Shown here one piece after another: positions 1 to 64,000 of a stretch of 64,000 nucleotides of DNA; position 1 is the first letter of the stretch; the number at the start of each line of letters is the position of its first letter. The position numbers and the translations under genes are program-made. The stretch is from a virus. The notes beneath the pieces are model-generated. The model had not been told where the DNA came from, made no database searches, and was given only the letters and a program-made list of their open reading frames with translations. Location: the IMG/VR virus record IMGVR_UViG_3300008448_011588, positions 1-64,000 of that record, one strand, 5' to 3'.

Positions 1-225
1 ACTTATGAGACAGGTTTAACTTTTGGTTCAAATACTATTCTTTATTGTGACCCTAAAAATTGGGGAACTTCAGGTTTTTATGGTCAAACTAGAAAAAGAC
101 TTGAATGGTATTGTGCGAACAAAAATCAATATGCTGGGCGAGTAGTATGCTTCAATAAAGGAGGTACTCACATGAATTTCGAGATATTAAAATCTTTTTA
201 CAGTCAATACGGAGGTAAGATGTAA
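1..225 (+). CDS. C-terminal end of an unrecognised protein (5' truncated)
   Basis: An open frame enters from the left edge and stops at a TAA at 223-225, giving 74 residues that end in YGGKM. It contains DPKNWGTSGFYGQ and a Cys pair (YCANKNQ, VVCFN). I do not recognise the family. It is in the same orientation as the structural genes that follow, and a promoter-like word sits between it and the next gene, so it probably closes an upstream unit. The reading frame is clear; the function is unknown. Confidence 0.6.
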   Translation, partial: TYETGLTFGSNTILYCDPKNWGTSGFYGQTRKRLEWYCANKNQYAGRVVCFNKGGTHMNFEILKSFYSQYGGKM

Positions 226-247
226 AAAAATTTTCATAAAACTGATA

Positions 248-255
248 TATTTATA
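248..255 (+). promoter_or_regulatory. Late-promoter-like TATTTATA
   Basis: TATTTATA, preceded by GATA, lies 27 bases before the ATG of the next gene. It is one of the set of such words found upstream of genes throughout the window. Confidence 0.45.
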
Positions 256-282
256 TAAAAATAATTTACACAAAAAAATAAC

Positions 283-1524
283 ATGGGAAAATTAAAGCCT
301 ATTGGAAGTGAAAAACTTCAGGGTATGGACAAAATCAATCGTATGATTGAGATTGCTAGATACAAAGAAAACATACCAAATCCAATCAATGAAGATGCTT
401 CTGTTGAGTACAAAAAAGTTTTACCTGACGGACATACTTACCGAATTGATAAGGAGAAGAATGGTTATGTAATCGTTAAAGGACTTAATGAGTCTGAAAT
501 GGATTATATTGAACCAATGAAAAATAGAAAATATTATTCTTCATACTCGCAAGCATTCAAGAGATTGAACTTAATCACCAAAGAAGTTAATAGTTTGGTG
601 GGTAACGAAAAAAATGTTTCATTGTTCAATGAAGGTGATGAGAAGAAGGATAAAACAAAATATTTCCTGAAAATGGAACAAGCTCCTCCCACCGCGGCTC
701 CCGCACCGGCACCTGCTCCGGCACCTGCTCCGGCGCCTGCGGAAGTACCGGCTGAAGAACCAGCTCCTGAAATGCCAGAGGAACCAATGGAACCTGAAAT
801 GGATGCGGAGACTGAAATGGGTGATGAACAAGATGAAGAGATTGTAACTTTCAAAACCATTCAGAAATTAACAGGTAAGTTGGCTCAAAAAATTAGAACA
901 CTTGCGGCTGACGAGGAAAACCCAATGTCATCAAAAGACATTAAGTATGTAATTAATTCTGTTTTATCAGCATTTGATTTGAATTTATTGGATGAAGAAG
1001 ACAGAGATGAAATCATGGGTAAATTCGAAGGTGAAGAAATGGCAGGTGATGAGATGGGAATGGAAGATATGGGTGATATGGGTGATGAAGAAATGCCTGC
1101 GGATGAAATGGGGGCTGAAGAAATACCTGCGGAAATGATGGAGATGTTTGATGAATATGAATCAGAAGCTCCTGAAGAACCAAGAATGGCTAAAATCAAA
1201 GGTCTTGATGACAAACATTCGTTTGGGGTTGAGGACATGATTGAAGGTTTGTTTAGTGAGTCGAAAGTTGACCAAATCCTGAAAAAATATTTCAATGTAA
1301 GTGAAACTGAAAAAGTAATCACTGAACAAAAGAAAGATAGAAAAAAAGAAATGATTTGGAAAATTAATCAGTTGAGTGAAAATGTGGAACAAGAAGTTAT
1401 CTCACGTAAATTGATTAACAAATTTTCTGACGCTAAATTACTTGGCAGAACAAAGAAAAAAGATTTAGTTTTTGAAATAAATGAATCAAAAGTTAGAGTA
1501 ACCCCAAAAGGTGAAATTCTATGA
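283..1524 (+). CDS. Virion-associated protein with Pro/Ala-rich linker
   Basis: The 413-residue product has three parts. Residues 1 to about 130 look like a compact charged domain. Residues 134-172 are a low-complexity Pro/Ala/Glu linker with many AP repeats. From about 245 to 300 there is an acidic Met/Glu/Asp/Gly-rich stretch, followed by a basic C-terminal domain. I do not recognise the family. It lies directly upstream of the head genes and overlaps the next gene by an ATGA, so it is probably a structural or assembly protein translated with its neighbours. The start is an ATG with an A-rich leader and no Shine-Dalgarno sequence. Confidence 0.6.
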   Translation: MGKLKPIGSEKLQGMDKINRMIEIARYKENIPNPINEDASVEYKKVLPDGHTYRIDKEKNGYVIVKGLNESEMDYIEPMKNRKYYSSYSQAFKRLNLITKEVNSLVGNEKNVSLFNEGDEKKDKTKYFLKMEQAPPTAAPAPAPAPAPAPAPAEVPAEEPAPEMPEEPMEPEMDAETEMGDEQDEEIVTFKTIQKLTGKLAQKIRTLAADEENPMSSKDIKYVINSVLSAFDLNLLDEEDRDEIMGKFEGEEMAGDEMGMEDMGDMGDEEMPADEMGAEEIPAEMMEMFDEYESEAPEEPRMAKIKGLDDKHSFGVEDMIEGLFSESKVDQILKKYFNVSETEKVITEQKKDRKKEMIWKINQLSENVEQEVISRKLINKFSDAKLLGRTKKKDLVFEINESKVRVTPKGEIL

Positions 1525-1931
1525 GTTATTTGATTTATGTAAATGAGTTAGGTCCAAACTATAAGGGAGACAACATTTATGAGTTTATTTTCTCGGATAG
1601 TTTAGACGGAGTTTGGGGTGACTCTTGGGAATCAAAACCGTCAAACGGTTACCCATCACCACCGGACTTGGAATTTATAAAAAAGGTAGGAGTTCTAAAA
1701 AACGATACAATTAGTATGTCAGTTATTCAGAACTCCGATTTTTTTTCTATGATAGACGCAATTGACGGAGTTATTGCCCTATCTTGGGAGAACGATAGTG
1801 AAGAAGTTAATTTCGATACGAAAAAAAGATTAGTTTTTCGTTTCGGAGAAAAAGAAGAAACGGTTAAAAATAAACTTTACGAACGAGATTTAGTATTAGA
1901 GTTCGAAAAAAAAGTGGTTTATGAACATTGA
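1521..1931 (+). CDS. Hypothetical protein, head-gene operon
   Basis: A 136-residue protein rich in aromatic and acidic residues, with no signal peptide or membrane segment. Its ATG overlaps the previous stop as ATGA, and its 3' end overlaps the next gene by 11 bases, so it sits in a tightly coupled operon just upstream of the terminase. T4-like phages keep small head or neck genes at such positions, but I cannot match this one to a named family. Confidence 0.6.
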   Translation: MSYLIYVNELGPNYKGDNIYEFIFSDSLDGVWGDSWESKPSNGYPSPPDLEFIKKVGVLKNDTISMSVIQNSDFFSMIDAIDGVIALSWENDSEEVNFDTKKRLVFRFGEKEETVKNKLYERDLVLEFEKKVVYEH

Positions 1932-2880
1932 AAAAAAGATATTAAGATTATTGGAACATGGGTTCAATACATCTACATTAGCAGACCTGAAACCAAAGCA
2001 GATTGAAGCGTTATACAATAGATTGGTTGAGGCTAAAGAAGAAAATAAAGAACAGTCAACACCCCAAAATACAACCGCAACAAGTAAAACAATCACATCA
2101 TATGAAGTTAAACCAAATAGTAAAACTATGGTTAATGGACTTGAGGTTGATACTACGGGAGGTAAAACCAGAATAACTCCATTAAAAGAAATAGATGACA
2201 CTGAAACCGAGGATATTGCTTTAGCGGTAAGTGAGAAAGACCCTGATTTAGGTTTAGCGATGAGTGAAGACTTAAAAGAAAAATTTGAATCCAAGAAACA
2301 ACAGAAATATTTTTTTGCTAAATGTGGTGATGGTAAAACTAAAGAACAAAAAAAATGGTGTAAAATGGCAAAAGAATTCGCCGATTCTACCAAAAACTTT
2401 AGTAAATTACCTGAAAAAAAAGATGAAACAAATGAAGATTTTTCCTTCAAAAATTATTTAGAAAAGGTTGGAAGTACTATAGCGGGAAATATTGCTAAAG
2501 AGGTTCCAAACTCATTAAGACCAACATTCGAAGGTAAATTGGAAGAAAGTATTATGAACATGGTAAACAAACACATAACACCAAAAATGACCAAAAAAGA
2601 TTTTATAAAAACAATCACTGAAGCGGAAAGGGAAGTTGAGACACCTGTTAAACCAGATGTTAAACCTGAAAGACCAAGACCACAAACTCCGTATCAACCG
2701 AAGCATAAACCAGCCCCAAAGGCGGGTGAGAAAGAAGTAGAAACCCCTGTCAAACCTGACGTTAAACCTGAAAGACCAAGACCGGCAACTCCATATCAAC
2801 CAAAACATAAACCAGCCCCAAAAGCGGAGGATATCCCACAGTGGATAACATTTGACGCTATTGGTATTAATTTGAAGTAA
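1921..2880 (+). CDS. Hypothetical virion protein with two Pro-rich repeats
   Basis: 319 residues. An N-terminal helix (MNIEKKILRLLEHGF) is followed by a Lys/Thr/Glu-rich region, then a segment with KKQQKYFFAKCGDG and KKWCKMAKEFADS, a lysine/cysteine pattern common in small T4-like phage structural proteins. The C-terminal part carries two nearly identical Pro/Lys-rich units at residues 238-271 and 272-302, then a short tail. The gene is translationally coupled to its neighbours. No enzymatic motif is visible; a virion or assembly role is inferred from position only. Confidence 0.55.
   Translation: MNIEKKILRLLEHGFNTSTLADLKPKQIEALYNRLVEAKEENKEQSTPQNTTATSKTITSYEVKPNSKTMVNGLEVDTTGGKTRITPLKEIDDTETEDIALAVSEKDPDLGLAMSEDLKEKFESKKQQKYFFAKCGDGKTKEQKKWCKMAKEFADSTKNFSKLPEKKDETNEDFSFKNYLEKVGSTIAGNIAKEVPNSLRPTFEGKLEESIMNMVNKHITPKMTKKDFIKTITEAEREVETPVKPDVKPERPRPQTPYQPKHKPAPKAGEKEVETPVKPDVKPERPRPATPYQPKHKPAPKAEDIPQWITFDAIGINLK
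2632..2826 (+). repeat. In-frame tandem repeat, 2 copies, 102-base period
   Basis: Two adjacent copies (2632-2733 and 2734-2826) encode EVETPVKPDVKPERPRP followed by a similar Tyr/Gln/Pro/Lys stretch. Copies differ at several synonymous positions, for example gttgag against gtagaa, so the duplication is not very recent. Confidence 0.85.
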
Positions 2881-2881
2881 A

Positions 2882-4207
2882 ATGAGCTTTAATCCTAATA
2901 TGAAAAAAACTTTAGAGACAAAAACTAAATTGGAAAAAAAATTAGTTACTGAAGGTCTAACAAAAAAAGAAAAAGATACTTTGAAAAAGTTGAAAACAAA
3001 AATTAATGAAGCTCCAATCGATTATGAAGGTCCTGAAAGAATGGACCCCAATATCGAGAGAAAAATTACAAGTAGAGAAACTCCATTTTCATCTAGTCCG
3101 GCAATGCCAACAGGTGACCGTGATTTCGTTGAATTGGTTTCATCTCAAAGATTTAAAAACTCTGTAGAGAATGTTGGTCGTTATTTAGGAACTACCGCAC
3201 CTTTACAAGGTCGTAATCCTTTGATGCAACTTATGGGAATGGCGATGCAATCGCTACAACAAGTTATGAGAATTGAATTCCAGAACAGGGAATATCTCGA
3301 AAGACTGGCAGTTGATTTGGTTAAAAAAGAAATGGGAATTCCTGAAGGAGCAATGCAGTTTGATGCGAAGTTAGTTTCAGGTCCAATGTCTTCGGCTGAA
3401 GGAATGAGAGCCGAACCTCAAACACCAAGTAAGGAAGATGTAAAACAGGCTTTCAAACACCAAGAAGAACTTGAGGATTTTGCCGATGAGTTTGAAAAAT
3501 TTAATTTGGAGAAGTCAAAAAGAAGATTTATTAATTCATTGATACAAGGTGCGTCTAAAAAAGGACACTATATGTTTGAGTTGGTTAGAGATGAACTAAA
3601 TCGTCTTGACCCGAATTTGGTTAATTTATATGGTGTTAATCAATCGCTTATGGACCATTTATATTGGGTAATGCCTGATATGGAAAGTATGGCTGCTAGC
3701 GGTGGAGGTCAAATGGGGCAAACTAGTGTTGACCCTGAAACAGACCCCCCAACAGTTAAAGCAAGAGCCGCAACTTTTCCACTCCTTATTCACGAATTGA
3801 TTAAGGGTGTTTATGAAATATTTGGTACTCACGGATTACCTGATGACCCACGTCAAGCCGAAATGGTTATGGGGTCTGAAGATACATTACCTGCGGAAAT
3901 ATGGGATATGAGATTAGGTCCGATATTTTGGGAAAAATTCACCGCGGCATATCCAATTGAATTATTTGATGATGATAAGAAACATATCCAACATTACTTG
4001 TTCATGAGATTTTCTAAATTACCGGCTGAGGACTTTTTCAAATTTGCCAAAGCGGTATTAAACGGAGACCCGGCAGGAACAAAAGCGATACAAAGAATGG
4101 TTGATGAGATTGTTTCTGATTTGAAGAAACAAGAATATGAACAAGAAGCTTCCAAATGGGAAGACGATGATATCGATGACGTAGATTTAAGTAGTTTAGG
4201 TCTTTAA
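2882..4207 (+). CDS. Conserved-looking structural protein upstream of terminase
   Basis: 441 residues, starting 1 base after the previous stop. The N-terminus is Lys-rich and helical, the middle carries Met/Gln-rich helices, and the C-terminal half is a well-folded-looking domain containing FPLLIHELIKGVYEIFGTHG and YLFMRFSKLPAEDFFKF. It ends in an acidic tail. I do not recognise it. Its position at the end of an operon closed by a terminator, immediately before the terminase, suggests a head or packaging role. No catalytic motif is visible. Confidence 0.6.
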   Translation: MSFNPNMKKTLETKTKLEKKLVTEGLTKKEKDTLKKLKTKINEAPIDYEGPERMDPNIERKITSRETPFSSSPAMPTGDRDFVELVSSQRFKNSVENVGRYLGTTAPLQGRNPLMQLMGMAMQSLQQVMRIEFQNREYLERLAVDLVKKEMGIPEGAMQFDAKLVSGPMSSAEGMRAEPQTPSKEDVKQAFKHQEELEDFADEFEKFNLEKSKRRFINSLIQGASKKGHYMFELVRDELNRLDPNLVNLYGVNQSLMDHLYWVMPDMESMAASGGGQMGQTSVDPETDPPTVKARAATFPLLIHELIKGVYEIFGTHGLPDDPRQAEMVMGSEDTLPAEIWDMRLGPIFWEKFTAAYPIELFDDDKKHIQHYLFMRFSKLPAEDFFKFAKAVLNGDPAGTKAIQRMVDEIVSDLKKQEYEQEASKWEDDDIDDVDLSSLGL

Positions 4208-4211
4208 TTAA

Positions 4212-4235
4212 AAACCCCCACATTGTTGGGGGTTT
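4212..4235 (+). terminator. Rho-independent-like terminator
   Basis: A perfect 9-base stem (aaaccccca / tgggggttt) with a 6-base loop lies just after the stop at 4207. The downstream T run is weak, but position and stem strength fit a terminator closing the first operon. Confidence 0.75.
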
Positions 4236-4237
4236 AA

Positions 4238-4245
4238 TATTTATA
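4238..4245 (+). promoter_or_regulatory. Late-promoter-like TATTTATA before terL
   Basis: TATTTATA lies 3 bases after the terminator hairpin and 15 bases before the terminase ATG, so it is well placed to start a new transcript. Confidence 0.55.
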
Positions 4246-4260
4246 TACAAATACAATCTT

Positions 4261-6021
4261 ATGACAAAAGAACAAGTGATGATTGAATACGTTAGGTGTA
4301 TGAAGGATACTTCATATGCCCTTCGTACATATCTACAAACCTATGACAATACAGTTTCAAAATACGTTCCTTTGGAATTATTCCCTGACCAGATATCCTT
4401 ACTTGAGGATTATGAGAACTTTAATGAAAACATTGCGTTAAAATATAGACAGGCGGGGGTATCTACGGTGACCGCCGCTTGGATATCAAAAAAACTGGCG
4501 TTCGCTAAAAAAATTAAGCCTGAAAAAATTCTTATAATCGCCAACAAACTTGATACATCTCAAGAAATGGCAAATAAAATTAGGGCATTTATGACACAAT
4601 GGCCGTCTTGGGTTGGGATTGATTTTTCAACAGAAAAAGACTCACAGAAACATTATAAATTAAATAATGGTTGTGAGGTTAAAGCCGTGGCAACATCTAA
4701 AGACGCATTACGTGGATTTACCCCAACGATATTAATATTTGACGAGGCGGCATTTATAGACGCTGACAGTGATTTTTGGGCGGCTTGTATGGCGTCGTTG
4801 TCTACGGGTGGTAAAGTAATAGTTGTATCAACTCCTAACGGATATGACCCAATCTATTATGAAATCTACGACCAAGCATTAAGGAATATGAACGATTTCA
4901 AAATTTCTGAAATGTATTGGTTTAGAGACCCAAGATATACAAAAGATTTATATCTTGTTAAGACAAAAGACATTATTCATTATCTATTAAATAAAGAAGA
5001 ATATAATCCTGATGATATTATAAGTTGGGAAAATATACCATTTGAAAAACGAGATTACGTTGAGTTAAAATCAATTATGGACACAGGTTATAAGCCATGT
5101 TCTGCTTGGTTTGAGGGGATGGTTAAGAAACTTAAGTACGACAAACGTAAGGTTTCACAGGAATTGGAATGTAACTTTTTGGGGTCAGGTGATAACGTAT
5201 TTGACTCAAATTTGTTACAAAAAGTTAGGGAAAATTATATACGAGAACCACAAAATAAAATGATGGGTAACGCCCTTTGGATTTGGAAAGAACCTGTTAT
5301 TGGTCATAAGTATGTGATGGGTGTCGATGTTAGTAGGGGTGATAGTGAAGATTTTAGTTCGTTTCAAATAATTGATTTTGATACTAGAGAACAAGTTGCG
5401 GAGTTTGTTGGAAAACTTCCTCCTGACACCATGGCCGATGTTTGTTACAAATGGGCAAATATGTATTCTTGTTTTGTTGTGATTGATATCACTGGTGGAA
5501 TGGGCGTTTCTACCGCAAGAAAAATGCAAGAAATAGGATATAAGGACTTATATGTTGATGGTGTTGATACCGCGAACAAATGGAAGTGGGACCCAAAGGC
5601 TGCTGAAAAAATACCGGGAATAAATTTTAACAATAAACGAGTACAGATTATTGCGGCTTTTGAGGAAGCAATGAGACACGAATTTAAGATTTACAGTAAT
5701 CGTTTGTTTAACGAGATGAATACGTTTGTTTATATAAACGGACGACCTGACCACCAAAAAGGTCACCACGATGACTTAATCATGTCAATCGCTATGGCTT
5801 GTTATGTTGCGGAATCTTCATTCTCACAATTAACAAAAGTTACAGAACAGACAAAAGCGATGTTAGAATCTTGGTCTGTCAGTAATAACGATAATGTAAG
5901 TGCTCAAATCGCATTTAATCCGGTAATACCAAATTATACAGATAGAACCAATCAATTTAACGGTAATAATATAACCAAAGATGATTATATGAAATACGGT
6001 TGGTTATTTGGAGGTAGATAA
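4261..6021 (+). CDS. terL: Large terminase subunit (T4 gp17-like)
   Basis: This is the ATP-driven DNA packaging motor and headful nuclease. The 586-residue product is close to T4 gp17 in length (about 610). An ATPase domain shows a deviant Walker A, RQAGVST at 63-69, lacking the usual lysine. The Walker B segment ILIFDEAAF has D161-E162. The C-terminal RNase H-like nuclease domain has VMGVDVSRGD with D356 and HHDDLIMS with D504-D505. The gene stands alone between a terminator/promoter pair and the portal gene. Deviant Walker A loops are common in phage terminases, so I expect the enzyme to be active. Confidence 0.93.
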   Translation: MTKEQVMIEYVRCMKDTSYALRTYLQTYDNTVSKYVPLELFPDQISLLEDYENFNENIALKYRQAGVSTVTAAWISKKLAFAKKIKPEKILIIANKLDTSQEMANKIRAFMTQWPSWVGIDFSTEKDSQKHYKLNNGCEVKAVATSKDALRGFTPTILIFDEAAFIDADSDFWAACMASLSTGGKVIVVSTPNGYDPIYYEIYDQALRNMNDFKISEMYWFRDPRYTKDLYLVKTKDIIHYLLNKEEYNPDDIISWENIPFEKRDYVELKSIMDTGYKPCSAWFEGMVKKLKYDKRKVSQELECNFLGSGDNVFDSNLLQKVRENYIREPQNKMMGNALWIWKEPVIGHKYVMGVDVSRGDSEDFSSFQIIDFDTREQVAEFVGKLPPDTMADVCYKWANMYSCFVVIDITGGMGVSTARKMQEIGYKDLYVDGVDTANKWKWDPKAAEKIPGINFNNKRVQIIAAFEEAMRHEFKIYSNRLFNEMNTFVYINGRPDHQKGHHDDLIMSIAMACYVAESSFSQLTKVTEQTKAMLESWSVSNNDNVSAQIAFNPVIPNYTDRTNQFNGNNITKDDYMKYGWLFGGR

Positions 6022-6029
6022 TATTTATA
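6022..6029 (+). promoter_or_regulatory. Late-promoter-like TATTTATA before portal gene
   Basis: TATTTATA begins directly after the terminase stop codon and lies 57 bases before the portal ATG, a longer leader than usual here. Confidence 0.4.
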
Positions 6030-6086
6030 TAAAACCAACAAAATAATATCTATTTAGTTATTATTTGTGGTGATTAAAATTACCCT

Positions 6087-7886
6087 ATGGAGAATAACAA
6101 TAATCAAATTACGGTTTGGCAAAGGTTAACGAGAGCATTTGGTCCAAATGCGTTACTCAACCAGGATTATCCAACCTACAAATTCGATAAGAAGGAGTTA
6201 CTTCGCACAACTTCAAAACAAGAATACGATAAAGAGCTGTTACAAGCTCAACAAACTTTTTATTTAGCAAATCAATGGACTAAAATAGAAAGTAATCTTT
6301 ATACCCAAGCGGTTTATTACGAACCAACAAGATTGGCTTCGTTTTATGATTATGAATCTATGGAATATACTCCCGAGATTTCAGCGGCTTTGGATATCTA
6401 CGGTGAAGAGTCAACAACCGTTGACCAGAATGGTTATATGCTTCAGATTTATTCTGAATCAAAAAGAATTAAGGGTATTCTAACCGATTTATTTAACAAT
6501 GTTTTAGATATTAACACCAACTTACCTATGTGGACTAGAAACACTTGTAAGTATGGTGATAACTTTGTGTATTTGAAATTAGACCCTGAAAAGGGTGTTG
6601 TTGGGTGTATGCAGTTACCGAACATTGAGATTGAGCGTTTGGAACGTGGTATGCCGGCAAAATCACAGAATGTAGAAGAACCAAAAGAAAATAGAGGGTT
6701 AAGATTTAAGTGGAAAGCAAAGGACATGGAATTTAATTCATGGGAAATTGCTCACTTTAGATTGATGGGTGATGACAGAAAGCTGCCATACGGTACATCT
6801 ATGTTGGAAAAGGCTCGTCGTATTTGGAAACAATTATTGTTATCTGAAGATGCTATGTTGATTTATAGAACATCGAGAGCACCTGAAAGAAGGGTATTCA
6901 AAGTGTTTGTTGGTAATATGGACGATAAAGATGTGGAGGCGTATGTACAACGTGTCGCCAACAAATTCAAACGTGACCAAGTTGTTGACAATAAAACAGG
7001 TAATGTTGATATGAGATTTAATCAAATGGCCGTTGACCAAGATTACTTTATCCCTGTTAGAGACGCGGCAGCTCCAAACCCAATTGATACATTACCTGGT
7101 GCTCAAAACCTGTCAGAAATTGCGGATATTGAATATATCCAAAAGAAACTTTTGACCGCACTTCGCGTACCAAAAGCATTTTTAGGGTTTGAAGAAGTTG
7201 TTGGTGAAGGTAAAAATTTATCATTACAGGATATTCGTTTTGCTCGCACAATCAATAGAATTCAAAAATGTATGATTGCCGAATTAAATAAAATCGCAAT
7301 CATTCACTTGTTCTTGATGGGATTTGAAGATGAGTTATCAAACTTTACATTAGGGTTAACCAATCCGTCAACCCAAGCAGATTTACTTAAAATTGACGTT
7401 TGGAAAGAAAAAGTTTTATTATATAAAGACGCGGTTACCGCCATCGAAGGTATTGCACCTGTGTCAGTTTCTTGGGCTAAAAAACACGTACTTGGTTTTT
7501 CTGATGAAGAAATTAAACTTGATTTACAACAACAAAGAATTGAAAAGGCAGTTGGTGCAGAATTGACTAACACCGCAACAATCATTACACATACAGGTAT
7601 ATTTGATAATATCGATAAATTATATGGTTCTATCACTGGAGGTACTGCGGCTGGAGGAGCACCACCTCCACCACCAGGAGGTGAAGAAATGGGAGGAGCT
7701 CCCCCACCATCTCCACCGGCAGGAGGTGAAGAACCGCCAATTCCCGAGTCGTTTAAGAGGGATAATTTGAAAATTTTACTAGAGAATGATAGTCTAACTG
7801 AATCAGATAGTTTTATCGATTTATCAAGAGCTAAAAATTCTTTGGGGGAAATTGAGTCTGAATTGTCAAAACTCTTGAGGGATTGA
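6087..7886 (+). CDS. 20: Portal vertex protein (T4 gp20-like)
   Basis: The portal forms the dodecameric ring at the special capsid vertex through which DNA is packed. The 599-residue product (T4 gp20 is about 524) shows features of the T4-type portal family: YTPEISAALDIYGEES near residue 95, an ELNKIAIIHLF helix, and a YIQKKLLTALRVPKAFLGFEE segment. The added length is partly a low-complexity Gly/Pro-rich tail around residues 520-552, followed by a charged C-terminal helix. It is adjacent to terL, as in many T4-like genomes. Family assignment is from recalled motifs and gene order. Confidence 0.85.
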   Translation: MENNNNQITVWQRLTRAFGPNALLNQDYPTYKFDKKELLRTTSKQEYDKELLQAQQTFYLANQWTKIESNLYTQAVYYEPTRLASFYDYESMEYTPEISAALDIYGEESTTVDQNGYMLQIYSESKRIKGILTDLFNNVLDINTNLPMWTRNTCKYGDNFVYLKLDPEKGVVGCMQLPNIEIERLERGMPAKSQNVEEPKENRGLRFKWKAKDMEFNSWEIAHFRLMGDDRKLPYGTSMLEKARRIWKQLLLSEDAMLIYRTSRAPERRVFKVFVGNMDDKDVEAYVQRVANKFKRDQVVDNKTGNVDMRFNQMAVDQDYFIPVRDAAAPNPIDTLPGAQNLSEIADIEYIQKKLLTALRVPKAFLGFEEVVGEGKNLSLQDIRFARTINRIQKCMIAELNKIAIIHLFLMGFEDELSNFTLGLTNPSTQADLLKIDVWKEKVLLYKDAVTAIEGIAPVSVSWAKKHVLGFSDEEIKLDLQQQRIEKAVGAELTNTATIITHTGIFDNIDKLYGSITGGTAAGGAPPPPPGGEEMGGAPPPSPPAGGEEPPIPESFKRDNLKILLENDSLTESDSFIDLSRAKNSLGEIESELSKLLRD

Positions 7887-7894
7887 TATTTATA
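7887..7894 (+). promoter_or_regulatory. Late-promoter-like GATATTTATA
   Basis: GATATTTATA overlaps the end of the portal gene and ends 11 bases before the next ATG. Confidence 0.55.
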
Positions 7895-7905
7895 AATAAA
7901 AAGAC

Positions 7906-8622
7906 ATGGTAAAGTTCGGTTTATTAAAATCAAAGATAGAAAAATTGATGTTAGAATCTTATTCTAACGGAACATTCAAGACTGAAATGAAAAATTTCAA
8001 AAAGAATGTATTGGAAAATAAAAACATTTCAAAACTTTTTTATCTATATGATGAATTGAATTCTAATAAAGGTTTGAATGAATCTATTGTGGATGATTAT
8101 ATCTACGAATGTATAACGATATATGAAAATACAATCAATAAGATTAAAAATTCAACCCTTGTTGATTTATCTAATTGGGTGGTTAATGTAAAGTCAGATA
8201 ACAATTACTCTACTATCGACAATCTATTCTCTAATGATGTTCTCACAATTGAATCTAGATTATCTAGCAAAAAATTGATTAAAGAGTCGTTAAAGAAAAA
8301 ACCTGCAGATAAAAAAGAAGTTGTTAATTTACCATTAAGTACTATGGTAAATGTTGCTAATAAAACAATTTCTAATTTTATTGAAAGTTTGAATGAGTCT
8401 GAAAAGAAAGAATTAGTTGATTTTCTTAAGACTGACGATAAAGAATTAGAGGGTAATTTTGAGCAACTAAAAGAAAGTGTCACCAAAAAATTGGAGACAA
8501 TTAAAGAGAATGCTGACACAGAAACTAAAAGTAGGATTAATGAAACTTTGGAAAAGGTGGTTTCAGAAAAATACGACAAATTTACTTATTTCAAATTAAA
8601 GAATCTTAACGAGAATCTTTAA
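7906..8622 (+). CDS. Probable prohead core protein between portal and protease
   Basis: 238 residues, strongly helical and Lys/Glu/Asn-rich, with the N-terminal MVKFGLLKSKIEKLMLESYS. There is no catalytic motif. In T4 the space between the portal and the protease holds small prohead core proteins (gp67, gp68), and this protein fits by place and composition, although I see no clear sequence match. The N-terminal helix ends in MLE, weakly resembling a gp21 cleavage site. Its last 4 bases overlap the convergent bS21 gene. Confidence 0.55.
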   Translation: MVKFGLLKSKIEKLMLESYSNGTFKTEMKNFKKNVLENKNISKLFYLYDELNSNKGLNESIVDDYIYECITIYENTINKIKNSTLVDLSNWVVNVKSDNNYSTIDNLFSNDVLTIESRLSSKKLIKESLKKKPADKKEVVNLPLSTMVNVANKTISNFIESLNESEKKELVDFLKTDDKELEGNFEQLKESVTKKLETIKENADTETKSRINETLEKVVSEKYDKFTYFKLKNLNENL

Positions 8623-8807
8623 AAGTCTTTGTTTTTCATTTTCTGAACATACTTGGCCTTTTTCAACATTTTTCTTTTTCTAACCGACTTCTTTTCATAC
8701 TCCTTTCTTTCGACGAGTTGACTTGACTGTCGGGTCTTAATCACTTTACTTTTGAGTAACTTTAATGCTCTCTCAATACCGTTTTTATCTACTTTGACAA
8801 TTAACAT
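8619..8807 (-). CDS. rpsU: Ribosomal protein bS21, phage-encoded
   Basis: 62 residues that match the small-subunit protein bS21 along their whole length: MLIVKV, then IERALKLLKSKV, an arginine-rich middle, and KSVRKRKMLKKAKYVQKM. bS21 binds the 30S platform next to the 3' end of 16S rRNA. The spacing and the KAKYVQ tail (Tyr53) resemble Bacteroidota bS21, whose C-terminal tyrosine region helps hide the anti-Shine-Dalgarno sequence. It is the only reverse gene inside the head block and has both a host-type promoter element and a late-type word upstream, so it may be expressed separately from the structural genes. Known phages encode bS21; its role here is inferred. Confidence 0.85.
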   Translation of the reverse strand: MLIVKVDKNGIERALKLLKSKVIKTRQSSQLVERKEYEKKSVRKRKMLKKAKYVQKMKNKDF

Positions 8808-8811
8808 ATAT

Positions 8812-8819
8812 AATAAATA
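8812..8819 (-). promoter_or_regulatory. Late-type TATTTATT 4 bases before rpsU
   Basis: On the minus strand TATTTATT ends 4 bases before the bS21 ATG. A transcript started from it would have almost no leader. Confidence 0.45.
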
Positions 8820-8845
8820 ACGCTTAAATTGAATTTTTTTTGACT

Positions 8846-8887
8846 ACCGATACAAATATACTTATTTTTTTAAAAATAAACATCGGT
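8846..8887. repeat. Nested inverted repeat in divergent intergenic region
   Basis: accgat (8846-8851) pairs with atcggt (8882-8887), and inside it attttt (8864-8869) pairs with aaaaat (8872-8877). It lies between the divergent bS21 gene and the gene starting at 8902 and encloses the TATATTTG element. It could be an operator or a structured leader; its T-run is not placed like a standard terminator. Confidence 0.5.
8853..8860 (-). promoter_or_regulatory. Host-type TAnnTTTG promoter element for rpsU
   Basis: The minus strand reads TATATTTG, a perfect match to the Bacteroidota -7 consensus TAnnTTTG, 45 bases upstream of the bS21 ATG. The matching -33 TTG about 20 bases further up is imperfect (GATG). 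Host polymerase could therefore express bS21 early. Confidence 0.45.
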
Positions 8888-8901
8888 AAAATGAAAAGTT
8901 G

Positions 8902-9363
8902 ATGAAAAAAGGGAAAACTTCACCAATCGCAGGATTTAAAAATGCGAAGGTGATTTATGGCACGGTAGATTCAGTTGAATTTAAGTCTTTATATTTAAAC
9001 ATACAAACTTGGGTAGAACCAATTGTTGATTCTGATAACTGGCAAAGGGTTGTATTAAATCTAACAAGGTCGATTAAACATACGGTACATGAAATATTAG
9101 ATAGATTAGTCTTTGAGGAAAACTTTATTGTGGATTTAGATTTAAGGTCAAGTGGATTATCTCTAAAGAAAAAATCGTTTTTAAATCTAGAGATAAATTT
9201 TTATATTAAAAAGAAAGATTTAGATTTTAAATCAAAAAAATTAAAGGATATATTGAAAAAAGTAACCAAGGAAATAATATCAATACACTTCACAAAAAAC
9301 GAATACTTCAAATTTTATTTACGTAAAACCGTCAAACCAAAGGAAACTATACTACAAAGTTGA
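8902..9363 (+). CDS. Hypothetical protein, head region
   Basis: 153 residues from the ATG at 8902; a TTG at 8899 is also in frame but less likely. It is Lys-rich with alternating hydrophobic strands and helices, for example NWQRVVLNLTRSIKHTVHEIL, and has no signal peptide or known motif. It lies between the bS21 gene and the prohead protease, so a head-assembly role is possible, but I do not recognise it. Confidence 0.6.
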   Translation: MKKGKTSPIAGFKNAKVIYGTVDSVEFKSLYLNIQTWVEPIVDSDNWQRVVLNLTRSIKHTVHEILDRLVFEENFIVDLDLRSSGLSLKKKSFLNLEINFYIKKKDLDFKSKKLKDILKKVTKEIISIHFTKNEYFKFYLRKTVKPKETILQS

Positions 9364-9372
9364 AAAACAAAG

Positions 9373-9380
9373 TATTTATT
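9373..9380 (+). promoter_or_regulatory. Late-type TATTTATT before prohead protease
   Basis: TATTTATT ends 7 bases before the protease ATG. Confidence 0.45.
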
Positions 9381-9387
9381 ATAAAAA

Positions 9388-10113
9388 ATGAATATGGAAG
9401 TTTTGAAACCCGGACAATCAGGCAAAGGCATTCTAATCGAATACGATGCTGGATACTTATCACCAACTGAAAAACGTAATGTTGATTTGATACATGAGTC
9501 CAAAGGAATGTTGGACCATTCAAAACCATTTGAATTCTACGCAGTACTTCAGAAATTTAACACCCCAAACAGAAACGGAAGAATATATCCTGAAAAAGTA
9601 TTAAAGAGAGAAGCCGACAATTATAAGAAAATGATTAACAAGGGTATTGCTTTATCCGAACTTAATCACCCTGAGTCATCACTTGTTGACTTGGACAGAG
9701 TTTCTCATTCAATTAGTGATATATGGTGGGAAGGTCCTGTTCTTATGGGTAAATTAAAATTATTAACTTCACCAGGTTTTCATGAGAGAGGTATTGTATC
9801 AACCAAAGGAGACCAAGCGGCAAATCTTTTAAGACAAGGTGTTACACTTGGTATATCATCTCGTGGTGTAGGGTCGCTTAAAAAAATTGGGGAACAAAAC
9901 GAAGTACAGGATGACTTTGAGTTGATTTGTTTTGACCTTGTATGGTCTCCATCCACTCCTGGTGCTTATCTTTTCACTGAACCTGATGACAGATTTAAGT
10001 TTGAAGAAAACTTGGATGAGGAGAAAAAAATGAAAGCTGAAAGAGAATTTGGTGGCCCAACCGACAAATCGCTTGACTTAATGAAGAAATTGAACGATTA
10101 TTTGGGTTACTAA
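9388..10113 (+). CDS. 21: Prohead maturation protease (T4 gp21-like, S77)
   Basis: This serine protease trims scaffold, capsid and internal proteins inside the prohead. The product has 241 residues (T4 gp21 about 212). A catalytic His lies in ELNHPES (H94) and the Ser in GISSRGVGS (S157 or S158), the order and spacing typical of the family. Other family-like segments are NGRIYP near residue 63 and FDLVWSPSTPGAYLF near the C-terminus. In T4 the enzyme cuts after Glu in [L/I]-x-E sites, and such sites occur in the capsid protein and in several small proteins here. Confidence 0.9.
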   Translation: MNMEVLKPGQSGKGILIEYDAGYLSPTEKRNVDLIHESKGMLDHSKPFEFYAVLQKFNTPNRNGRIYPEKVLKREADNYKKMINKGIALSELNHPESSLVDLDRVSHSISDIWWEGPVLMGKLKLLTSPGFHERGIVSTKGDQAANLLRQGVTLGISSRGVGSLKKIGEQNEVQDDFELICFDLVWSPSTPGAYLFTEPDDRFKFEENLDEEKKMKAEREFGGPTDKSLDLMKKLNDYLGY

Positions 10114-10124
10114 AACTCAATAAA

Positions 10125-10334
10125 ATGGACGAAAAATATTTTGTAGCAAAAATTACAACAGACATGCCTGACTCCGAAACAGGTAAAATTAAAAAATTAA
10201 GACAGGAAAAATTAGTTAAAGGTTATTCACCGACTGATGTTGAAGCAAAAGTGACAAAGGTTTTTGAGAACTATTCGGAAGACTGGAGAATAACAGCTAT
10301 TGTAGAAAGTAAAATTGATGAAGTGATAGGATAA
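10125..10334 (+). CDS. Small hypothetical protein
   Basis: 69 residues. The pattern KYFVAKITTDMPDSETGKIKK, then KLVKGYSPTDVEAKVTKVFE, looks like a small alpha/beta protein of the kind found next to gp21 in related phages. It is co-directional with the protease and is closed by a strong terminator. No known function. Confidence 0.6.
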   Translation: MDEKYFVAKITTDMPDSETGKIKKLRQEKLVKGYSPTDVEAKVTKVFENYSEDWRITAIVESKIDEVIG

Positions 10335-10356
10335 TCAAAAAATTATCAATAGTTGT

Positions 10357-10382
10357 AAAAGGAGGGGAAACCCTCCTTTTTT
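10357..10382 (+). terminator. Rho-independent terminator
   Basis: Perfect stem aaaaggaggg / ccctcctttt with a gaaa tetraloop and a following T run. Confidence 0.9.
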
Positions 10383-10393
10383 TTATTCTGATA

Positions 10394-10401
10394 TATTTAT
10401 C
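10394..10401 (+). promoter_or_regulatory. Late-type TATTTATC 4 bases before nuclease gene
   Basis: GATATATTTATC follows the terminator and ends 4 bases before the next ATG, predicting a nearly leaderless message. Confidence 0.5.
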
Positions 10402-10405
10402 AGAT

Positions 10406-11362
10406 ATGAAAATTACAATTTCAGAGGGTCAGTATAAGATACTATCAGAATATTTCAAAAGACCAACAGACCCTATTGCCGCTCATATTAGGAAAACATT
10501 GAAAGATGTTTATTCCCCATCTAATTGGGGTAAAATTGAAAACCCTGATGAGGGTTGTGCCACCGATTTTGGGGTCATTGGGGTTTATCAGCATATACCT
10601 GGTAAAGATGAATGGTCGATACTTAACAGATTTGACACCAATACCAAAGTAAGACGAAAAATGGAGTCCTTGTTTCATGAGGATGAACCTGATACTGAAT
10701 TAACTCCTAAAAAATTCATGGAGTGGATTACTCTGAACGCAGAAAGATTATTTAAGGGTCCAATCACTGATGAATTAGTAGAATTGAATAAAACCACAAT
10801 TGAGAGGGGAAATCAAAATGAAGATTATGCAATTCAAATATTACAAGAATTTTTCGGTGAGAACGCCAAAATTGTAAGATTTTGTTCTGGTGATATTAGA
10901 GACACTAGAAAGGGAATGGATATTGCGGTAACTGCGGGTGGTAAAACATTTCACGTACAAGTAAAACCATTTACCTACATAAGAAGTTTGGTTGATAAAG
11001 ATGGTGATACTTTTTTTGAAGTAACATCAAGGGGTTTTGACTCTACAAAATATTCTGAATCAAATGTACAAGTATTTTTATTCGTTGATTTAGATAGAAA
11101 AAGATATGTTGCATTCGCTAATAAGAAAAATAAAATTAGAAAAGTAACAACTGAAATAACAAGGTATGACGAACCGTATCTGTTAAGCAATATAAATTTT
11201 GAAGGTCAAACAAAAGTTAAGTCATATAGAAACACTCCTGTCGAAGACGATATATTCAAAGTCGGAGAAAGAAGATTACAAAATCTAGAATTTAGAAAAG
11301 CGGAAATCGAAAAAATGATTGAGCTTGAAAAACAAAAGTTAGGAAAATCAGGAGAAAAATAA
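10406..11362 (+). CDS. PD-(D/E)XK-like nuclease with capsid-targeting-like N-terminus
   Basis: 318 residues. Near the middle a conserved-looking glutamate helix (ERGNQNEDYAIQIL) is followed by RKGMDIAVTAGGKTFHVQVKPF. The D-x(n)-Q-x-K arrangement is typical of PD-(D/E)XK nuclease folds in which Glu is replaced by Gln. The C-terminus is a charged helix. The first 15 residues (MKITISEGQYKILSE) resemble the N-terminal segment of other small proteins in this window and end in LSE, a possible gp21 cleavage site. It sits between the protease and the scaffold. I infer a packaged nuclease; a DNA-repair or packaging role is the alternative. Confidence 0.55.
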   Translation: MKITISEGQYKILSEYFKRPTDPIAAHIRKTLKDVYSPSNWGKIENPDEGCATDFGVIGVYQHIPGKDEWSILNRFDTNTKVRRKMESLFHEDEPDTELTPKKFMEWITLNAERLFKGPITDELVELNKTTIERGNQNEDYAIQILQEFFGENAKIVRFCSGDIRDTRKGMDIAVTAGGKTFHVQVKPFTYIRSLVDKDGDTFFEVTSRGFDSTKYSESNVQVFLFVDLDRKRYVAFANKKNKIRKVTTEITRYDEPYLLSNINFEGQTKVKSYRNTPVEDDIFKVGERRLQNLEFRKAEIEKMIELEKQKLGKSGEK

Positions 11363-11416
11363 TAAAAAATATTTAGTATCAAAACGAATAATAAAAAATT
11401 TTTATGATTTGATACA

Positions 11417-11424
11417 TATTTATA
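11417..11424 (+). promoter_or_regulatory. Late-type TATTTATA before scaffold/capsid operon
   Basis: TATTTATA ends 20 bases before the scaffold ATG. No further such word occurs before the capsid gene, so the two are probably co-transcribed. Confidence 0.5.
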
Positions 11425-11444
11425 TAGAAAAATAAAAACAAAGA

Positions 11445-12965
11445 ATGGCAAAAGAAAAATCTATTGTTGAAGAAGCAATCCTCCAAATGAAAAATTTGGA
11501 AGAAGCGGTTGCGGAAAATGCAAAAGGAATACTTGCTTCGACTATGAAGGAAGAAATCAAAGAATTAGTAAAAGAATCTCTTAACGAACAAGGCGAAGAA
11601 GAGGTTGACATGGAAGTGGACATGGAAGAACCCGAAATGGAAGATGAGGACGAAATGGACTCAGACGAAATGGATATGGGTATGGAAATGGACACTGATA
11701 ACATCGAAGATGACGAACCTATCGACTTAACTGACAAATCAGATGAGGAGGTTTTACGTGTTTTCCAATTAATGGGTCCTGATGACCATATCGTTGTTAC
11801 TAAAGATGACAGCGGTAACATTAGTGTGAAAGATACTGAAACTGACAAAGAATACATGATTGTTGGTGAAGGAGAAGAATCTGATTACACATCTATGGAA
11901 AAAGACATGTATGACATGGCGGACGACTCAGAAATGGGTGATGCTATGATGGATGACACAATGATGGATGACACAATGATGGAAGATGACGACGTTATTC
12001 CTATGGAAGAAGAAGAATATCTATCTGAAAAAAGTGTTGAAGACATCGTTAATGACATATTCGATGAAGGTAATGAAGAACAAGAAGAAGGTTACGTCTA
12101 TGAAATCGACATGAATGAAGAATCTGACGATGATGAGGATGATACTGATGAGGAATCTGAAGGTATTGTCTATGAAATCGAAATGGATGAAGAAATCGAA
12201 GAGGACATGGATGAATCATATGACCAAGAAAATGAAGGTTACTTGGAAGAAGGTAAAAAATCCACCAGGGCTAAAGGCATGGGCATGGGTAAGGCTTCAA
12301 AATTCAAGTATCGTAAAAATCCGAATCAAGGCGAAGGGTTTAAAGTTGTTAAGAAAACCGCCAACAAAACTATGGGAACAGGAAGTGCTAAAAAAGGCTT
12401 CTCCTATGACAAGAATGGTGAAAATCTTGACGGCGAATTTAAAATTAAACCAAAAGGCGTTAAGAAGGCGGAAACAAAAGAAGCTGCACGTACATACGGA
12501 AATGGTTCTAAAGAAGGACGTGGTTTAAGAAAAGGAATCACACCTAACAGAAACTTGAAGTTTGAAAGTGTGGATAGCAGTGAGTTACAACTTCTTCGTG
12601 AAAAGAATGAAGAATACAGAAAAGCGTTGAACGTATTCAGAAACAAATTAAATGAAGTTGCCGTGTTTAATTCAAATTTGGCATACGCAACTCGTTTATT
12701 TACTGAACACTCAACATCTAAACAAGAGAAAATTAACATCTTGAGAAGATTTGATTCTGTTGAAACATTGAAAGAATCGAAGAATTTGTACAAATCAATC
12801 AAAGATGAGTTGTCAGGAAGTTCTGCTCAACCAATGAATGAGTCAATCGGTCAAGTAATCGAAAAGGCACCATCAACAGGTTCAGCAATCAACTTAATTG
12901 AGTCAAAAACATATGAAAACCCTCAATTCCTGAGAATGAAAGATTTGATGAATAAATTAAAATAA
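11445..12965 (+). CDS. Prohead core scaffold protein (T4 gp22-like)
   Basis: 506 residues, much longer than T4 gp22 (about 269). An N-terminal helix is followed by an extremely acidic Asp/Glu/Met region (about residues 48-255, including repeated MMDDT units), then a basic Lys/Gly-rich segment. A C-terminal helical domain contains NEVAVFNSNLAYATRLFTEH and SKQEKINILRRFDSVETLKE, which is the part that looks like gp22-type scaffolds. It sits directly upstream of the capsid gene, as gp22 does in T4. The acidic expansion is likely to be removed or internal in the mature head. Confidence 0.7.
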   Translation: MAKEKSIVEEAILQMKNLEEAVAENAKGILASTMKEEIKELVKESLNEQGEEEVDMEVDMEEPEMEDEDEMDSDEMDMGMEMDTDNIEDDEPIDLTDKSDEEVLRVFQLMGPDDHIVVTKDDSGNISVKDTETDKEYMIVGEGEESDYTSMEKDMYDMADDSEMGDAMMDDTMMDDTMMEDDDVIPMEEEEYLSEKSVEDIVNDIFDEGNEEQEEGYVYEIDMNEESDDDEDDTDEESEGIVYEIEMDEEIEEDMDESYDQENEGYLEEGKKSTRAKGMGMGKASKFKYRKNPNQGEGFKVVKKTANKTMGTGSAKKGFSYDKNGENLDGEFKIKPKGVKKAETKEAARTYGNGSKEGRGLRKGITPNRNLKFESVDSSELQLLREKNEEYRKALNVFRNKLNEVAVFNSNLAYATRLFTEHSTSKQEKINILRRFDSVETLKESKNLYKSIKDELSGSSAQPMNESIGQVIEKAPSTGSAINLIESKTYENPQFLRMKDLMNKLK

Positions 12966-12993
12966 ACTTTAAATTAATAAAAAACCAAACAAA

Positions 12994-14847
12994 ATGGGAG
13001 CATTATTAGAATCAGGTCTTGTTGGTAACATCGGTCTTAAGCACCTTAAAGTTATCAAAGAAGATACTATCAACAAATGGGACAAATTAGGGTTCCTCGA
13101 AGGTCTTAAGGGCCACCTAAAAGAAAATGTTGCGCAGTTATATGAAAACCAAGCGTCACATTTGATTAACGAAGCAACTTCTGACGGTTCTTCAGGTTCA
13201 TTTGAAACTGTTGTATTCCCAATCGTTAGACGTGTATTCTCTAAGTTACTTGCTAACGACATTGTATCTGTACAAGCTATGAACTTACCAATTGGTAAAT
13301 TGTTCTACTTCGTACCGAAGATTCAAGGTTATAACAATGGTGTTGGTGGTTCCTCAACCGGACCATTTGACTCAAGTTCAGGTCAGCACTACGCACCTGT
13401 AGGTTCACCTGGTAATTACCCTGGTGACCCAAATTCTGGTTACACTTTGTCAAATGGTTCATACAACGGTACTTATGCTAAAAACCTTTATGATTTATTC
13501 TATGAAGGCACTGAACCTGGATTGAACCCAGCAGGTCTTTTTGACTATTCAAAAGGTCGTTGGTCGGCAGTAACCACATCAGCTACAGTTGTTGCTTGGT
13601 CTAATGGTACACTAGAACCCGCTCAGTCAGTTTACATCGGTAACAACATAAGAAAAGTTATTATCAGAGTTGGTGGTTTCACTAACACTGGTGTAGGTAA
13701 ATTAATAGCACCTGATGGTAATGAGATTGATACTGAAACTTTCTTGGCTAGTTTGATTGTTTATACTGGTACAGGTATTAGCGCGTCAACAACACCATGT
13801 GCGATTTCTACAGGACCACTTTTGTATAGAGTTGTAACTCAACAGTATGGTAAGGGTATTGTTAGTCCTACCTACACTCCAACAACAACTACTTGGCCTA
13901 CCGATGGTGGTGGTGGTACTTATGATAAAGTTTGTGACCAGACAGGTTATATCTATTTAGAAGTTGATTTGTCATGTCCTACATGTCCAACATGTGGTAG
14001 TGACACTATCGATGGTTACACAGGTGCAACTATCACTAACATTTTCTCAGGTTCAGCATTTAACGTAGCTTGGAGACGTTATGAAGAACTCGAATTCGAA
14101 GATAAAATCGGTGAAGTTTCTTTCGACCTTGAGTCAGTAACAGTTTCTGTGACTGAAAGAAAGTTGAGAGCTCAGTGGTCACCAGAACTTGCTCAAGACG
14201 TTGCGGCATTCCACAACATCGACGCTGAAGCCGAATTGACAGCTTTATTGTCAGAACAAGTTGCGGCTGAAATTGACCGTGAAATTCTTCGTGACCTTCG
14301 TAAAGGAGCGGCTTGGAATTTACGTTGGGATTACAACGGATGGAGAAGAGTTGCTAATACAACTTCTTACACTCAAAAAGACTGGAACCAAACTTTGATT
14401 ACAGCAATCAACCAATTATCTGCTCAAATTCACAAGTCAACACTTCGTGGTGGAGCAAACTGGATTGTTGTTTCTTCCGAAGTTTCAGCTATCTTTGATG
14501 ACTTGGAATATTTCCACGTTTCAAATGCGTCACCTGAACAAGACCAATACAACATGGGTATTGAGAGAGTGGGTACACTTGCTGGTCGTTACCAAGTATA
14601 TCGTGACCCATACTTCCCATCAAACCAAGTATTGATTGGTCATAAAGGTACATCGTTACTTGATACTGGTTACATTTACGCACCGTATGTACCACTTCAA
14701 TTAACTCCAACTATGTACAACCCATTCAACTTTACACCTATCAAGGGTATCATGACACGTTACGCGAAGAAAATGGTTAATAACCGTTTCTACGGACGTA
14801 TCACAGTTGATGGTGTACGTACATTTGACTTACAAGAACTTAGATAA
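12994..14847 (+). CDS. 23: Major capsid protein (T4 gp23-like)
   Basis: 617 residues (T4 gp23 is 521). The N-terminus shows a cleavable segment ending HLINE60-A61, a good [L/I]-x-E site for the gp21-type protease at nearly the place cut in T4 (after residue 65). The following FETVVFPIVRRVFSKLLAND and PIGKLFYFVPKIQG are characteristic of the family, as are VSVTERKLRAQWSPELAQD and GRITVDGVRTFDLQ in the HK97-fold core. The extra length lies in a Gly/Ser/Thr-rich insertion (about 110-350) with a CPTCPTCG cysteine cluster. A strong terminator follows. Confidence 0.93.
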   Translation: MGALLESGLVGNIGLKHLKVIKEDTINKWDKLGFLEGLKGHLKENVAQLYENQASHLINEATSDGSSGSFETVVFPIVRRVFSKLLANDIVSVQAMNLPIGKLFYFVPKIQGYNNGVGGSSTGPFDSSSGQHYAPVGSPGNYPGDPNSGYTLSNGSYNGTYAKNLYDLFYEGTEPGLNPAGLFDYSKGRWSAVTTSATVVAWSNGTLEPAQSVYIGNNIRKVIIRVGGFTNTGVGKLIAPDGNEIDTETFLASLIVYTGTGISASTTPCAISTGPLLYRVVTQQYGKGIVSPTYTPTTTTWPTDGGGGTYDKVCDQTGYIYLEVDLSCPTCPTCGSDTIDGYTGATITNIFSGSAFNVAWRRYEELEFEDKIGEVSFDLESVTVSVTERKLRAQWSPELAQDVAAFHNIDAEAELTALLSEQVAAEIDREILRDLRKGAAWNLRWDYNGWRRVANTTSYTQKDWNQTLITAINQLSAQIHKSTLRGGANWIVVSSEVSAIFDDLEYFHVSNASPEQDQYNMGIERVGTLAGRYQVYRDPYFPSNQVLIGHKGTSLLDTGYIYAPYVPLQLTPTMYNPFNFTPIKGIMTRYAKKMVNNRFYGRITVDGVRTFDLQELR

Positions 14848-14866
14848 TCTTATCTATAGTATAATT

Positions 14867-14894
14867 AAAAAGGGACGAGAAATCGTCCCTTTTT
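14867..14894 (+). terminator. Terminator after major capsid gene
   Basis: Stem aaaaagggacga / tcgtcccttttt with a gaaa loop and a T-rich tail. Confidence 0.9.
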
Positions 14895-14962
14895 TATTTA
14901 TAAATATATTGTAAAAAACATCACATAATAAGTTTATTTTACAAATTGCGTGAATTAGACTA

Positions 14963-14970
14963 TATTTATC
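14963..14970 (+). promoter_or_regulatory. Late-type TATTTATC before barrel gene
   Basis: TATATTTATC ends 30 bases before the ATG at 15001. A second such word (14895-14902) overlaps the terminator tail. Confidence 0.4.
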
Positions 14971-15000
14971 ATTATTATAATAAATTTTAAAAAACAAATA

Positions 15001-15795
15001 ATGAAAAAACAAATCTTATTTTTAACCTTAATGATTATGTCGTTATTTACAATGGCCCAAACTTCAGTTCCTGTAGATACGACAAAAACCGGTGGTCTAT
15101 TCTACAAACCGGCTAAAAAACAAAGTCCGTTCACAAGTGAATTTGGTATTGCCACATCTAATCTTTGGAGAGGTGTTGATGTAGGTAAGCAACCCGTAAT
15201 AAAAATGATTGCGGATTATCAACCAGTAGATTGGTTTACACTAACTTCAGAGGCGAATGTGGTGTATAATCAATTTAAAGATGGTTATGGAAACACAGTG
15301 AAGAATCAAGCAATGTTCAATATCTATAACACTTCTTTAGGCGTTCAGGACATTTACTTTACTCAAAACACTTTTTTACAGAGTGATACAAATTATTTCC
15401 ATTATAATAAAAAAACAACTTCCCACTTTTTAGAAGCGGCTATTAGATATAAGGGTGATGCTAAAAGTAGAATTGACTTTTTAGCAACTTATGTGTTCTA
15501 CCAAAACGAAGCTTACAAAAAAGGAGCGGCATATTTTGAAGCAACCTACCACTTGGATTATAACGCGGACCTATTCGTAGGATACGTGACAGGAGAATCC
15601 CAAGTTAATTTCCAACAAAAGGCGGGTTTCACTAATGTCGGTGTTGTTGTTAAAAGAACATTACAATTCTCTAAAACAACTGACGCAAATACAAGACTTA
15701 CAATTATGGTAAATCCTATGTATAAAACGGCAATTGTACCAAACTCAACGGTTGCTAATAGACCTATTACGGCCAATCTACAGATATTATTTTAA
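15001..15795 (+). CDS. Exported outer-membrane beta-barrel-like protein
   Basis: 264 residues. A classical signal peptide (Lys2-3, hydrophobic core, cleavage at TMA-Q20) is followed by alternating amphipathic strands, for example FGIATSNLWRGVDVG and FTLTSEANVVYNQF, and the protein ends in a phenylalanine, as outer-membrane barrels do. The SNLWRG strand resembles the start of TorF-like putative porins. The gene is monocistronic, with its own promoter word and terminator, directly after the capsid operon. It may change the infected cell's surface, for instance to exclude other phages, but that is inference; a host-derived porin is the alternative. Confidence 0.7.
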   Translation: MKKQILFLTLMIMSLFTMAQTSVPVDTTKTGGLFYKPAKKQSPFTSEFGIATSNLWRGVDVGKQPVIKMIADYQPVDWFTLTSEANVVYNQFKDGYGNTVKNQAMFNIYNTSLGVQDIYFTQNTFLQSDTNYFHYNKKTTSHFLEAAIRYKGDAKSRIDFLATYVFYQNEAYKKGAAYFEATYHLDYNADLFVGYVTGESQVNFQQKAGFTNVGVVVKRTLQFSKTTDANTRLTIMVNPMYKTAIVPNSTVANRPITANLQILF

Positions 15796-15816
15796 TCTGA
15801 TATAAGATTTTTGATT

Positions 15817-15846
15817 AAAGGAGGGTATAACCCTCCTTTTTTTTTA
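15817..15846 (+). terminator. Terminator after barrel gene
   Basis: Stem aaaggaggg / ccctccttt, loop tataa, followed by eight or more T. Confidence 0.9.
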
Positions 15847-15910
15847 GACAAAAATATTTAATCCTTCGACATAAAATCTTATAGAAACAGAATATGAATA
15901 TTTATTAAGA

Positions 15911-15918
15911 TATTTATA
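15911..15918 (+). promoter_or_regulatory. Late-type GATATTTATA before nuclease/subtilase pair
   Basis: GATATTTATA ends 17 bases before the ATG at 15936. No other such word precedes the subtilase, so the two genes probably share it. Confidence 0.55.
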
Positions 15919-15935
15919 TATGAATTGTTTTTTAT

Positions 15936-16517
15936 ATGAGGTTTATTTTATTCTCGATTTTATTATTTTTACAAATTAGTGTTTTTTCACAGTTAAGAGA
16001 TTCGGTCTATGTTAAGACTGAAATTTTTAATATTGTCTATTCTGAAAAATTACAACAACCTAAGTGGGTTGAATATAACGTGATATGTCACGATGGTAAA
16101 ATATCTAGAAAAGGGTTAGATTTTTATCCTATAAAGGGAATAGTTACTTCTACAAATGAAGATTATGAAAATAATATTTATGATAAGGGCCATCTAGCAC
16201 CCGCAGCGGACTTCAATTGTAATCAAGACTATCTAAAACAAACATTTTCTTACTTGAATTGTGTTCTACAACACGAAAGATTAAATAGAGGGGTTTGGAG
16301 ATTACTAGAATCTCGTGAGAGAGAACTCTCAAAACAATATAAGGTATCTGTTGAAATAAGAATTAATTACAGTAAAAATTCAAAAGTCCTGTCAACAGGG
16401 GCCACAGTTCCCGATTCTTTTACTAAGACAATTATGTATAATAATAAAAAAGAAAAATATTTCTTCAAAAATGAAGAACCGAAATCATCTGACCCTAATT
16501 TATATAGGGTTAATTGA
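15936..16517 (+). CDS. Secreted DNA/RNA non-specific endonuclease
   Basis: 193 residues. An N-terminal signal peptide (MRFILFSILLFLQISVFS, then Gln) predicts export. The catalytic region has YDKGHLAPAADF, equivalent to the DRGH motif with the general-base His. Next comes FSYLNCVLQHERLNRGVWRLLE, matching the family's metal-binding Asn followed by N-x(3)-W and a Glu. Members of this family cut DNA and RNA without sequence preference. A secreted nuclease from a phage could act in the periplasm or outside the cell, on extracellular DNA or on incoming competitor DNA. It is followed, 33 bases on, by a secreted protease. Confidence 0.85.
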   Translation: MRFILFSILLFLQISVFSQLRDSVYVKTEIFNIVYSEKLQQPKWVEYNVICHDGKISRKGLDFYPIKGIVTSTNEDYENNIYDKGHLAPAADFNCNQDYLKQTFSYLNCVLQHERLNRGVWRLLESRERELSKQYKVSVEIRINYSKNSKVLSTGATVPDSFTKTIMYNNKKEKYFFKNEEPKSSDPNLYRVN

Positions 16518-16550
16518 TGTTTAATAAACAAATAAAATAAAATTAAAAAA

Positions 16551-18860
16551 ATGAAAAAAGTAATCTTATCATTACTGTTTGTTTTCTCATTTATTTTCGG
16601 GTATAGTCAATACGACTTATCTAAAAATATTGACAGACAAATTATTGTGGTTCCGAAAAAAGGAATGGAACCACAAGCAAAGAATCACTTTAATCAAGGT
16701 GATACAAAAGTTGTAGTCGAATTTGACCAACTTGGATGGTATGTTGTCCTGATTCCGAATGGTGTAAACCAAGATGAATTTATTAATCAAAACAAAAGTT
16801 TAAGTTTCGTTCAAAATCTTTACAAAGACGAGGCAAGACAGATGCAATTGGATTATATTCCAAACGACGCCGAGTTCACATCTTGTTGGCATCTTAAACA
16901 ATCTACCGATAAGGATATTGATGCGGACGAAGCTTGGGATTTAGTTCCGACCGACAATCCATTTGTTAGTGTTGCAATGTTTGACGGGGGATTGGATTTA
17001 ACTATTCCTGACCTAGTTGGTAATACTAACAGCCCATTTAACGCAGTTAATAGTACAACGTCAATCCCCTATGTGAATTCTTTTGATAAACACGGAACAG
17101 CTTGTTCAGGAACAATTGCCGCAGTAACAAATAATAGTATTGGTGTTAGTAGTGTTGGTAACAACAAAGTAAAAGTAATGCCAGTTAATATTATGTCACA
17201 AGTTTATGATGGAGGTAGTTTTGCTACTTCAGACGTTATTCAAATTAATGGAGTAAATGCTGCAATGGCAAACCCAACTTGTGTTGCAATTGCGATGTCC
17301 TATGGTGGTTCATCATACTCGGCGTCTCTTGAAGCGGCTTTTAACGCTGCAAGAACAACTGCAAGAGGTGGTAAAGGTATGGTGGTTATGGCATCATCAG
17401 GTAATCAATACTCAGGAACCGCGGCTCAGTATCCCGCAAATTACAATAATGTTTGGGGAATTGGAGCAACTTCTTCAACAGATGTAAGAGCTTCTTTCTC
17501 AAACTACGGACAAATTTGTGACATTTCAGCACCTGGTGTAAGTATTAGAACTACAGATAGATTGGGAGCTGCAGGTTACGACCCTGGTGATTATCGTAGT
17601 ATTAGTGGAACATCATTTTCGTGCCCGATAACAGCCGCCGCAGCGGCATTTATATTCTATAAAAATTGGGAACTTACTGACGACCAAGTATTACAGATAC
17701 TTGCTCAAACATGCGAGAAAGTAGGAGGATATACTTACTCCAACAATCCTACGTGGCCACTCTCAACAAGAAGTAACGAACTTGGATATGGTAGAATTAA
17801 CTTGAAGGACGCTATTAATGCCACACCAAACCCTGGTGGAGTAATTCCACCTCCTCCACCACCTCCTACACAAATTCATAATTTTGTTATTAACACTTTA
17901 ACTGTTAATCCAACATCAGTTATCGCTGGTAACAATATTACTATAACGGCGACGATTGCAACTCAAAACCCTACATATCCATCGGTTAATGTAATGACCC
18001 AACATAGACTATCAACCAATACAACTTGGGGTGATGCTGATGACATTGTAATCGGAACAACTAGTGGTAATCTTGGTGGTGGAGTTGCAACTGATGTTGA
18101 AACAATTATTTATACTGTTGGAAATATAACAGGGACAAGATATATTATTAGTAGAGTTAATTATATGGGGTCTATTTCAGAAACCGTATCTACAGATAAT
18201 ACAAGACAGGCTAGTTTTATATCAAGTCAACCAGCAATTTCAGGAGCCGACTTATCTGCAACCCTTACTTCACCATCAACATCTAGTGTTACAATTTCAC
18301 CAACACAGGTTGCGGTGTCATTCCAATGGAAAATTACAAACACAGGTTCAGTTCCTATTACTTCCTTTACTTGGGACAGAAATTGGATTACACAAACCGC
18401 ACCTGTTTTAACTTGGCCTACATCAACATCTTGGCAAGGACCACTATTACCGGGTCAATATATTTTATTACCCCAAGGTGGAACTATAACAAATCAATTT
18501 TCAGCATCTTGGATGTCATCAAATGTTTGTTTTAGTGCAACAAGTTGTGCTCTACCACTAGGTTCAACTAATACAATGAGAATGAGAATTCTCACAGTAA
18601 ATGGTGGGACTGGCGATGGTAATTTAAATAACAATCAGGTTGATTGTATTGTAACAAGACTTGCGACGGCTGTTAACAATGATGGAGTTCTTGGTGGTGG
18701 TGAGGTTGATTATGTTGAAGTTAGACAATTTAGTCAACTATATGAAAAACCTTTAAGATATAATTCTTTGGATGAGGCAATACTCGAAAAAGGATTGAAT
18801 GTTATTCACATTCATTACTCTGATGGAACAGTTGAAATTAGGAAGATTTCTGTTAATTAA
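16551..18860 (+). CDS. Secreted subtilisin-like serine protease (S8) with CARDB-like domains
   Basis: 769 residues. A signal peptide ends at GYS-Q. The peptidase domain (about 105-425) shows the full triad: Asp in AMFDGGLD, His in KHGTACSG, and Ser in GTSFSCP. A Pro-rich linker (PPPPPPPTQ) leads to two Thr/Ser-rich beta domains resembling CARDB adhesion modules. The last about 25 residues, LEKGLNVIHIHYSDGTVEIR then KISVN, resemble type IX secretion sorting tails (G-x-hydrophobic strand, DG turn, K-I-x-V end). The protein looks like a typical flavobacterial exported protease. It is closed by a terminator. Transfer from a host is likely; the role in infection is unknown. Confidence 0.88.
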   Translation: MKKVILSLLFVFSFIFGYSQYDLSKNIDRQIIVVPKKGMEPQAKNHFNQGDTKVVVEFDQLGWYVVLIPNGVNQDEFINQNKSLSFVQNLYKDEARQMQLDYIPNDAEFTSCWHLKQSTDKDIDADEAWDLVPTDNPFVSVAMFDGGLDLTIPDLVGNTNSPFNAVNSTTSIPYVNSFDKHGTACSGTIAAVTNNSIGVSSVGNNKVKVMPVNIMSQVYDGGSFATSDVIQINGVNAAMANPTCVAIAMSYGGSSYSASLEAAFNAARTTARGGKGMVVMASSGNQYSGTAAQYPANYNNVWGIGATSSTDVRASFSNYGQICDISAPGVSIRTTDRLGAAGYDPGDYRSISGTSFSCPITAAAAAFIFYKNWELTDDQVLQILAQTCEKVGGYTYSNNPTWPLSTRSNELGYGRINLKDAINATPNPGGVIPPPPPPPTQIHNFVINTLTVNPTSVIAGNNITITATIATQNPTYPSVNVMTQHRLSTNTTWGDADDIVIGTTSGNLGGGVATDVETIIYTVGNITGTRYIISRVNYMGSISETVSTDNTRQASFISSQPAISGADLSATLTSPSTSSVTISPTQVAVSFQWKITNTGSVPITSFTWDRNWITQTAPVLTWPTSTSWQGPLLPGQYILLPQGGTITNQFSASWMSSNVCFSATSCALPLGSTNTMRMRILTVNGGTGDGNLNNNQVDCIVTRLATAVNNDGVLGGGEVDYVEVRQFSQLYEKPLRYNSLDEAILEKGLNVIHIHYSDGTVEIRKISVN

Positions 18861-18880
18861 AAAATAAAATGACTAATATT

Positions 18881-18907
18881 AAAAGGAGACTTAGGTCTCC
18901 TTTTTTT
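18881..18907 (+). terminator. Terminator after subtilase gene
   Basis: Perfect stem aaaaggagac / gtctcctttt with loop ttag and a T run. Confidence 0.9.
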
Positions 18908-18917
18908 GTTTAACGGA

Positions 18918-18925
18918 TATTTATT
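18918..18925 (+). promoter_or_regulatory. Late-type GATATTTATT
   Basis: GATATTTATT ends 14 bases before the ATG at 18940. Confidence 0.5.
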
Positions 18926-18939
18926 ATAAAAAGTTTTAT

Positions 18940-19623
18940 ATGAAAAATCTAAATTTATTATCCGAATCAGATAAAAACAATATTTTAAATTTGTATAGAG
19001 AAAAAAAAATAATTATTGAACAAGAAGCACCAGTACAACAAAATTACACAGTACAAGATTTACAAACTATATTAAATAGGGCACCATATAATGCTAAATT
19101 AACCGCCGATAATAAATTTGGTCCTTTAACCGCTGGGGCTATAGGCAGTGCTTTAGATATGGTAAAAAGTGGACAAGCGTCTGATTATTTTAAACCGATG
19201 CAAAGTAAACAAGTAACATCGATACCCACATCAACCGCAACTCAGACCACTACTGGCACAACAACTGGCACAACAACTGGTACAACCACCGCACCATTAG
19301 CACCAATTTCAACGGCTTCTCCAATATCCCAAACGAACAAAGATATTAAAACACCTGCAGACGCGGACCAGGCAATACAAGCGGCTAAGTTGGAGGCTGA
19401 AAAAATTAAACAACAAGGGAAAATAACACAGGAGATGTGTAGAAAAGTTGGTAGAGCCATAAACCCTGTCAACCCATTCAAAAAAGAAGTTGCAAGTCAA
19501 TCTTTGTGTGACGCATTAAGAAGTTGTATATCGAATAATATGTTAGTAAGAGATGAATCAGTATTTAGCGCCTGTAATGCATTTCCGGCAACAAAAGGGA
19601 CAGAAACAAAAACAACCGTTTAA
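18940..19623 (+). CDS. Small virion-type protein with targeting-like N-terminus
   Basis: 227 residues. The N-terminus (MKNLNLLSESDKNNILNLYR, then KKIIIE27-Q) has the Leu-Ser-Glu-Ser helix seen in other small proteins here and ends in an IIE site suitable for a gp21-type protease. Residues 37-80 (VQDLQTILNRAPYNAKLTAD, then FGPLTAGAI) look like a degenerate peptidoglycan-binding-like fold, which is uncertain. A Thr/Gly linker (TTTGTTTGTT) leads to a Cys-containing C-terminal domain. I infer a packaged or structural protein. Confidence 0.55.
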   Translation: MKNLNLLSESDKNNILNLYREKKIIIEQEAPVQQNYTVQDLQTILNRAPYNAKLTADNKFGPLTAGAIGSALDMVKSGQASDYFKPMQSKQVTSIPTSTATQTTTGTTTGTTTGTTTAPLAPISTASPISQTNKDIKTPADADQAIQAAKLEAEKIKQQGKITQEMCRKVGRAINPVNPFKKEVASQSLCDALRSCISNNMLVRDESVFSACNAFPATKGTETKTTV

Positions 19624-19868
19624 TTCACTTCTGATTCATTGGTATTTTTAGTTTCTTTATTAGAAATAACTCTAATTGCTTTAGATATTATTTCACTTTC
19701 CCCAAGAGAAAACGCACCTCTATGAAAGGCTGATTTACAGGCCATTGTTAAAAAATAAATGGCTTCTTGATTTGACATCGACTCAATGATTATCTCTAAA
19801 TGTTCTTCGCTTAGAAGAGGTACTTCGTCAAAAATTTTACCGTATAATTCGTCTGTTTGATTTTCCAT
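19620..19868 (-). CDS. Small acidic hypothetical protein
   Basis: 82 residues with helical segments LLSEEHLEIIIESMSNQEA and IYFLTMACKSAFHRGAFSLG. It overlaps the end of the preceding forward gene by 4 bases and is divergent from the next forward gene. No recognised family. The intact frame and the fit between flanking genes suggest it is real. Confidence 0.5.
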   Translation of the reverse strand: MENQTDELYGKIFDEVPLLSEEHLEIIIESMSNQEAIYFLTMACKSAFHRGAFSLGESEIISKAIRVISNKETKNTNESEVN

Positions 19869-19877
19869 AATATTTGA

Positions 19878-19885
19878 TATTTATA
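19878..19885 (+). promoter_or_regulatory. Late-type GATATTTATA
   Basis: GATATTTATA ends 22 bases before the ATG at 19908, in the 39-base divergent gap. Confidence 0.5.
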
Positions 19886-19907
19886 ATTATAGACAATAAA
19901 TTTCATA

Positions 19908-20639
19908 ATGTTAAGTGAGATAATAAAAAAAGTTTTAAGGGAAGCGTCTGGTGATTCTGGAGGTGCCGGTGCGTACATTACGGCTCTACAACCCGGATTA
20001 AGAAATTTTGATAAAACTCAATTACAACCATTCATCCAAGCCGTATCTGATTATGATAGTCCTTTGTTACAATATGATAGTTATGATGGTGAAATGAGTA
20101 TGAGATTGGACCAAATAAAAAAAATAGAAAAACAGGCTGAAAAAATCACAGATAAGATGAAAAAAAAACCTTATTTAACCTTTAGTGATGAGGACGGTAA
20201 CAATATAAATCAAACACCAGGTAAAGGATTAAATGTTGTACCTATTAAAGAATGGGTGGAAATAAATGAGGAAACAGTATCTGAAGATTTGGCGGTTTGG
20301 TTTGGTACAAAGAAAAAACCAAAGGGTAGTAAACAACCAAAAGGTCCTTGGGTTAATATATGTAGAAAAAAAGAAGGAGGTGGACATCCCCCATGTGGAA
20401 GACCTGAAGCCGATTCAAAAGGATACCCAAAATGTAGAGCAGCGGGTGTCGCTTCTAAAATGACTGATTCACAAAAAAGAGCGGCTTGTGCTCAAAAAAG
20501 AAGAGCCGAAAAAAGTGACCCAAAAGTAGGAACAGGTAATTCACCAACTATGACTTCGTACAAACCAAAAAAAAAGACCCAAAATGAGTCTTTAGAAAAA
20601 TTGGTTAAGAAAATAATTAGAGAGATTGTTCAGGACTAA
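19908..20639 (+). CDS. Virion-type protein with DUF5872-like Cys/Lys domain
   Basis: 243 residues. The N-terminal helix MLSEIIKKVLRE12-A ends in an LRE site. Residues about 125-205 contain LAVWFGTKKKPKGSKQPKGP, GGHPPCGR and GYPKCRAAGVASKM, then a run of Arg/Lys. This is the pattern of the small DUF5872-like basic domain found in T4-like and giant-virus proteins. The C-terminus repeats an amphipathic helix (SLEKLVKKIIREIV). The basic domain could bind DNA inside the head. Its 3' end overlaps the convergent next gene by 23 bases. Confidence 0.6.
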   Translation: MLSEIIKKVLREASGDSGGAGAYITALQPGLRNFDKTQLQPFIQAVSDYDSPLLQYDSYDGEMSMRLDQIKKIEKQAEKITDKMKKKPYLTFSDEDGNNINQTPGKGLNVVPIKEWVEINEETVSEDLAVWFGTKKKPKGSKQPKGPWVNICRKKEGGGHPPCGRPEADSKGYPKCRAAGVASKMTDSQKRAACAQKRRAEKSDPKVGTGNSPTMTSYKPKKKTQNESLEKLVKKIIREIVQD

Positions 20640-21060
20640 TTCTTTCATTATTATCAATTTTTTTGAGAATAGATGACAATGAATACTCAATTTGTGATGT
20701 AATTTCAGTCTCATAGGTCTGTCTTTCACGTTCTGTTCTATTATCATACATACGTGATAATCTTTCCCACGATTTAAAACTGAGTACCACATCATAGTGA
20801 TATACGTGATTTGTTACACTAATCTTTCCACCATCCAAGATAACAAACAATCCAAGTTCGGAATTCTTAATATACCTTTTACCTGAAATGGGGGCTATAA
20901 GGAATTTAGAACTAGGGTGATTAATCAACTTTCTACAGATTGTACTACAAATCCGTACATTATCATCCGCAGGTGCAGAATTATAATTAGATTTTTTTGC
21001 CAGCCAAATTGCTGATTTTACATAGAGTTTTTTAAGCCAACGATTAAGAATTTTTTTCAT
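20617..21060 (-). CDS. Hypothetical protein under a host-type promoter
   Basis: 147 residues. The N-terminus is a basic amphipathic helix (MKKILNRWLKKLYVKSAIWL), followed by an alpha/beta domain with RICSTICRKLINHPSSKFLI and YHYDVVLSFKSWERLSRMYD. Not recognised. The gene is preceded by a good match to a Bacteroidota housekeeping promoter rather than the late-type word, so it may be an early gene. Its 3' end overlaps the convergent forward gene. Confidence 0.6.
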   Translation of the reverse strand: MKKILNRWLKKLYVKSAIWLAKKSNYNSAPADDNVRICSTICRKLINHPSSKFLIAPISGKRYIKNSELGLFVILDGGKISVTNHVYHYDVVLSFKSWERLSRMYDNRTERERQTYETEITSQIEYSLSSILKKIDNNERISPEQSL

Positions 21061-21080
21061 GAGTGTTTGATTTATTACTA

Positions 21081-21111
21081 CAAAAGTACAAATAAAACCT
21101 ATATCTACAAA
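21081..21111 (-). promoter_or_regulatory. Bacteroidota-type promoter (-33 TTTG, -7 TACTTTTG)
   Basis: On the minus strand TTTG (21108-21111) is followed after exactly 19 bases by TACTTTTG (21081-21088), matching the TTTG-N19-TAnnTTTG consensus. It lies 20 bases upstream of the ATG at 21060. Confidence 0.6.
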
Positions 21112-21115
21112 AAAA

Positions 21116-21604
21116 TTATTTCTTTTTTTTCGTGAATATGATGGCAGATTCGGTAACCGCTAAAACCGCAATTGCGGGTAACCAAGCACCAGTTACACCT
21201 CCTAATAATATACCAACCGCGGCAACACTAACACATAATGTGTTTTTTTTCCATTTCCTTATTGATTCTGTTTGAGTTATAGAAGTAACTTCATTTCTTA
21301 ATTGTGATACTTGTAATGTGTCTACAAGCTGGAAATAACGTTGAGACAATAAATTATAATCGTAATCGGCTTGTGATAATTGGTCAGTAAGTTTATCGTT
21401 AGACTTGATTAAAGAATCATTCTCTGCAGAACATTTTTCTAATCTTGATAACTTTTCTAATAATTTGATTTCTTGCTTTTTTGTGAAGAAGATACCTGAA
21501 TCACCCTTAAGGATTATCCTTTTTGGTAATTCTTTTTGACCATAGACTATCACGTTTAGGGTCATTATAATACTCAGTACAATCAATTTCTTTAATAACT
21601 TCAT
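21116..21604 (-). CDS. Membrane-anchored coiled-coil protein, possible lysis partner
   Basis: 162 residues from the ATG at 21604; the longer frame would need a TTG. It has an N-terminal signal or anchor (LLKKLIVLSIIMTLNVIVYG, then Gln), a central coiled coil (about 40-105) and two closely spaced hydrophobic segments near the C-terminus (LCVSVAAVGILLGGVTGAWL and IAVLAVTESAIIF) before a Lys-rich tail. The start lies inside the preceding gene, overlapping it by 98 bases, an arrangement typical of spanin pairs. No lipobox cysteine is visible, so a classic outer-membrane spanin is not supported. A holin-like or spanin-like role is inferred. Confidence 0.5.
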   Translation of the reverse strand: MKLLKKLIVLSIIMTLNVIVYGQKELPKRIILKGDSGIFFTKKQEIKLLEKLSRLEKCSAENDSLIKSNDKLTDQLSQADYDYNLLSQRYFQLVDTLQVSQLRNEVTSITQTESIRKWKKNTLCVSVAAVGILLGGVTGAWLPAIAVLAVTESAIIFTKKKK

Positions 21605-21869
21605 CTCTCTCAATTACTATTGTTTCTTTTGGTTTTGAGGGTGTGGTGATGAAAACCGTATCAACCTCAATCGTTTTCGTGTCTTCTAATAATAGTAATT
21701 TTTTTTCATAATTCAATAGCTCGATACTATCGGATAGGCTCACGATAGTTTTCTTAAACTTTTCAGTTTCTTTTGGATAGACATTATACACTTTTTTAGG
21801 TACGGTTATTACATATAATAACAGACCTAGTATAACGGAATAATACCAGTATTTTTTTAAAAATAACAT
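21507..21869 (-). CDS. Single-pass membrane protein, inner-spanin-like
   Basis: 120 residues. One N-terminal transmembrane segment (YWYYSVILGLLLYVITV) is followed by an extracytoplasmic helical domain (EKFKKTIVSLSDSIELLNYE) and a charged tail. This is the topology of Rz-type inner spanins. The 3' end is overlapped in another frame by the next gene. The late-type word ends only 3 bases before the ATG. Lysis function is an inference from topology and overlap. Confidence 0.5.
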   Translation of the reverse strand: MLFLKKYWYYSVILGLLLYVITVPKKVYNVYPKETEKFKKTIVSLSDSIELLNYEKKLLLLEDTKTIEVDTVFITTPSKPKETIVIERDEVIKEIDCTEYYNDPKRDSLWSKRITKKDNP

Positions 21870-21870
21870 A

Positions 21871-22365
21871 TTAATAAATATCTGGTTTCAGTAGTTTCAA
21901 AAACTCAACCCAAGTTTCTAAATCATTTTCATTTCTACCTATGTTAGCCGAATAACAACACAGGACAACATTATCTTTAGTGTACCCCTTATTTTTATCT
22001 AATCTATCTAAAGAAGGTTGTTGGGGATGTTTTGGCTTATTTGACGGTATTAACGGTATTTTGAACCAATAACATAGACCTTTTTGGTTTTCAAAAAGTT
22101 CGTTAACTTCATCGACAGTCAAAGTATTTTCAATACCTCTGTGTTTGGAGTCATGAATCAAGGTATTTTTCCAAAGTCTTACTCTTCTTTCCTTTTGTTT
22201 TTGTCCTTCTATTTTTCTAAACTCCGCATCTTTTCTTCGATTTTTTTTATATTCTCTTGTTGATTCTAATACGCATATCTTACATCTTAAACCTCTTTGT
22301 GATTTATAAAATTCGTCCGAGGATTTTACTTCATTACAAATTTTACATTTTTTTTGTGTATCCAT
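21871..22365 (-). CDS. HNH endonuclease with zinc-binding N-terminus
   Basis: 164 residues from MDTQKKCKICNE. A longer frame starts at 22389, but a late-type word lies between the two ATGs, favouring the inner one. Two CxxC pairs (CKIC, CKIC) form a likely zinc ribbon. Near the C-terminus SLDRLDKNKGYTKDNVVLCC is the HNH-like core common in phage homing endonucleases, although the first His is not obvious. It probably nicks or cuts DNA and could be a free-standing homing endonuclease. Confidence 0.75.
   Translation of the reverse strand: MDTQKKCKICNEVKSSDEFYKSQRGLRCKICVLESTREYKKNRRKDAEFRKIEGQKQKERRVRLWKNTLIHDSKHRGIENTLTVDEVNELFENQKGLCYWFKIPLIPSNKPKHPQQPSLDRLDKNKGYTKDNVVLCCYSANIGRNENDLETWVEFLKLLKPDIY
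21873..21880 (-). promoter_or_regulatory. Late-type GATATTTATT 3 bases before ATG
   Basis: Minus-strand GATATTTATT ends 3 bases before the ATG at 21869 and overlaps the stop of the HNH gene. It predicts a leaderless transcript. Confidence 0.55.
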
Positions 22366-22368
22366 ATT

Positions 22369-22376
22369 TATAAATA
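22369..22376 (-). promoter_or_regulatory. Late-type TATTTATA 3 bases before HNH ATG
   Basis: Minus-strand ATATTTATA ends 3 bases before the ATG at 22365. The word is nearly palindromic with its flank. Confidence 0.5.
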
Positions 22377-22411
22377 TATGGGTAAACAAAAAAAATTAAA
22401 AAAAATAAGAA

Positions 22412-22906
22412 TTACTTCTTATTTTTTGAACCACAATAAGGTGGTGAACATCTTTTTTTACCATCTAATCCAGGCATTCTCCCTTTACATACTTGTACTC
22501 CATAACCACTCGAATAAGCAGAGGGAAAGACTTTAAACTTGGATTTGGCGGCGGCATATCCTCTAGCACAAAGCTTTGTACCTGTTTTTTTACGACCTTC
22601 CATCATTACCATTTCCTCATCATCTGTTTGGTCATCTAAACTTTCTTCATTTTCAAATTCATTCATCAAGAAATCAAACACTTGGTCCATATTATTTTTT
22701 GCTTCGGCAATATGGTCTTGAGCCCAATCGTGACCGTTATCTAAAATAGTATCAATTTCATCACGATTTTTACTTAACAATATATCACACTGTCTTCTCA
22801 TCTGTTCTAAATTTGAGAAAAACATATACCTATCGGACCCCTGCTCCTCTAAAACTCTTTTAACAATATTTGTCAATTCAGATTCGGTCAATTTAATTTT
22901 TTTCAT
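22412..22906 (-). CDS. Virion-type protein: targeting helix plus Cys/Lys domain
   Basis: 164 residues. The N-terminus MKKIKLTESELTNIVKRVLE, then E21-Q, is the clearest example of the shared helix here and has an LEE cleavage-like site. An acidic helical middle follows. The C-terminal domain GTKLCARGYAAAKSKF, then VFPSAYSSGYGVQVC, is the small Cys/Lys/Tyr module found in many T4-like structural proteins. It probably enters the head with the scaffold; function unknown. Confidence 0.6.
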   Translation of the reverse strand: MKKIKLTESELTNIVKRVLEEQGSDRYMFFSNLEQMRRQCDILLSKNRDEIDTILDNGHDWAQDHIAEAKNNMDQVFDFLMNEFENEESLDDQTDDEEMVMMEGRKKTGTKLCARGYAAAKSKFKVFPSAYSSGYGVQVCKGRMPGLDGKKRCSPPYCGSKNKK

Positions 22907-22910
22907 AGTA

Positions 22911-23294
22911 TTAAGAATTTAATCCATTACCTCCTATAGTAACCGCATTTAATTGAACTACTGCGTGGTGTTGGTTATCTAACCACACTGGATTTGGTGG
23001 GTTATATGTGGATGCGGTAGCAGTACCTTGACTTAAACTACTATTCAAATAAATAGGTATTGATTGAGCTGTATTTGCACTATATGGGGCTAAACAAGCT
23101 GCACAACTAGCAAATTCTATTGCCAAATTTACGGTAACCGCTCCTTCAGTTGTTGCACCAGTTGATGTTATTTGAATACATCTGCCATCTCCGAGTTGGA
23201 AAAAGTCATTTACCGATACTCCATTGTCACTAGCAACGAACGTCAAAACTTGTCCACCTGAACAGGTTGTACCTGTCATAAATCTATTTGCCAT
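22911..23294 (-). CDS. Small beta-rich structural protein
   Basis: 127 residues, Thr/Ser/Ala/Gly-rich, with several Cys and no charged helices: MANRFMTGTTCSGGQVLTFV at the start and SIPIYLNSSLSQGTATASTY later. Composition resembles small fibre, tip or decoration proteins. It ends 4 bases upstream of the next minus-strand gene and has its own late-type word. Not assigned to a family. Confidence 0.6.
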   Translation of the reverse strand: MANRFMTGTTCSGGQVLTFVASDNGVSVNDFFQLGDGRCIQITSTGATTEGAVTVNLAIEFASCAACLAPYSANTAQSIPIYLNSSLSQGTATASTYNPPNPVWLDNQHHAVVQLNAVTIGGNGLNS

Positions 23295-23307
23295 TTCAGT
23301 TTTTCTT

Positions 23308-23315
23308 TATAAATA
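23308..23315 (-). promoter_or_regulatory. Late-type GATATTTATA
   Basis: Minus-strand GATATTTATA ends 13 bases before the ATG at 23294. Confidence 0.5.
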
Positions 23316-23324
23316 TCTTTTATT

Positions 23325-24791
23325 TTACTTATAACTTACAATTTGAAATTTAATTTGTCTTTTATAAGTATTAATTTCACCACTGCTTTTTACTTGGATA
23401 TCTACATAATATTCATTTGGTATTTTATCACGAGTATCAAATATAAAATAGTATTCATTAGGAGTTCTATTAACTTTAGTCCAATCTTGCACCTGTACTT
23501 CAATTTGGCCTTCCCTAACATAAATTCTATAGTAGGCTTCTACGTTTGGTAAAAGTTTAGCCGTGCTATAGGCTTGTTTAATTATAACACCAACCTTTCG
23601 AATATCAGTATTCAATATCTTTTCATCTTGTTTGATACCATAATAATCAAATCCATATATTTTTGGGTCTAATGAATCGGTACCAACACTCAATACTTTT
23701 TTTAATGGGTATACAGTAAATTCATTAAATAAATTAGATATTGAAATCCCATTTAGCGACATGTTTTTCCAAATATCAGAAAATGTACAAGGTGTCTTAT
23801 AACCTATTAAAGCAGGAATCGTTACTTCATACACACCTTTTGTTCTCAAACAAGACGTTATAGCCGAAGCACTCGGTATTGGGTCTCCATTACCATCTTG
23901 TATCTCAACTATAGGAGGTGAATCCAACTTTATCGGATTACCATTTTCATATAAATAAAGATACAATTTGTTTATTTTACCTAATGAAAAGTTGTTTCTG
24001 TCATCATCGATAATATCATTATAGTTGGTTTCTAAAAATGGTTCGTAAAATGTTTGAGTATGACGGGTAAAAAATTGAACTTCATATGGTTGAGTTAATC
24101 CTGTTAAGTTTTCAACTTGAGGTTTGAAGGCAATACCCCATCCTGTTGTATTAACCAATGAACCATTAAGTATATTGTTAATTTCATTGGTCATGTCAAA
24201 CGAGATATTCTCATCACCAAATTCAAAATGTTGAGTATCTACAATGGTTAAATCATTGTAATTAACAGTACCGGTGTTTTTATTATTATATATACCCTCT
24301 TGAGTCCAAGAAGTTACTGTTGTTGTCTTGAGCCAATTTGAAGGTCTATCCGAGAAGTTTTTATCGTATTCGGAGTATTCATATATTAAATCGGCAAAAT
24401 CGTACCCTACACCCTCGTCCCATTCTTGTGGTGTAAGAGTTTCGGCATTTGTGTATGGTATTCTAAATAATATTAAATCAAAGGAAGTTGCCCTCATTCT
24501 ACCATTAGATGTTTGGGTATTCTTTAACTCTTCCTCAAATGACGAGGTATTTGTCATACGTAGAGTATGAGTTAATGAGCCACCGCAAGTTGTAGAGACT
24601 GTACCATCGGCAACTTTGGCATTTAATAAAGTTAAATCTAAATCGAATATAAATCTACTATATCCATTTGGGAATGTGGAATATACAAAATTACCATAAA
24701 ATAATTCAGTCACAGGATTTCTTCCTGTGTTTGTATAACTGTTTGATATTATCGTATTATTCTTCTTGAAATAAGAATTGTGAATCGACAT
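23325..24791 (-). CDS. Large baseplate/tail structural protein
   Basis: 488 residues, mostly beta strands with aromatic and Asn/Thr-rich loops. The C-terminal part (VEAYYRIYVREGQIEVQVQD, then EYYFIFDTRDKIPNEYYVDI) reads like an immunoglobulin-type domain. No catalytic motif. It is next to the gp5-like hub gene, so baseplate or proximal fibre attachment is likely, but I cannot name the T4 counterpart. Confidence 0.6.
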   Translation of the reverse strand: MSIHNSYFKKNNTIISNSYTNTGRNPVTELFYGNFVYSTFPNGYSRFIFDLDLTLLNAKVADGTVSTTCGGSLTHTLRMTNTSSFEEELKNTQTSNGRMRATSFDLILFRIPYTNAETLTPQEWDEGVGYDFADLIYEYSEYDKNFSDRPSNWLKTTTVTSWTQEGIYNNKNTGTVNYNDLTIVDTQHFEFGDENISFDMTNEINNILNGSLVNTTGWGIAFKPQVENLTGLTQPYEVQFFTRHTQTFYEPFLETNYNDIIDDDRNNFSLGKINKLYLYLYENGNPIKLDSPPIVEIQDGNGDPIPSASAITSCLRTKGVYEVTIPALIGYKTPCTFSDIWKNMSLNGISISNLFNEFTVYPLKKVLSVGTDSLDPKIYGFDYYGIKQDEKILNTDIRKVGVIIKQAYSTAKLLPNVEAYYRIYVREGQIEVQVQDWTKVNRTPNEYYFIFDTRDKIPNEYYVDIQVKSSGEINTYKRQIKFQIVSYK

Positions 24792-24804
24792 TTATAGTTT
24801 TATT

Positions 24805-24812
24805 TATAAATA
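24805..24812 (-). promoter_or_regulatory. Late-type GATATTTATA
   Basis: Minus-strand GATATTTATA ends 13 bases before the ATG at 24791. Confidence 0.5.
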
Positions 24813-26423
24813 TCAATTAATACGGATATTTTGATTCAGAATAGTGTTTTCAGCATCTGCCAGTAATTCATCTATTTCTACGGTGGTTTGACCGTTACCT
24901 GAAGCTACAGGTACTGGTTTCATAATTGCCTTGGGATGTACGTGACCTTTAACGAAAGCGAACATTTTTCTTAATAATTCTATTAATTTTTCCCCCCTGA
25001 TTGTTGAAAAACTCAGTGATTCTATACTTCTTTCATCCCCGATGAATTTATCCTGAGGAATACCGTATAAAGTATTTCTCAAATCAATTTGTTTTCCACT
25101 TGGATGTTTTGTATCGTGGGATAATAGATAAATTTTTTGAGCCCCTAAAACACCGTAAGTCACTTGGCTAGGTTGGAAATCTATTGGGGCGAACGTTTTT
25201 AACTGTATATCCTTTGGAGAGCCAAATACAGGTGTTTCATTTTTATTTTCAGATACTACAAAAAACCCTGTTTTGGTTGGTGCTGATGCTATTTTTATCT
25301 CCGAGTAAAATTTCTTAAAATTGTTACCTTCCGTTCTTTGAACCGCGTCTATAATATTTGTAAATCTATCACCATTTTCTAAAGTTTGTTTAGACGGAGT
25401 TACTACAAATGGAAATACCTTATCTTTTGAGACATTTTGTTGGTTCCTTGTTGCATATCCTGGAACAATTAATAGTCCGTTAAATACCCCTATAATGAAT
25501 GAATTAAAAATGTTTACAACTTCTAAAAAACTTTTATTTGTAATTATTACTTCTTCTAAAGGACCTTGGTAATCAGTACCAATTGTCATATTTTTTATAG
25601 TACTTTGCTTAAAATTTTTGGTAGAAACAGGGTTACTATCACCAACAGGTTTTGGTATAACAGAATATAGACCTATTGAACCACTAAACAAATCAAAATC
25701 ATTTTCTAAATTATCAATATTCCACATAACCATTTTTTGTACATTTTTGGTTTTCTCGATTAAATTGACTTTTGTTTCTTTTGGTTTCTTTACTCTTTTC
25801 TGTTGGAAGTTTGACAATTGTAAAAAGGCCCTTTGGGGGTTTTCAATTGGGAGTTCTCGTATATTAATTTTTTTAACCTTACCTGACCTTAATAGTAATT
25901 CGTCTCGCTTGACGATTAAATCGCATGTGCCTCTACCTAAAAACCCATTATCACCAGGTTCAGGAAAAACACCCTTACTCTCTATCTTCCTATAATTGTT
26001 TGAATTTTTATCCTTAATACTCAAAGATTGTTCTATTCTATCACCAGATGCTAAAAATTTCTTGGCTCCTTGATAATTTTCAAAAGGTGTATTTACCGGA
26101 GAAGAAAACGGACCCTGTATGTAGAATTGGTTTTGAGATTGGAATTTTTTATTTTGATATATAATATGGACATATTCCCCCTTCTCAGGAACTTGATTCA
26201 AATAAAATGGTAATAATGGTAAAAAAATTATTGGGTCTCTACTAGTCCATTTATCTTTTTCTTCATTCCAATTTTCAACTGAAGCTATAAGCGCAGAATA
26301 AATTTTTGTTTCAGGTATTACTCTTAACCTACCTAACATCATAGGGTCTTGGTTATCATAAACAAACCCTGGAAATATTATTTGATGTTCGTTACTACTA
26401 TCTATAGATGATGGATTACTCAT
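24813..26423 (-). CDS. Baseplate hub/spike protein with gp5-like OB-fold
   Basis: 536 residues. The N-terminal segment GFVYDNQDPMMLGRLRVIPE followed by VPEKGEYVHIIYQNK matches the gp5/VgrG OB-fold pattern (G-x-V-x-D-x-x-D-P-x-x-x-G-R-x-R-V, then P-x-x-G-x-x-V). The middle is a long unassigned domain. I see no lysozyme domain of the kind T4 gp5 carries, and no evident beta-helix. The protein probably forms part of the baseplate hub at the tail tip. The start overlaps the stop of the upstream gene as ATGA. Confidence 0.65.
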   Translation of the reverse strand: MSNPSSIDSSNEHQIIFPGFVYDNQDPMMLGRLRVIPETKIYSALIASVENWNEEKDKWTSRDPIIFLPLLPFYLNQVPEKGEYVHIIYQNKKFQSQNQFYIQGPFSSPVNTPFENYQGAKKFLASGDRIEQSLSIKDKNSNNYRKIESKGVFPEPGDNGFLGRGTCDLIVKRDELLLRSGKVKKINIRELPIENPQRAFLQLSNFQQKRVKKPKETKVNLIEKTKNVQKMVMWNIDNLENDFDLFSGSIGLYSVIPKPVGDSNPVSTKNFKQSTIKNMTIGTDYQGPLEEVIITNKSFLEVVNIFNSFIIGVFNGLLIVPGYATRNQQNVSKDKVFPFVVTPSKQTLENGDRFTNIIDAVQRTEGNNFKKFYSEIKIASAPTKTGFFVVSENKNETPVFGSPKDIQLKTFAPIDFQPSQVTYGVLGAQKIYLLSHDTKHPSGKQIDLRNTLYGIPQDKFIGDERSIESLSFSTIRGEKLIELLRKMFAFVKGHVHPKAIMKPVPVASGNGQTTVEIDELLADAENTILNQNIRIN

Positions 26424-26635
26424 TTTGTAACAGTTCTATTTTGATATTCTTTCAAAATTAAATTATAAGAATTTTCCAATTTATCTAAATGTTTGGTTAA
26501 ATTGATAATGTTGTCTTTAGTTCTGTCAAAATCTTCTTTTAAGAAGTCTAACGCATAAATTAAATCCTTATTAGGTAAAGATTTATACTCTTTTATGATT
26601 TGAACTACTTTTTCGGCTCTATGTTTATCTTCCAT
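26420..26635 (-). CDS. Small coiled-coil protein, baseplate operon
   Basis: 71 residues, almost entirely helical with a heptad-like pattern (FDRTKDNIINLTKHLDKLEN). It overlaps the hub gene by ATGA and starts 2 bases after the next upstream gene, so it is translated with them. Possibly an assembly chaperone; not recognised. Confidence 0.6.
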   Translation of the reverse strand: MEDKHRAEKVVQIIKEYKSLPNKDLIYALDFLKEDFDRTKDNIINLTKHLDKLENSYNLILKEYQNRTVTK

Positions 26636-26637
26636 AA

Positions 26638-28539
26638 TTACATTTTTTTCCCAAACGCATTAGATGGTATTGATAGTCCAGCAGGAGTAATTGTTAAAGG
26701 AGGTATAGCTATTTGGACTTTACCATTTTCCGCCTCTTCATTTACTAATGATTTTATGGTACTCAAAACACTTAACACTTCTAAATTAGGACTACCGTCA
26801 GGTAATGGTCCTGTTGGTATACCTAATTTCTGTAAATCTTCTATTGTACCAATAAATGCTCTAGTCGCTGAAAACCCGTCAAGAAATTGAGATGCGAATA
26901 CTAATGGTAATGGTAGCTTTAATCCCCCCACCGCAATCTTTAATAACCAAAGTATTTCGTCAATTACACTTTTACATTCCCGCCAATCCGAAACAAATTG
27001 AGCTATTACAATCAGAAGTTGGACTAATTTTAAAATCATTATAACTTTTTTATTCGCCTGTTCTTTCTGTAAATCTTTAATGACACTTTGAATTAATGCC
27101 AATATATCTCTTTTTATTAATTTGAATAATTCTTGGACAAAGATGGCCCCAATTCTAGAAACTAAGTTTTTAACAAATTCTTTAAAACATAAGAAAAATT
27201 CTACGAATCCTTTTATATCTCCACACAATTCTTGACCAATAGCTTTTAACATCACTAAAATTGGTAAAATTACTTTTGGGCCCAATAATGAAATAATTAA
27301 TCCTTGAGTAATTAATTTAATAAAATTTAAATCGATGGCGGCTTTAATGTTCCCACCAATTTCAATACCAGTCCACTGTGGATTGTTTGCTAAAATATCA
27401 GTTAATTCACTCGCTGCTTTTTCTAATTGAGACCCTTCATATCTATTTAATTCCGATAATGCATTTACAATTTGTTCAGAATTTACAGGTAATTTTTGAG
27501 TGGTACAATCTAAATATTCTACAACCCCAAGTTTAAAATTACTTATTTGTTGTTCAACATTTCTCAATTCAACTTGAGTTAACTCATAAAATGAGTCATC
27601 AATACCATCTAATTCCGCAACTTTCGCAACCCCACTAACGTCAATTTTTTTTCTACTATCAAAACATAAACCTAATATTCTGGCCAAATATCTTTGGAAT
27701 TTTGATGAGTCTTCAACCTCGTTTATACTTACGTTTGCCTGAATTGAAACAGCCCCACTTAAAGAATCCATTATACTGGCCATAATAGATGAAAAATTAA
27801 CAACACTAATTGTTTGGTAGTAATCATTTAAAAATTCACCAACAACGTTTACGTTATTAAGCCTATTAGGTAGGTCTACTTTAAACCAAGGACCATACTG
27901 TCCAAAATTATCATATTCTTCAAAAGTTATATTAAATAATTCTTGTCCTGATACTCCATTATATAATTGACCATTTGCTGAACTATAAGATTGTGTTGGA
28001 TTTTGTACTCTATAGTACAACTCCTTATTCATAGAAAACGGATTCGATTGAATTGAAACATTGTCTTTTTCGTATAATGCTTTACCTACTTTAGAAATAG
28101 GGTCTTTTTTTAGCAACCCTCCTAAATCAACACTGGCAACTTTTACATATACGGTTTGAGCGATATATGTTTGTTGTTGGTCACATCCTGTTGTTTTATT
28201 AATTTCTTCTAATAATATTTCCCTGATTTTTGGTTGAATATTTTTAATAGCTTTAATCATGAGATTTTTAATATATCTCATACTATTACTACCTTTACCT
28301 CCAGTTACATTATTGATATCTAATAATTCCTCAAGTTGATTTTTAACTTCTTTTTGATATCTTTTTACCTGTTCTTTGGCCTTATCAAGTTGTTCAGTAA
28401 TATCTTGTTTGGCCTGCTCCTGAGAGTCACCAGCTTTTTTTACCGCTTCATCGTATTGTTTTTTGAGGTCTTTGTAAGAATTAATTGAACTTATCTTATC
28501 CTTAGCCTTTTTGTAACTTTCTTCTAAATCTAAAGCCAT
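26638..28539 (-). CDS. Large helical structural protein with hydrophobic segments
   Basis: 633 residues. A coiled-coil N-terminus (residues 1-75) is followed by a mixed domain and a long helical region with strongly hydrophobic stretches, for example LITQGLIISLLGPKVILPIL and VIMILKLVQLLIVIAQFV. The C-terminus is Pro-rich (IPPLTITPAGLSIPSNAFG). It could be a baseplate hub or tape-like component, or interact with the host membrane at injection. Position next to the gp5-like gene supports a baseplate role; no family recognised. Confidence 0.55.
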   Translation of the reverse strand: MALDLEESYKKAKDKISSINSYKDLKKQYDEAVKKAGDSQEQAKQDITEQLDKAKEQVKRYQKEVKNQLEELLDINNVTGGKGSNSMRYIKNLMIKAIKNIQPKIREILLEEINKTTGCDQQQTYIAQTVYVKVASVDLGGLLKKDPISKVGKALYEKDNVSIQSNPFSMNKELYYRVQNPTQSYSSANGQLYNGVSGQELFNITFEEYDNFGQYGPWFKVDLPNRLNNVNVVGEFLNDYYQTISVVNFSSIMASIMDSLSGAVSIQANVSINEVEDSSKFQRYLARILGLCFDSRKKIDVSGVAKVAELDGIDDSFYELTQVELRNVEQQISNFKLGVVEYLDCTTQKLPVNSEQIVNALSELNRYEGSQLEKAASELTDILANNPQWTGIEIGGNIKAAIDLNFIKLITQGLIISLLGPKVILPILVMLKAIGQELCGDIKGFVEFFLCFKEFVKNLVSRIGAIFVQELFKLIKRDILALIQSVIKDLQKEQANKKVIMILKLVQLLIVIAQFVSDWRECKSVIDEILWLLKIAVGGLKLPLPLVFASQFLDGFSATRAFIGTIEDLQKLGIPTGPLPDGSPNLEVLSVLSTIKSLVNEEAENGKVQIAIPPLTITPAGLSIPSNAFGKKM

Positions 28540-28547
28540 GCCATTGA

Positions 28548-28919
28548 TTATTTCATTTTATATGACCCGTCATTTTTAGAAATGTCTTTTTCGATTAAAT
28601 TTTGTAAAATGTCATCATCAACATCTAAATCAGAAATAGAAAACGATTCTTGTTTTGAATTTGATTTTTCCCAAATACTGGACTGTAATTTAGAAAGAGT
28701 TAATTTTTTCTCTACACAATCATTGATGATTTTCTGTTGTTCTTTGATGATTGGCCCTAATACGGTCATATCTTCGGTCTCTTTCATCATTGACAACATT
28801 TTATTTTGGATTCGTATCGCGGTATTTCTTTGCTCTACAAGCTCATTATAGATTTCCTGCATCAATGATAACATTGATTCTTTGGTGAGATTAATCTCTT
28901 TTTTTTGTGGTCTAGGCAT
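28548..28919 (-). CDS. Helical hypothetical protein, start of baseplate operon
   Basis: 123 residues, charged helices throughout (LTKESMLSLMQEIYNELVEQ and IIKEQQKIINDCVEKKLTLS). First gene of the baseplate group, with a late-type word 3 bases before its ATG. Not recognised. Confidence 0.6.
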   Translation of the reverse strand: MPRPQKKEINLTKESMLSLMQEIYNELVEQRNTAIRIQNKMLSMMKETEDMTVLGPIIKEQQKIINDCVEKKLTLSKLQSSIWEKSNSKQESFSISDLDVDDDILQNLIEKDISKNDGSYKMK

Positions 28920-28922
28920 AAC

Positions 28923-28930
28923 TATAAATA
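28923..28930 (-). promoter_or_regulatory. Late-type TATTTATA 3 bases before ATG
   Basis: Minus-strand AGTATTTATA ends 3 bases before the ATG at 28919 and separates the sigma-factor operon from the baseplate operon. Confidence 0.55.
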
Positions 28931-29680
28931 CTATTTAATCATTTTTTGAATTAAATCAAAATATATAGTTTTATACTTCTTCATAGAACTTCTAATTTCT
29001 TTTGTACTTAAATTAGTCATTTCTCTCAAAGACAATAAAATTATATTCTTATTGAATTTATTGTTATCGGTACCAATAAAAATATTGTCATAATTCTCAA
29101 ACAGGTCATAAAGAGCTTGACCTAATTTAATTTCATTTTCAGATAACCCATCTTGACTTATAAAGTCATTAATCTCACCTAAAAAATTTTTAATGACCAA
29201 CTCACTATCGAAAACTTCTCTGTCAATACTATAAGAAAAGTCAGTATTGTTTTCTAAATTAGAAGATATATCCTCGTAAGAAATCTTACGATTCATATCT
29301 TTTTGGTCTTTGATGATTTGACCCATCAAATAGTTTTTACATATGGTACCAAAGTAAGAATAAGCCTTCTTTTCTTTAGCAGGCTTAAACTTATCTATTT
29401 TGGTCATCAAAAATGAGTGAGTGTCTATATGGATTTCATAGAAGTCCATATCTTTTCTATATAATTTGTATCTTCGAATAATCGAAGAAATCATTTTGTC
29501 TAAGGGTTTTCGTAAAAACTCATTGTAGATTTTATTTTTTTCATCAAAAGTTTGTGCGTTAAGGTATCTTATAACCGCCTGTTCTTCTCTGACATCAAAA
29601 TAATTTGCTTGTTTTGGTTTTCTACCCTTCTTCTTTAACTCAACATTTGTGTCTCCTGACAAAGTGCTGGTTTCAGTCAT
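28931..29680 (-). CDS. Phage late sigma factor (T4 gp55-like)
   Basis: 249 residues from the ATG at 29680 (a TTG 3 bases earlier is also in frame). It redirects host RNA polymerase to phage promoters. The middle segment FKPAKEKKAYSYFGTICKNY followed by LMGQIIKDQKD resembles sigma region 2, which binds the core enzyme and melts the -10 element, and is typical of phage sigma proteins of the gp55 group. The C-terminus (LREMTNLSTKEIRSSMKKYK) looks like a helix-turn-helix-type segment. The ATG overlaps the stop of the upstream glycosyltransferase as TGATG. It is the natural candidate to read the GATATTTATW words here. Confidence 0.75.
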   Translation of the reverse strand: MTETSTLSGDTNVELKKKGRKPKQANYFDVREEQAVIRYLNAQTFDEKNKIYNEFLRKPLDKMISSIIRRYKLYRKDMDFYEIHIDTHSFLMTKIDKFKPAKEKKAYSYFGTICKNYLMGQIIKDQKDMNRKISYEDISSNLENNTDFSYSIDREVFDSELVIKNFLGEINDFISQDGLSENEIKLGQALYDLFENYDNIFIGTDNNKFNKNIILLSLREMTNLSTKEIRSSMKKYKTIYFDLIQKMIK

Positions 29681-30498
29681 CAAATATTTTCTGGCTCGTA
29701 TTTTATGTCTCTTTCTTTTGTGAAGAAATACTCTTTTTTAGCAGACTCAATCCAAAACTTAACTTCTTGCTCGGTCAACATATTGTCTCCATTTTTGTAA
29801 TTCCAAAAGATTGAGCCAGTACGTAAATTTACGTGTTTGTAACCAATTTTAGGAATTGACATAATCTTTACAGAATTGTAAGTCATTCTTAAAAAGAATT
29901 CGTAACCAAATGTTAATTTGAAGTTTGGTTTCATCATTCCGTAATCTTGGAATACCGACCTCTTCATAACCATTCCTGATATCTGAAAATTTTGATATGT
30001 GTGAAGAGTGTCGTTAGTGAGAATACCCATTTCAGATGAGATATTCAAAGCAAATGTTGCCTCGTTTGTAAATCCGGCAAATACGCCCTTTTCATCCACA
30101 TCAATAACCAATGGTAAGAATGCCTGAACATCAGGGTATACTTCACTGTATTTTTTAACATTTTTGAACCAAATGCTGGAGAATTCATCGTCAATTTCGT
30201 AAAGAGAAATCCATTCGGATTCCGCAACACTTACTCCATAATTCACTTGAAGTGAGTAATTCCCCTCTCCACCCCATGAATATTTCTTAACATTTAAATC
30301 ACCAAAGTCATACGAATTTAAAAATTCAATTAAATTTGTTTCTTCAGTATGAACAATAACTAATTCATGAATACCGACTCTTTGATTAATTAACGAATCA
30401 ATACATTTTTTAAAATAATCATCGAATGAATGAACCGATGAGGTTTTAATCGGAAGAATAACCGATACATTAAAAGTTTCTTTATTTGTGTTTTCCAT
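29680..30498 (-). CDS. Glycosyltransferase family 2-like
   Basis: 272 residues from the ATG at 30498; the longer frame needs a TTG. GT-A fold features: NVSVILPIKTS at the start, a nucleotide-binding strand with LVIVHTEE, and an acidic motif YEIDDEF in place of the usual DxD, followed by a region containing RSVFQDYGMM and FGYEFFLRM. It transfers a sugar from a nucleotide donor; the acceptor is unknown. It lies 1 base after a GT-B gene and overlaps the sigma gene. Confidence 0.7.
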   Translation of the reverse strand: MENTNKETFNVSVILPIKTSSVHSFDDYFKKCIDSLINQRVGIHELVIVHTEETNLIEFLNSYDFGDLNVKKYSWGGEGNYSLQVNYGVSVAESEWISLYEIDDEFSSIWFKNVKKYSEVYPDVQAFLPLVIDVDEKGVFAGFTNEATFALNISSEMGILTNDTLHTYQNFQISGMVMKRSVFQDYGMMKPNFKLTFGYEFFLRMTYNSVKIMSIPKIGYKHVNLRTGSIFWNYKNGDNMLTEQEVKFWIESAKKEYFFTKERDIKYEPENI

Positions 30499-30499
30499 A

Positions 30500-31567
30500 T
30501 TATTCAATTGTTTCTACTTCAGCAAGTTTATTAAGTTGTTCTTCAAAAGATTCGAGACGAGTATTCAAATAACCCTCAAATAATTCTACCGCATTTTTAT
30601 AAAAAGTTTCTTTAGTGGATAAAGACTCTACTGTGGTTTTCATTTCAGAATATAATTCTTCTTTGATATTATCTTCTAACCAATTTTGTAAGAAGTCGGC
30701 GGCAAAATCCGTAATCTGATTTTTGTTATTAACCCAAAATCCGTTGTTCTCATTTATCCAATGAGGAAGCAAGTTAGGTACCAAACCTAAAACAGGAACA
30801 CCTGTCTTCATTGATTCAAGAGGGTACGTGCCAAACCCGCTAGTTTCATCAACCCAAATTGACAGAAAACAATCTTGTAAATTTTTAGCAAAATCCTTTT
30901 CGGTTTGATTTCTCATATCCTTGAAAGAAATCCATCTGTATTGAGGGAATTTCAAATAGAATGATTTGATAATGTTTGCAGTATCCCTTGGTTCGCGAGT
31001 ATGAATCGCAATAATTGGTTTTGGTGGGTATTGTTGTTCTGTAAAACTATCTGAAATAAATGGAGGGAGAATATCAAAAGAAGCGGTTCTCATAATATTT
31101 GAGACATATTCTTTTTGGAATTCAGACGTTGTTATACATTTGAAGAACCCAAATTGTTGCCATGTTTGACCTGGTTGTAATGTTTCCAAAATATGGTCGT
31201 AAGCTTGACACAATACTATTTTACCACAAGGTAAATTAGCAATCTGAGGCATTACAAAACCATACAATTCAGGAAGAACAATAAAGTCTTCAGGTGAAAC
31301 CTCGAGTTGTTGTCCCTCGATAGATTTATGAGGTAACTTCATAAATTCCTCACCCATCCATGACTCAACACCAACGTAATCTGGTTTTTCATGTAACATA
31401 ATTGGATTATATCCCGCTTTGGATAATGACATACCTAAATGGTAAATGTAAGAAATTGAAGCTTTCGCATTACCTTTAGTGTCTTGGACAAGAAGATAAA
31501 TTCGAGACTTTTTGTCCTTCATGTTTATTATAGATGTCTCTAATTTTTTAATTTGTTCTTGGTTCAT
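30500..31567 (-). CDS. GT-B glycosyltransferase (GT4-like)
   Basis: 355 residues. After a short helical leader, two Rossmann-like halves are visible. The C-terminal one has SIWVDETSGFGTYPLESMKT followed by GVPVLGLVP, the E-x(7)-E-like donor-binding segment of GT4-type enzymes. In the N-terminal half, YIYHLGMSLSKAGYNPIMLH fits the first alpha/beta unit. Donor and acceptor are unknown. It is in operon with the GT2-like gene and the sigma factor. Confidence 0.7.
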   Translation of the reverse strand: MNQEQIKKLETSIINMKDKKSRIYLLVQDTKGNAKASISYIYHLGMSLSKAGYNPIMLHEKPDYVGVESWMGEEFMKLPHKSIEGQQLEVSPEDFIVLPELYGFVMPQIANLPCGKIVLCQAYDHILETLQPGQTWQQFGFFKCITTSEFQKEYVSNIMRTASFDILPPFISDSFTEQQYPPKPIIAIHTREPRDTANIIKSFYLKFPQYRWISFKDMRNQTEKDFAKNLQDCFLSIWVDETSGFGTYPLESMKTGVPVLGLVPNLLPHWINENNGFWVNNKNQITDFAADFLQNWLEDNIKEELYSEMKTTVESLSTKETFYKNAVELFEGYLNTRLESFEEQLNKLAEVETIE

Positions 31568-31570
31568 ATA

Positions 31571-31840
31571 TTAATACTTGTTTAATAATTTTTTATTTAA
31601 TAATGTATTGAATGAGATTTTAAATGGGATTGACAATTCGGAGCTTTTTGGGCCTAACGCTTCATCAACACCTTCATTTTCGGTCATTAAAATTTCAATT
31701 AATGTTTTAACCATTTCATATTTAACAACACTTATATGGTTTTCTGAAGAACCTGTTGAATCAACTGAAGGCTCAATATTGATGTATTCATCAATTTGGT
31801 CCAAATCCAAATAATAATATTCGTTAAGAATTTTTAGCAT
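31571..31840 (-). CDS. Small acidic hypothetical protein
   Basis: 89 residues, acidic N-terminal half (YYLDLDQIDEYINIEPSVDS) and a hydrophobic C-terminal helix. It overlaps the HAD-like gene by 7 bases and lies 3 bases before the GT-B gene. No known family. Confidence 0.55.
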   Translation of the reverse strand: MLKILNEYYYLDLDQIDEYINIEPSVDSTGSSENHISVVKYEMVKTLIEILMTENEGVDEALGPKSSELSIPFKISFNTLLNKKLLNKY

Positions 31841-32487
31841 GGAATAATTTCTTTTAATTTTTCTTCGAACTCCTTCATAGTTGTAATAGTATGAATTGAT
31901 TCTATTTTTTTATTATACTCCGTTTCAAATTTTATAACTAATTTATCTGACGGATGTTCTAATAATAACGATGGATTGGATGTAAGTAAAATATCTATTT
32001 CATTCCACATAGAATTAATTGTGTAATTACTATAAAATACCACTTTTTCTAATTGGCAACCAAATTTTGATAGGAAAAATAATGAAGCTGGTTTCGATTT
32101 ACCAATCTCATCTGAAACTACAATAAAGTCATGTTTATCTCGTAAATTAATATACACATCATTCAAATCGTTAAATGTAGTATACTCTGAAGACGCCGCA
32201 TGGCCAAATATTTCCATAACATAATCCTCAAATAGAAATGAATATTCCTCTTCTTTGTTCTGAAAAATGAAGTGGTTTGAAATTTCTAAGCTGCCTACCG
32301 GTAGATTTATTTTATATTCAAATGGAACAATCTCACTTATTTCTTCAGTATTACCCGAAACATCTAATTCATAAGTTTTTTCAAATCGCTCTTCATCAAT
32401 AGTATCGATTAGATTTTTTTGATAAACTTGCGTAATTTTCCCAATAGTGTCCCGCAAGACACCATTTATCTCGATTCCAATTCTCAT
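31834..32487 (-). CDS. HAD-like protein with altered nucleophile motif
   Basis: 217 residues. The first motif reads GIEINGVLRDT where HAD phosphatases have DxDG-[VT]-[LI]. Later VVSDEIGKSKPASLFFLSKF fits the Ser/Lys motifs II-III, and IDILLTSNPSLL fits the acidic motif region. The nucleophile Asp therefore seems replaced by Glu and the second Asp by Asn. Similar degenerate HAD proteins occur in T4-like phages. It may be non-catalytic or have changed chemistry. Start and stop overlap neighbours (ATGA with PhoH). Confidence 0.55.
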   Translation of the reverse strand: MRIGIEINGVLRDTIGKITQVYQKNLIDTIDEERFEKTYELDVSGNTEEISEIVPFEYKINLPVGSLEISNHFIFQNKEEEYSFLFEDYVMEIFGHAASSEYTTFNDLNDVYINLRDKHDFIVVSDEIGKSKPASLFFLSKFGCQLEKVVFYSNYTINSMWNEIDILLTSNPSLLLEHPSDKLVIKFETEYNKKIESIHTITTMKEFEEKLKEIIPC

Positions 32488-33206
32488 GATTCGTATCTTT
32501 TAAGTATTTTACTAATCAGAGGATTTCTTACAATATCTTTATTATCAAATTCGAATACACCAACATCAGGTAACTCTTTGAATTTCTCAATAGCATCCCA
32601 AAGCCCCGACTGTCTTTTATCTTTATATCTGTCAGTTTGTTCTAAATCCCCCGATATGAAAAATTTACTATTAAAACCTATTCTTGTCAATAAAAGTTTC
32701 ATCTGATTTGGAGTTGAATTTTGTGCTTCCTCGAAAATAAGAATAGAATTATCGATGTTCATACCTCTCATATATGCTAGCGCGAATACCTCAATAACAT
32801 CAATTTGTTTTAATTTTTCACGAGCTTCTTTACCAATGATTTTATTCATCAAGTAATAAGATGGGAAAATATAGGGGTCTAACTTTTCTTCCACATTACC
32901 TGGTAATGAACCAAGTTTTTCTTCAGCTTCTACTGCGGGTCTTACAATAATAATCTTCTCATAAGGAGTTTCAGGGTCTGATAATAAATCAAGTGCCGCT
33001 TTCATAGCAATATAACTTTTACCGACACCAGCTGGCCCTGAACATATTGTAATTTGATTTCCTACTAATAAGTCGTAATATTTTTTTTGGTTTTCAGATA
33101 AAAATTTTTCTTTTGATTTCTTTTTTATTATTTCCGTGATTTGGTCTTTCCTACTCACATTTTTTCTTGGCTCATCTTGAACCGGAACGGTTTTTTTTCT
33201 TGTCAT
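32484..33206 (-). CDS. phoH: PhoH-like ATPase
   Basis: 240 residues. Walker A SGPAGVGKSY (57-64 core), the PhoH-specific IIIVRPAVEAEEKLGSLPGN, a Walker B ILIFEEAQN with TPNQMKLLLTRIG, and a sensor-like FISGDLEQTD. PhoH proteins are predicted RNA-associated ATPases or helicases, common in marine and T4-like phages; the phage function is not settled. Overlaps the HAD-like gene by ATGA. Confidence 0.92.
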   Translation of the reverse strand: MTRKKTVPVQDEPRKNVSRKDQITEIIKKKSKEKFLSENQKKYYDLLVGNQITICSGPAGVGKSYIAMKAALDLLSDPETPYEKIIIVRPAVEAEEKLGSLPGNVEEKLDPYIFPSYYLMNKIIGKEAREKLKQIDVIEVFALAYMRGMNIDNSILIFEEAQNSTPNQMKLLLTRIGFNSKFFISGDLEQTDRYKDKRQSGLWDAIEKFKELPDVGVFEFDNKDIVRNPLISKILKRYES

Positions 33207-33211
33207 TTTTT

Positions 33212-33955
33212 TTATAATTTATCGAAAATTTGAGAAAGTGAATTAAATGAGTATATTCTTTCATTATAAGAATAACTTAACTCATTATCTAATACAAATC
33301 TTTTATTAATTTTATTTATATTTTGAGTTGTAAAAGTTCTAATTATTGGTGAGGTATTGACCGCTATTATATTTTCACAATAGTTTGATAAATTACCAAT
33401 ATCAATTAATGACATACCGTAGTCTGTCGTACACTCGTAATTTTTTATTTTTTGGGTGGTGATAAATGTTTTTTCTAATTTAGTCAACAAGTCACACAAA
33501 TAGTAGAATTGATTTCCTTGATAATTAAATTGATTACTCATTGGCTGGGAGTTAATTATTAAATAGTCATATGTTTTATTTGTAGAAATTTCGTAATTTG
33601 AGTTGTCAAATAATAAATCGGTATTACTAAAAAATTTTGGTGATAATTCTAAATTAGATGACATTAAATTGAAAAAATCAACATAAAATAAATCAAGATT
33701 AAAATTATATTCACTTATTTTACGGTAATAAAAACCATCTCTTCCAATCCATGTATTATACGAATCTGACGGTACTAAATGATATGGATGTATCTGTATA
33801 TTTTCACCTATTATATGTTTTTTTAATTCATTTATATATTGCGAATGAACATAATAATTAAATAAAACATCCGAATCTAGGTATTTGTTTAAAAAATGAA
33901 TTGTAAAAACATTATCACCTAAACGACAATCATTGTGTAAATTAATAATTCTCAT
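33212..33955 (-). CDS. Possible GT-B glycosyltransferase-like protein
   Basis: 247 residues. The N-terminal LGDNVFTIHFLNKYLDSDV resembles the G-D-x-(6)-hydrophobic opening of heptosyltransferase-like GT-B enzymes, and SNYCENIIAVNTSPIIRTF fits a donor-site loop. It is rich in Asn, Tyr and Ser. Weak assignment, supported mainly by neighbours in the glycan island. Confidence 0.4.
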   Translation of the reverse strand: MRIINLHNDCRLGDNVFTIHFLNKYLDSDVLFNYYVHSQYINELKKHIIGENIQIHPYHLVPSDSYNTWIGRDGFYYRKISEYNFNLDLFYVDFFNLMSSNLELSPKFFSNTDLLFDNSNYEISTNKTYDYLIINSQPMSNQFNYQGNQFYYLCDLLTKLEKTFITTQKIKNYECTTDYGMSLIDIGNLSNYCENIIAVNTSPIIRTFTTQNINKINKRFVLDNELSYSYNERIYSFNSLSQIFDKL

Positions 33956-33968
33956 TTATAATTGTGAA

Positions 33969-34457
33969 TCAAATTTTTTGTCCAACAACCATGAAAGAAT
34001 TATTTAAATCTATTCCACTTGAATATATATTAATGTATCCCTTTTGTATCATATAATCTTTTATGATTTCAGATGAGAAAATATGTCGATGTTTTTTATT
34101 ATTCCATGGTCTCCAGTACTCTTGTGAATAATCAGGAAGATACAAAAACAAAATTCCATTTGACTCAATCATTTCGTACCAATAATCCATAACCTCAACC
34201 CAATTGTCTACATGTTCCAAACAATGTGAAGAGTATATGTAATTACATTTTTTAGGTAGATTTAAAGCATGGTATTCATCATCAAAATCCAAATCTATTG
34301 GAAATGAACCGGGTAATGACCACTCAATTTTTTTAGGGCCAATATCATATCCAAATCCTTCACAAAACTCTTGGGCGAAGGGAATTGAAAATTTAGACCC
34401 ATTCCCTTTTGATTGAAATTCGGGGTATTTTTTTCCTTTAAACTCTATTAACTTCAT
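33969..34457 (-). CDS. SAM-dependent methyltransferase (class I, type 11-like)
   Basis: 162 residues. IYSSHCLEHVDNWVEVMDYW followed by GILFLYLPDYSQEYWRPWNN is the post-motif III block of methyltransferase-11-type enzymes. The GxG SAM motif at the N-terminus is poorly kept (GFGYDIGPKK). It is 1 base from a second methyltransferase, so the two may act on the same sugar or form a pair. Confidence 0.65.
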   Translation of the reverse strand: MKLIEFKGKKYPEFQSKGNGSKFSIPFAQEFCEGFGYDIGPKKIEWSLPGSFPIDLDFDDEYHALNLPKKCNYIYSSHCLEHVDNWVEVMDYWYEMIESNGILFLYLPDYSQEYWRPWNNKKHRHIFSSEIIKDYMIQKGYINIYSSGIDLNNSFMVVGQKI

Positions 34458-34458
34458 A

Positions 34459-35091
34459 TTATTTATTTTTTTTAAAAATTCCAGTCAATATATTTGGTAA
34501 TAAATCAACCGGTTTCCTTATTATGTCTTCAATATTTGAATAACAAATTAATTCATAACCTTGTTCTTTCATAAATTTTTTCATTCCCGTTCTATTGAAA
34601 TGCCATAAGTGTTCATTTTCTCTTCTATGTTTCCATCCCATAAACCATTCGTCAGATAAATAATGACACTCGGGTAAAGAGATATAAATGTAATCACAAT
34701 TTAATTTTTCAAGAAAATAAACATCATCAAAATGTTCTAAAGAATCAAAAAAACAAACAACGTTAAAATGACGATTATAAATTTTATCAATATCTAAAAA
34801 AATACAATCTTTTGGGATTTCATAACCGCTAATATCAGTTCCATAACACTTATCTATATTTTTTTTACAAATATTTAGAAACGAACCATTACCGTACCCA
34901 ACGTCTAAAATTGAATTTATGTTTTCTTGTATAACACCGCTCATAAAACCGTACCTTAAATAAGACATATTATCTACTTTAGGTCCGTAGTTATTATAGC
35001 TATTATTTACGTAATCAACATTATAGTTTATTTTATTTTTCTCAATTTGAAATATTAATCCATTTTTGTCTTCTTCGTAATTTTTTAACAT
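34459..35091 (-). CDS. SAM-dependent methyltransferase (class I)
   Basis: 210 residues. Motif I SILDVGYGNGSFLNI, acidic end of strand 2 (YGTDISG), and FFDSLEHFDDVYFLEKL. The C-terminal segment WKHRRENEHLWHFNRTGMKK contains several His and Arg residues typical of sugar or small-molecule methyltransferases. Part of the glycan island, directly before the next methyltransferase. Confidence 0.8.
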   Translation of the reverse strand: MLKNYEEDKNGLIFQIEKNKINYNVDYVNNSYNNYGPKVDNMSYLRYGFMSGVIQENINSILDVGYGNGSFLNICKKNIDKCYGTDISGYEIPKDCIFLDIDKIYNRHFNVVCFFDSLEHFDDVYFLEKLNCDYIYISLPECHYLSDEWFMGWKHRRENEHLWHFNRTGMKKFMKEQGYELICYSNIEDIIRKPVDLLPNILTGIFKKNK

Positions 35092-35106
35092 TCTTAATAA
35101 TAAATT

Positions 35107-36090
35107 TTAATAATTATTACCTTCACTATAGTATACTTGCCAATAGTTAATCATTTCATCTAACATGGTTTCAAATGTATAATCGTGAGTCCATCCAGTT
35201 GATTTAACTAATTTAGAAGAATCACCCTTCAAATCGTGTAACTCTTCGGGTCTTAAAAACTTTTCATCTTGTTTTACATATTCAGACCAATGAAGTCCAA
35301 GTCTTGTAAAAACATAATTAACAAGTTCTCTCACAGAGTGTGAAACACCTGTAGAACAAACAAAATCATCAGGATTATCTAATTGTAGAATTTCCCACAT
35401 TGCCTTTACATAATCTTTAGCATGACCCCAATCTCTGGTGGCATCTAAATTACCTAATCTTAACTCATTAGATAACCCAAGTTTAATCTTAACCGCTTCT
35501 TTACAAACTTTATTTGTGACAAAATTAGTTCCCCTTCTTGGTGATTCGTGGTTAAACAAAATACCATTTGAAATAAACATTCCATATGAGTTACGATAAT
35601 TACGACAAATGTTATAGCTAAAAACTTTAGCACATCCATATGGGGAAACTGGATTCATTGGCGTTGTTTCTCTTTGGAACCCGTCTGAATCGATAGAGTT
35701 ACCAAACATTTCCGAAGATGAGGCTTGGTATATTTTAGTATTTGGTTTTATTAATTTAACGGCTTCAAGTAGATTTAAAGTACCTAAACCAGTTACTTGT
35801 GCGGTATATATTGGTTGGTCAAAAGATATTCTAACATGAGATTGTGCGGCTAAATTATATATCTCATCAGGCATTATTTTTTGAATTACTCTTACCAACG
35901 AAGACATGTCAGTCAAGTCGGCATATTCTAAAGTTAATTTGGAGTAAACATTGTCCAACCTAGCGGTTTGATTCTCGGCCACGGAATTTCTTTTCAATAC
36001 TCCATAAACTTCGTATTCTTTGTCTATTAAAAACTCGGCTAAATAAGACCCATCTTGACCATTTATTCCTGTTATTAATGCTCTTTTCAT
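35107..36090 (-). CDS. gmd: GDP-mannose 4,6-dehydratase
   Basis: 327 residues. Converts GDP-D-mannose to GDP-4-keto-6-deoxy-D-mannose, precursor of GDP-fucose, GDP-rhamnose, perosamine or colitose. NAD(P)-binding TGINGQDGSYL at 7-17; active-site SSSEMFG and Y-x(3)-K in SPYGCAKVFSYN; family-specific NHESPRRG and RDWGHAKDYVKAMW. All expected residues are present. I see no second-step enzyme (fcl or rmd) in the window, so later steps use host enzymes or genes outside it. Confidence 0.93.
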   Translation of the reverse strand: MKRALITGINGQDGSYLAEFLIDKEYEVYGVLKRNSVAENQTARLDNVYSKLTLEYADLTDMSSLVRVIQKIMPDEIYNLAAQSHVRISFDQPIYTAQVTGLGTLNLLEAVKLIKPNTKIYQASSSEMFGNSIDSDGFQRETTPMNPVSPYGCAKVFSYNICRNYRNSYGMFISNGILFNHESPRRGTNFVTNKVCKEAVKIKLGLSNELRLGNLDATRDWGHAKDYVKAMWEILQLDNPDDFVCSTGVSHSVRELVNYVFTRLGLHWSEYVKQDEKFLRPEELHDLKGDSSKLVKSTGWTHDYTFETMLDEMINYWQVYYSEGNNY

Positions 36091-36812
36091 AATTTTGAAT
36101 TATTGTATAAATTTTTGAATCTATCATATACAATTTTACAATATTCTATTTTATCAGAAATAGTTTGTAAATATATACTTCCATCGTGACGTACATGATT
36201 ATAATTCAATTCAGAAGAACAAAAAAACTGAACTTCAGTATTTTCCATAAGTATTGTATTAAAAAGTTTTACGTCACAGCACGGACTATTAAGTATTAAT
36301 TCTAAGTCACCATTAAAATCTATATTTTCTATTATTTTTCTGTTGATGACATAATTACCTACATTCATAAAAAAAGCTAAATTATTAAAATCAAACTCAT
36401 ATAAATTTTTTTCCCCAAAAAATAAATTGGACATGAAAGTTAAATCATAATCAGGTTTCGCAAAACTAGGACATATAATAGTGTTAAAATTAAAATCTTT
36501 AATAAGGGAAATTGAAGTTTTGAAATAATTTTCTTCGGCAAAATTGTCACTATCTATAAGTGCAACCCAATCGTTTTTGGATTTTTTTAAAACCTCAAGT
36601 TTATTTAAAAAAGGACCTAAAATTTTTTCATTTTTAAACACTTTTATTTTTTCGTGGTCGAAGTAATAATTTATTTTTTCATAATCTTGCCCATTTTCAT
36701 CAACTATTACAATTTCATCAATTAATTTGTTCTGTAAATATTTTTCTAAATTGTTTTTTAGAAAAGAATCAAAACGGTTTAGAGTTGGTATACCTAAAGT
36801 GATTTTATTCAT
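36087..36812 (-). CDS. Glycosyltransferase family 2-like
   Basis: 241 residues from the ATG at 36812, which overlaps the upstream stop as TAATG; the longer frame is less likely. ITLGIPTLNRFDSFLKNNLE, DEIVIVDENGQD and DWVALIDSDNFAEENYF (a DSDN metal-binding motif) define a GT-A family 2 enzyme. Acceptor unknown. The stop overlaps the gmd start. Confidence 0.82.
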   Translation of the reverse strand: MNKITLGIPTLNRFDSFLKNNLEKYLQNKLIDEIVIVDENGQDYEKINYYFDHEKIKVFKNEKILGPFLNKLEVLKKSKNDWVALIDSDNFAEENYFKTSISLIKDFNFNTIICPSFAKPDYDLTFMSNLFFGEKNLYEFDFNNLAFFMNVGNYVINRKIIENIDFNGDLELILNSPCCDVKLFNTILMENTEVQFFCSSELNYNHVRHDGSIYLQTISDKIEYCKIVYDRFKNLYNNSKL

Positions 36813-37420
36813 TATTTTTTTAAGTATAACGCATCCCCCCAATTCCACCCGGTTATTTCTGTAACAACTCTTTCAAAACCAAAATTAGACAAATATTCAT
36901 CAATATCAGATAAAAGAGGACAACCTTTATAAACTTCATTAGTATTAACTTCAGTATAAATATAATTAAAGTTTTCTAATAAATTCCCAAATCCTTTTAA
37001 AGCCTCCAACTCATACCCTTGAATGTCCATATTTAGAAAATTAAAATTACCAGGATTTATATTATTTTCTTTATATATTTCTTCCATAGTTCTAACATCA
37101 ATTTCCATTGAATCAATATAAACAACATCGGGATGACTTCCCGAATGTGTGCCGAATTCTAAAACTGAAGATGATTGCCCGTTATTAGATATATTGAATT
37201 TAACCTTTTTGTTCTCGGAGCCAACTCCTGAAATTATTACTAAATCTTCCCCAACTTTTTCTTTTATTATTTGATAGTAATTTGGGTTGGCGTCAATCCA
37301 AATTACATCCTCAATATTGTTTTCAGTATACCACTGTTTTTCTTCTGCATGATGGGCCCCAATGTGTACAGCCCCTTTGATTTTAGTTGTAAAAAAACTT
37401 TTTAAATTTGTTATTAACAT
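36812..37420 (-). CDS. FkbM-family methyltransferase
   Basis: 202 residues. VHIGAHHAEEKQWYTENNIE, VIWIDANPNYYQIIKEKVG, and FLNMDIQGYELEALKGFG are the three blocks of FkbM-type O-methyltransferases, which often modify sugar hydroxyls. Translationally coupled to the downstream GT2 gene. A second FkbM gene follows upstream in the same operon. Confidence 0.85.
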   Translation of the reverse strand: MLITNLKSFFTTKIKGAVHIGAHHAEEKQWYTENNIEDVIWIDANPNYYQIIKEKVGEDLVIISGVGSENKKVKFNISNNGQSSSVLEFGTHSGSHPDVVYIDSMEIDVRTMEEIYKENNINPGNFNFLNMDIQGYELEALKGFGNLLENFNYIYTEVNTNEVYKGCPLLSDIDEYLSNFGFERVVTEITGWNWGDALYLKK

Positions 37421-37459
37421 AATAATATTTTTTAGTTTGATTAAATAAATTTATCAAAC

Positions 37460-38086
37460 TTAATTATATTGTAAATTCAAATCCCGTAATTTGAATAAAT
37501 AGTCGTCGTGAGTACCGTCCCAAATTAAATTATCACTATTTTTAAAATCAGATAAATTACAAACTAAATCATAGTTGTTTTCGAGCATGAAATTAAACAA
37601 AACTTCTTTATCAAAATTATATACTTCAATTAAAATATATGTAGGACTTACTATTGAAAAATCTAGCCCTTTCAATACCTCCAATTCATACCCTTCAACA
37701 TCCAAAGAAAAAAAATCAATTTTTTTAATATTATTTTCTTGTATTATTGAGGTCAGAGTTTTGGCAGATACTGAAATCAAATTTTTAAATCCTAATCGAC
37801 TACCATTTACGGACGCCATTAAAGTACCGTCAAAATCACCCAATACAGTTTCTTCGATATAATTATGTGATACTAGTGCCACATTGTAAAAAATATTTTT
37901 TTTAGAACGATTTTCAACCAGTTGTTCAAAAGCTTTAGGAGAAGGTTCAATTAACAATCCCGACCAATTTTTTTCAGTTTCAAGTAATAAGGTATTACTT
38001 TGGGTTTTCCCATCATGAGCTCCACATTCAATGTAAAAACCGTCAGTAAAGTCTAAAATTTTATTTATTTTTTCTATAATTTCCAT
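37460..38086 (-). CDS. FkbM-family methyltransferase
   Basis: 208 residues. FYIECGAHDGKTQSNTLLLE, GLLIEPSPKAFEQL, and IDFFSLDVEGYELEVLKGLD form a clear FkbM signature. It differs considerably from the neighbouring FkbM protein, so it is not a recent duplicate. Likely O-methylates a glycan. Confidence 0.87.
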   Translation of the reverse strand: MEIIEKINKILDFTDGFYIECGAHDGKTQSNTLLLETEKNWSGLLIEPSPKAFEQLVENRSKKNIFYNVALVSHNYIEETVLGDFDGTLMASVNGSRLGFKNLISVSAKTLTSIIQENNIKKIDFFSLDVEGYELEVLKGLDFSIVSPTYILIEVYNFDKEVLFNFMLENNYDLVCNLSDFKNSDNLIWDGTHDDYLFKLRDLNLQYN

Positions 38087-38092
38087 TTTTTT

Positions 38093-38923
38093 TTATAAAT
38101 TAACTAGTTTTTTTATTATATTTTCATAACATCCTTCATAGGTATATAGTTCTTCGAAGACTTTCTTACCATTTTCCTGCAATCTTTTAATATCATCTTC
38201 ATTGTATGAATGTAAAATTTCACCAATTTTATTTATTTCTGATTGGTGAACCAAAACTCCGTAACTATTAAAATCAACTAAATCTTGAAACGGAATCCAA
38301 GGAGTATCATAAATATAAACAGGAATTGAGCCTAAATTAAGCGATTCGCAAATTCTAAAAGATGTCCTACCATAACCTCTAGGACATAAAGAAAAAATAC
38401 TTTTTTCCATGGTCTGTTTAAAATCCTCATAATTGGTTCTTTCTTTTAAGATAAAACCTTCTTTATTGTGAACCGCACCATAAAGTTGTTCTCTGATATC
38501 ATGTCTTCCTCCTATAACACCAATAAAAGAGGCGAAAATGTCTCGAGGTCTTTCTATTTTTTCGACCGGACAACAAATTAACGGAATGGGGTAATCCCCA
38601 ATGCCACCACTGGCAAAAGAATATAAATTTAAATTACTTATATTGTGTCGTATACCATCATCCCATTGTACCACTGTAAATAATTTTTCATTGGACGGAA
38701 CCTCGTTCAAAAATTGTTGTAAATCTTCTGTAGGGTCTGATAAGTAATTTCTACTAATATAAAAACAAGTCCACTGAACGGGTAAATATTTTATATTCGT
38801 AACCCTTGTTTCGTTTTTGAATTTATTAAAAAAAAACTCCTCAAATACCATGAAATTATTAGGTGGGTAATTGTGATTAGTTTTTGTTAAAAACAATTCT
38901 GGAGTTTTATAAATTTGATTCAT
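38093..38923 (-). CDS. Exostosin-like glycosyltransferase (GT47-type)
   Basis: 276 residues. The C-terminal half has SIFSLCPRGYGRTSFRICES followed by LNLGSIPVYIYD, the diagnostic block of exostosin-domain enzymes (C-P-x-G, R-x-x-E, G-x-I-P-V). The N-terminal half holds FASFIGVIGGRHDIREQLY. Exostosin enzymes are best known in eukaryotes but occur in bacteria and viruses. Donor and acceptor are unknown. Confidence 0.8.
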   Translation of the reverse strand: MNQIYKTPELFLTKTNHNYPPNNFMVFEEFFFNKFKNETRVTNIKYLPVQWTCFYISRNYLSDPTEDLQQFLNEVPSNEKLFTVVQWDDGIRHNISNLNLYSFASGGIGDYPIPLICCPVEKIERPRDIFASFIGVIGGRHDIREQLYGAVHNKEGFILKERTNYEDFKQTMEKSIFSLCPRGYGRTSFRICESLNLGSIPVYIYDTPWIPFQDLVDFNSYGVLVHQSEINKIGEILHSYNEDDIKRLQENGKKVFEELYTYEGCYENIIKKLVNL

Positions 38924-38934
38924 TATATAATTTT

Positions 38935-39627
38935 TTAAATTTTATTCCAATGATTAAGTACGAAAATTTCTCCATGCCAAATAGTATATTTTTTTGGGTC
39001 TGGGTAAAAAATGTTATTTTGGTTCCCCAAAAAACCTATCCACCAAGAAAATGTCCCAAGTGAAAGTACCTTATATTCAAATGAACTGGCAAAAATTATT
39101 GTACCCAAAGGATTATTTTCGTATAAAGTCAAATTGAATTTATTTATCAATTTAATAACGGTTGGGTGGTTTGGAGAATCACTTGATACGAATCCCCTTT
39201 CGAAAGGGATTTTGTCGATGATGTTTTCGTAATAATCATAGTCAGCATATTTGTTTTTAACAGGATTTATGTCGTATAATAAATCACCAAGTCTTACATG
39301 TACAAATAAATCCTTGTTTGGTGTGTGTTTAATTTCTTTAATAAAATTTTTCTTATCGTTAATCAAACCGACAATTTCTCTTGTTTGAAAAAAATCATTA
39401 AGATTTAGATTGAAATTAATTTCGTCCTTATTAAGGATTTCAAAAAAATTATTATTGTCGACTCTATTAGTTTCCGACCAAATTTTTTTTTCGAAAATTG
39501 GATTTATCAAAATAGTATTATCAATAGGATTTTGAATGTGTTCTTTGAATTTTTCGGATAATATAATACCCGTAAAATTTTGGAACAAATTATTTCCTAA
39601 TCTCCCATCATAACTTATTGATATCAT
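38935..39627 (-). CDS. GT11-like (alpha-1,2-fucosyltransferase) glycosyltransferase
   Basis: 230 residues. ISYDGRLGNNLFQNFTGIIL at the start, FVHVRLGDL in the middle (GDP-binding HxRxGD-like block), and SLGTFSWWIGFLG near the C-terminus are the order and type of motifs of GT11 enzymes. Their donor is GDP-fucose, consistent with the gmd gene 5 kb away. Somewhat short for the family (about 290). Confidence 0.75.
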   Translation of the reverse strand: MISISYDGRLGNNLFQNFTGIILSEKFKEHIQNPIDNTILINPIFEKKIWSETNRVDNNNFFEILNKDEINFNLNLNDFFQTREIVGLINDKKNFIKEIKHTPNKDLFVHVRLGDLLYDINPVKNKYADYDYYENIIDKIPFERGFVSSDSPNHPTVIKLINKFNLTLYENNPLGTIIFASSFEYKVLSLGTFSWWIGFLGNQNNIFYPDPKKYTIWHGEIFVLNHWNKI

Positions 39628-39648
39628 ATTACAATATTTTAAAAAATG

Positions 39649-40398
39649 TTAATAACTAAGTATTTTATTTTTCCAAAACTCAAAATCTAATTTTTCTAAA
39701 TTCCATTTTTTACTTTTTATTCTATCGAATTCCGAGTTCAAAAAATCCTCATTTATTTCTGTCCAAGAATCCACAAAACAAATTGGTAAATCTTTGTAAA
39801 ATGAATTATTGATGTTCCTTTTTTCTACCGGAATTGAGCCAACATATAAAGTTTCCCAAGTTCTATGAGTATCAGTACCATTACCTTCAGGGCACAAAAC
39901 AAATTTATGTGTTTTTACATCTTCAATATAATTCTTAAAATCAATACCATTACTTCCCCTTTTGATAGTTACCCATTTTTTGTCATTAAAAATATTGTAT
40001 GGTTCGTATCTTTGAGGCGGATTTGTCTCTACATTAAAATTTATATAAAGTAAATTTTTATATGATAAGTTTAAATTACTGTAATGAATTATATTATCTA
40101 ACTTTTGTTCGTGAACAAACCACTCTGAATTCTCTAAACCAATAGGTATCGATTCTATTTTTTCATGTTTTATACAAACATTTTGACCAAACCATTTTAT
40201 TAAATTTTTTGGAATATAATTTATATTTGCATAATATTGTTGGTCATAATCCACAATTTTCCCATCACTATTATGAGATACTAACACAAAATCAAAATCA
40301 GGTGGACTCATAAAAAATTCATTGACCTCATGAGTTGCCCTATAAAAAACTCTTCCGTTACCAATGGTTCTGAATTTTTCTCCTCTAATGTAATTCAT
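39649..40398 (-). CDS. Exostosin-like glycosyltransferase
   Basis: 249 residues. KFVLCPEGNGTDTHRTWETL followed by YVGSIPV matches the exostosin-type donor-binding block, here with THR-x-W-E. KIESIPIGLEN is also typical of this group. It may be a distant relative of the gene at 38093-38923. Confidence 0.75.
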   Translation of the reverse strand: MNYIRGEKFRTIGNGRVFYRATHEVNEFFMSPPDFDFVLVSHNSDGKIVDYDQQYYANINYIPKNLIKWFGQNVCIKHEKIESIPIGLENSEWFVHEQKLDNIIHYSNLNLSYKNLLYINFNVETNPPQRYEPYNIFNDKKWVTIKRGSNGIDFKNYIEDVKTHKFVLCPEGNGTDTHRTWETLYVGSIPVEKRNINNSFYKDLPICFVDSWTEINEDFLNSEFDRIKSKKWNLEKLDFEFWKNKILSY

Positions 40399-40474
40399 GA
40401 CATTTTTTAATTACTGAAAATAATAGTATTATCATTGTAAAATTTATTAAATTAAAAAGTATATGTTTTATTAT

Positions 40475-41032
40475 TTATTTTTTTACAAAACTACCCCACA
40501 ATACGTTTTTGAAGTCTTCATAATAAAAAGGTTCTAAATTGTTTATTTCGATAGATAATTTTATTTCACCGTAACTAGACTCTGGTGGATGAGGCCAGTT
40601 AATTCTCGACTGGATTTCACGATATTCATTTAAATTATCAGTATAATCGTGACACATTATAACATCACCTGACTTTAAAAATTGAGAATATAGATTAAAT
40701 TCTTGATTTTTACTACCCCCGTCACAAAGGAGTAATGTCTTACCTTCCCTTTGAATAATGTTTTTAATATCTTCTTTTATGTTTTCACTGAAGCAATCTC
40801 CTTTTATGAATTTAATATTTTCATTTTGGACTTGCAAAAATTCAAATGTAATATCATAACAAAATAAATCAGTTTCTAATTTTTTGTTTTTATGCATCCA
40901 AAGAGATAATCCTCCTCGGTGAAACCCAATCTCGACTATCTGATTAAATTCTTGTAGAATATTCAAAAATGGGATTTGAATTCCAGGAGTTTGACCTGCC
41001 ACTACATTTTCCACTAATAAGTAAGTTTCCAT
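40475..41032 (-). CDS. Class I methyltransferase-like protein (CmcI/macrocin type)
   Basis: 185 residues. IVEIGFHRGGLSLWM is SAM motif I, FCYDITFEF the next acidic strand, TLLLCDGGSKNQEFN the third, and VIMCHDYTDN an active-site region as in cephalosporin-hydroxylase-like or macrocin O-methyltransferases. Likely O-methylation within the glycan pathway. Confidence 0.7.
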   Translation of the reverse strand: METYLLVENVVAGQTPGIQIPFLNILQEFNQIVEIGFHRGGLSLWMHKNKKLETDLFCYDITFEFLQVQNENIKFIKGDCFSENIKEDIKNIIQREGKTLLLCDGGSKNQEFNLYSQFLKSGDVIMCHDYTDNLNEYREIQSRINWPHPPESSYGEIKLSIEINNLEPFYYEDFKNVLWGSFVKK

Positions 41033-41036
41033 TTTT

Positions 41037-41867
41037 TTAATTTATAATTTTATTAAATATTTTTTTTGTTGTAAGATTATTTTTAACATAGTCTAAAACA
41101 AATTTGTTATTATCTAAATTTATTTCCTTTTCTTTTGAAAATTTTATTAATTCAACTTTAGGTAAATCAACCATAGTTAAAGGAGGACATTGTTCCAAAT
41201 TTTCAAATAATGGGATGCAACCGTTCATCATTATTTCATAGTGTCTCATACAATCCCATCCACCTTTCATTTTAGTAATGGCAAACCAACATTCGGCATA
41301 ATGACGAAAATAATCCGATTCGTATTCATATAGATAATTTCTGCTGAAATTTGGTATTATATCTGAAGTTAATATTTTTTTTTCAGAAACCTCACTTAAA
41401 ATTACTTCTTCAGGGACACCAAAATTAATTGGGAAAACGTAAGGATGGTTTTCATATAGTTCTCTTTTGAAATAAGTACTTTTTTCAACAAACTTAAATA
41501 TAATCTCTGAATCGTCTTCGCCATCAATAATTATAATGTCTTCCTTATCGTAAACACTCGAAACTAACTCCCAATAATCTTGACACCTCCAAATTGAACC
41601 ATAAATAATTTTGTCGAAAAATTTATCCCTGATTAACTCTTCAACACTTCCAGGAAGTTCATTATACAATGAATGGTCTATCTTTCCGGAAATAGTAAAT
41701 CCACGACCGTATAGTTTTTTTTTACTCTCAATATCAAGATTGTCGTACATATACCACATTTTATTTGTTTCGTAAAAATTTTTACCATGAATTTTTTTAC
41801 CTCCATGGAATATGACATCAGACATATAGTCAATTCCCCCCGCATTTGTTATGAACAATGTTTTCAT
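41037..41867 (-). CDS. Putative GT-B glycosyltransferase-like protein
   Basis: 276 residues. The C-terminal block WDCMRHYEIMMNGCIPLFEN resembles the R-x-x-E-x-x-x-x-G-x-I-P-x motif of exostosin-like enzymes, with AECWFAITKMKGGWD before it. The N-terminus LFITNAGGIDYMSDVIFHG looks like a first Rossmann unit. No better assignment; context is consistent. Confidence 0.55.
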   Translation of the reverse strand: MKTLFITNAGGIDYMSDVIFHGGKKIHGKNFYETNKMWYMYDNLDIESKKKLYGRGFTISGKIDHSLYNELPGSVEELIRDKFFDKIIYGSIWRCQDYWELVSSVYDKEDIIIIDGEDDSEIIFKFVEKSTYFKRELYENHPYVFPINFGVPEEVILSEVSEKKILTSDIIPNFSRNYLYEYESDYFRHYAECWFAITKMKGGWDCMRHYEIMMNGCIPLFENLEQCPPLTMVDLPKVELIKFSKEKEINLDNNKFVLDYVKNNLTTKKIFNKIIN

Positions 41868-41879
41868 TAAATTAGAGAT

Positions 41880-43184
41880 TTAATTTTTCCAATTTTTTTT
41901 GAATATGTCTTCAATATACTTAAAAACAACTTCGTCATAATGAGGGGCAGCCCCCAAGAAAAAAACTTTATCCAAAACCTTATTAGAGTTGGGGTACTTA
42001 TCTAAATCATCTAAATAAGAATACCCCGGATGAAATAAAATGTTTCCCGCAAAATAGTTTCTAGTTTGTATTTTGTTTTCCTCTAAAAATGAAACTAGTT
42101 TATCTTTTAATTTTTTATCTTCACAAATAAAAGGAGTTCCAAACCAACATACATCGGATTTGTCTAACGAACTAACCCCTTTAATCCCATTTACGTATCT
42201 TAACAAGATTGACTCAACTATTTTTTTAGAATTTTTTCTTTTGGTGTCAATATCCTTAAATTTTAATAATTGTTCCATACCTATTGAACCCTGTAAATCC
42301 ATAGGTTTCAAGTTATAACCCATATTTGTAAAAACATATTTGTGGTCAATGACTCCGTCGTATGATTCCAACCATTTACCAAATCTCAATTGACAAGTCC
42401 CACAAGACAATAGATTTGCTGAACCAACACAGTAACAATCTCTACCCCACCAAGAGATACTCACAAATAATTTTTTAAGACCTTCAATGTTAGTGGAAAC
42501 CATACCACCTTCACCTGTTGATATATGATGTGCGGGATAGAAAGAGCATGACCATGCCACATAATAATCACTTATCGGTTTTCCATCCCATTTAGTGCCT
42601 AAACTATCACAACTATCACCAACTAACTGAATATTATGTTTTTCACATAAATTTTTTAGGTAATCCATGTCAGGAGGATTACCTAAAACAGGAGAAACAA
42701 AAATAGCCTTTGTTTTTTTAGTTATTTTTTCTTCAATTTTCGTAATATCAAAATTTAAAGTTTTCCATTCGATATCGACAAACACCGGTTTTAAATTGTT
42801 CTGAACTATTGGGGCAATAGTTGTCGGAAAACCAACTGGTGAAACTATTATTTCATCATCATCCGACCAACCAAAAAACTTTTTTAAAGCGGTGATTAAG
42901 ACTAAATTGGCCGAACTACCGGAATTAACCATATGAGAAAACTTAACACCGAACATCTTTGAAAACTTACTTTCAAATTTATGGACATTTTCCCCGGCAA
43001 CAATCCATTTACCTGAAATTAAAGTTTTAATTGCGGATACAATTTCTCGTTCGTCCCAAAACGGACCTGAATAAAGAACTTGGTCTCTACCTGGAGTAAA
43101 TTTTTTGTTATAAAGATATTTTGGCTCATTTAATTTTAAATACTCGCCAATTTCACTTAACAAAGTCTCTAAACTTTTATCCAT
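41880..43184 (-). CDS. RfbH/E1-like PLP-dependent sugar 3-dehydratase
   Basis: 434 residues. A DegT/StrS-fold enzyme in which the PLP-binding lysine is replaced by histidine: SFYPAHHISTGEGGMVST places H219 where aminotransferases have Lys. This is the hallmark of the dehydratases E1/RfbH and ColD. Next, WWGRDCYC and SCGTC supply Cys250, 252, 261 and 264, close to the four [2Fe-2S] cysteines of E1/RfbH, and DHKYVFTNMGYNLKPMDLQG is also family-like. Such enzymes remove the C3 hydroxyl of a nucleotide 4-keto-6-deoxyhexose on the way to 3,6-dideoxyhexoses. A reductase partner is not visible in the window. Confidence 0.85.
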   Translation of the reverse strand: MDKSLETLLSEIGEYLKLNEPKYLYNKKFTPGRDQVLYSGPFWDEREIVSAIKTLISGKWIVAGENVHKFESKFSKMFGVKFSHMVNSGSSANLVLITALKKFFGWSDDDEIIVSPVGFPTTIAPIVQNNLKPVFVDIEWKTLNFDITKIEEKITKKTKAIFVSPVLGNPPDMDYLKNLCEKHNIQLVGDSCDSLGTKWDGKPISDYYVAWSCSFYPAHHISTGEGGMVSTNIEGLKKLFVSISWWGRDCYCVGSANLLSCGTCQLRFGKWLESYDGVIDHKYVFTNMGYNLKPMDLQGSIGMEQLLKFKDIDTKRKNSKKIVESILLRYVNGIKGVSSLDKSDVCWFGTPFICEDKKLKDKLVSFLEENKIQTRNYFAGNILFHPGYSYLDDLDKYPNSNKVLDKVFFLGAAPHYDEVVFKYIEDIFKKNWKN

Positions 43185-43839
43185 TATTTAATTTTAAATT
43201 ATGTATATTTATAATATTGGTAATATCTGTATCAATATTATAATCTGCGGACCTTAATCTGAAATGATATTGGCTTAAATCAAATTGCTCAATAGGCATA
43301 GGACTATTTGATAACGCATCTTGCCTGCGACCCTCAACCATAGGAATTCCAAAATCTCTCATCAAAATACCTAAAGAAACATCATCAATATAGTTATGAT
43401 TCCAAAGATGTTTATTATCTAAAATTAATTTAACCAAATCCCGACTCAGGAAATAACCACTACCTGAGCAGAAAGGGATACCGTCATGACTTACAAATCC
43501 ACCGCAGTAAAAATTATTTTTAGGTTTATCTGTAAGAAATTCGGTTAGTTTTTCCATGTCAACGTATGACGATAAAGTAGTTCTAAAAATATAATCAAAA
43601 TCAAATTTTTCATATAAAATTTCTAACATTTCTAAAGTTCTATAACCAATTCCATATAAACCTTCGTCATATATTGTATAAATTTTCTCATCAACAATTT
43701 CATTTTTTTCTCTATTACCATAATAGAAAAAAATTTTATATTTATCTTTATATAAATTATACCATGTCTCTCTTACGACGGCCTCCAATCTCGGATAGTG
43801 CCTCGCCTCCATTGCTAATATTGATACGATGACTTTCAT
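43177..43839 (-). CDS. GT31-like (fringe/beta-1,3-GalT type) glycosyltransferase
   Basis: 220 residues. RETW at 23-26, FDFDYIFRT at 79-87, GSGYFLS at 126-132 and IDDVSLG at 151-157 follow the order of GT31 motifs (R-x-T-W, D-x-D-like, G-x-G-Y, E-D-V-x-x-G). GT31 is mainly known from animals and plants. The neighbouring gene is a paralogue. Overlaps the RfbH-like gene by 8 bases. Confidence 0.7.
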   Translation of the reverse strand: MKVIVSILAMEARHYPRLEAVVRETWYNLYKDKYKIFFYYGNREKNEIVDEKIYTIYDEGLYGIGYRTLEMLEILYEKFDFDYIFRTTLSSYVDMEKLTEFLTDKPKNNFYCGGFVSHDGIPFCSGSGYFLSRDLVKLILDNKHLWNHNYIDDVSLGILMRDFGIPMVEGRRQDALSNSPMPIEQFDLSQYHFRLRSADYNIDTDITNIINIHNLKLNNG

Positions 43840-43881
43840 TTTTATTATAATAGTAAAATTAATTAATTTATCAAACTAAAT

Positions 43882-44547
43882 TTAAGAAGTTTTTAAGTTA
43901 TATATTATCTTCATATTTCTAACATCCACACTACGGTCGGGTTCCCAGTAATTATTAAAATTTTCTTTAACTCTATAATGAAAATAGTCCATAGGAGGGT
44001 TGTCTGAAGGAAAATCAAATCTATGACCTCGAATTGGGTAAACCCCAAAACTCTTAAGTATTTTGGCAACAATAACATCATCCATGTGACTTGTCTCCCA
44101 CAAATTTTTATTTTCAATAATTATTTTAACTAAATCTTTACTCAAAAAGTAACCGGACCCCCCACAAAAATCTATACCATCATGACACCCCATTTCACCG
44201 AAATAAAAATTTGATTTTGATTTATTATCCAAAAAAGAATAAAGTCTATCTATATCAATATAGGAAGATAAATTTGTCCTAAAAATATAATCAAAATCAA
44301 AATTATTGTACAAAAATTCATACATTTTTAAAGTTTTAATCCCAACATTTTCAAAAGACTCGGTAGTATTAATATAAATCCTATCATCAATAATTTTATT
44401 TTCAGATTCATTACTACCGTAGTAAAAATAAACAGGAACAGAATTAGAGTTCAAATTTAACCAAGTTTCTCTAATGGTGTCCTCAAGTAAATCATATGGT
44501 ACAAATTCTGAAGAAATAATAGAAATAATAACCCTATGTTTTGTCAT
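43882..44547 (-). CDS. GT31-like glycosyltransferase, paralogue
   Basis: 221 residues, collinear with the adjacent protein: RETW at 26-29, FDFDYIFRT at 83-91, GGSGYFLS at 129-136, MDDV at 155-158. The two share these motifs but differ elsewhere, indicating an old tandem duplication and probably different acceptors or donors. Confidence 0.7.
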   Translation of the reverse strand: MTKHRVIISIISSEFVPYDLLEDTIRETWLNLNSNSVPVYFYYGSNESENKIIDDRIYINTTESFENVGIKTLKMYEFLYNNFDFDYIFRTNLSSYIDIDRLYSFLDNKSKSNFYFGEMGCHDGIDFCGGSGYFLSKDLVKIIIENKNLWETSHMDDVIVAKILKSFGVYPIRGHRFDFPSDNPPMDYFHYRVKENFNNYWEPDRSVDVRNMKIIYNLKTS

Positions 44548-44550
44548 ATT

Positions 44551-45453
44551 TTAGTTGAATTTTTTTAAATTTTTACAGTGCATATGTAAATTATTAATTT
44601 TAACTTCTTTACCTTTGAAGATGGTTACAGGGTATTTTCTACCAAACTCATCTATTCTGAAATCAAAATTGAACGAAGACGGATTAATTAAACAACTTTC
44701 ATTTATAAACCCCGTAGTGTCCCCTCCAATATTTCTAGGGTCAACTCCTCCCAAATATTGTCCTAAACAAGCCGCATCGAAAATTGAATTAAATTTATTA
44801 AAATTATTATGGTAATGAGATGGGTTATTTGTTCTGTGCCCCATAGAAGAAACTAAATCTAAATCATAGAAATCCGGGAATAGAGGTAAATTATATATCT
44901 CACCCCCACTATGGTATCTATATTCAGATAAGAGAGACATATCATTTGAATCCGAAGACCCAATAATAAATTCATTTAATTTACGTATTGATTCTAAAGA
45001 TTTAAAGTATATAAAAGATGGAATACATCTTGAGTCATTATCAAATACCGACGCAAAAGTATAATTCTCTATAAAGGTTTCCAAATGTTCTGATATGTTA
45101 ATATAGATTAAATTGTCGTTCTCGAAGTGAAATACGTTAGATAAAGAAAATTTAATCATAACCTCTTCAATAATCAAAAAACGCTCAGTAACTGATTTCC
45201 AAAACCCATCCCTGAAATTAACATCATAACCTTTAGTTTTATTAAAACTATTATGATTTTCTGTTTTTTCTAATTCTTCAATAGAAACAAAACTAACTAA
45301 ATCATCATTTATAATTTTATTTTGATGTATTTTGTTAGATGCTATAAAAATTTTACAGTTGTTAAATTTTAATATTTGTGTTATACAATCGTTTATATAA
45401 TCAACAAATTCATTTCCTTGGTGAACAAGTACAATTGAGTATCTATTATCCAT
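44551..45453 (-). CDS. Putative GT-A glycosyltransferase-like protein
   Basis: 300 residues from the ATG at 45453, 4 bases after the upstream stop; the longer frame overlaps the previous gene. RYSIVLVHQGNEFVDYINDC opens the domain, and VFHFENDNLIYINI could supply the acidic metal-binding motif (ENDN). FIYFKSLESIRKLNEFIIGS resembles a sugar-transfer domain found in viral and bacterial islands. Function inferred from fold-like pattern and context. Confidence 0.5.
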   Translation of the reverse strand: MDNRYSIVLVHQGNEFVDYINDCITQILKFNNCKIFIASNKIHQNKIINDDLVSFVSIEELEKTENHNSFNKTKGYDVNFRDGFWKSVTERFLIIEEVMIKFSLSNVFHFENDNLIYINISEHLETFIENYTFASVFDNDSRCIPSFIYFKSLESIRKLNEFIIGSSDSNDMSLLSEYRYHSGGEIYNLPLFPDFYDLDLVSSMGHRTNNPSHYHNNFNKFNSIFDAACLGQYLGGVDPRNIGGDTTGFINESCLINPSSFNFDFRIDEFGRKYPVTIFKGKEVKINNLHMHCKNLKKFN

Positions 45454-45457
45454 ATAT

Positions 45458-46267
45458 TTAATTAACCTGTGACCTGTGACTATGGTGATAATAACCAATT
45501 CCGTTTGCCGAACCAAATAAGCTCTCATCAACAAATGAAGATAAAACCAATCCCCAAATAGGTAAATCACCCCATCGGTTTATGTATATACAATTAGAAT
45601 CATTTACACATTGTAAGAATTTTTGAACCATGATATTTTCTTTAAAATATTTGAGGTTTAAACAAGTAAAGTTTGTATATGGGCACTTTATGTCATCAAA
45701 TTTTTTATCAACTATAATAGAATTATCGGTTAAAAACTTACTCCATAAGTTTTCCAATCCAACCGTAACATACGATTCATCTTTTCCTTGAAAAAGTGGG
45801 GATAGGAAAACTTTTTTTCCGTCTTTAAGTTGTTGTATATAATCTTGGTTAAACCTGTGTACAACACAATCCTCATCTATCCTAATAATATAATCATATC
45901 CATCTAAATAATCAAAAAAATCTATCGCCCAAAAATGACACATATGTTTATACCCTAAAGGAAACCAACCTGATTCTGGTGTGGAGTGACAAAATTCAGA
46001 TTCAGTTTTAACATTTGAGTCGTTGAACCCATTTTTACTGTTACTGCTTTTTACGTCAACGAAAGTCAGTTCGATTTTACTCAAAACTTTTATATAGTTT
46101 TGATGGTCTACTGAAATATTCCCCTCGTGAAAAATTATATTGTCAAAGTTATATTTTGAATTTTTGACAATGTTTTCATATATTGAATTATTTCTTTCTA
46201 TCAAACTATTATAGTCCGATAATCCTCCATATCCTCGAGATAGAGTTACAATTGCTATTTTATTCAT
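45458..46267 (-). CDS. GT15-like (KRE2/MNT1-type) mannosyltransferase
   Basis: 269 residues. GYKHMCHFW at 105-113, DYIIRIDEDC at 125-134 and RWGDLPIW at 231-238 correspond in order to the fungal alpha-1,2-mannosyltransferase blocks (YKxMCRFWS, YWRxEPxxxxxC, ERWGDAPVHS). The family is typical of yeast protein O- and N-glycan extension, with GDP-mannose as donor. It is shorter than fungal enzymes, as expected without the membrane anchor. Unusual in a bacterial virus; I am fairly confident in the motif match. Confidence 0.72.
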   Translation of the reverse strand: MNKIAIVTLSRGYGGLSDYNSLIERNNSIYENIVKNSKYNFDNIIFHEGNISVDHQNYIKVLSKIELTFVDVKSSNSKNGFNDSNVKTESEFCHSTPESGWFPLGYKHMCHFWAIDFFDYLDGYDYIIRIDEDCVVHRFNQDYIQQLKDGKKVFLSPLFQGKDESYVTVGLENLWSKFLTDNSIIVDKKFDDIKCPYTNFTCLNLKYFKENIMVQKFLQCVNDSNCIYINRWGDLPIWGLVLSSFVDESLFGSANGIGYYHHSHRSQVN

Positions 46268-46275
46268 AGTAATAT

Positions 46276-46995
46276 TTAACTAGTTGGCCAAGTCATGTGT
46301 CTATTGTGAGACCAATTTTGGTGATGTTGTATTAATCCTGATAAGTATAGTATTTTTTTCAATTTAATAAAGTTGAAAAAACTAATTGACCTTTCAAAAG
46401 CATGACCACTATTCCAAGTGTATTTAATCTCATCTATTAATATTTCAAACCAAGACATGTATTCATAAAAACTTTCTACTGAAATTGTAGAATTACTTCC
46501 CGAACTCCAATGACCATCACCAATTATTTTCCAATTTTCAACTAATTCAGGAATATCAATATCATAATGTTTCTTTATTGCAGGTATTAATAATTCGCCA
46601 ATCCATGTAGAGTCGTTTATAAAATACATTGAAACATGGAGGGCTCGATATCCAATAAAATCAGGTTTATTTTCTAATGTAGTTTGAAGATGAGGTAAGA
46701 AATGTCCTGCAACTTCTATATCATATTCAAATAAATTTACATAATCCGCGTCTATTAGATTATTTTTCCATAAAGCGTACCATCCGGTGAATGAGGTAAA
46801 TTTAGGATATATTTCTATGTTGATGGGTAAATTTCTACATATAATGACATTTTCTAAATTTTCAATTTGGTCTACAGGTAATTCAGTACCTAAAAAAACA
46901 AATTTTAAATTAGGTAGATGGTTAAATTTGCCATTAGATAAAAATTCTAATATTAGATTTTGGTCATGACAAAAAATAAATGATTGAATTCTCAT
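46276..46995 (-). CDS. Glycosyltransferase-like protein, paralogue of next gene's C-terminal half
   Basis: 239 residues: FIFCHDQNLILEFLSNGKFN, FTGWYALWKNNLI, YVNLFEYDIEV and a C-terminal SGHAFERSISFFNF. The same blocks occur in the same order in residues about 230-460 of the neighbouring protein. The FEYD motif may be the metal-binding DxD equivalent. A stand-alone copy of a glycosyltransferase-like domain. Confidence 0.55.
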   Translation of the reverse strand: MRIQSFIFCHDQNLILEFLSNGKFNHLPNLKFVFLGTELPVDQIENLENVIICRNLPINIEIYPKFTSFTGWYALWKNNLIDADYVNLFEYDIEVAGHFLPHLQTTLENKPDFIGYRALHVSMYFINDSTWIGELLIPAIKKHYDIDIPELVENWKIIGDGHWSSGSNSTISVESFYEYMSWFEILIDEIKYTWNSGHAFERSISFFNFIKLKKILYLSGLIQHHQNWSHNRHMTWPTS

Positions 46996-47012
46996 ATTAA
47001 AAGTACTTTTAC

Positions 47013-47020
47013 GATAAATA
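47013..47020 (-). promoter_or_regulatory. Late-type TATTTATC inside glycan island
   Basis: Minus-strand AGTATTTATC ends 17 bases before the ATG at 46995. One of the few such words inside the island. Confidence 0.35.
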
Positions 47021-48439
47021 CTAATTCTCGACTAATTCCTTCATATTTTTATCATAATCAACGTAATGGTCTTGGGTTCCGTGAGAATTCATTTGGAGAT
47101 GTTTTATAAATCCTTGCGTAAGAATTGGTTGTTGTTTAAACATCAGACAATAAAATGTAACAGACCTTTCATGTCCGTGACCTGCGGTTTTGGAATGTTT
47201 TATTAAATTAGCCAACGGCTCAAACCATTTCATATAGTTATTAAAGAATGAAACCTCCATAGTACAATTACTTGTGGTTGACCAAGCAAGTTTTGGGTTT
47301 TGTTTGATATATAATCTTATTGTTTTTTCCAAATCAATTTTATATACCTGTTTAATAGCGTTGAATAACTCTTCAACCCAATCTTTGTTATCTATAAAAT
47401 GGTAGTTGGTACAAGGGAATGGGATGTATCCAATCATTTTTTGACCATCATACATAAACTTGTCCATAGTCTGTTCCAAATTAGGATTAAGAATAACATC
47501 GTATTCAAACAAATTTACATATGGGGTTGTTATTAGATTATTTTTCCATAAAGCGTACCACCCTGTATAAGCATTTATATTGGGATACTCCTCGATGTTG
47601 TGAGGTAAATTTCTGGCAACTATAATATTAGAATTATTTTCTATTTTATCTGTGTCACCATTACCTAAAAATACATATCTGTATTTTTTAAGATTTTTAA
47701 ATTTACCCGAATTCTCATAATCCAAAATTATATTTTGGTCATGACAAAATATGAATGTCTCACAAATACCATTATTGGTAATATCCAAAGGTAGATTTTC
47801 TTTGAATTTTTCAGAGAAGAATACTCTGTTATCCTCCCAAGATTGATTGGTCATACCGATAGAAAGGTGAGTAACTCTAATATCAGTAACAATTCCTATC
47901 TTAACATTATCCATGTGATTTGGGACACAGAAAGACAAATCATAAAAGTGAAACCCTTTGAACTCCTCGTCAAATCTATGTTTGATTTTGGTTTTATCCA
48001 AAGTCATAAATAACCCATCAATTAAAACAACTTCCTCAATATTGTTATTTATGTGTTTAGAATATGTACTGGTCCATTTTTTACCTTCGTTTTTATGATT
48101 AACAATTCCGTACATTGTTTGAGGTATCTCCCACCATTTACCCGAGTCAGGTAAATACTTTGAGCCGGCAAGACCAATTACCCCGAATTCGGGGTTTTTA
48201 CTATAATGTTTTAGTAACTTACTACCCCAATTATTGGTATCAAATTCTAAATCATCGTGACACAAAACAACAATATCATTTGATGACTCATTAAGGATTT
48301 TATTGTAAGCTTGGGGTAATGACATTATCCCATCATTCACGATTTCGATAACCTCAACATTTTTTAATCCACAAGATTTTTTTAAAATCTCTGTATATTG
48401 TGGGTTAGATTTTCTTGTGCTATATCCTATTGTAATCAT
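47021..48439 (-). CDS. Two-domain glycosyltransferase (GT2-like plus extra domain)
   Basis: 472 residues. Residues 1 to about 225 form a GT2-like domain of the Glyco_tranf_2_5 type: MITIGYSTRKSNPQYTEILK, SSNDIVVLCHDDLEFDTNNW (HDDLE metal motif), and IDGLFMTLDK. Residues about 230-460 repeat the domain seen alone in the neighbouring gene. The fusion suggests a bifunctional enzyme adding two sugars. Overlaps the dUTPase stop by ATGA. Confidence 0.72.
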   Translation of the reverse strand: MITIGYSTRKSNPQYTEILKKSCGLKNVEVIEIVNDGIMSLPQAYNKILNESSNDIVVLCHDDLEFDTNNWGSKLLKHYSKNPEFGVIGLAGSKYLPDSGKWWEIPQTMYGIVNHKNEGKKWTSTYSKHINNNIEEVVLIDGLFMTLDKTKIKHRFDEEFKGFHFYDLSFCVPNHMDNVKIGIVTDIRVTHLSIGMTNQSWEDNRVFFSEKFKENLPLDITNNGICETFIFCHDQNIILDYENSGKFKNLKKYRYVFLGNGDTDKIENNSNIIVARNLPHNIEEYPNINAYTGWYALWKNNLITTPYVNLFEYDVILNPNLEQTMDKFMYDGQKMIGYIPFPCTNYHFIDNKDWVEELFNAIKQVYKIDLEKTIRLYIKQNPKLAWSTTSNCTMEVSFFNNYMKWFEPLANLIKHSKTAGHGHERSVTFYCLMFKQQPILTQGFIKHLQMNSHGTQDHYVDYDKNMKELVEN

Positions 48440-49029
48440 ATTCCAGTTGAACCAAAACCGTTCTCGTTTCTATCCTTTTTTATTTCTTCCATAGTTTCCT
48501 CTAACTCAATCCACTTTCCATTTACCACAGGACAAAGAACCGCTTGACCTACCTTTGTACCTTTTTCTATGGTATAAGCAAAATTATTTGAATTAAAAAT
48601 AATAACTTTAATTTCACCCGTATAACCATTATCAACAGTACCTGGAGAGTTCATAACAAACAAACCTTGATTGATTGCAAGACCACTCTTTGAACGAACT
48701 TGGATTTCATATCCATCTTTAATGTCAAAAGAAAGTCCTGTTGGAACCAAGGCTCTACCAAACATTGGTAAATAGACGGTCTCAGTGGCATATAAATCAA
48801 AACCTGAATCAGATGGATAATTATAATTTGGTTCTACAGCATCAGGGTGAAGTTTTTTATATTTCAAATTTAATCTGGGGACATAGGATGTCATTTCATC
48901 CTCAAGTTGTTTTATATCTAATCCTGTTTCGTCTAAAATCATTTGGAATGTTTCATCATCAAAATTTTCATCCAAATATTTGTTAAGCATCTCTGCTTGT
49001 TCTTTCAAAGAATTTAAGTCAGTATTCAT
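48436..49029 (-). CDS. dut: dUTPase (trimeric type)
   Basis: 197 residues. Hydrolyses dUTP to dUMP and pyrophosphate, keeping uracil out of DNA. Motifs in order: SDSGFDLYA (73-81), RSKSGLA (112-118), GTVDNGYTGEI (130-140) and C-terminal RNENGFGSTG (187-196). An extra 50-residue helical N-terminus is unusual compared with the usual length of about 150. Overlaps the exonuclease gene by 4 bases. Confidence 0.93.
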   Translation of the reverse strand: MNTDLNSLKEQAEMLNKYLDENFDDETFQMILDETGLDIKQLEDEMTSYVPRLNLKYKKLHPDAVEPNYNYPSDSGFDLYATETVYLPMFGRALVPTGLSFDIKDGYEIQVRSKSGLAINQGLFVMNSPGTVDNGYTGEIKVIIFNSNNFAYTIEKGTKVGQAVLCPVVNGKWIELEETMEEIKKDRNENGFGSTGI

Positions 49030-49727
49030 TCTAATTCCTTTAATTTTTTTATTATGTCAATTAAGACTTGAACATCACGTTCACAATATTCACTAATTTC
49101 TTTTAATTTTCTATCAATCCAGTAGGTATTATGTACCTTATCCCCACTTATTTCACCATCTTTTGGTGTTGGTATATCCATACAAGAACAAAGTAAATCT
49201 AATGACCCTATTGAACTATATGCTCCGTATTGCCAAATCTCCTTTGTGTCTATTGCTTTAATTTCCCAAGGCTTGGTATCATATGATGGTAGGATTGAAG
49301 GGGGTAGTAGATTATTAATAATCATTCTTTTTGCCAACATTGGTATGTCAAAATTCTTTAGATTATGTCCACACAAGTGAAAATCTAATTTGCCACACCT
49401 ATCAAGTAATTTTTGTACCCCCATTAATAATTCCTTTTCATCATCACCTGAAAAAGTTTGGGTCTTCGTTTCACCTTTATCAGTTACAAAGGCTACACTC
49501 ACACAAACTATTTTGGCAAATTCAGGAACCAAAGACGTTCTTTTCTCAAAAACCTCATCATGAGACAAACCTTCATCCTCTGGAAACCTTTTTTGAAACC
49601 AATCAAAATATTTTAAAAATTGGTCTCCGATTTTTGGACTAAATGACTGGCAACTACTAAAGTCAGGACAACATCCAACGGTCTCAATGTCGATAAATAA
49701 TATTTTTGTGATAGGTATTTTTATCAT
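49026..49727 (-). CDS. DEDDy 3'-5' exonuclease (PolB-like)
   Basis: 233 residues. Exo I FIDIET at 11-16, Exo II GHNLKNFDIPML, Exo III YCERDVQ (Tyr variant). This is the predicted 3'-5' exonuclease type related to family-B polymerase proofreading domains, here without a polymerase domain. Likely in nucleotide or DNA metabolism together with the dUTPase. Overlaps its neighbours by 4 bases on both sides. Confidence 0.85.
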   Translation of the reverse strand: MIKIPITKILFIDIETVGCCPDFSSCQSFSPKIGDQFLKYFDWFQKRFPEDEGLSHDEVFEKRTSLVPEFAKIVCVSVAFVTDKGETKTQTFSGDDEKELLMGVQKLLDRCGKLDFHLCGHNLKNFDIPMLAKRMIINNLLPPSILPSYDTKPWEIKAIDTKEIWQYGAYSSIGSLDLLCSCMDIPTPKDGEISGDKVHNTYWIDRKLKEISEYCERDVQVLIDIIKKLKELE

Positions 49728-50944
49728 TTTACCAAAGTTTTATACCACTCGGCTCTTGTTTTTGTAACGTTTCTTAAATCATATGTATCTTTAACTGTCT
49801 CGTAAAGACGCTCACCCATATCCTTAATCATGTTTGGGTTATTGACCAATTTCTTAATGTATTTTGACCAATCGCTATGATTTTTGTGTTCATCAACCAA
49901 TAAGGCATTCCCATCAACAAACTCACCATTCTTAAGACTATGTTTCAAATCTATGGTATATGGACCAATGTTAGAAGCAATCAATGCCTTTTTGTAGAAC
50001 CCCGCTTCAATAACTTTGAGTTGTGATTTCATTCGATTAAAGATATGGTTTTTAATTGGTGCCAAAGATATGTCCAACTTTGAATAATTCATTGCGTAAG
50101 TTGTAACAGGTTTGGTCCACACTCTTTGATACGGTAGGTTTATCTCTAATTTGTATTCGGTTTCGGTAAATTCCATTAGATACTTTTTGTAATCTTCACT
50201 AATGATTGAATACTTGTCTGTGAATATCTCTTCATAACGAGCCCATACAGTTTCGTGAGGTAAGATAGGACGTTGTTTTTGTTCTCCTGTTTCTTTGTTA
50301 ATCTCGGTCATTGTTCCACGAGTGTCAAAACCACAAAGAACATATTGAATTTTATCATTTAACTCTTTCCCATTTTTTTGAACAAATCCATCGAGCAATG
50401 CTAAATCATGTAAATGGGATGAACCACCCAACCAACCAACTCTAATTCTATCAGATTCAGGTGTTACTTGTTTGAATTGAGTCTCTTGAGGGTCTATCGC
50501 ATTTGGGAATATTTCGACATTTTTATTCAACTTTTTAATTTCTTCCGCGAATACGGTAGTGGTCGTAGTTACGTAACTTGCTTCACGTAAATTAGCCATG
50601 ATTTTTTCATGAATTTTATTCTGAACAATCAAATGATGAATTGGGTGTTCTATGGTTGGTAACCAATAGTCATCCAAATCTACAATTACTACAACACCTA
50701 AAGACTTTAAAAATTTAATTAGGTTAGGTGTATTGTCATAATTGTGTCCAATGTTTCTATGGACATGGACAATCTGATACTTTTTCCAATAATTAATATC
50801 ATCTACTTTTGGTTCGTAATCAATATCCACATGAAATTCATCCGAATACATGTTTTGAAGATATACGTGAGGGTCTGTTGACCTAAATTTACCAACTCCG
50901 GTTCTATCTGATGGGAGAACTAAAACTTTAATTTTTTCGCTCAT
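49724..50944 (-). CDS. GT-B glycosyltransferase (GT4-like)
   Basis: 406 residues. VLVLPSDRTGVGKFRSTDPH at the start, IVHVHRNIGH and VVIVDLDDYW in the first half, RVGWLGGSSHLHDL at the linker, and KLDISLAPIKNHIFNRMKSQ then LKVIEAGFYKKALIASNIGP in the donor domain are typical of GT4-like enzymes. Preceded by a terminator for the upstream gene. Confidence 0.85.
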   Translation of the reverse strand: MSEKIKVLVLPSDRTGVGKFRSTDPHVYLQNMYSDEFHVDIDYEPKVDDINYWKKYQIVHVHRNIGHNYDNTPNLIKFLKSLGVVVIVDLDDYWLPTIEHPIHHLIVQNKIHEKIMANLREASYVTTTTTVFAEEIKKLNKNVEIFPNAIDPQETQFKQVTPESDRIRVGWLGGSSHLHDLALLDGFVQKNGKELNDKIQYVLCGFDTRGTMTEINKETGEQKQRPILPHETVWARYEEIFTDKYSIISEDYKKYLMEFTETEYKLEINLPYQRVWTKPVTTYAMNYSKLDISLAPIKNHIFNRMKSQLKVIEAGFYKKALIASNIGPYTIDLKHSLKNGEFVDGNALLVDEHKNHSDWSKYIKKLVNNPNMIKDMGERLYETVKDTYDLRNVTKTRAEWYKTLVK

Positions 50945-51003
50945 AATTTTTTTATATGAGGAAAATATAAGTTAAAAATCACATAATATCAACGATGGTA
51001 AAA

Positions 51004-51028
51004 TAAAAACCCCTCACTTGGAGGGGTT
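51004..51028 (-). terminator. Terminator after methyltransferase gene
   Basis: Stem aacccctc / gaggggtt with loop acttg; on the minus strand it is followed by TTTTTATTT. It closes the 51042-54224 group and isolates the glycan island. Confidence 0.85.
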
Positions 51029-51041
51029 GGTTTAAATAACT

Positions 51042-51623
51042 CTACCTGTACTTTTCACTTCTGTGTTCAATCACCACAATTAAATCATCCCATCTATTTT
51101 TGTTAACTCTTAAATCAATTGTATATACAAAATATTTTTGCATATCGATAACACTATATATTGAACCTATAAATGACGGGTCTTGGATATCTTCAATTAT
51201 CATTATTCCTCCCTCATTTAAAAGAGGAAGGTAAATTTTTATCGCCTCCATTTGATGTTCTAATATATGAGAGGCGTCCTCTAAAATAATGTCATATTTT
51301 CTTTCGGACACTTGTGATATTATATTTGGGTCATCGAAACTCCCAAAATAAAAAGAGAATAAATTTTTATCTATCTTTAAATTGTCTACAATATCTATTC
51401 CATAATGATTAATATTTTCAAAATATTCAGAACAAATTGCAATATTCCCCCCCAAATAAACTCCAATTTCTAAAAAATTTATTGGTTTGTGTTTAAAAGG
51501 TGCAAATAGTCTATCATAAATTACTGAATAGGTATGGGCATTAACATTGTAATCTCCCTGCCAACTTAATTTATCAGTTATAAACTGATGTTTCATAGAT
51601 AAATCTTTGTAACTATTTTCCAT
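51042..51623 (-). CDS. SAM-dependent methyltransferase (macrocin-OMT-like)
   Basis: 193 residues. INFLEIGVYLGGNIAICSEY (motif I), YGIDIVDN, and YDIILEDASHILEHQMEAIK with GGIMIIEDIQDPSF define a class I methyltransferase with the acidic loop of macrocin O-methyltransferase-type enzymes. It ends just before a terminator and starts 3 bases after a small virion-type gene. Confidence 0.8.
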   Translation of the reverse strand: MENSYKDLSMKHQFITDKLSWQGDYNVNAHTYSVIYDRLFAPFKHKPINFLEIGVYLGGNIAICSEYFENINHYGIDIVDNLKIDKNLFSFYFGSFDDPNIISQVSERKYDIILEDASHILEHQMEAIKIYLPLLNEGGIMIIEDIQDPSFIGSIYSVIDMQKYFVYTIDLRVNKNRWDDLIVVIEHRSEKYR

Positions 51624-51626
51624 ATT

Positions 51627-52214
51627 TTACTGTATCTTTTTTACTTTCGTGACCTTACCTTCGAATACGTGTTTTCCGACTTTAAATGAAAATACATCAT
51701 TAGTTTTTGAAACTGATTCGGTTATCATTCCATTTTCGGCCAATACTTCACGAACAACTTCCTTTAACAACTCTTTTAAATTTTTATCATCTATTGATGG
51801 TTGTGTTTGACTTTTTTGAGTTGTTTGTTTTTTTGTATGACTTTCTTGAACATAACCATTGTTACTATTCATTAATCTTGCCGCCTTTTCTACCAACTCA
51901 CTAGATAGAGTTGGACCTGCCATTGCATTCGGTTGAGCTATTGGATGTTCAATCATCAATTGTTTGATAGCATCAGGTAATTTAGAGGACATAATTCTGT
52001 CTTGCGAATTATTATATTGTGGTATTTTTGCTGCAACATTTTCCTGTACTATTTCTTGGGGAATGTTATAACTTGCTTGAATAGGTGAAAATGATTCTAC
52101 CATAGGAGCTGAAAGTGTTTGACCTTCACTATGGCTTCTTGGGATTTCATTGTGTCTATCCATGATTTTTTTAGAAATCATCAATTTTTGTAACAGTTCG
52201 TTTTCGTTAGTCAT
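51627..52214 (-). CDS. Virion-type hypothetical protein
   Basis: 195 residues, mostly disordered and Gln/Ser/Pro-rich, with a C-terminal amphipathic helix (LKELLKEVVREVLAENG) followed by VFSFKVGKHVFEGKVTKVKK, a short beta module. The helix resembles the N-terminal helices of other small proteins here. Structural role inferred. Confidence 0.55.
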   Translation of the reverse strand: MTNENELLQKLMISKKIMDRHNEIPRSHSEGQTLSAPMVESFSPIQASYNIPQEIVQENVAAKIPQYNNSQDRIMSSKLPDAIKQLMIEHPIAQPNAMAGPTLSSELVEKAARLMNSNNGYVQESHTKKQTTQKSQTQPSIDDKNLKELLKEVVREVLAENGMITESVSKTNDVFSFKVGKHVFEGKVTKVKKIQ

Positions 52215-52225
52215 ATCAATAACAA

Positions 52226-52621
52226 TTAAATTGGTTCTTGGTCGTATCTTGCGTTTATAATTACCTTAACCATACCTTTATCTCCTGTGGTGTTATATCC
52301 GGGTCTCACAGTTGAAAACTTTTCCCCCATTTGTTTGAAAGAAAGTATTTTATCAACTCTGAAAAGTCTCCACCCTGGTAAGGGTTGCTCCCCCTTGTAT
52401 CCTGTATGTGAGGACCCTTCTTCATCCCAAGCTCGTAAAACAGGGTTATCCGCCTTACTGTAACCAAAACAAACAGGTTCTATTTGTCTTAATCCTCTAC
52501 CACCTGGTTCATCCCCATCATAATAAATCACCACTTTTTGCCTTTTCTTAATGGCATCAACAATAGCATCAATTGAGGCTACTTCCAAAATAAGTGATTT
52601 AGCGATGTTGTAAAGTTTCAT
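52226..52621 (-). CDS. WYL-like domain protein with targeting-like N-terminus
   Basis: 131 residues. MKLYNIAKSLILE13-V has an ILE cleavage-like site. The rest, IVDAIKKRQKVVIYYDGD, IEPVCFGYSKADNPVLRAWD and WRLFRVDKILSF, follows the WYL ligand-sensing domain pattern (Y in strand 1, R-x-I-x-P, R-x-F-R-x-D-x-I). WYL domains usually bind nucleic acids or nucleotides in regulators. A packaged copy could act early in infection; this is inference. The start overlaps the upstream stop as TAATG. Confidence 0.55.
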   Translation of the reverse strand: MKLYNIAKSLILEVASIDAIVDAIKKRQKVVIYYDGDEPGGRGLRQIEPVCFGYSKADNPVLRAWDEEGSSHTGYKGEQPLPGWRLFRVDKILSFKQMGEKFSTVRPGYNTTGDKGMVKVIINARYDQEPI

Positions 52622-52917
52622 TACGCCGATGGAGTAGTATAAGGATTATTGGCTTTATATTCATTAAAAGTAATCTCGGCCCTCCTTTCAATGATGTCTT
52701 GTATCGCACCTGCGGATTGATTATAAACATCTAAAAAGTCTCCGGTACCCTTACCTAACAAATCACCATCGGCGATAGCGTCCTTATTTACCGCAGAATA
52801 TTCATTTGCGGTTCTTGTATAATCATTTTTGGGTAATAATTTTTTTCTTTCCAAATCGGCAATTTGTGATAATTCATTGCTTGGTTGGTCAAAATTTAAT
52901 GGCTCTCTTGCTGGCAT
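52621..52917 (-). CDS. Small hypothetical virion-type protein
   Basis: 98 residues, charged, helical, with repeated Ala/Asp/Asn; LSQIADLERKKLLPKNDYTR near the start. Coupled to the WYL-like gene by TAATG. Not recognised. Confidence 0.55.
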   Translation of the reverse strand: MPAREPLNFDQPSNELSQIADLERKKLLPKNDYTRTANEYSAVNKDAIADGDLLGKGTGDFLDVYNQSAGAIQDIIERRAEITFNEYKANNPYTTPSA

Positions 52918-52918
52918 A

Positions 52919-53389
52919 TTAAATTATTTTTTTAATTAATTCGTTTATCCTTTTCAGGCTTTCAGTTATTTCTACATTATAATTATCTACCACTCGTCTA
53001 TGTGATTGTGAGGGTCTATTCATTGCGGATAAATCATCCTGTTCATATTCTTGATTGTATTGGTTTGGTAATACTTCTGATTTAACTTCTTTACCAAGTT
53101 CAATCCCATCTCTCATGGACCCTAATGTGTTATCCACCCAACCTTTAACATAATGACCGCCATTTAATATAAATGGAAGTTCGTTCTCATGTCCGTTAAA
53201 GTTATCAAAGAAATTTTTCATTCTTTTCAATTGTTGGTAGGTCACTTCTCTACTATCTCTCAATTCTTGATTTCTCTTGAAACCTTCGGTTGAGTCATCG
53301 GCCCCAATCGCGGCCTCTTTACACTGCTCTAAATAAGTTAGAACATCTTCAGGTAATGGTACTTTTTTTCCGTATAGGTCCTTATTCAC
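52919..53389 (-). CDS. Small hypothetical virion-type protein (GTG start)
   Basis: 156 residues from a GTG at 53389, overlapping the upstream stop by 8 bases. Contains LPEDVLTYLEQCKEAAIGAD and NGGHYVKGWVDNTLGSMRDG. The last residues (ESLKRINELIKKII) form an amphipathic helix like those at the ends of neighbouring proteins. Not recognised. Confidence 0.5.
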   Translation of the reverse strand: MNKDLYGKKVPLPEDVLTYLEQCKEAAIGADDSTEGFKRNQELRDSREVTYQQLKRMKNFFDNFNGHENELPFILNGGHYVKGWVDNTLGSMRDGIELGKEVKSEVLPNQYNQEYEQDDLSAMNRPSQSHRRVVDNYNVEITESLKRINELIKKII

Positions 53390-54224
53390 TTGATTTTAAT
53401 GCTTTTATAAGTTGGTTTATACTAATTCCTTCACGTTCTGCCAATTTTTTTATGGCTTGTAAATTCTTATTTAATATTTTGCTAACACCCGTATCCTTTC
53501 CTACGACATCAGAATTATCTTTTGATTTTTTGGCTAAAATATCCTCAACCATTTTAATCATTTGTTTTCTTTGTTGTTCTTCTATAGTTTCTAATTCAGA
53601 TAATCTTTGTCTTGTGAAAGCACCTTTCTTTTTCTTTTTATCTAATTTAGGGTCTTTCCCTTGTTCTAATGCTCGTTCTTCGGCATTATCAGAACCCATT
53701 TGTTTTAATGTCTTAACAGTATCTTCAAAATCTTTATCCTTTGTTTCTTCATAACCAAAAGCATCCGAATAGTCAATTTCATTTACCACTTTACCATCCT
53801 TTTCTTCACTTTCGCCCCAATATACACGGTATCCTCTCGTAACAGGGTCATTAGTTACCCTTGACATGGCAACAGTTTGGTCAGTAGTTTTTCTTGGGTG
53901 TAAAGCCATATTCAAGAATGGTATCTTTGAATTCAAAAATGTACCATCAGTGTCAATCAATTCATCAACTTCACCGCTCTTCTCGACGTTATCTAAATTA
54001 TTATCAATTTCTTTCTTAGTTACCTTTTTACCCGAGTTCAAAAATTTATGTATGATTTTTTTTAACTTACTTTCATGTTTTTTACTAAATTCTTTTTTCT
54101 CATCTTTTTTTCTTGATTCGGATAAAGTATCTGCTACAGAATAATACAATGAAATTTTATCCCCTCTATCTTTCAAGAAGAAATATAAATTGTTTTTAAA
54201 GTATTCTTTGTTGTAACTAATCAT
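53382..54224 (-). CDS. Lys-rich hypothetical protein, first of small-protein operon
   Basis: 280 residues, very Lys/Glu-rich. The N-terminal domain (MISYNKEYFKNNLYFFLKDR) is followed by a conserved-looking core NMALHPRKTTDQTVAMSRVT and GYRVYWGE, and a C-terminal helical region with GISINQLIKALKSS. Its own late-type word lies 11 bases upstream. Function unknown. Confidence 0.55.
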   Translation of the reverse strand: MISYNKEYFKNNLYFFLKDRGDKISLYYSVADTLSESRKKDEKKEFSKKHESKLKKIIHKFLNSGKKVTKKEIDNNLDNVEKSGEVDELIDTDGTFLNSKIPFLNMALHPRKTTDQTVAMSRVTNDPVTRGYRVYWGESEEKDGKVVNEIDYSDAFGYEETKDKDFEDTVKTLKQMGSDNAEERALEQGKDPKLDKKKKKGAFTRQRLSELETIEEQQRKQMIKMVEDILAKKSKDNSDVVGKDTGVSKILNKNLQAIKKLAEREGISINQLIKALKSSE

Positions 54225-54235
54225 AGCTTTTTATC

Positions 54236-54243
54236 AATAAATA
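54236..54243 (-). promoter_or_regulatory. Late-type TATTTATT (minus), divergent
   Basis: Minus-strand AGTATTTATT ends 11 bases before the ATG at 54224. Paired with a plus-strand copy 13 bases away. Confidence 0.55.
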
Positions 54244-54256
54244 CTTCGACACAAGG

Positions 54257-54264
54257 TATTTATT
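54257..54264 (+). promoter_or_regulatory. Late-type TATTTATT (plus), divergent
   Basis: GGTATTTATT ends 9 bases before the ATG at 54274. Confidence 0.5.
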
Positions 54265-54273
54265 TGAAAAAGT

Positions 54274-57200
54274 ATGGCGAGCCAAAATATTAATCAGTAC
54301 GTACCTCCCAATTCATACCCAAAATTTGCGGTAGGTACTACTGATATATCGTTATCATCCGATAATACGGGTTTCAATCAGGAGGTAGTGTTCTCCCCAT
54401 ACTTAATTGCTCAAACTTACGGTAATAAATTACCAATTTATTTTGATACTAACGACCCAAATACAGTACAAGATTATCAGTTACAATACGGTACATATAA
54501 CCCATACAATATCTTTATATCACAAAATTATTATAATCCCAATAACGTTGATTTAGATTGTGAGCCCGAAGGTTCATCTTGTGATATTGGACTAACAGGT
54601 ATTGATAATGGTTTAGTTTCGTCAATGACAGGTCAAACTATCTATTACACCAATGGTCTTTTTGGCCCGGGACTAAAATTCAATAGGCAATTCTATGACA
54701 GACGTTTTAAGATGTTTCAGGTTACTGCTTATACTGATTCACCTAATGTAAGATTTTCAGGTTTTTCGGGTGGTGTTGCTTATGAAGTTGTTAATAAATA
54801 CGACATGTATATTGGTAACTACCATGAATTATACGGTGGTTTTTACCAAGGATTTTATAAATTACATGGATATGAATATGATATTCTTCCTGAAAGGGTA
54901 AATAAGGGATGGACGGTCGAGATGATATTGAAACCTCGACTGGTTAATGAATATACGCCGGTTTCGGGTAAAACTACATTAAATCAAATATACCCTGAAA
55001 ACAAAAACATATTCTTTTATTTAGGGACCAGGGCTGAAAATAAATTCTACCATTATGCGGACGGGACCCCAAATTGCTTTACAGGGTATACTCGAATTAC
55101 ATCTCCATTAACATCAATTGAGACTTGTGCTTGTTGTAATAAAACAATTACTAACAGTAGATGTATCTATGTATATCCCCCTCGTTCGGTTAATGGTGTT
55201 CACGACCCTCACGCTAATTATGGTTGCAATATTTGTAACGGGGATGCCAGAGCTTCTGCAAGTTGTGGATGTGGATGTAACCTAACATTGTGCGAAAGTT
55301 GTGGGTGGGAATGTCAAACACACACTTGTGGTACGGTCATATTACCAACCCCAACACCTACACCATCCCCCACACCTGGACCTTATAATTGTATAACGGC
55401 AACACCTTGTGAAGTTTGTACGACTTGTCAAACTTGTGATACATGTAATGATTGTGAATTTGAGGGGTTTACATCGATTGAGGATACTTGTGAAAAGGAC
55501 CCAAAATGGGATGCGATATCAAATAACTTGGCAATAAGGTTATGTGGCGACCCTAAAAACCCAAGTATCGGAGTTAAGGTTTTGAGATTTACTGGTGATT
55601 GTGAAAGTACCGGAAGTTGTCAAACTTCAGGTATTACCTTTGCAACTGGATATACAGTAGTTGAATACTGTTCCCCACCGATTTATCCATATTGCGAAGC
55701 AATAAATCCCGCTTATTTAGATTCAGAACATTGGTTCCAAGTCGACGTTGTTTGGGAAAGAAATACATGGTTAGATTATTGTGATTTGAGGAGTCGAGGT
55801 GGTTTAGAGGATATAACTCAAACTGTGTCACTCCAATCATTGGCGAATAATTCGGTAGCTTTAATTGTCCCGCCATATACAAGAGGTACCGAGGATTTAG
55901 AAATTGATATTGTACAGTTAAACGAAAAATGGTTATTAGATTCTTACTACAGAAAAGGTAAATTAAAAATTTATGTGAATGGTAGAATCATTTATACAAT
56001 CGATGATTTTGAGGAAGTAATACCAAGAGCCCTCAACACAGATAAAGAAAAACAAGTTGGTGTTCCGTTTAATATATCATGGGGTGGAGGAACGCAAGGA
56101 TTAAGAGAAAATCTAACCTTCAACCCTAAACCTGAATGTGACATTGCCTTTGGGGTTGAGGTGGACATCAATTTAAGTATTTTCATTTCCTCGGGTTCTA
56201 TAAATATTAGATATCTATTAGATTCTGGGTTTGTTTTTGCCGAAAATATAACTCTGAGTTTTACTCACAAACTAGGTAAGACAAATGGTGAGTTCATAAC
56301 TTTTAATTCCACCGTTACAATTGTATCAGGTAATTTATACGGAGAGGGATTTGTTACTCTACCTGATGATTTCTATGAATTAGATGGGGTTAGTTTAATA
56401 GAAAATGCGGTCGTTACACCATCAAACATCTCTTCTAATTTTATTGTGAGTTCGGATACAATGTTCATTACGCCTTCCCCAACTCCAACCCCAACCAACA
56501 CACCAACTAATAGTCCGACTCCAACAAATACCCCTACCATAACGGTATCACCTTCAGAAACTCCAACAAATACCCCAACAGAAACATTAACTCCAACCCC
56601 TACTATTACAGAAAGTCCAACAAGTACCGTGACTGAAACCCCTACCAGTACTGTAACTGAAACGCCAACTTCAACTCCTACTGTAACCCCAACTTTAACA
56701 CAAACAATTACCCCAACAATTACATCAACTGAAACTTTAACACCAACACCAACAATTACAAATACAGTAACTAATACTACCACTCCATCAAATACGGTCA
56801 CTATAACTCCCACTATAACATTAACAGAAACTCAAACACAAACACCAAGTTTAACACCTACTAACACTCCGACGAATACTCAAAATTTCATAGAACCAAC
56901 ACCTACTAGCACTCCGACTAATACAGTTACTAATACAATAACAAATACACCAACAAATACAGTGACTAATACGACTACTAATACTACAACACCAACACCT
57001 ACTATTACAGACACACCTACTAATACCCCAACAGTAACCGTAACTAAAACGCCTGGATTATCACCAGACCCAACATCAACACCAACCCCTACTATTACAG
57101 TAACAAATACTCAAACACCAACACAAACCCCAACCCCAACTAAATTAAATGGTGGAAGTATTTCTTTTGATTACACATTAAATAACTACTTATCGATGTC

Positions 57201-57783
57201 AGGTAGTAGCGACTGGGCGGTAGGTACTGGTGACTTTACTGTAGAAACTTTTATACAACAAACCTCTAACGGTAACGAAAATTACATATTTAGTTTGGGT
57301 ACAGGGTCTAATTTTGGTTTAGCTATGGCTTCAGGAGGTAATAGATTAAATTGTTATTTTGGAGGTAGTAAAGTTTCTAATCAGCCGGTATCAACAGTAT
57401 TAAATACATGGTATCACATAGCGATTTCAAGAATATCGGGTACCTATAACACATATTTTAATGGAACAAGGATTGACACATTTACAGATACTTCTAACAT
57501 AAGTGATACTTCATCAAGTCTTTATGTTGGTTGTAATAATCCTGCCAGCCCATTCAACGATAATTGGGACGGTTTAATTACTAATTTCAGATTTACAAAA
57601 GGATTGGCTATTTACACAGGAGTGACCTATACCGTACCTACAAGTCCTGTAATATCATCAACAGACACAAAACTTTTATTAGCATCTAAAACTTCGGGTA
57701 CATTTACTGATGACACAAGTAATACCCCTAAAACTGTAACAAACAATGGTGCAACATGGAGTGTATTAACTCCGTTTTTATAA
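54274..57783 (+). CDS. Large fibre protein: Cys-rich region, Thr/Pro stalk, LamG lectin domain
   Basis: 1169 residues. Residues 1 to about 280 are a beta-rich head-proximal domain. About 284-395 is Cys-dense (roughly twenty Cys), with a short [12 protein letters not shown] spacer inside. About 400-730 includes another globular region. Residues 733-956 are an almost pure Thr/Pro/Ser/Asn stalk. Residues 960-1169 form a LamG/concanavalin-like domain ([20 protein letters not shown], then FTVETFIQQ and [20 protein letters not shown]), a likely carbohydrate-binding tip. No signal peptide. The stalk is a strong candidate for O-glycosylation by the phage glycan island. Confidence 0.82.
56470..57141 (+). 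repeat. Thr/Pro low-complexity coding repeat 1
   Basis: 224 codons of imperfect TPTxTPT-like units (aca, act, acc and cca, cct alternating). Synonymous codons vary, so the protein pattern rather than the DNA seems selected. Confidence 0.9.
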
Positions 57784-57813
57784 AATGAGTAACTATATAA
57801 CTATATAAGATAA

Positions 57814-60090
57814 ATGGGAGCAAAGGTAAAAATAGGTAGTTATAATTATAGTGGTCAGAGCGCGAATATTACGTTTCTTCCTGAAACCGGGGGAACTATA
57901 AATCTCGGCACTCAAATAATACCATATGATTATAACAATTCTTATTTTTATGGAACATATAATTTAGATTTTACCGGAATAAATTATACGTGTTCTTTCA
58001 TTATTTCGTCAACACAACCATTACCAATATACGTTACCCCAACCCCTAAAAAAATCAATTATGTACTAGATGGTACATACATCCAAGACCCAGAAAATTT
58101 ACCAACAATAGATTTTTCAGGTACATCATTAAGTGGATTGACCACTAACATACTTTTAGAACAAAACTTTGCCGGCACATTTGAGGGTGGTATATCACAG
58201 TTTAGATTTTACGTAGAACCTTTATCGGCACCTGAAGTTAAGCATAATTTTGAGTTAAGAATGACTCAGTTTCAGATGTTTAATCCTGATTGTCCTGACT
58301 GTAAAGTTTCGGCTTGTACTCCTAACGATTTCTCATTAATCATTGCTCCGGCCACTCCGACACCAACAATGACAATGACACAAACTCCAACCAATACACC
58401 TACCGAAAGTCCAACCCAAACTCCAACAAGTACAATTACCCCAACTATAACAGATACACCTACTCAAACTCCAACTATAACAGATACACCTACTCAAACT
58501 CCAACAAATTCTCAAACCTTAACTCAAACTAAAACACCTACCGTTACACCAACAGTTACTAAAACTCAAACAAGTACACCGGCCCCAACAAAGACATCTA
58601 CTAAAACACCAGCCGCAACTCCTACACCAACAAAAACTGTTAAATCAACTCCTACACCAACTAACACTCCCGTACCTACAAAGACGGCAACAAGAACACC
58701 TGCCGCAACACCAACTCCAACAAAAACAGTTAAACCAACCCCAACCGCTTCATCAACTCCACAACCGACTAGAACAAATACGGTTAGCCCTACCAAAACC
58801 CCTTCAAATACCCCAAGTGTAACTCCAAGTATAACACCAACTGATACGCCAGCGCCAACTAAAACATCAACACCGACTAATACTAAAACCCCAAGTAACA
58901 CCCCAACTTTATCCCCAACAAAAACACCTACATCAACAACCACTAAAACACCTGCCCCAACTCCAACAGTAACCCCAACAAAAACAACAACCCCTACTTT
59001 AACTCCAACTTTAACAAAAACTACAACTCAAACTAGTACTCCCGCCCCAACAAAAACGGCTACAAAAACTCCGACTAAAACTCCGACAATGACTTCAACT
59101 ATTGACGCAACACCAACCCCAACTCAAACAGACTTTCCTGAAAGAAGAGGCCCTACAAAAACTCCTACTAAATCAATCACCCCTACAATAACATTGACTC
59201 GTACACCAACTGACACTCCAGCACCAACCAAAACCACCACAAAAACACCTACACCTACCAAATCGATTACTCCTTCTATAACACCGTCTGAGACTCCGGC
59301 GGAAACACCACCACCAAGTGTTAGTATGACAAAAACACCTACACCTACCAAGTCGATTACACCTTCATTATCACCATCAGTAACTCCTACTGATACTCCG
59401 GCACCAACTAAAACACCGACAAAATCAATTACACCAACTATCAGTATTACACCAAGTAATACACCGACATCAAGTGTTACTAAATCGGTCACACCGACTA
59501 GAACCGCTACGAAAACCCCTACCCCAACAAACACGGTTACGAAGACACCTTCAATGACGCCTTCAGTTACCGCTAGTATAACACCTTCACCATCTATCAC
59601 AAAATCAGTTACTCCGACTGTCACCACAACTAAAACAATGACACCAAGTAATACAACGCCATGTTGTACAGAATGGTTCTTATATGGAGGAACAACATCT
59701 ACAGGAACAACATTTAGTGTTCAATACTGTAATTTATCAACGGAAGTACTTACTGTTGTAAGGGATATTCAAGTAAACTTATCTTGTGCATTGAGAGTAA
59801 CTGTTGTACAAGGTAATGGTACCGCGACCGCCGACCCACTGTGTTTATGTGCAACACCGACACCAACCCCTACAGTAACCGCAACCAAAACACCTACCCC
59901 AACATCCACTCCAACAAGAACAAAGACTCCGACAGTTACTCCAACAAGAACAAAGACTCCGACCCCGACTAAAACGACTACTAAAACACCTACCCCAACA
60001 CCTTCTCCGGGTTGTGACTATAAACAATTCCAAAATGACGATTGTTTCGAATTTATGAATAACGATTCATATAATTTTATGGATGATTAA
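57814..60090 (+). CDS. Fibre protein dominated by a 437-residue Thr/Pro stalk
   Basis: 758 residues. An N-terminal beta domain (1-179) ends in a Cys pair ([10 protein letters not shown]). Residues 180-616 are Thr/Pro/Ser/Lys-rich (TPTKTPT-type units). A small Cys-containing domain (617-679: [23 protein letters not shown]) follows, then a second Thr/Pro run (680-732), and an acidic aromatic C-terminus ending [12 protein letters not shown]. The Thr/Pro part includes many Lys, unlike the preceding gene. It lies 30 bases after that gene without an obvious promoter, so both are probably co-transcribed. Confidence 0.8.
58351..59661 (+). repeat. Thr/Pro low-complexity coding repeat 2
   Basis: 437 codons of imperfect TPT/TKTPT units; several near-identical DNA blocks occur, for example around 58440-58500 and 58616-58735. 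Confidence 0.9.
59851..60009 (+). repeat. Thr/Pro low-complexity coding repeat 3
   Basis: 53 codons of TPTPT and RTKTPT units after the small Cys domain. Confidence 0.85.
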
Positions 60091-60111
60091 TAATATTTAA
60101 AAGTAAAAAAT

Positions 60112-61392
60112 ATGGCATATTTAACAACTAGAACCCAAGCATCGAGTGTAGCGTGTAATGATATACTACACATTGTAAAAACCACAGATACTTCTCAAAA
60201 TCCGGCAGGGTCTTCTTATAAAGCAACGGTTGGTCAACTTTTGAGTGGTTGTTGTGTAAATGATTTTTATGTAAAGAACATTCACGGATGTAATACGGGT
60301 AATTTATTTGTACAACCACTTGATGAAGGTAATATTTATTTCGGAGAAAACACCGCCGAGGACGGGTTTACTATAGATTTAGATATAGATGCTGCGGGTA
60401 GAACAAGATTAGGTTTACATACAAATACACCTCAATACACTTTTGATTTTTTTTCAAATACTGGAGAAGGAAGATTTTTATGGGGGGACAATTACCCTGT
60501 AGGTAATACATTTGATTCTTGGTTACAAGTTATCCATTCGGGAACGACATCTAATTTTATAGGTACACAGATGGTGGTTGATGGTGGTGATGGACTAGGA
60601 ACTAGAAGTATTGGTATATTTGTAAGAGGTATAAGTGATGGGAATAGTGTCGCTGCGGAAATGTGTGACCCAGGTGAATGCGCGTTAGTTGGGTCAAGTA
60701 GAACCATCAATCTCAATATTGTAAAAAGGATGGACACGCAAAATACTTATACAGATAACATTAATTTTTATGCCGGAGTTAATGTTGACGAAACCCCAAT
60801 CCCTCACATGACCATACGTGGTAGAAATGGTGCTGATGGGACTGAAACATATCAAGAAGGTAATGTAGGAATTAATGTATTAAACCCTACAGAAAAACTT
60901 GATGTTGGTGGCAATTTGAGAGTAAGAACGGTACTTAGTGCAAGTTATAGTTTGAGTTTAGGAATTTCATCTACAGGAGAATTAAGGTATCAAAACACAT
61001 CTGATATTAGGTTAAAAAAGGACGTGTCAACAATAGATTCGGCGTTGAGTAAGGTGTTAAATTTGAGGGGGGTTAATTTTACTTGGATTGGTAATGAAGA
61101 AGTTGGTAATCAAATCGGTTTCATCGCTCAAGAAGTTGAGCAAGTGGTCCCTGAATTAACTTTTGAAGTTCCAAACCCTGAAGAAGATTATAAAGGAGTA
61201 CACTATGAAAGTGTAAGCGCATTACTAGTAGAAGCGGTTAAAGAATTAAACGAAAAAACAAAGTTAAAAGAATATACACCAACATCAATCAGTGACCCAT
61301 ATGGTGAAAAAGGTGACCAAGTATTCGATGATAATTTTATGTATATAAAGACGGGAGCAGGATGGAAAAAATTCCCACTGATGGATATCTAA
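60112..61392 (+). CDS. Tail fibre/tip protein with S74 intramolecular chaperone
   Basis: 426 residues. An N-terminal attachment-like segment (MAYLTTRTQASSVACNDILH) and beta-rich shaft lead to a C-terminal peptidase S74 chaperone domain. SDIRLKKDV holds the cleavage dyad S297 and K302, and FIAQEVEQVVPEL plus VHYESVSALLVEAVKELNEK are diagnostic. Such domains help a trimeric fibre fold and then cut themselves off. A bidirectional terminator follows. Confidence 0.9.
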   Translation: MAYLTTRTQASSVACNDILHIVKTTDTSQNPAGSSYKATVGQLLSGCCVNDFYVKNIHGCNTGNLFVQPLDEGNIYFGENTAEDGFTIDLDIDAAGRTRLGLHTNTPQYTFDFFSNTGEGRFLWGDNYPVGNTFDSWLQVIHSGTTSNFIGTQMVVDGGDGLGTRSIGIFVRGISDGNSVAAEMCDPGECALVGSSRTINLNIVKRMDTQNTYTDNINFYAGVNVDETPIPHMTIRGRNGADGTETYQEGNVGINVLNPTEKLDVGGNLRVRTVLSASYSLSLGISSTGELRYQNTSDIRLKKDVSTIDSALSKVLNLRGVNFTWIGNEEVGNQIGFIAQEVEQVVPELTFEVPNPEEDYKGVHYESVSALLVEAVKELNEKTKLKEYTPTSISDPYGEKGDQVFDDNFMYIKTGAGWKKFPLMDI

Positions 61393-61396
61393 AAAG

Positions 61397-61424
61397 AAAC
61401 CCTCACATTTGTGAGGGTTTTTTA
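61397..61424. terminator. Bidirectional terminator between convergent genes
   Basis: Stem aaaccctcac / gtgagggttt with loop attt, followed by T on the plus strand and an A/T-rich flank on the minus side. Serves the fibre gene and the convergent 61425 gene. Confidence 0.85.
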
Positions 61425-61886
61425 TTATTTTCTGAATTTCTTCAGTAACTCTTCTTTGGTAATCTCAACCTTTTTTGGGGGAATTGGTTGAGATTTTTTG
61501 GACTCAACCACTCTTGGTTTTTCGTCCTCTTGTTGTTCCATAACCTGAACTCTTAATTTTGGTTTTTCGTCCACTTGTTCAGCAACAACAACATTAACTT
61601 TCTTATTTGTTTTAACATTAAACTGTGAGGACCAAGGTTCAAAATAAACATCATCGGCGATTACTTCTAATCTCATTAATCCTTGTGTTCCTTCAGGTAA
61701 AAAATGTTTTGTCTTTGGTATATTAACTTCACATATTCCGGTGTTTTCAATTCTACCGTTAAACATGTAAGATATTTCATCTGTCTCTACGACTAATCTA
61801 ACTTTAGATTTAGATAAAGAAGTGCCTTCGATTTCAATATTACAATTGAATTTGTTTGGCTTATCGGTATATAAATTATAAATCAT
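61425..61886 (-). CDS. Hypothetical beta-domain protein with charged tail
   Basis: 153 residues from the ATG at 61886, chosen because a late-type word ends 3 bases before it; a longer frame exists. Residues about 15-100 form beta strands (FNCNIEIEGTSLSKSKVRLV, then YMFNGRIENTGICEVNIP), followed by a Lys/Glu/Pro-rich tail. In phages of this kind such proteins can be head-binding or accessory baseplate proteins; not recognised. Confidence 0.6.
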   Translation of the reverse strand: MIYNLYTDKPNKFNCNIEIEGTSLSKSKVRLVVETDEISYMFNGRIENTGICEVNIPKTKHFLPEGTQGLMRLEVIADDVYFEPWSSQFNVKTNKKVNVVVAEQVDEKPKLRVQVMEQQEDEKPRVVESKKSQPIPPKKVEITKEELLKKFRK

Positions 61887-61887
61887 A

Positions 61888-62235
61888 TTAATAAATATCT
61901 TTATCTTTGAAATTAACATTTACGTTTATATTTTTTTGTTGTCTCGTCGTAACTTCAATATCCTTCAATTTTATTTTAACCTTTTTGTTTTTTTGTTTAT
62001 TCATTCTTTGTTCGAAGACAATCTCATCAACATCTAATCTAACAAATAGATTAATGAGAACCATTTTCTCGTCTTCGGTAAGAGTTTTTAATCTTTCCCG
62101 AACACGTTTGAGGGATTGCATACCTCCAGCTCCACCTATAATGATTTTCTCAATGACACACCCTTCAACCCAAGTAAAAGGTGTTTCTAACCATTTAAAG
62201 GGTGCGTCATCCCAAGCATAACATATTGTCGCCAT
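61888..62235 (-). CDS. Hypothetical protein
   Basis: 115 residues. MATICYAWDDAPFKWLETPF is unusually aromatic, followed by GGAGGMQ and a basic C-terminal half (NKQKNKKVKIKLKDIEVTTR). Late-type word 4 bases before the ATG. Not recognised. Confidence 0.55.
   Translation of the reverse strand: MATICYAWDDAPFKWLETPFTWVEGCVIEKIIIGGAGGMQSLKRVRERLKTLTEDEKMVLINLFVRLDVDEIVFEQRMNKQKNKKVKIKLKDIEVTTRQQKNINVNVNFKDKDIY
61890..61897 (-). promoter_or_regulatory. Late-type GATATTTATT 3 bases before ATG
   Basis: Minus-strand GATATTTATT ends 3 bases before the ATG at 61886, overlapping the end of the upstream gene. Confidence 0.55.
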
Positions 62236-62239
62236 TTAA

Positions 62240-62247
62240 TATAAATA
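62240..62247 (-). promoter_or_regulatory. Late-type TATTTATA 4 bases before ATG
   Basis: Minus-strand TTATTTATA ends 4 bases before the ATG at 62235. Confidence 0.5.
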
Positions 62248-62276
62248 ACTGAAAATATATAAAGTTAAAGTTATTC

Positions 62277-62284
62277 TATTTATA
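62277..62284 (+). promoter_or_regulatory. Late-type TATTTATA (plus), divergent partner
   Basis: TATTTATA ends 26 bases before the ATG at 62311, in the divergent gap with the 62235 gene. Confidence 0.45.
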
Positions 62285-62310
62285 GTCCTGAAACTTATGT
62301 TAATTTTTCA

Positions 62311-63243
62311 ATGATGCAGATTATAGATATAACAAGTTTATCAGGTAGCGCACCGTATGATATATACGTGTGCGATACCACAATTACATATTGTTTTTTG
62401 GTTGCAACGGCTGTGACCACAGTACCACAATCTTTAGAACTTCCTTCGTTTTTATACGGGGCCAAAGAAATCATTGTAAAAATAATTGACTCAAATCAAT
62501 GTGAATTTTTTACCCCTATCAGTTGTCTATTACCAACTCCTAGTATTACAGTAACTCCATCACATACGCCTACCCCAACTCCATCACCAACAAGACTCAT
62601 TTATGGTTGCCAATGTATCACATTTGATAATACAGGTAGTGGGTTTGACATAGGGTACAGTTATTTAGATTGTAATGGAATATTAACTGTAGGTGTTGTA
62701 ACAAGTGGGTTAACCTACCAAGTATGTGGTTCTCAACCCGTTTCTAATGATATTAAAATGTCTTACACAATTAGTGGACAATGTGTTAACAATTCATGTC
62801 CTAGTAGTCAATGTGTTGCACCTGATGAGCTATCTTTGATAAAATCAGTAAATAGAATATATAAAGCCTGTAGTAGTACTTATTATTCTGCTGACTATAG
62901 CTGTACCACCCCCAGTGTTCAAGTAAATATTGCATCAATAGACTTCAACGGACAAGCGGGATGCGTTCAATATAATCCTTGGGTCACTTCAACAGCACCT
63001 AGTGGTCGAGATTTTAATTTCAAGGCACCTGGAGCTAATATAACTAGCTGGACTCAGTTACAAATTGGTATGAGATTATACCCCGCAACCCAATCTCCTA
63101 ATTCTGCATGTTCTAATTTGGCTGATTTAAATTATTGGGTTAGTAGAAACTCACTTCAAAACAGGTATACACCGGCCGAAGGACCCCCAATAATCATAAG
63201 AGTTAATAATAGTACAATCACTAACATTACGGATTGTTCTTGA
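62311..63243 (+). CDS. Fibre-like protein with short Thr/Pro linker
   Basis: 310 residues (an ATG pair, M1 or M2). An N-terminal domain with Cys pairs leads to [20 protein letters not shown], then a module YGCQCITF and SYLDCNGILTVGVV, then VCGSQPVS, which resembles the Cys-containing module of the 57814 gene. The C-terminal domain is a separate beta-rich unit. Likely part of the fibre set. Confidence 0.65.
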   Translation: MMQIIDITSLSGSAPYDIYVCDTTITYCFLVATAVTTVPQSLELPSFLYGAKEIIVKIIDSNQCEFFTPISCLLPTPSITVTPSHTPTPTPSPTRLIYGCQCITFDNTGSGFDIGYSYLDCNGILTVGVVTSGLTYQVCGSQPVSNDIKMSYTISGQCVNNSCPSSQCVAPDELSLIKSVNRIYKACSSTYYSADYSCTTPSVQVNIASIDFNGQAGCVQYNPWVTSTAPSGRDFNFKAPGANITSWTQLQIGMRLYPATQSPNSACSNLADLNYWVSRNSLQNRYTPAEGPPIIIRVNNSTITNITDCS

Positions 63244-63269
63244 TGTTCAATCCATTTAATGATTAGCAC

Positions 63270-63277
63270 TATTTATT
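63270..63277 (+). promoter_or_regulatory. Late-type TATTTATT
   Basis: TATTTATT ends 28 bases before the ATG at 63306. Confidence 0.4.
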
Positions 63278-63305
63278 AGTACTATAAAATTAGTAAAATT
63301 ATACT

Positions 63306-64000
63306 ATGTCTGATATTTCAAATCAGTTAATTAAAGATTCATATAATTACGTTTTACAGTCTGATATTGGGACAGGTGTAGTTTATAGGATTGGTGGTTT
63401 AATACCAGTCAATCCAATTTTTCAATCAGGTTTAACGGTTGGTGGTGGTTTTACATATTCAGGGGCGGGTGAGCAATTTGGATACGCTTTATTAACAGAT
63501 GGAACGGGCTATGCATATTGGGGTCCAGTATCTGCAGCAACACCATCATCAGGTGTTACAAGTATTACAGTAGGTGAAGGGTTGTCGGCAAATACATCGA
63601 CAGGTAATGTCACAATTGTATTTACAGGCTCAACAGGAATTACTGGCGAATACCTACCTTTAAGTGGCGGTACAGTTACGGGACTAACTTTTTTTAACTC
63701 AGGGGTTGATATTAATTCATTAACCGCATTTACGGCAATTTTTGATAATATAACAGTTAATACTCAAGCTGATTTAAATGGACTTGATGTACAAGGACTT
63801 GCTTATTTTGCTAATGATGTAAAATTGTATACCGATTTAGAAGTTGACGGAAATGCATATATTGGCACTGTATCCGCAACTACCTATCTTAACTATCCCG
63901 ATTCATATGTTACAGGTTTTTCATTAAGTAGTAATACAATAACTTTAAGACAAAATAGACCTGACCAATATTCTGCATTTACAATAAGTTTATCGGCATA
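63306..64000 (+). CDS. Tail fibre N-terminal part (3' truncated by window)
   Basis: The ATG at 63306 opens a frame that runs without a stop to the window edge (231 codons). It is rich in Gly/Thr/Ser/Asn with EYLPLSGGTVTGLTF, a repeat type typical of long tail fibres, and GVTSITVGEGLSANTSTGNV. The rest of the gene lies outside, possibly ending in another chaperone domain. Same orientation as the fibre genes before it. Confidence 0.75.
   Translation, partial: MSDISNQLIKDSYNYVLQSDIGTGVVYRIGGLIPVNPIFQSGLTVGGGFTYSGAGEQFGYALLTDGTGYAYWGPVSAATPSSGVTSITVGEGLSANTSTGNVTIVFTGSTGITGEYLPLSGGTVTGLTFFNSGVDINSLTAFTAIFDNITVNTQADLNGLDVQGLAYFANDVKLYTDLEVDGNAYIGTVSATTYLNYPDSYVTGFSLSSNTITLRQNRPDQYSAFTISLSA

Follow-up and report, generated by a model that had tools for sequence, protein, structure and literature searches.

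A bS21 gene among the head genes of a putative Bacteroidota virus lacks the strong Shine-Dalgarno sequence of many cellular rpsU genes

The reverse-strand gene at positions 8619 to 8807 of IMG/VR virus record IMGVR_UViG_3300008448_011588 encodes, as judged by homology, a true ribosomal protein bS21 of 62 residues, and the phage bS21 genes to which it belongs are predicted to lack the strong Shine-Dalgarno (SD) sequence seen in many of the host rpsU genes sampled here. The stretch of DNA analysed, hereafter the window, comprises the first 64,000 of the 65,053 bases of this record. For the most part this is confirmation of a phage group already described, as the gene, its position and the idea of ribosome takeover were published in 2022 (PMC9723584) and there is no difference in kind; the SD result is the addition made here. 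It provides a sharp, testable contrast between the strong SD of many Bacteroidota rpsU genes, which is reported to be autoregulatory, and its absence from the phage copies, so that displacement of a host ribosomal protein by a phage could be tested in F. johnsoniae with reporters of the published type.

The gene call (ATG start, TAA stop) is supported by Pfam, PDB, alignment and dN/dS evidence. Ribosomal_S21 (PF01165) matches the product with an E-value of 2.9e-8 and 33.7 bits (cut-off 27), with residues 4 to 55 aligned to profile positions 2 to 54 of 55, which bears out the bS21 identity proposed in the first-pass annotation. The NCBIfam model TIGR00030 scores 26.6 bits, below its cut-off of 28.95, and in PHROGs the S21 family is a weak match at E 0.12. 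Of seven PDB sequences listed for the protein, the best two are the bS21 proteins of 9i5v (E 1.4e-6) and 7jil (E 3.6e-6), the remaining five having E-values of 0.23 or worse. 7jil is the F. johnsoniae ribosome (PMC9723584) and the bS21 of 9i5v groups with Bacteroidales sequences in our tree, in agreement with the Bacteroidota type assigned at first pass. The C-terminal KAKYVQ that had been pointed out occupies residues 50 to 55 and holds Tyr53, which aligns with Tyr54 of F. johnsoniae bS21 in an alignment with 74 cellular sequences. The structure model consists of two helices (residues 10 to 25 and 29 to 61; mean pLDDT 76.8 and pTM 0.38 for a very short protein), and a Foldseek search of this model against the PDB returned no matches, a result that is uninformative for a protein so short. 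The score against Pfam, the conservation among relatives and the signs of purifying selection led us to reject a chance open reading frame or a relic at 8619-8807.

As the annotation had also stated, the gene lies amid head genes, on the strand opposite to them, between terL and portal on one side and the protease and major head protein on the other. The positive-strand genes encode the terminase large subunit (4261-6021; phrog_5989, E 2.1e-24), the portal protein (6087-7886; phrog_213, E 7.9e-67), the head maturation protease (9388-10113; phrog_207, E 2.8e-43) and the major head protein (12994-14847; phrog_138, E 7.6e-67). The immediate neighbours of bS21 are a convergent gene (7906-8622, positive strand) and a divergent gene (8902-9363, positive strand; taken to begin at the ATG at 8902 in place of the listed TTG at 8899), both kept beside bS21 in relatives and neither assigned to a confident family, with no PHROGs matches and only sub-threshold matches in Pfam. 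The stop codons of the convergent gene and of bS21 overlap within the four bases TTAA (8619-8622), and an intergenic stretch (8808-8901) separates bS21 from the divergent gene. No terminator-like sites were detected within 7800-9500.

This arrangement is conserved among viral relatives. In a first set of loci, consisting of the best 80 of 300 IMG/VR relatives, bS21 is opposite in strand to every detected neighbouring gene in 80 of 80 loci, and both immediate neighbours were detected in 78; in the other two, L001 and L076, the contig stops short. Together with the window these 81 loci hold 25 distinct bS21 proteins. One of them, L006, whose contig measures 322,372 bases, has a bS21 and ten tested neighbouring proteins that are all 100% identical to those of the window. 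A second IMG/VR scan, queried with F. johnsoniae bS21, yielded 24 loci, 20 of which have the window-like arrangement (only the start of bS21 is present in L185); in this set the terminase large subunit shows 67-69% best-segment identity in most members and 74% in L163. In three others, L176, L177 and L184, which represent another phage group, bS21 is co-directional with the protease and, if present, the MCP, and in the tree the bS21 sequences of this group are distant from the main phage clade. In the last, L162 (5001-6448), bS21 adjoins what are, by our own reading, a XerC-like recombinase and an HPF-like protein. This locus has the appearance of a cellular rpsU bordering an integrated element, and viral collections can therefore contain host rpsU. 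Among annotated phage records, megablast with window positions 4000-16000 gave no match, and tblastn with the window bS21 gave one weak match (E 2) to a 642-kb uncultured phage.

The closest described system is that of Chen et al. 2022, who reported 47 phage genomes with predicted Bacteroidetes hosts and bS21 on the reverse strand among the TerL, portal, protease and MCP genes (PMC9723584). As in the window, the bS21 gene of these lake myoviruses lies between two hypothetical genes, and their GC content of 31.0-33.7% (PMC9723584) encloses the 32.6% of the window. Their genomes measure 293-331 kb and each encodes 5-25 tRNA genes (PMC9723584); the window record is a 65,053-base piece, the L006 contig has the 322,372 bases given above, and no tRNA gene was detected in the window, which is only part of a genome. 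In their comparison bS21 was lost from view at about 70% TerL similarity (PMC9723584), close to the values of our second set, although identity and similarity are not the same measure. The published account describes late expression of bS21 in such phages and an aromatic residue at the position of Tyr54, and proposes that phage bS21 substitutes into host ribosomes as a means of takeover (PMC9723584). A term search of that text returned no occurrence of promoter, autoregul- or untranslated (PMC9723584); the SD and late-word analyses are added here. A second phage-encoded bS21, that of pelagiphage HTVC008M, compared here by description, differs in its origin, which Mizuno et al. 2019 (PMC6375957) place in an alphaproteobacterial host. 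In the cultured Flavobacterium phage vB_FspM_immuto, terL, portal, protease and MCP are arranged in this order too, and the portal protein is 38.6% identical over 63% of the query, but no bS21 is annotated at this place and its record gave no tblastn hit to the window bS21 at an E-value of 10.

The first-pass annotation had suggested aligning host and phage bS21 proteins and building a tree, and the outcome supports a distinct phage lineage. Of the 107 sequences in the tree, the first set contributes 25 phage proteins, the second set 6 and the co-directional group 2, while 74 are cellular (71 distinct proteins from the best 80 of at least 246 cellular loci, all Bacteroidota, together with two sequences from the PDB and that of L162). 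All 31 distinct phage sequences of the first and second sets fall in one clade with an SH-aLRT of 99, apart from cellular bS21. This clade is placed next to Flavobacteriaceae sequences with weak support (SH-aLRT 87) within a sample restricted to Bacteroidota, and the virus host is probably a member of the Bacteroidota. The exact host lineage is not fixed by the tree, because this was a quick search of 64 columns without bootstrap that left many open forks and raised a long-branch warning (L163 among others).

Residues conserved in cellular bS21 are partly kept and partly altered in this clade. The Tyr54 position is occupied by Tyr in 22, Phe in 2 and His in 1 of the 25 first-set phage proteins and by Tyr in all six of the second set; in the 74 cellular sequences, sampled from the best 80 of at least 246 loci, it is Tyr in 66, His in 7 and Phe in 1. 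Residues of the second helix are likewise kept in phage bS21. At position 27, Gly is present in 74/74 cellular sequences and is replaced by Arg in 25/25 first-set and Lys in 6/6 second-set phage proteins, while at position 23 the Phe of 74/74 cellular sequences is Val or Ile in 31/31 phage proteins; conservation at positions 19, 20 and 22-28 is partly imposed, because the single cellular search pattern fixed or restricted these positions (23 being limited to Val or Phe and 27 to Arg or Gly). Divergence of phage bS21 at Arg21, Phe23, Asp25 and Thr28 has been described (PMC9723584), and the changes at Gly27 and Phe23 are largely the same signal. Nei-Gojobori dN/dS values for bS21 have a median of 0.144 and a maximum of 0.399 over the 135 usable of 465 pairs, a range that indicates purifying selection on the phage protein.

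Pairing with the anti-SD was calculated between the last 22 bases of each leader and an 11-base 16S tail whose sequence we assumed, and values of -9 kcal/mol or better were regarded as strong. The CCUCC core of the tail is documented (PMC9976891). Strong SD sequences precede 66 of 80 cellular Bacteroidota rpsU genes (the best 80 of at least 246; median -13.5 kcal/mol), compared with 0 of 80 in a mock region, and none of the 22 distinct phage bS21 leaders from the 81 loci (median -0.15, strongest -6.4 kcal/mol). The window leader itself gives 0.4 kcal/mol, and the six distinct viral leaders of the second set, excluding L162, also pair weakly (-3.5 at best). The contrast is stable to leader lengths of 16, 22 and 30 bases combined with three tails, with strong SD sequences in 62-66 of 80 cellular genes and 0 of 21 or 0 of 22 phage leaders.

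In F. johnsoniae, where bS21 is required for growth, rpsU is autoregulated through an extended SD, with a pairing energy below -13 kcal/mol in autoregulated genes, that is used by ribosomes lacking bS21, as described by McNutt et al. 2023, who also speculate on phage bS21 (PMC9976891). The phage genes thus share family and Tyr position with the cellular rpsU of that study (PMC9976891) and differ in having leaders without a strong SD; no extended SD of the autoregulated rpsU type was found in the window bS21 leader. A literature search, within a scope that left out preprints and most subscription papers, found no report of a missing SD in phage bS21 genes. Two observations temper the interpretation of this contrast. 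The missing SD may be a default rather than an adaptation, because phage genes here generally lack one: the first-pass statement that phage messages are SD-less agrees with 0 of 68 window genes having a strong SD (strongest -6.0 kcal/mol), these genes being our own selection from open reading frame lists with starts as listed, except for the shift from 8899 to 8902, some of which may be in error. The true host may also lack SD feedback, because a strong SD is absent from 14 of the 80 sampled cellular rpsU genes (best 80 of at least 246), including 9/26 from Flavobacteriales and 3/3 from Saprospirales (L084, L097, L099, L101, L103, L104, L106, L107, L109, L115, L133, L143, L149 and L154).

The sequence upstream of bS21 contains a candidate late promoter word. 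TATTTAT, on the negative strand at 8813-8819, ends 5 bases before the bS21 ATG, and the late-type word named at first pass is enriched in the window: it occurs no more than 40 bases upstream of 20/68 genes, compared with a mean of 2.87 and a maximum of 7 in 200 shuffles, with the qualification that it was picked after viewing upstream sequences and that five patterns were counted. By region, it precedes 15/33 genes in the first 31 kb, 2/29 between 31 and 54 kb and 3/6 beyond. Among relatives it is found at -12 in 7 of 28 distinct 60-base bS21 leaders, those nearest to the window, the remaining leaders having other AT-rich words. If TATTTAT is a -10 element, the bS21 mRNA would start at or near its ATG. 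In five genes just 4-5 bases separate the end of the word from the start codon, a gap that would leave almost no leader.

The second, host-type word of the annotation fared less well. The sequence TATATTTG, a match to TAnnTTTG, is present on the negative strand at 8853-8860, 53 bases upstream of the ATG, and the pattern occurs in 11/28 distinct 60-base leaders of relatives. However, TAnnTTTG precedes only 3/68 window genes (shuffle mean 1.86, maximum 6), which is not distinguishable from chance, and with its function doubtful it was dropped as evidence for a promoter. Nor did the T4-type late word TATAAATA show enrichment (4/68 window genes; shuffle mean 1.61, maximum 6), and a union of four words covering 28/28 leaders was set aside as these words were chosen after viewing the leaders. 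The best-kept block in an alignment of 31 distinct intergenic stretches is TCAAA (complement TTTGA), which the window stretch also holds. On the positive strand of the same stretch, TTGACT-17-TATTTT may be a promoter of the divergent gene; it is one of 16 promoter-like sites there, compared with 9.2 in shuffles.

The observed homology, kept position, single clade, purifying selection, lack of a strong SD and late-type word form the basis of the explanation that we prefer, from which we infer expression timing in the window phage, ribosome incorporation, covering of the anti-SD and escape from feedback. The ancestor of a group of large Bacteroidota myoviruses would have acquired bS21, which then stayed at one site within the head gene cluster. 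Made late in infection from a reverse-strand promoter of its own, the phage protein would replace host bS21 in host 30S subunits, where its C-terminal helix and Tyr53 would go on covering the 16S 3' tail in the manner of the host protein. Synthesis of the phage protein would proceed outside the feedback, because its mRNA does not carry the strong SD of many Bacteroidota rpsU genes, by which rpsU is thought to sense ribosomes lacking bS21. Ribosomes filled with phage bS21 should stay SD-blind and competent for initiation, a state on which phage and host mRNAs both rely, and translation of host rpsU should fall. For this account in full we consider the chances of its being right or wrong to be evenly balanced. 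Published work in its favour comprises late bS21 expression in this kind of phage (PMC9723584), the autoregulation of F. johnsoniae rpsU (PMC9976891) and the entry of pelagiphage bS21 into E. coli ribosomes (Mizuno et al. 2019; PMC6375957). The weak anti-SD match of some phage leaders (-6.4 kcal/mol) counts against it, and the E. coli ribosomes with pelagiphage bS21 had about 5% activity (PMC6375957), so that replacement need not yield working ribosomes.

With a bS21 that covers the anti-SD, initiation should remain of the ordinary host kind, and the main effect should be reduced translation of mRNAs that carry an SD, host rpsU for example. The first-pass annotation had reasoned that a phage bS21 could retune initiation toward phage messages, which lack SD sequences. 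Covering the anti-SD would not by itself favour them, as Bacteroidia ribosomes generally make no use of the SD and host messages are mostly SD-less (PMC9976891), and SD absence thus does not separate phage from host mRNAs. If phage mRNAs are preferred, the altered residues of the N-terminal part and loop of phage bS21 would have to be responsible. This is the alternative advanced as a hypothesis in PMC9723584, in which changes in the N-terminal helix and loop create specialised ribosomes that choose phage late mRNAs over those of the host. The replacement of the cell-conserved Gly27 and Phe23 across the phage clade, at positions partly restricted by the search pattern, and the published divergence at positions 21, 23, 25 and 28 (PMC9723584) would fit such a role; however, no recognisable feature of phage mRNAs is known by which they could be chosen, the leaders in the window being merely A-rich and G-poor, and the mostly SD-less host messages (PMC9976891) offer no distinction. 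We consider this alternative possible, though distinctly less probable than the preferred explanation.

The two could also operate jointly. A feedback-blind phage bS21 would restore covering of the anti-SD in the ribosomes without bS21 that host rpsU needs and silence host bS21 synthesis, leading to one-way replacement in the ribosome pool, while its own SD-less, perhaps near-leaderless late mRNA would be untouched, and the changes of Gly27 to Arg or Lys and of Phe23 to Val or Ile may tilt initiation toward late mRNAs whose leaders are very short. This combined reading is offered as speculation that we think improbable. Slightly less probable again is simple supply, whereby phage bS21, being easily exchanged, completes 30S subunits late in infection as host synthesis drops, with no role in mRNA choice or feedback. 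The need of F. johnsoniae for bS21 (PMC9976891), late expression in relatives (PMC9723584) and the kept core residues are all consistent with supply, but clade-wide changes at residues kept in cells would be unexpected of a stand-in, though long separate evolution could suffice to produce them. A non-ribosomal role, such as carriage in the virion, a possibility raised in PMC9723584, or action as antisense RNA to the convergent gene, would suit the antisense placement between head genes in the kept set and the stop overlap in the window, but is very improbable given selection on the protein, the kept anti-SD-contacting position and the co-directional bS21 of L176, L177 and L184.

Elsewhere in the window, no tRNA genes and no Rfam matches were detected. 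Past the head genes are a non-specific DNA/RNA endonuclease (PF01223; 15936-16517) and a subtilase-family protease (PF00082; 16551-18860), and a Laminin_G_3 domain protein (54274-57783) and a Peptidase_S74 chaperone-domain protein (60112-61392) are probably tail or adhesin components.
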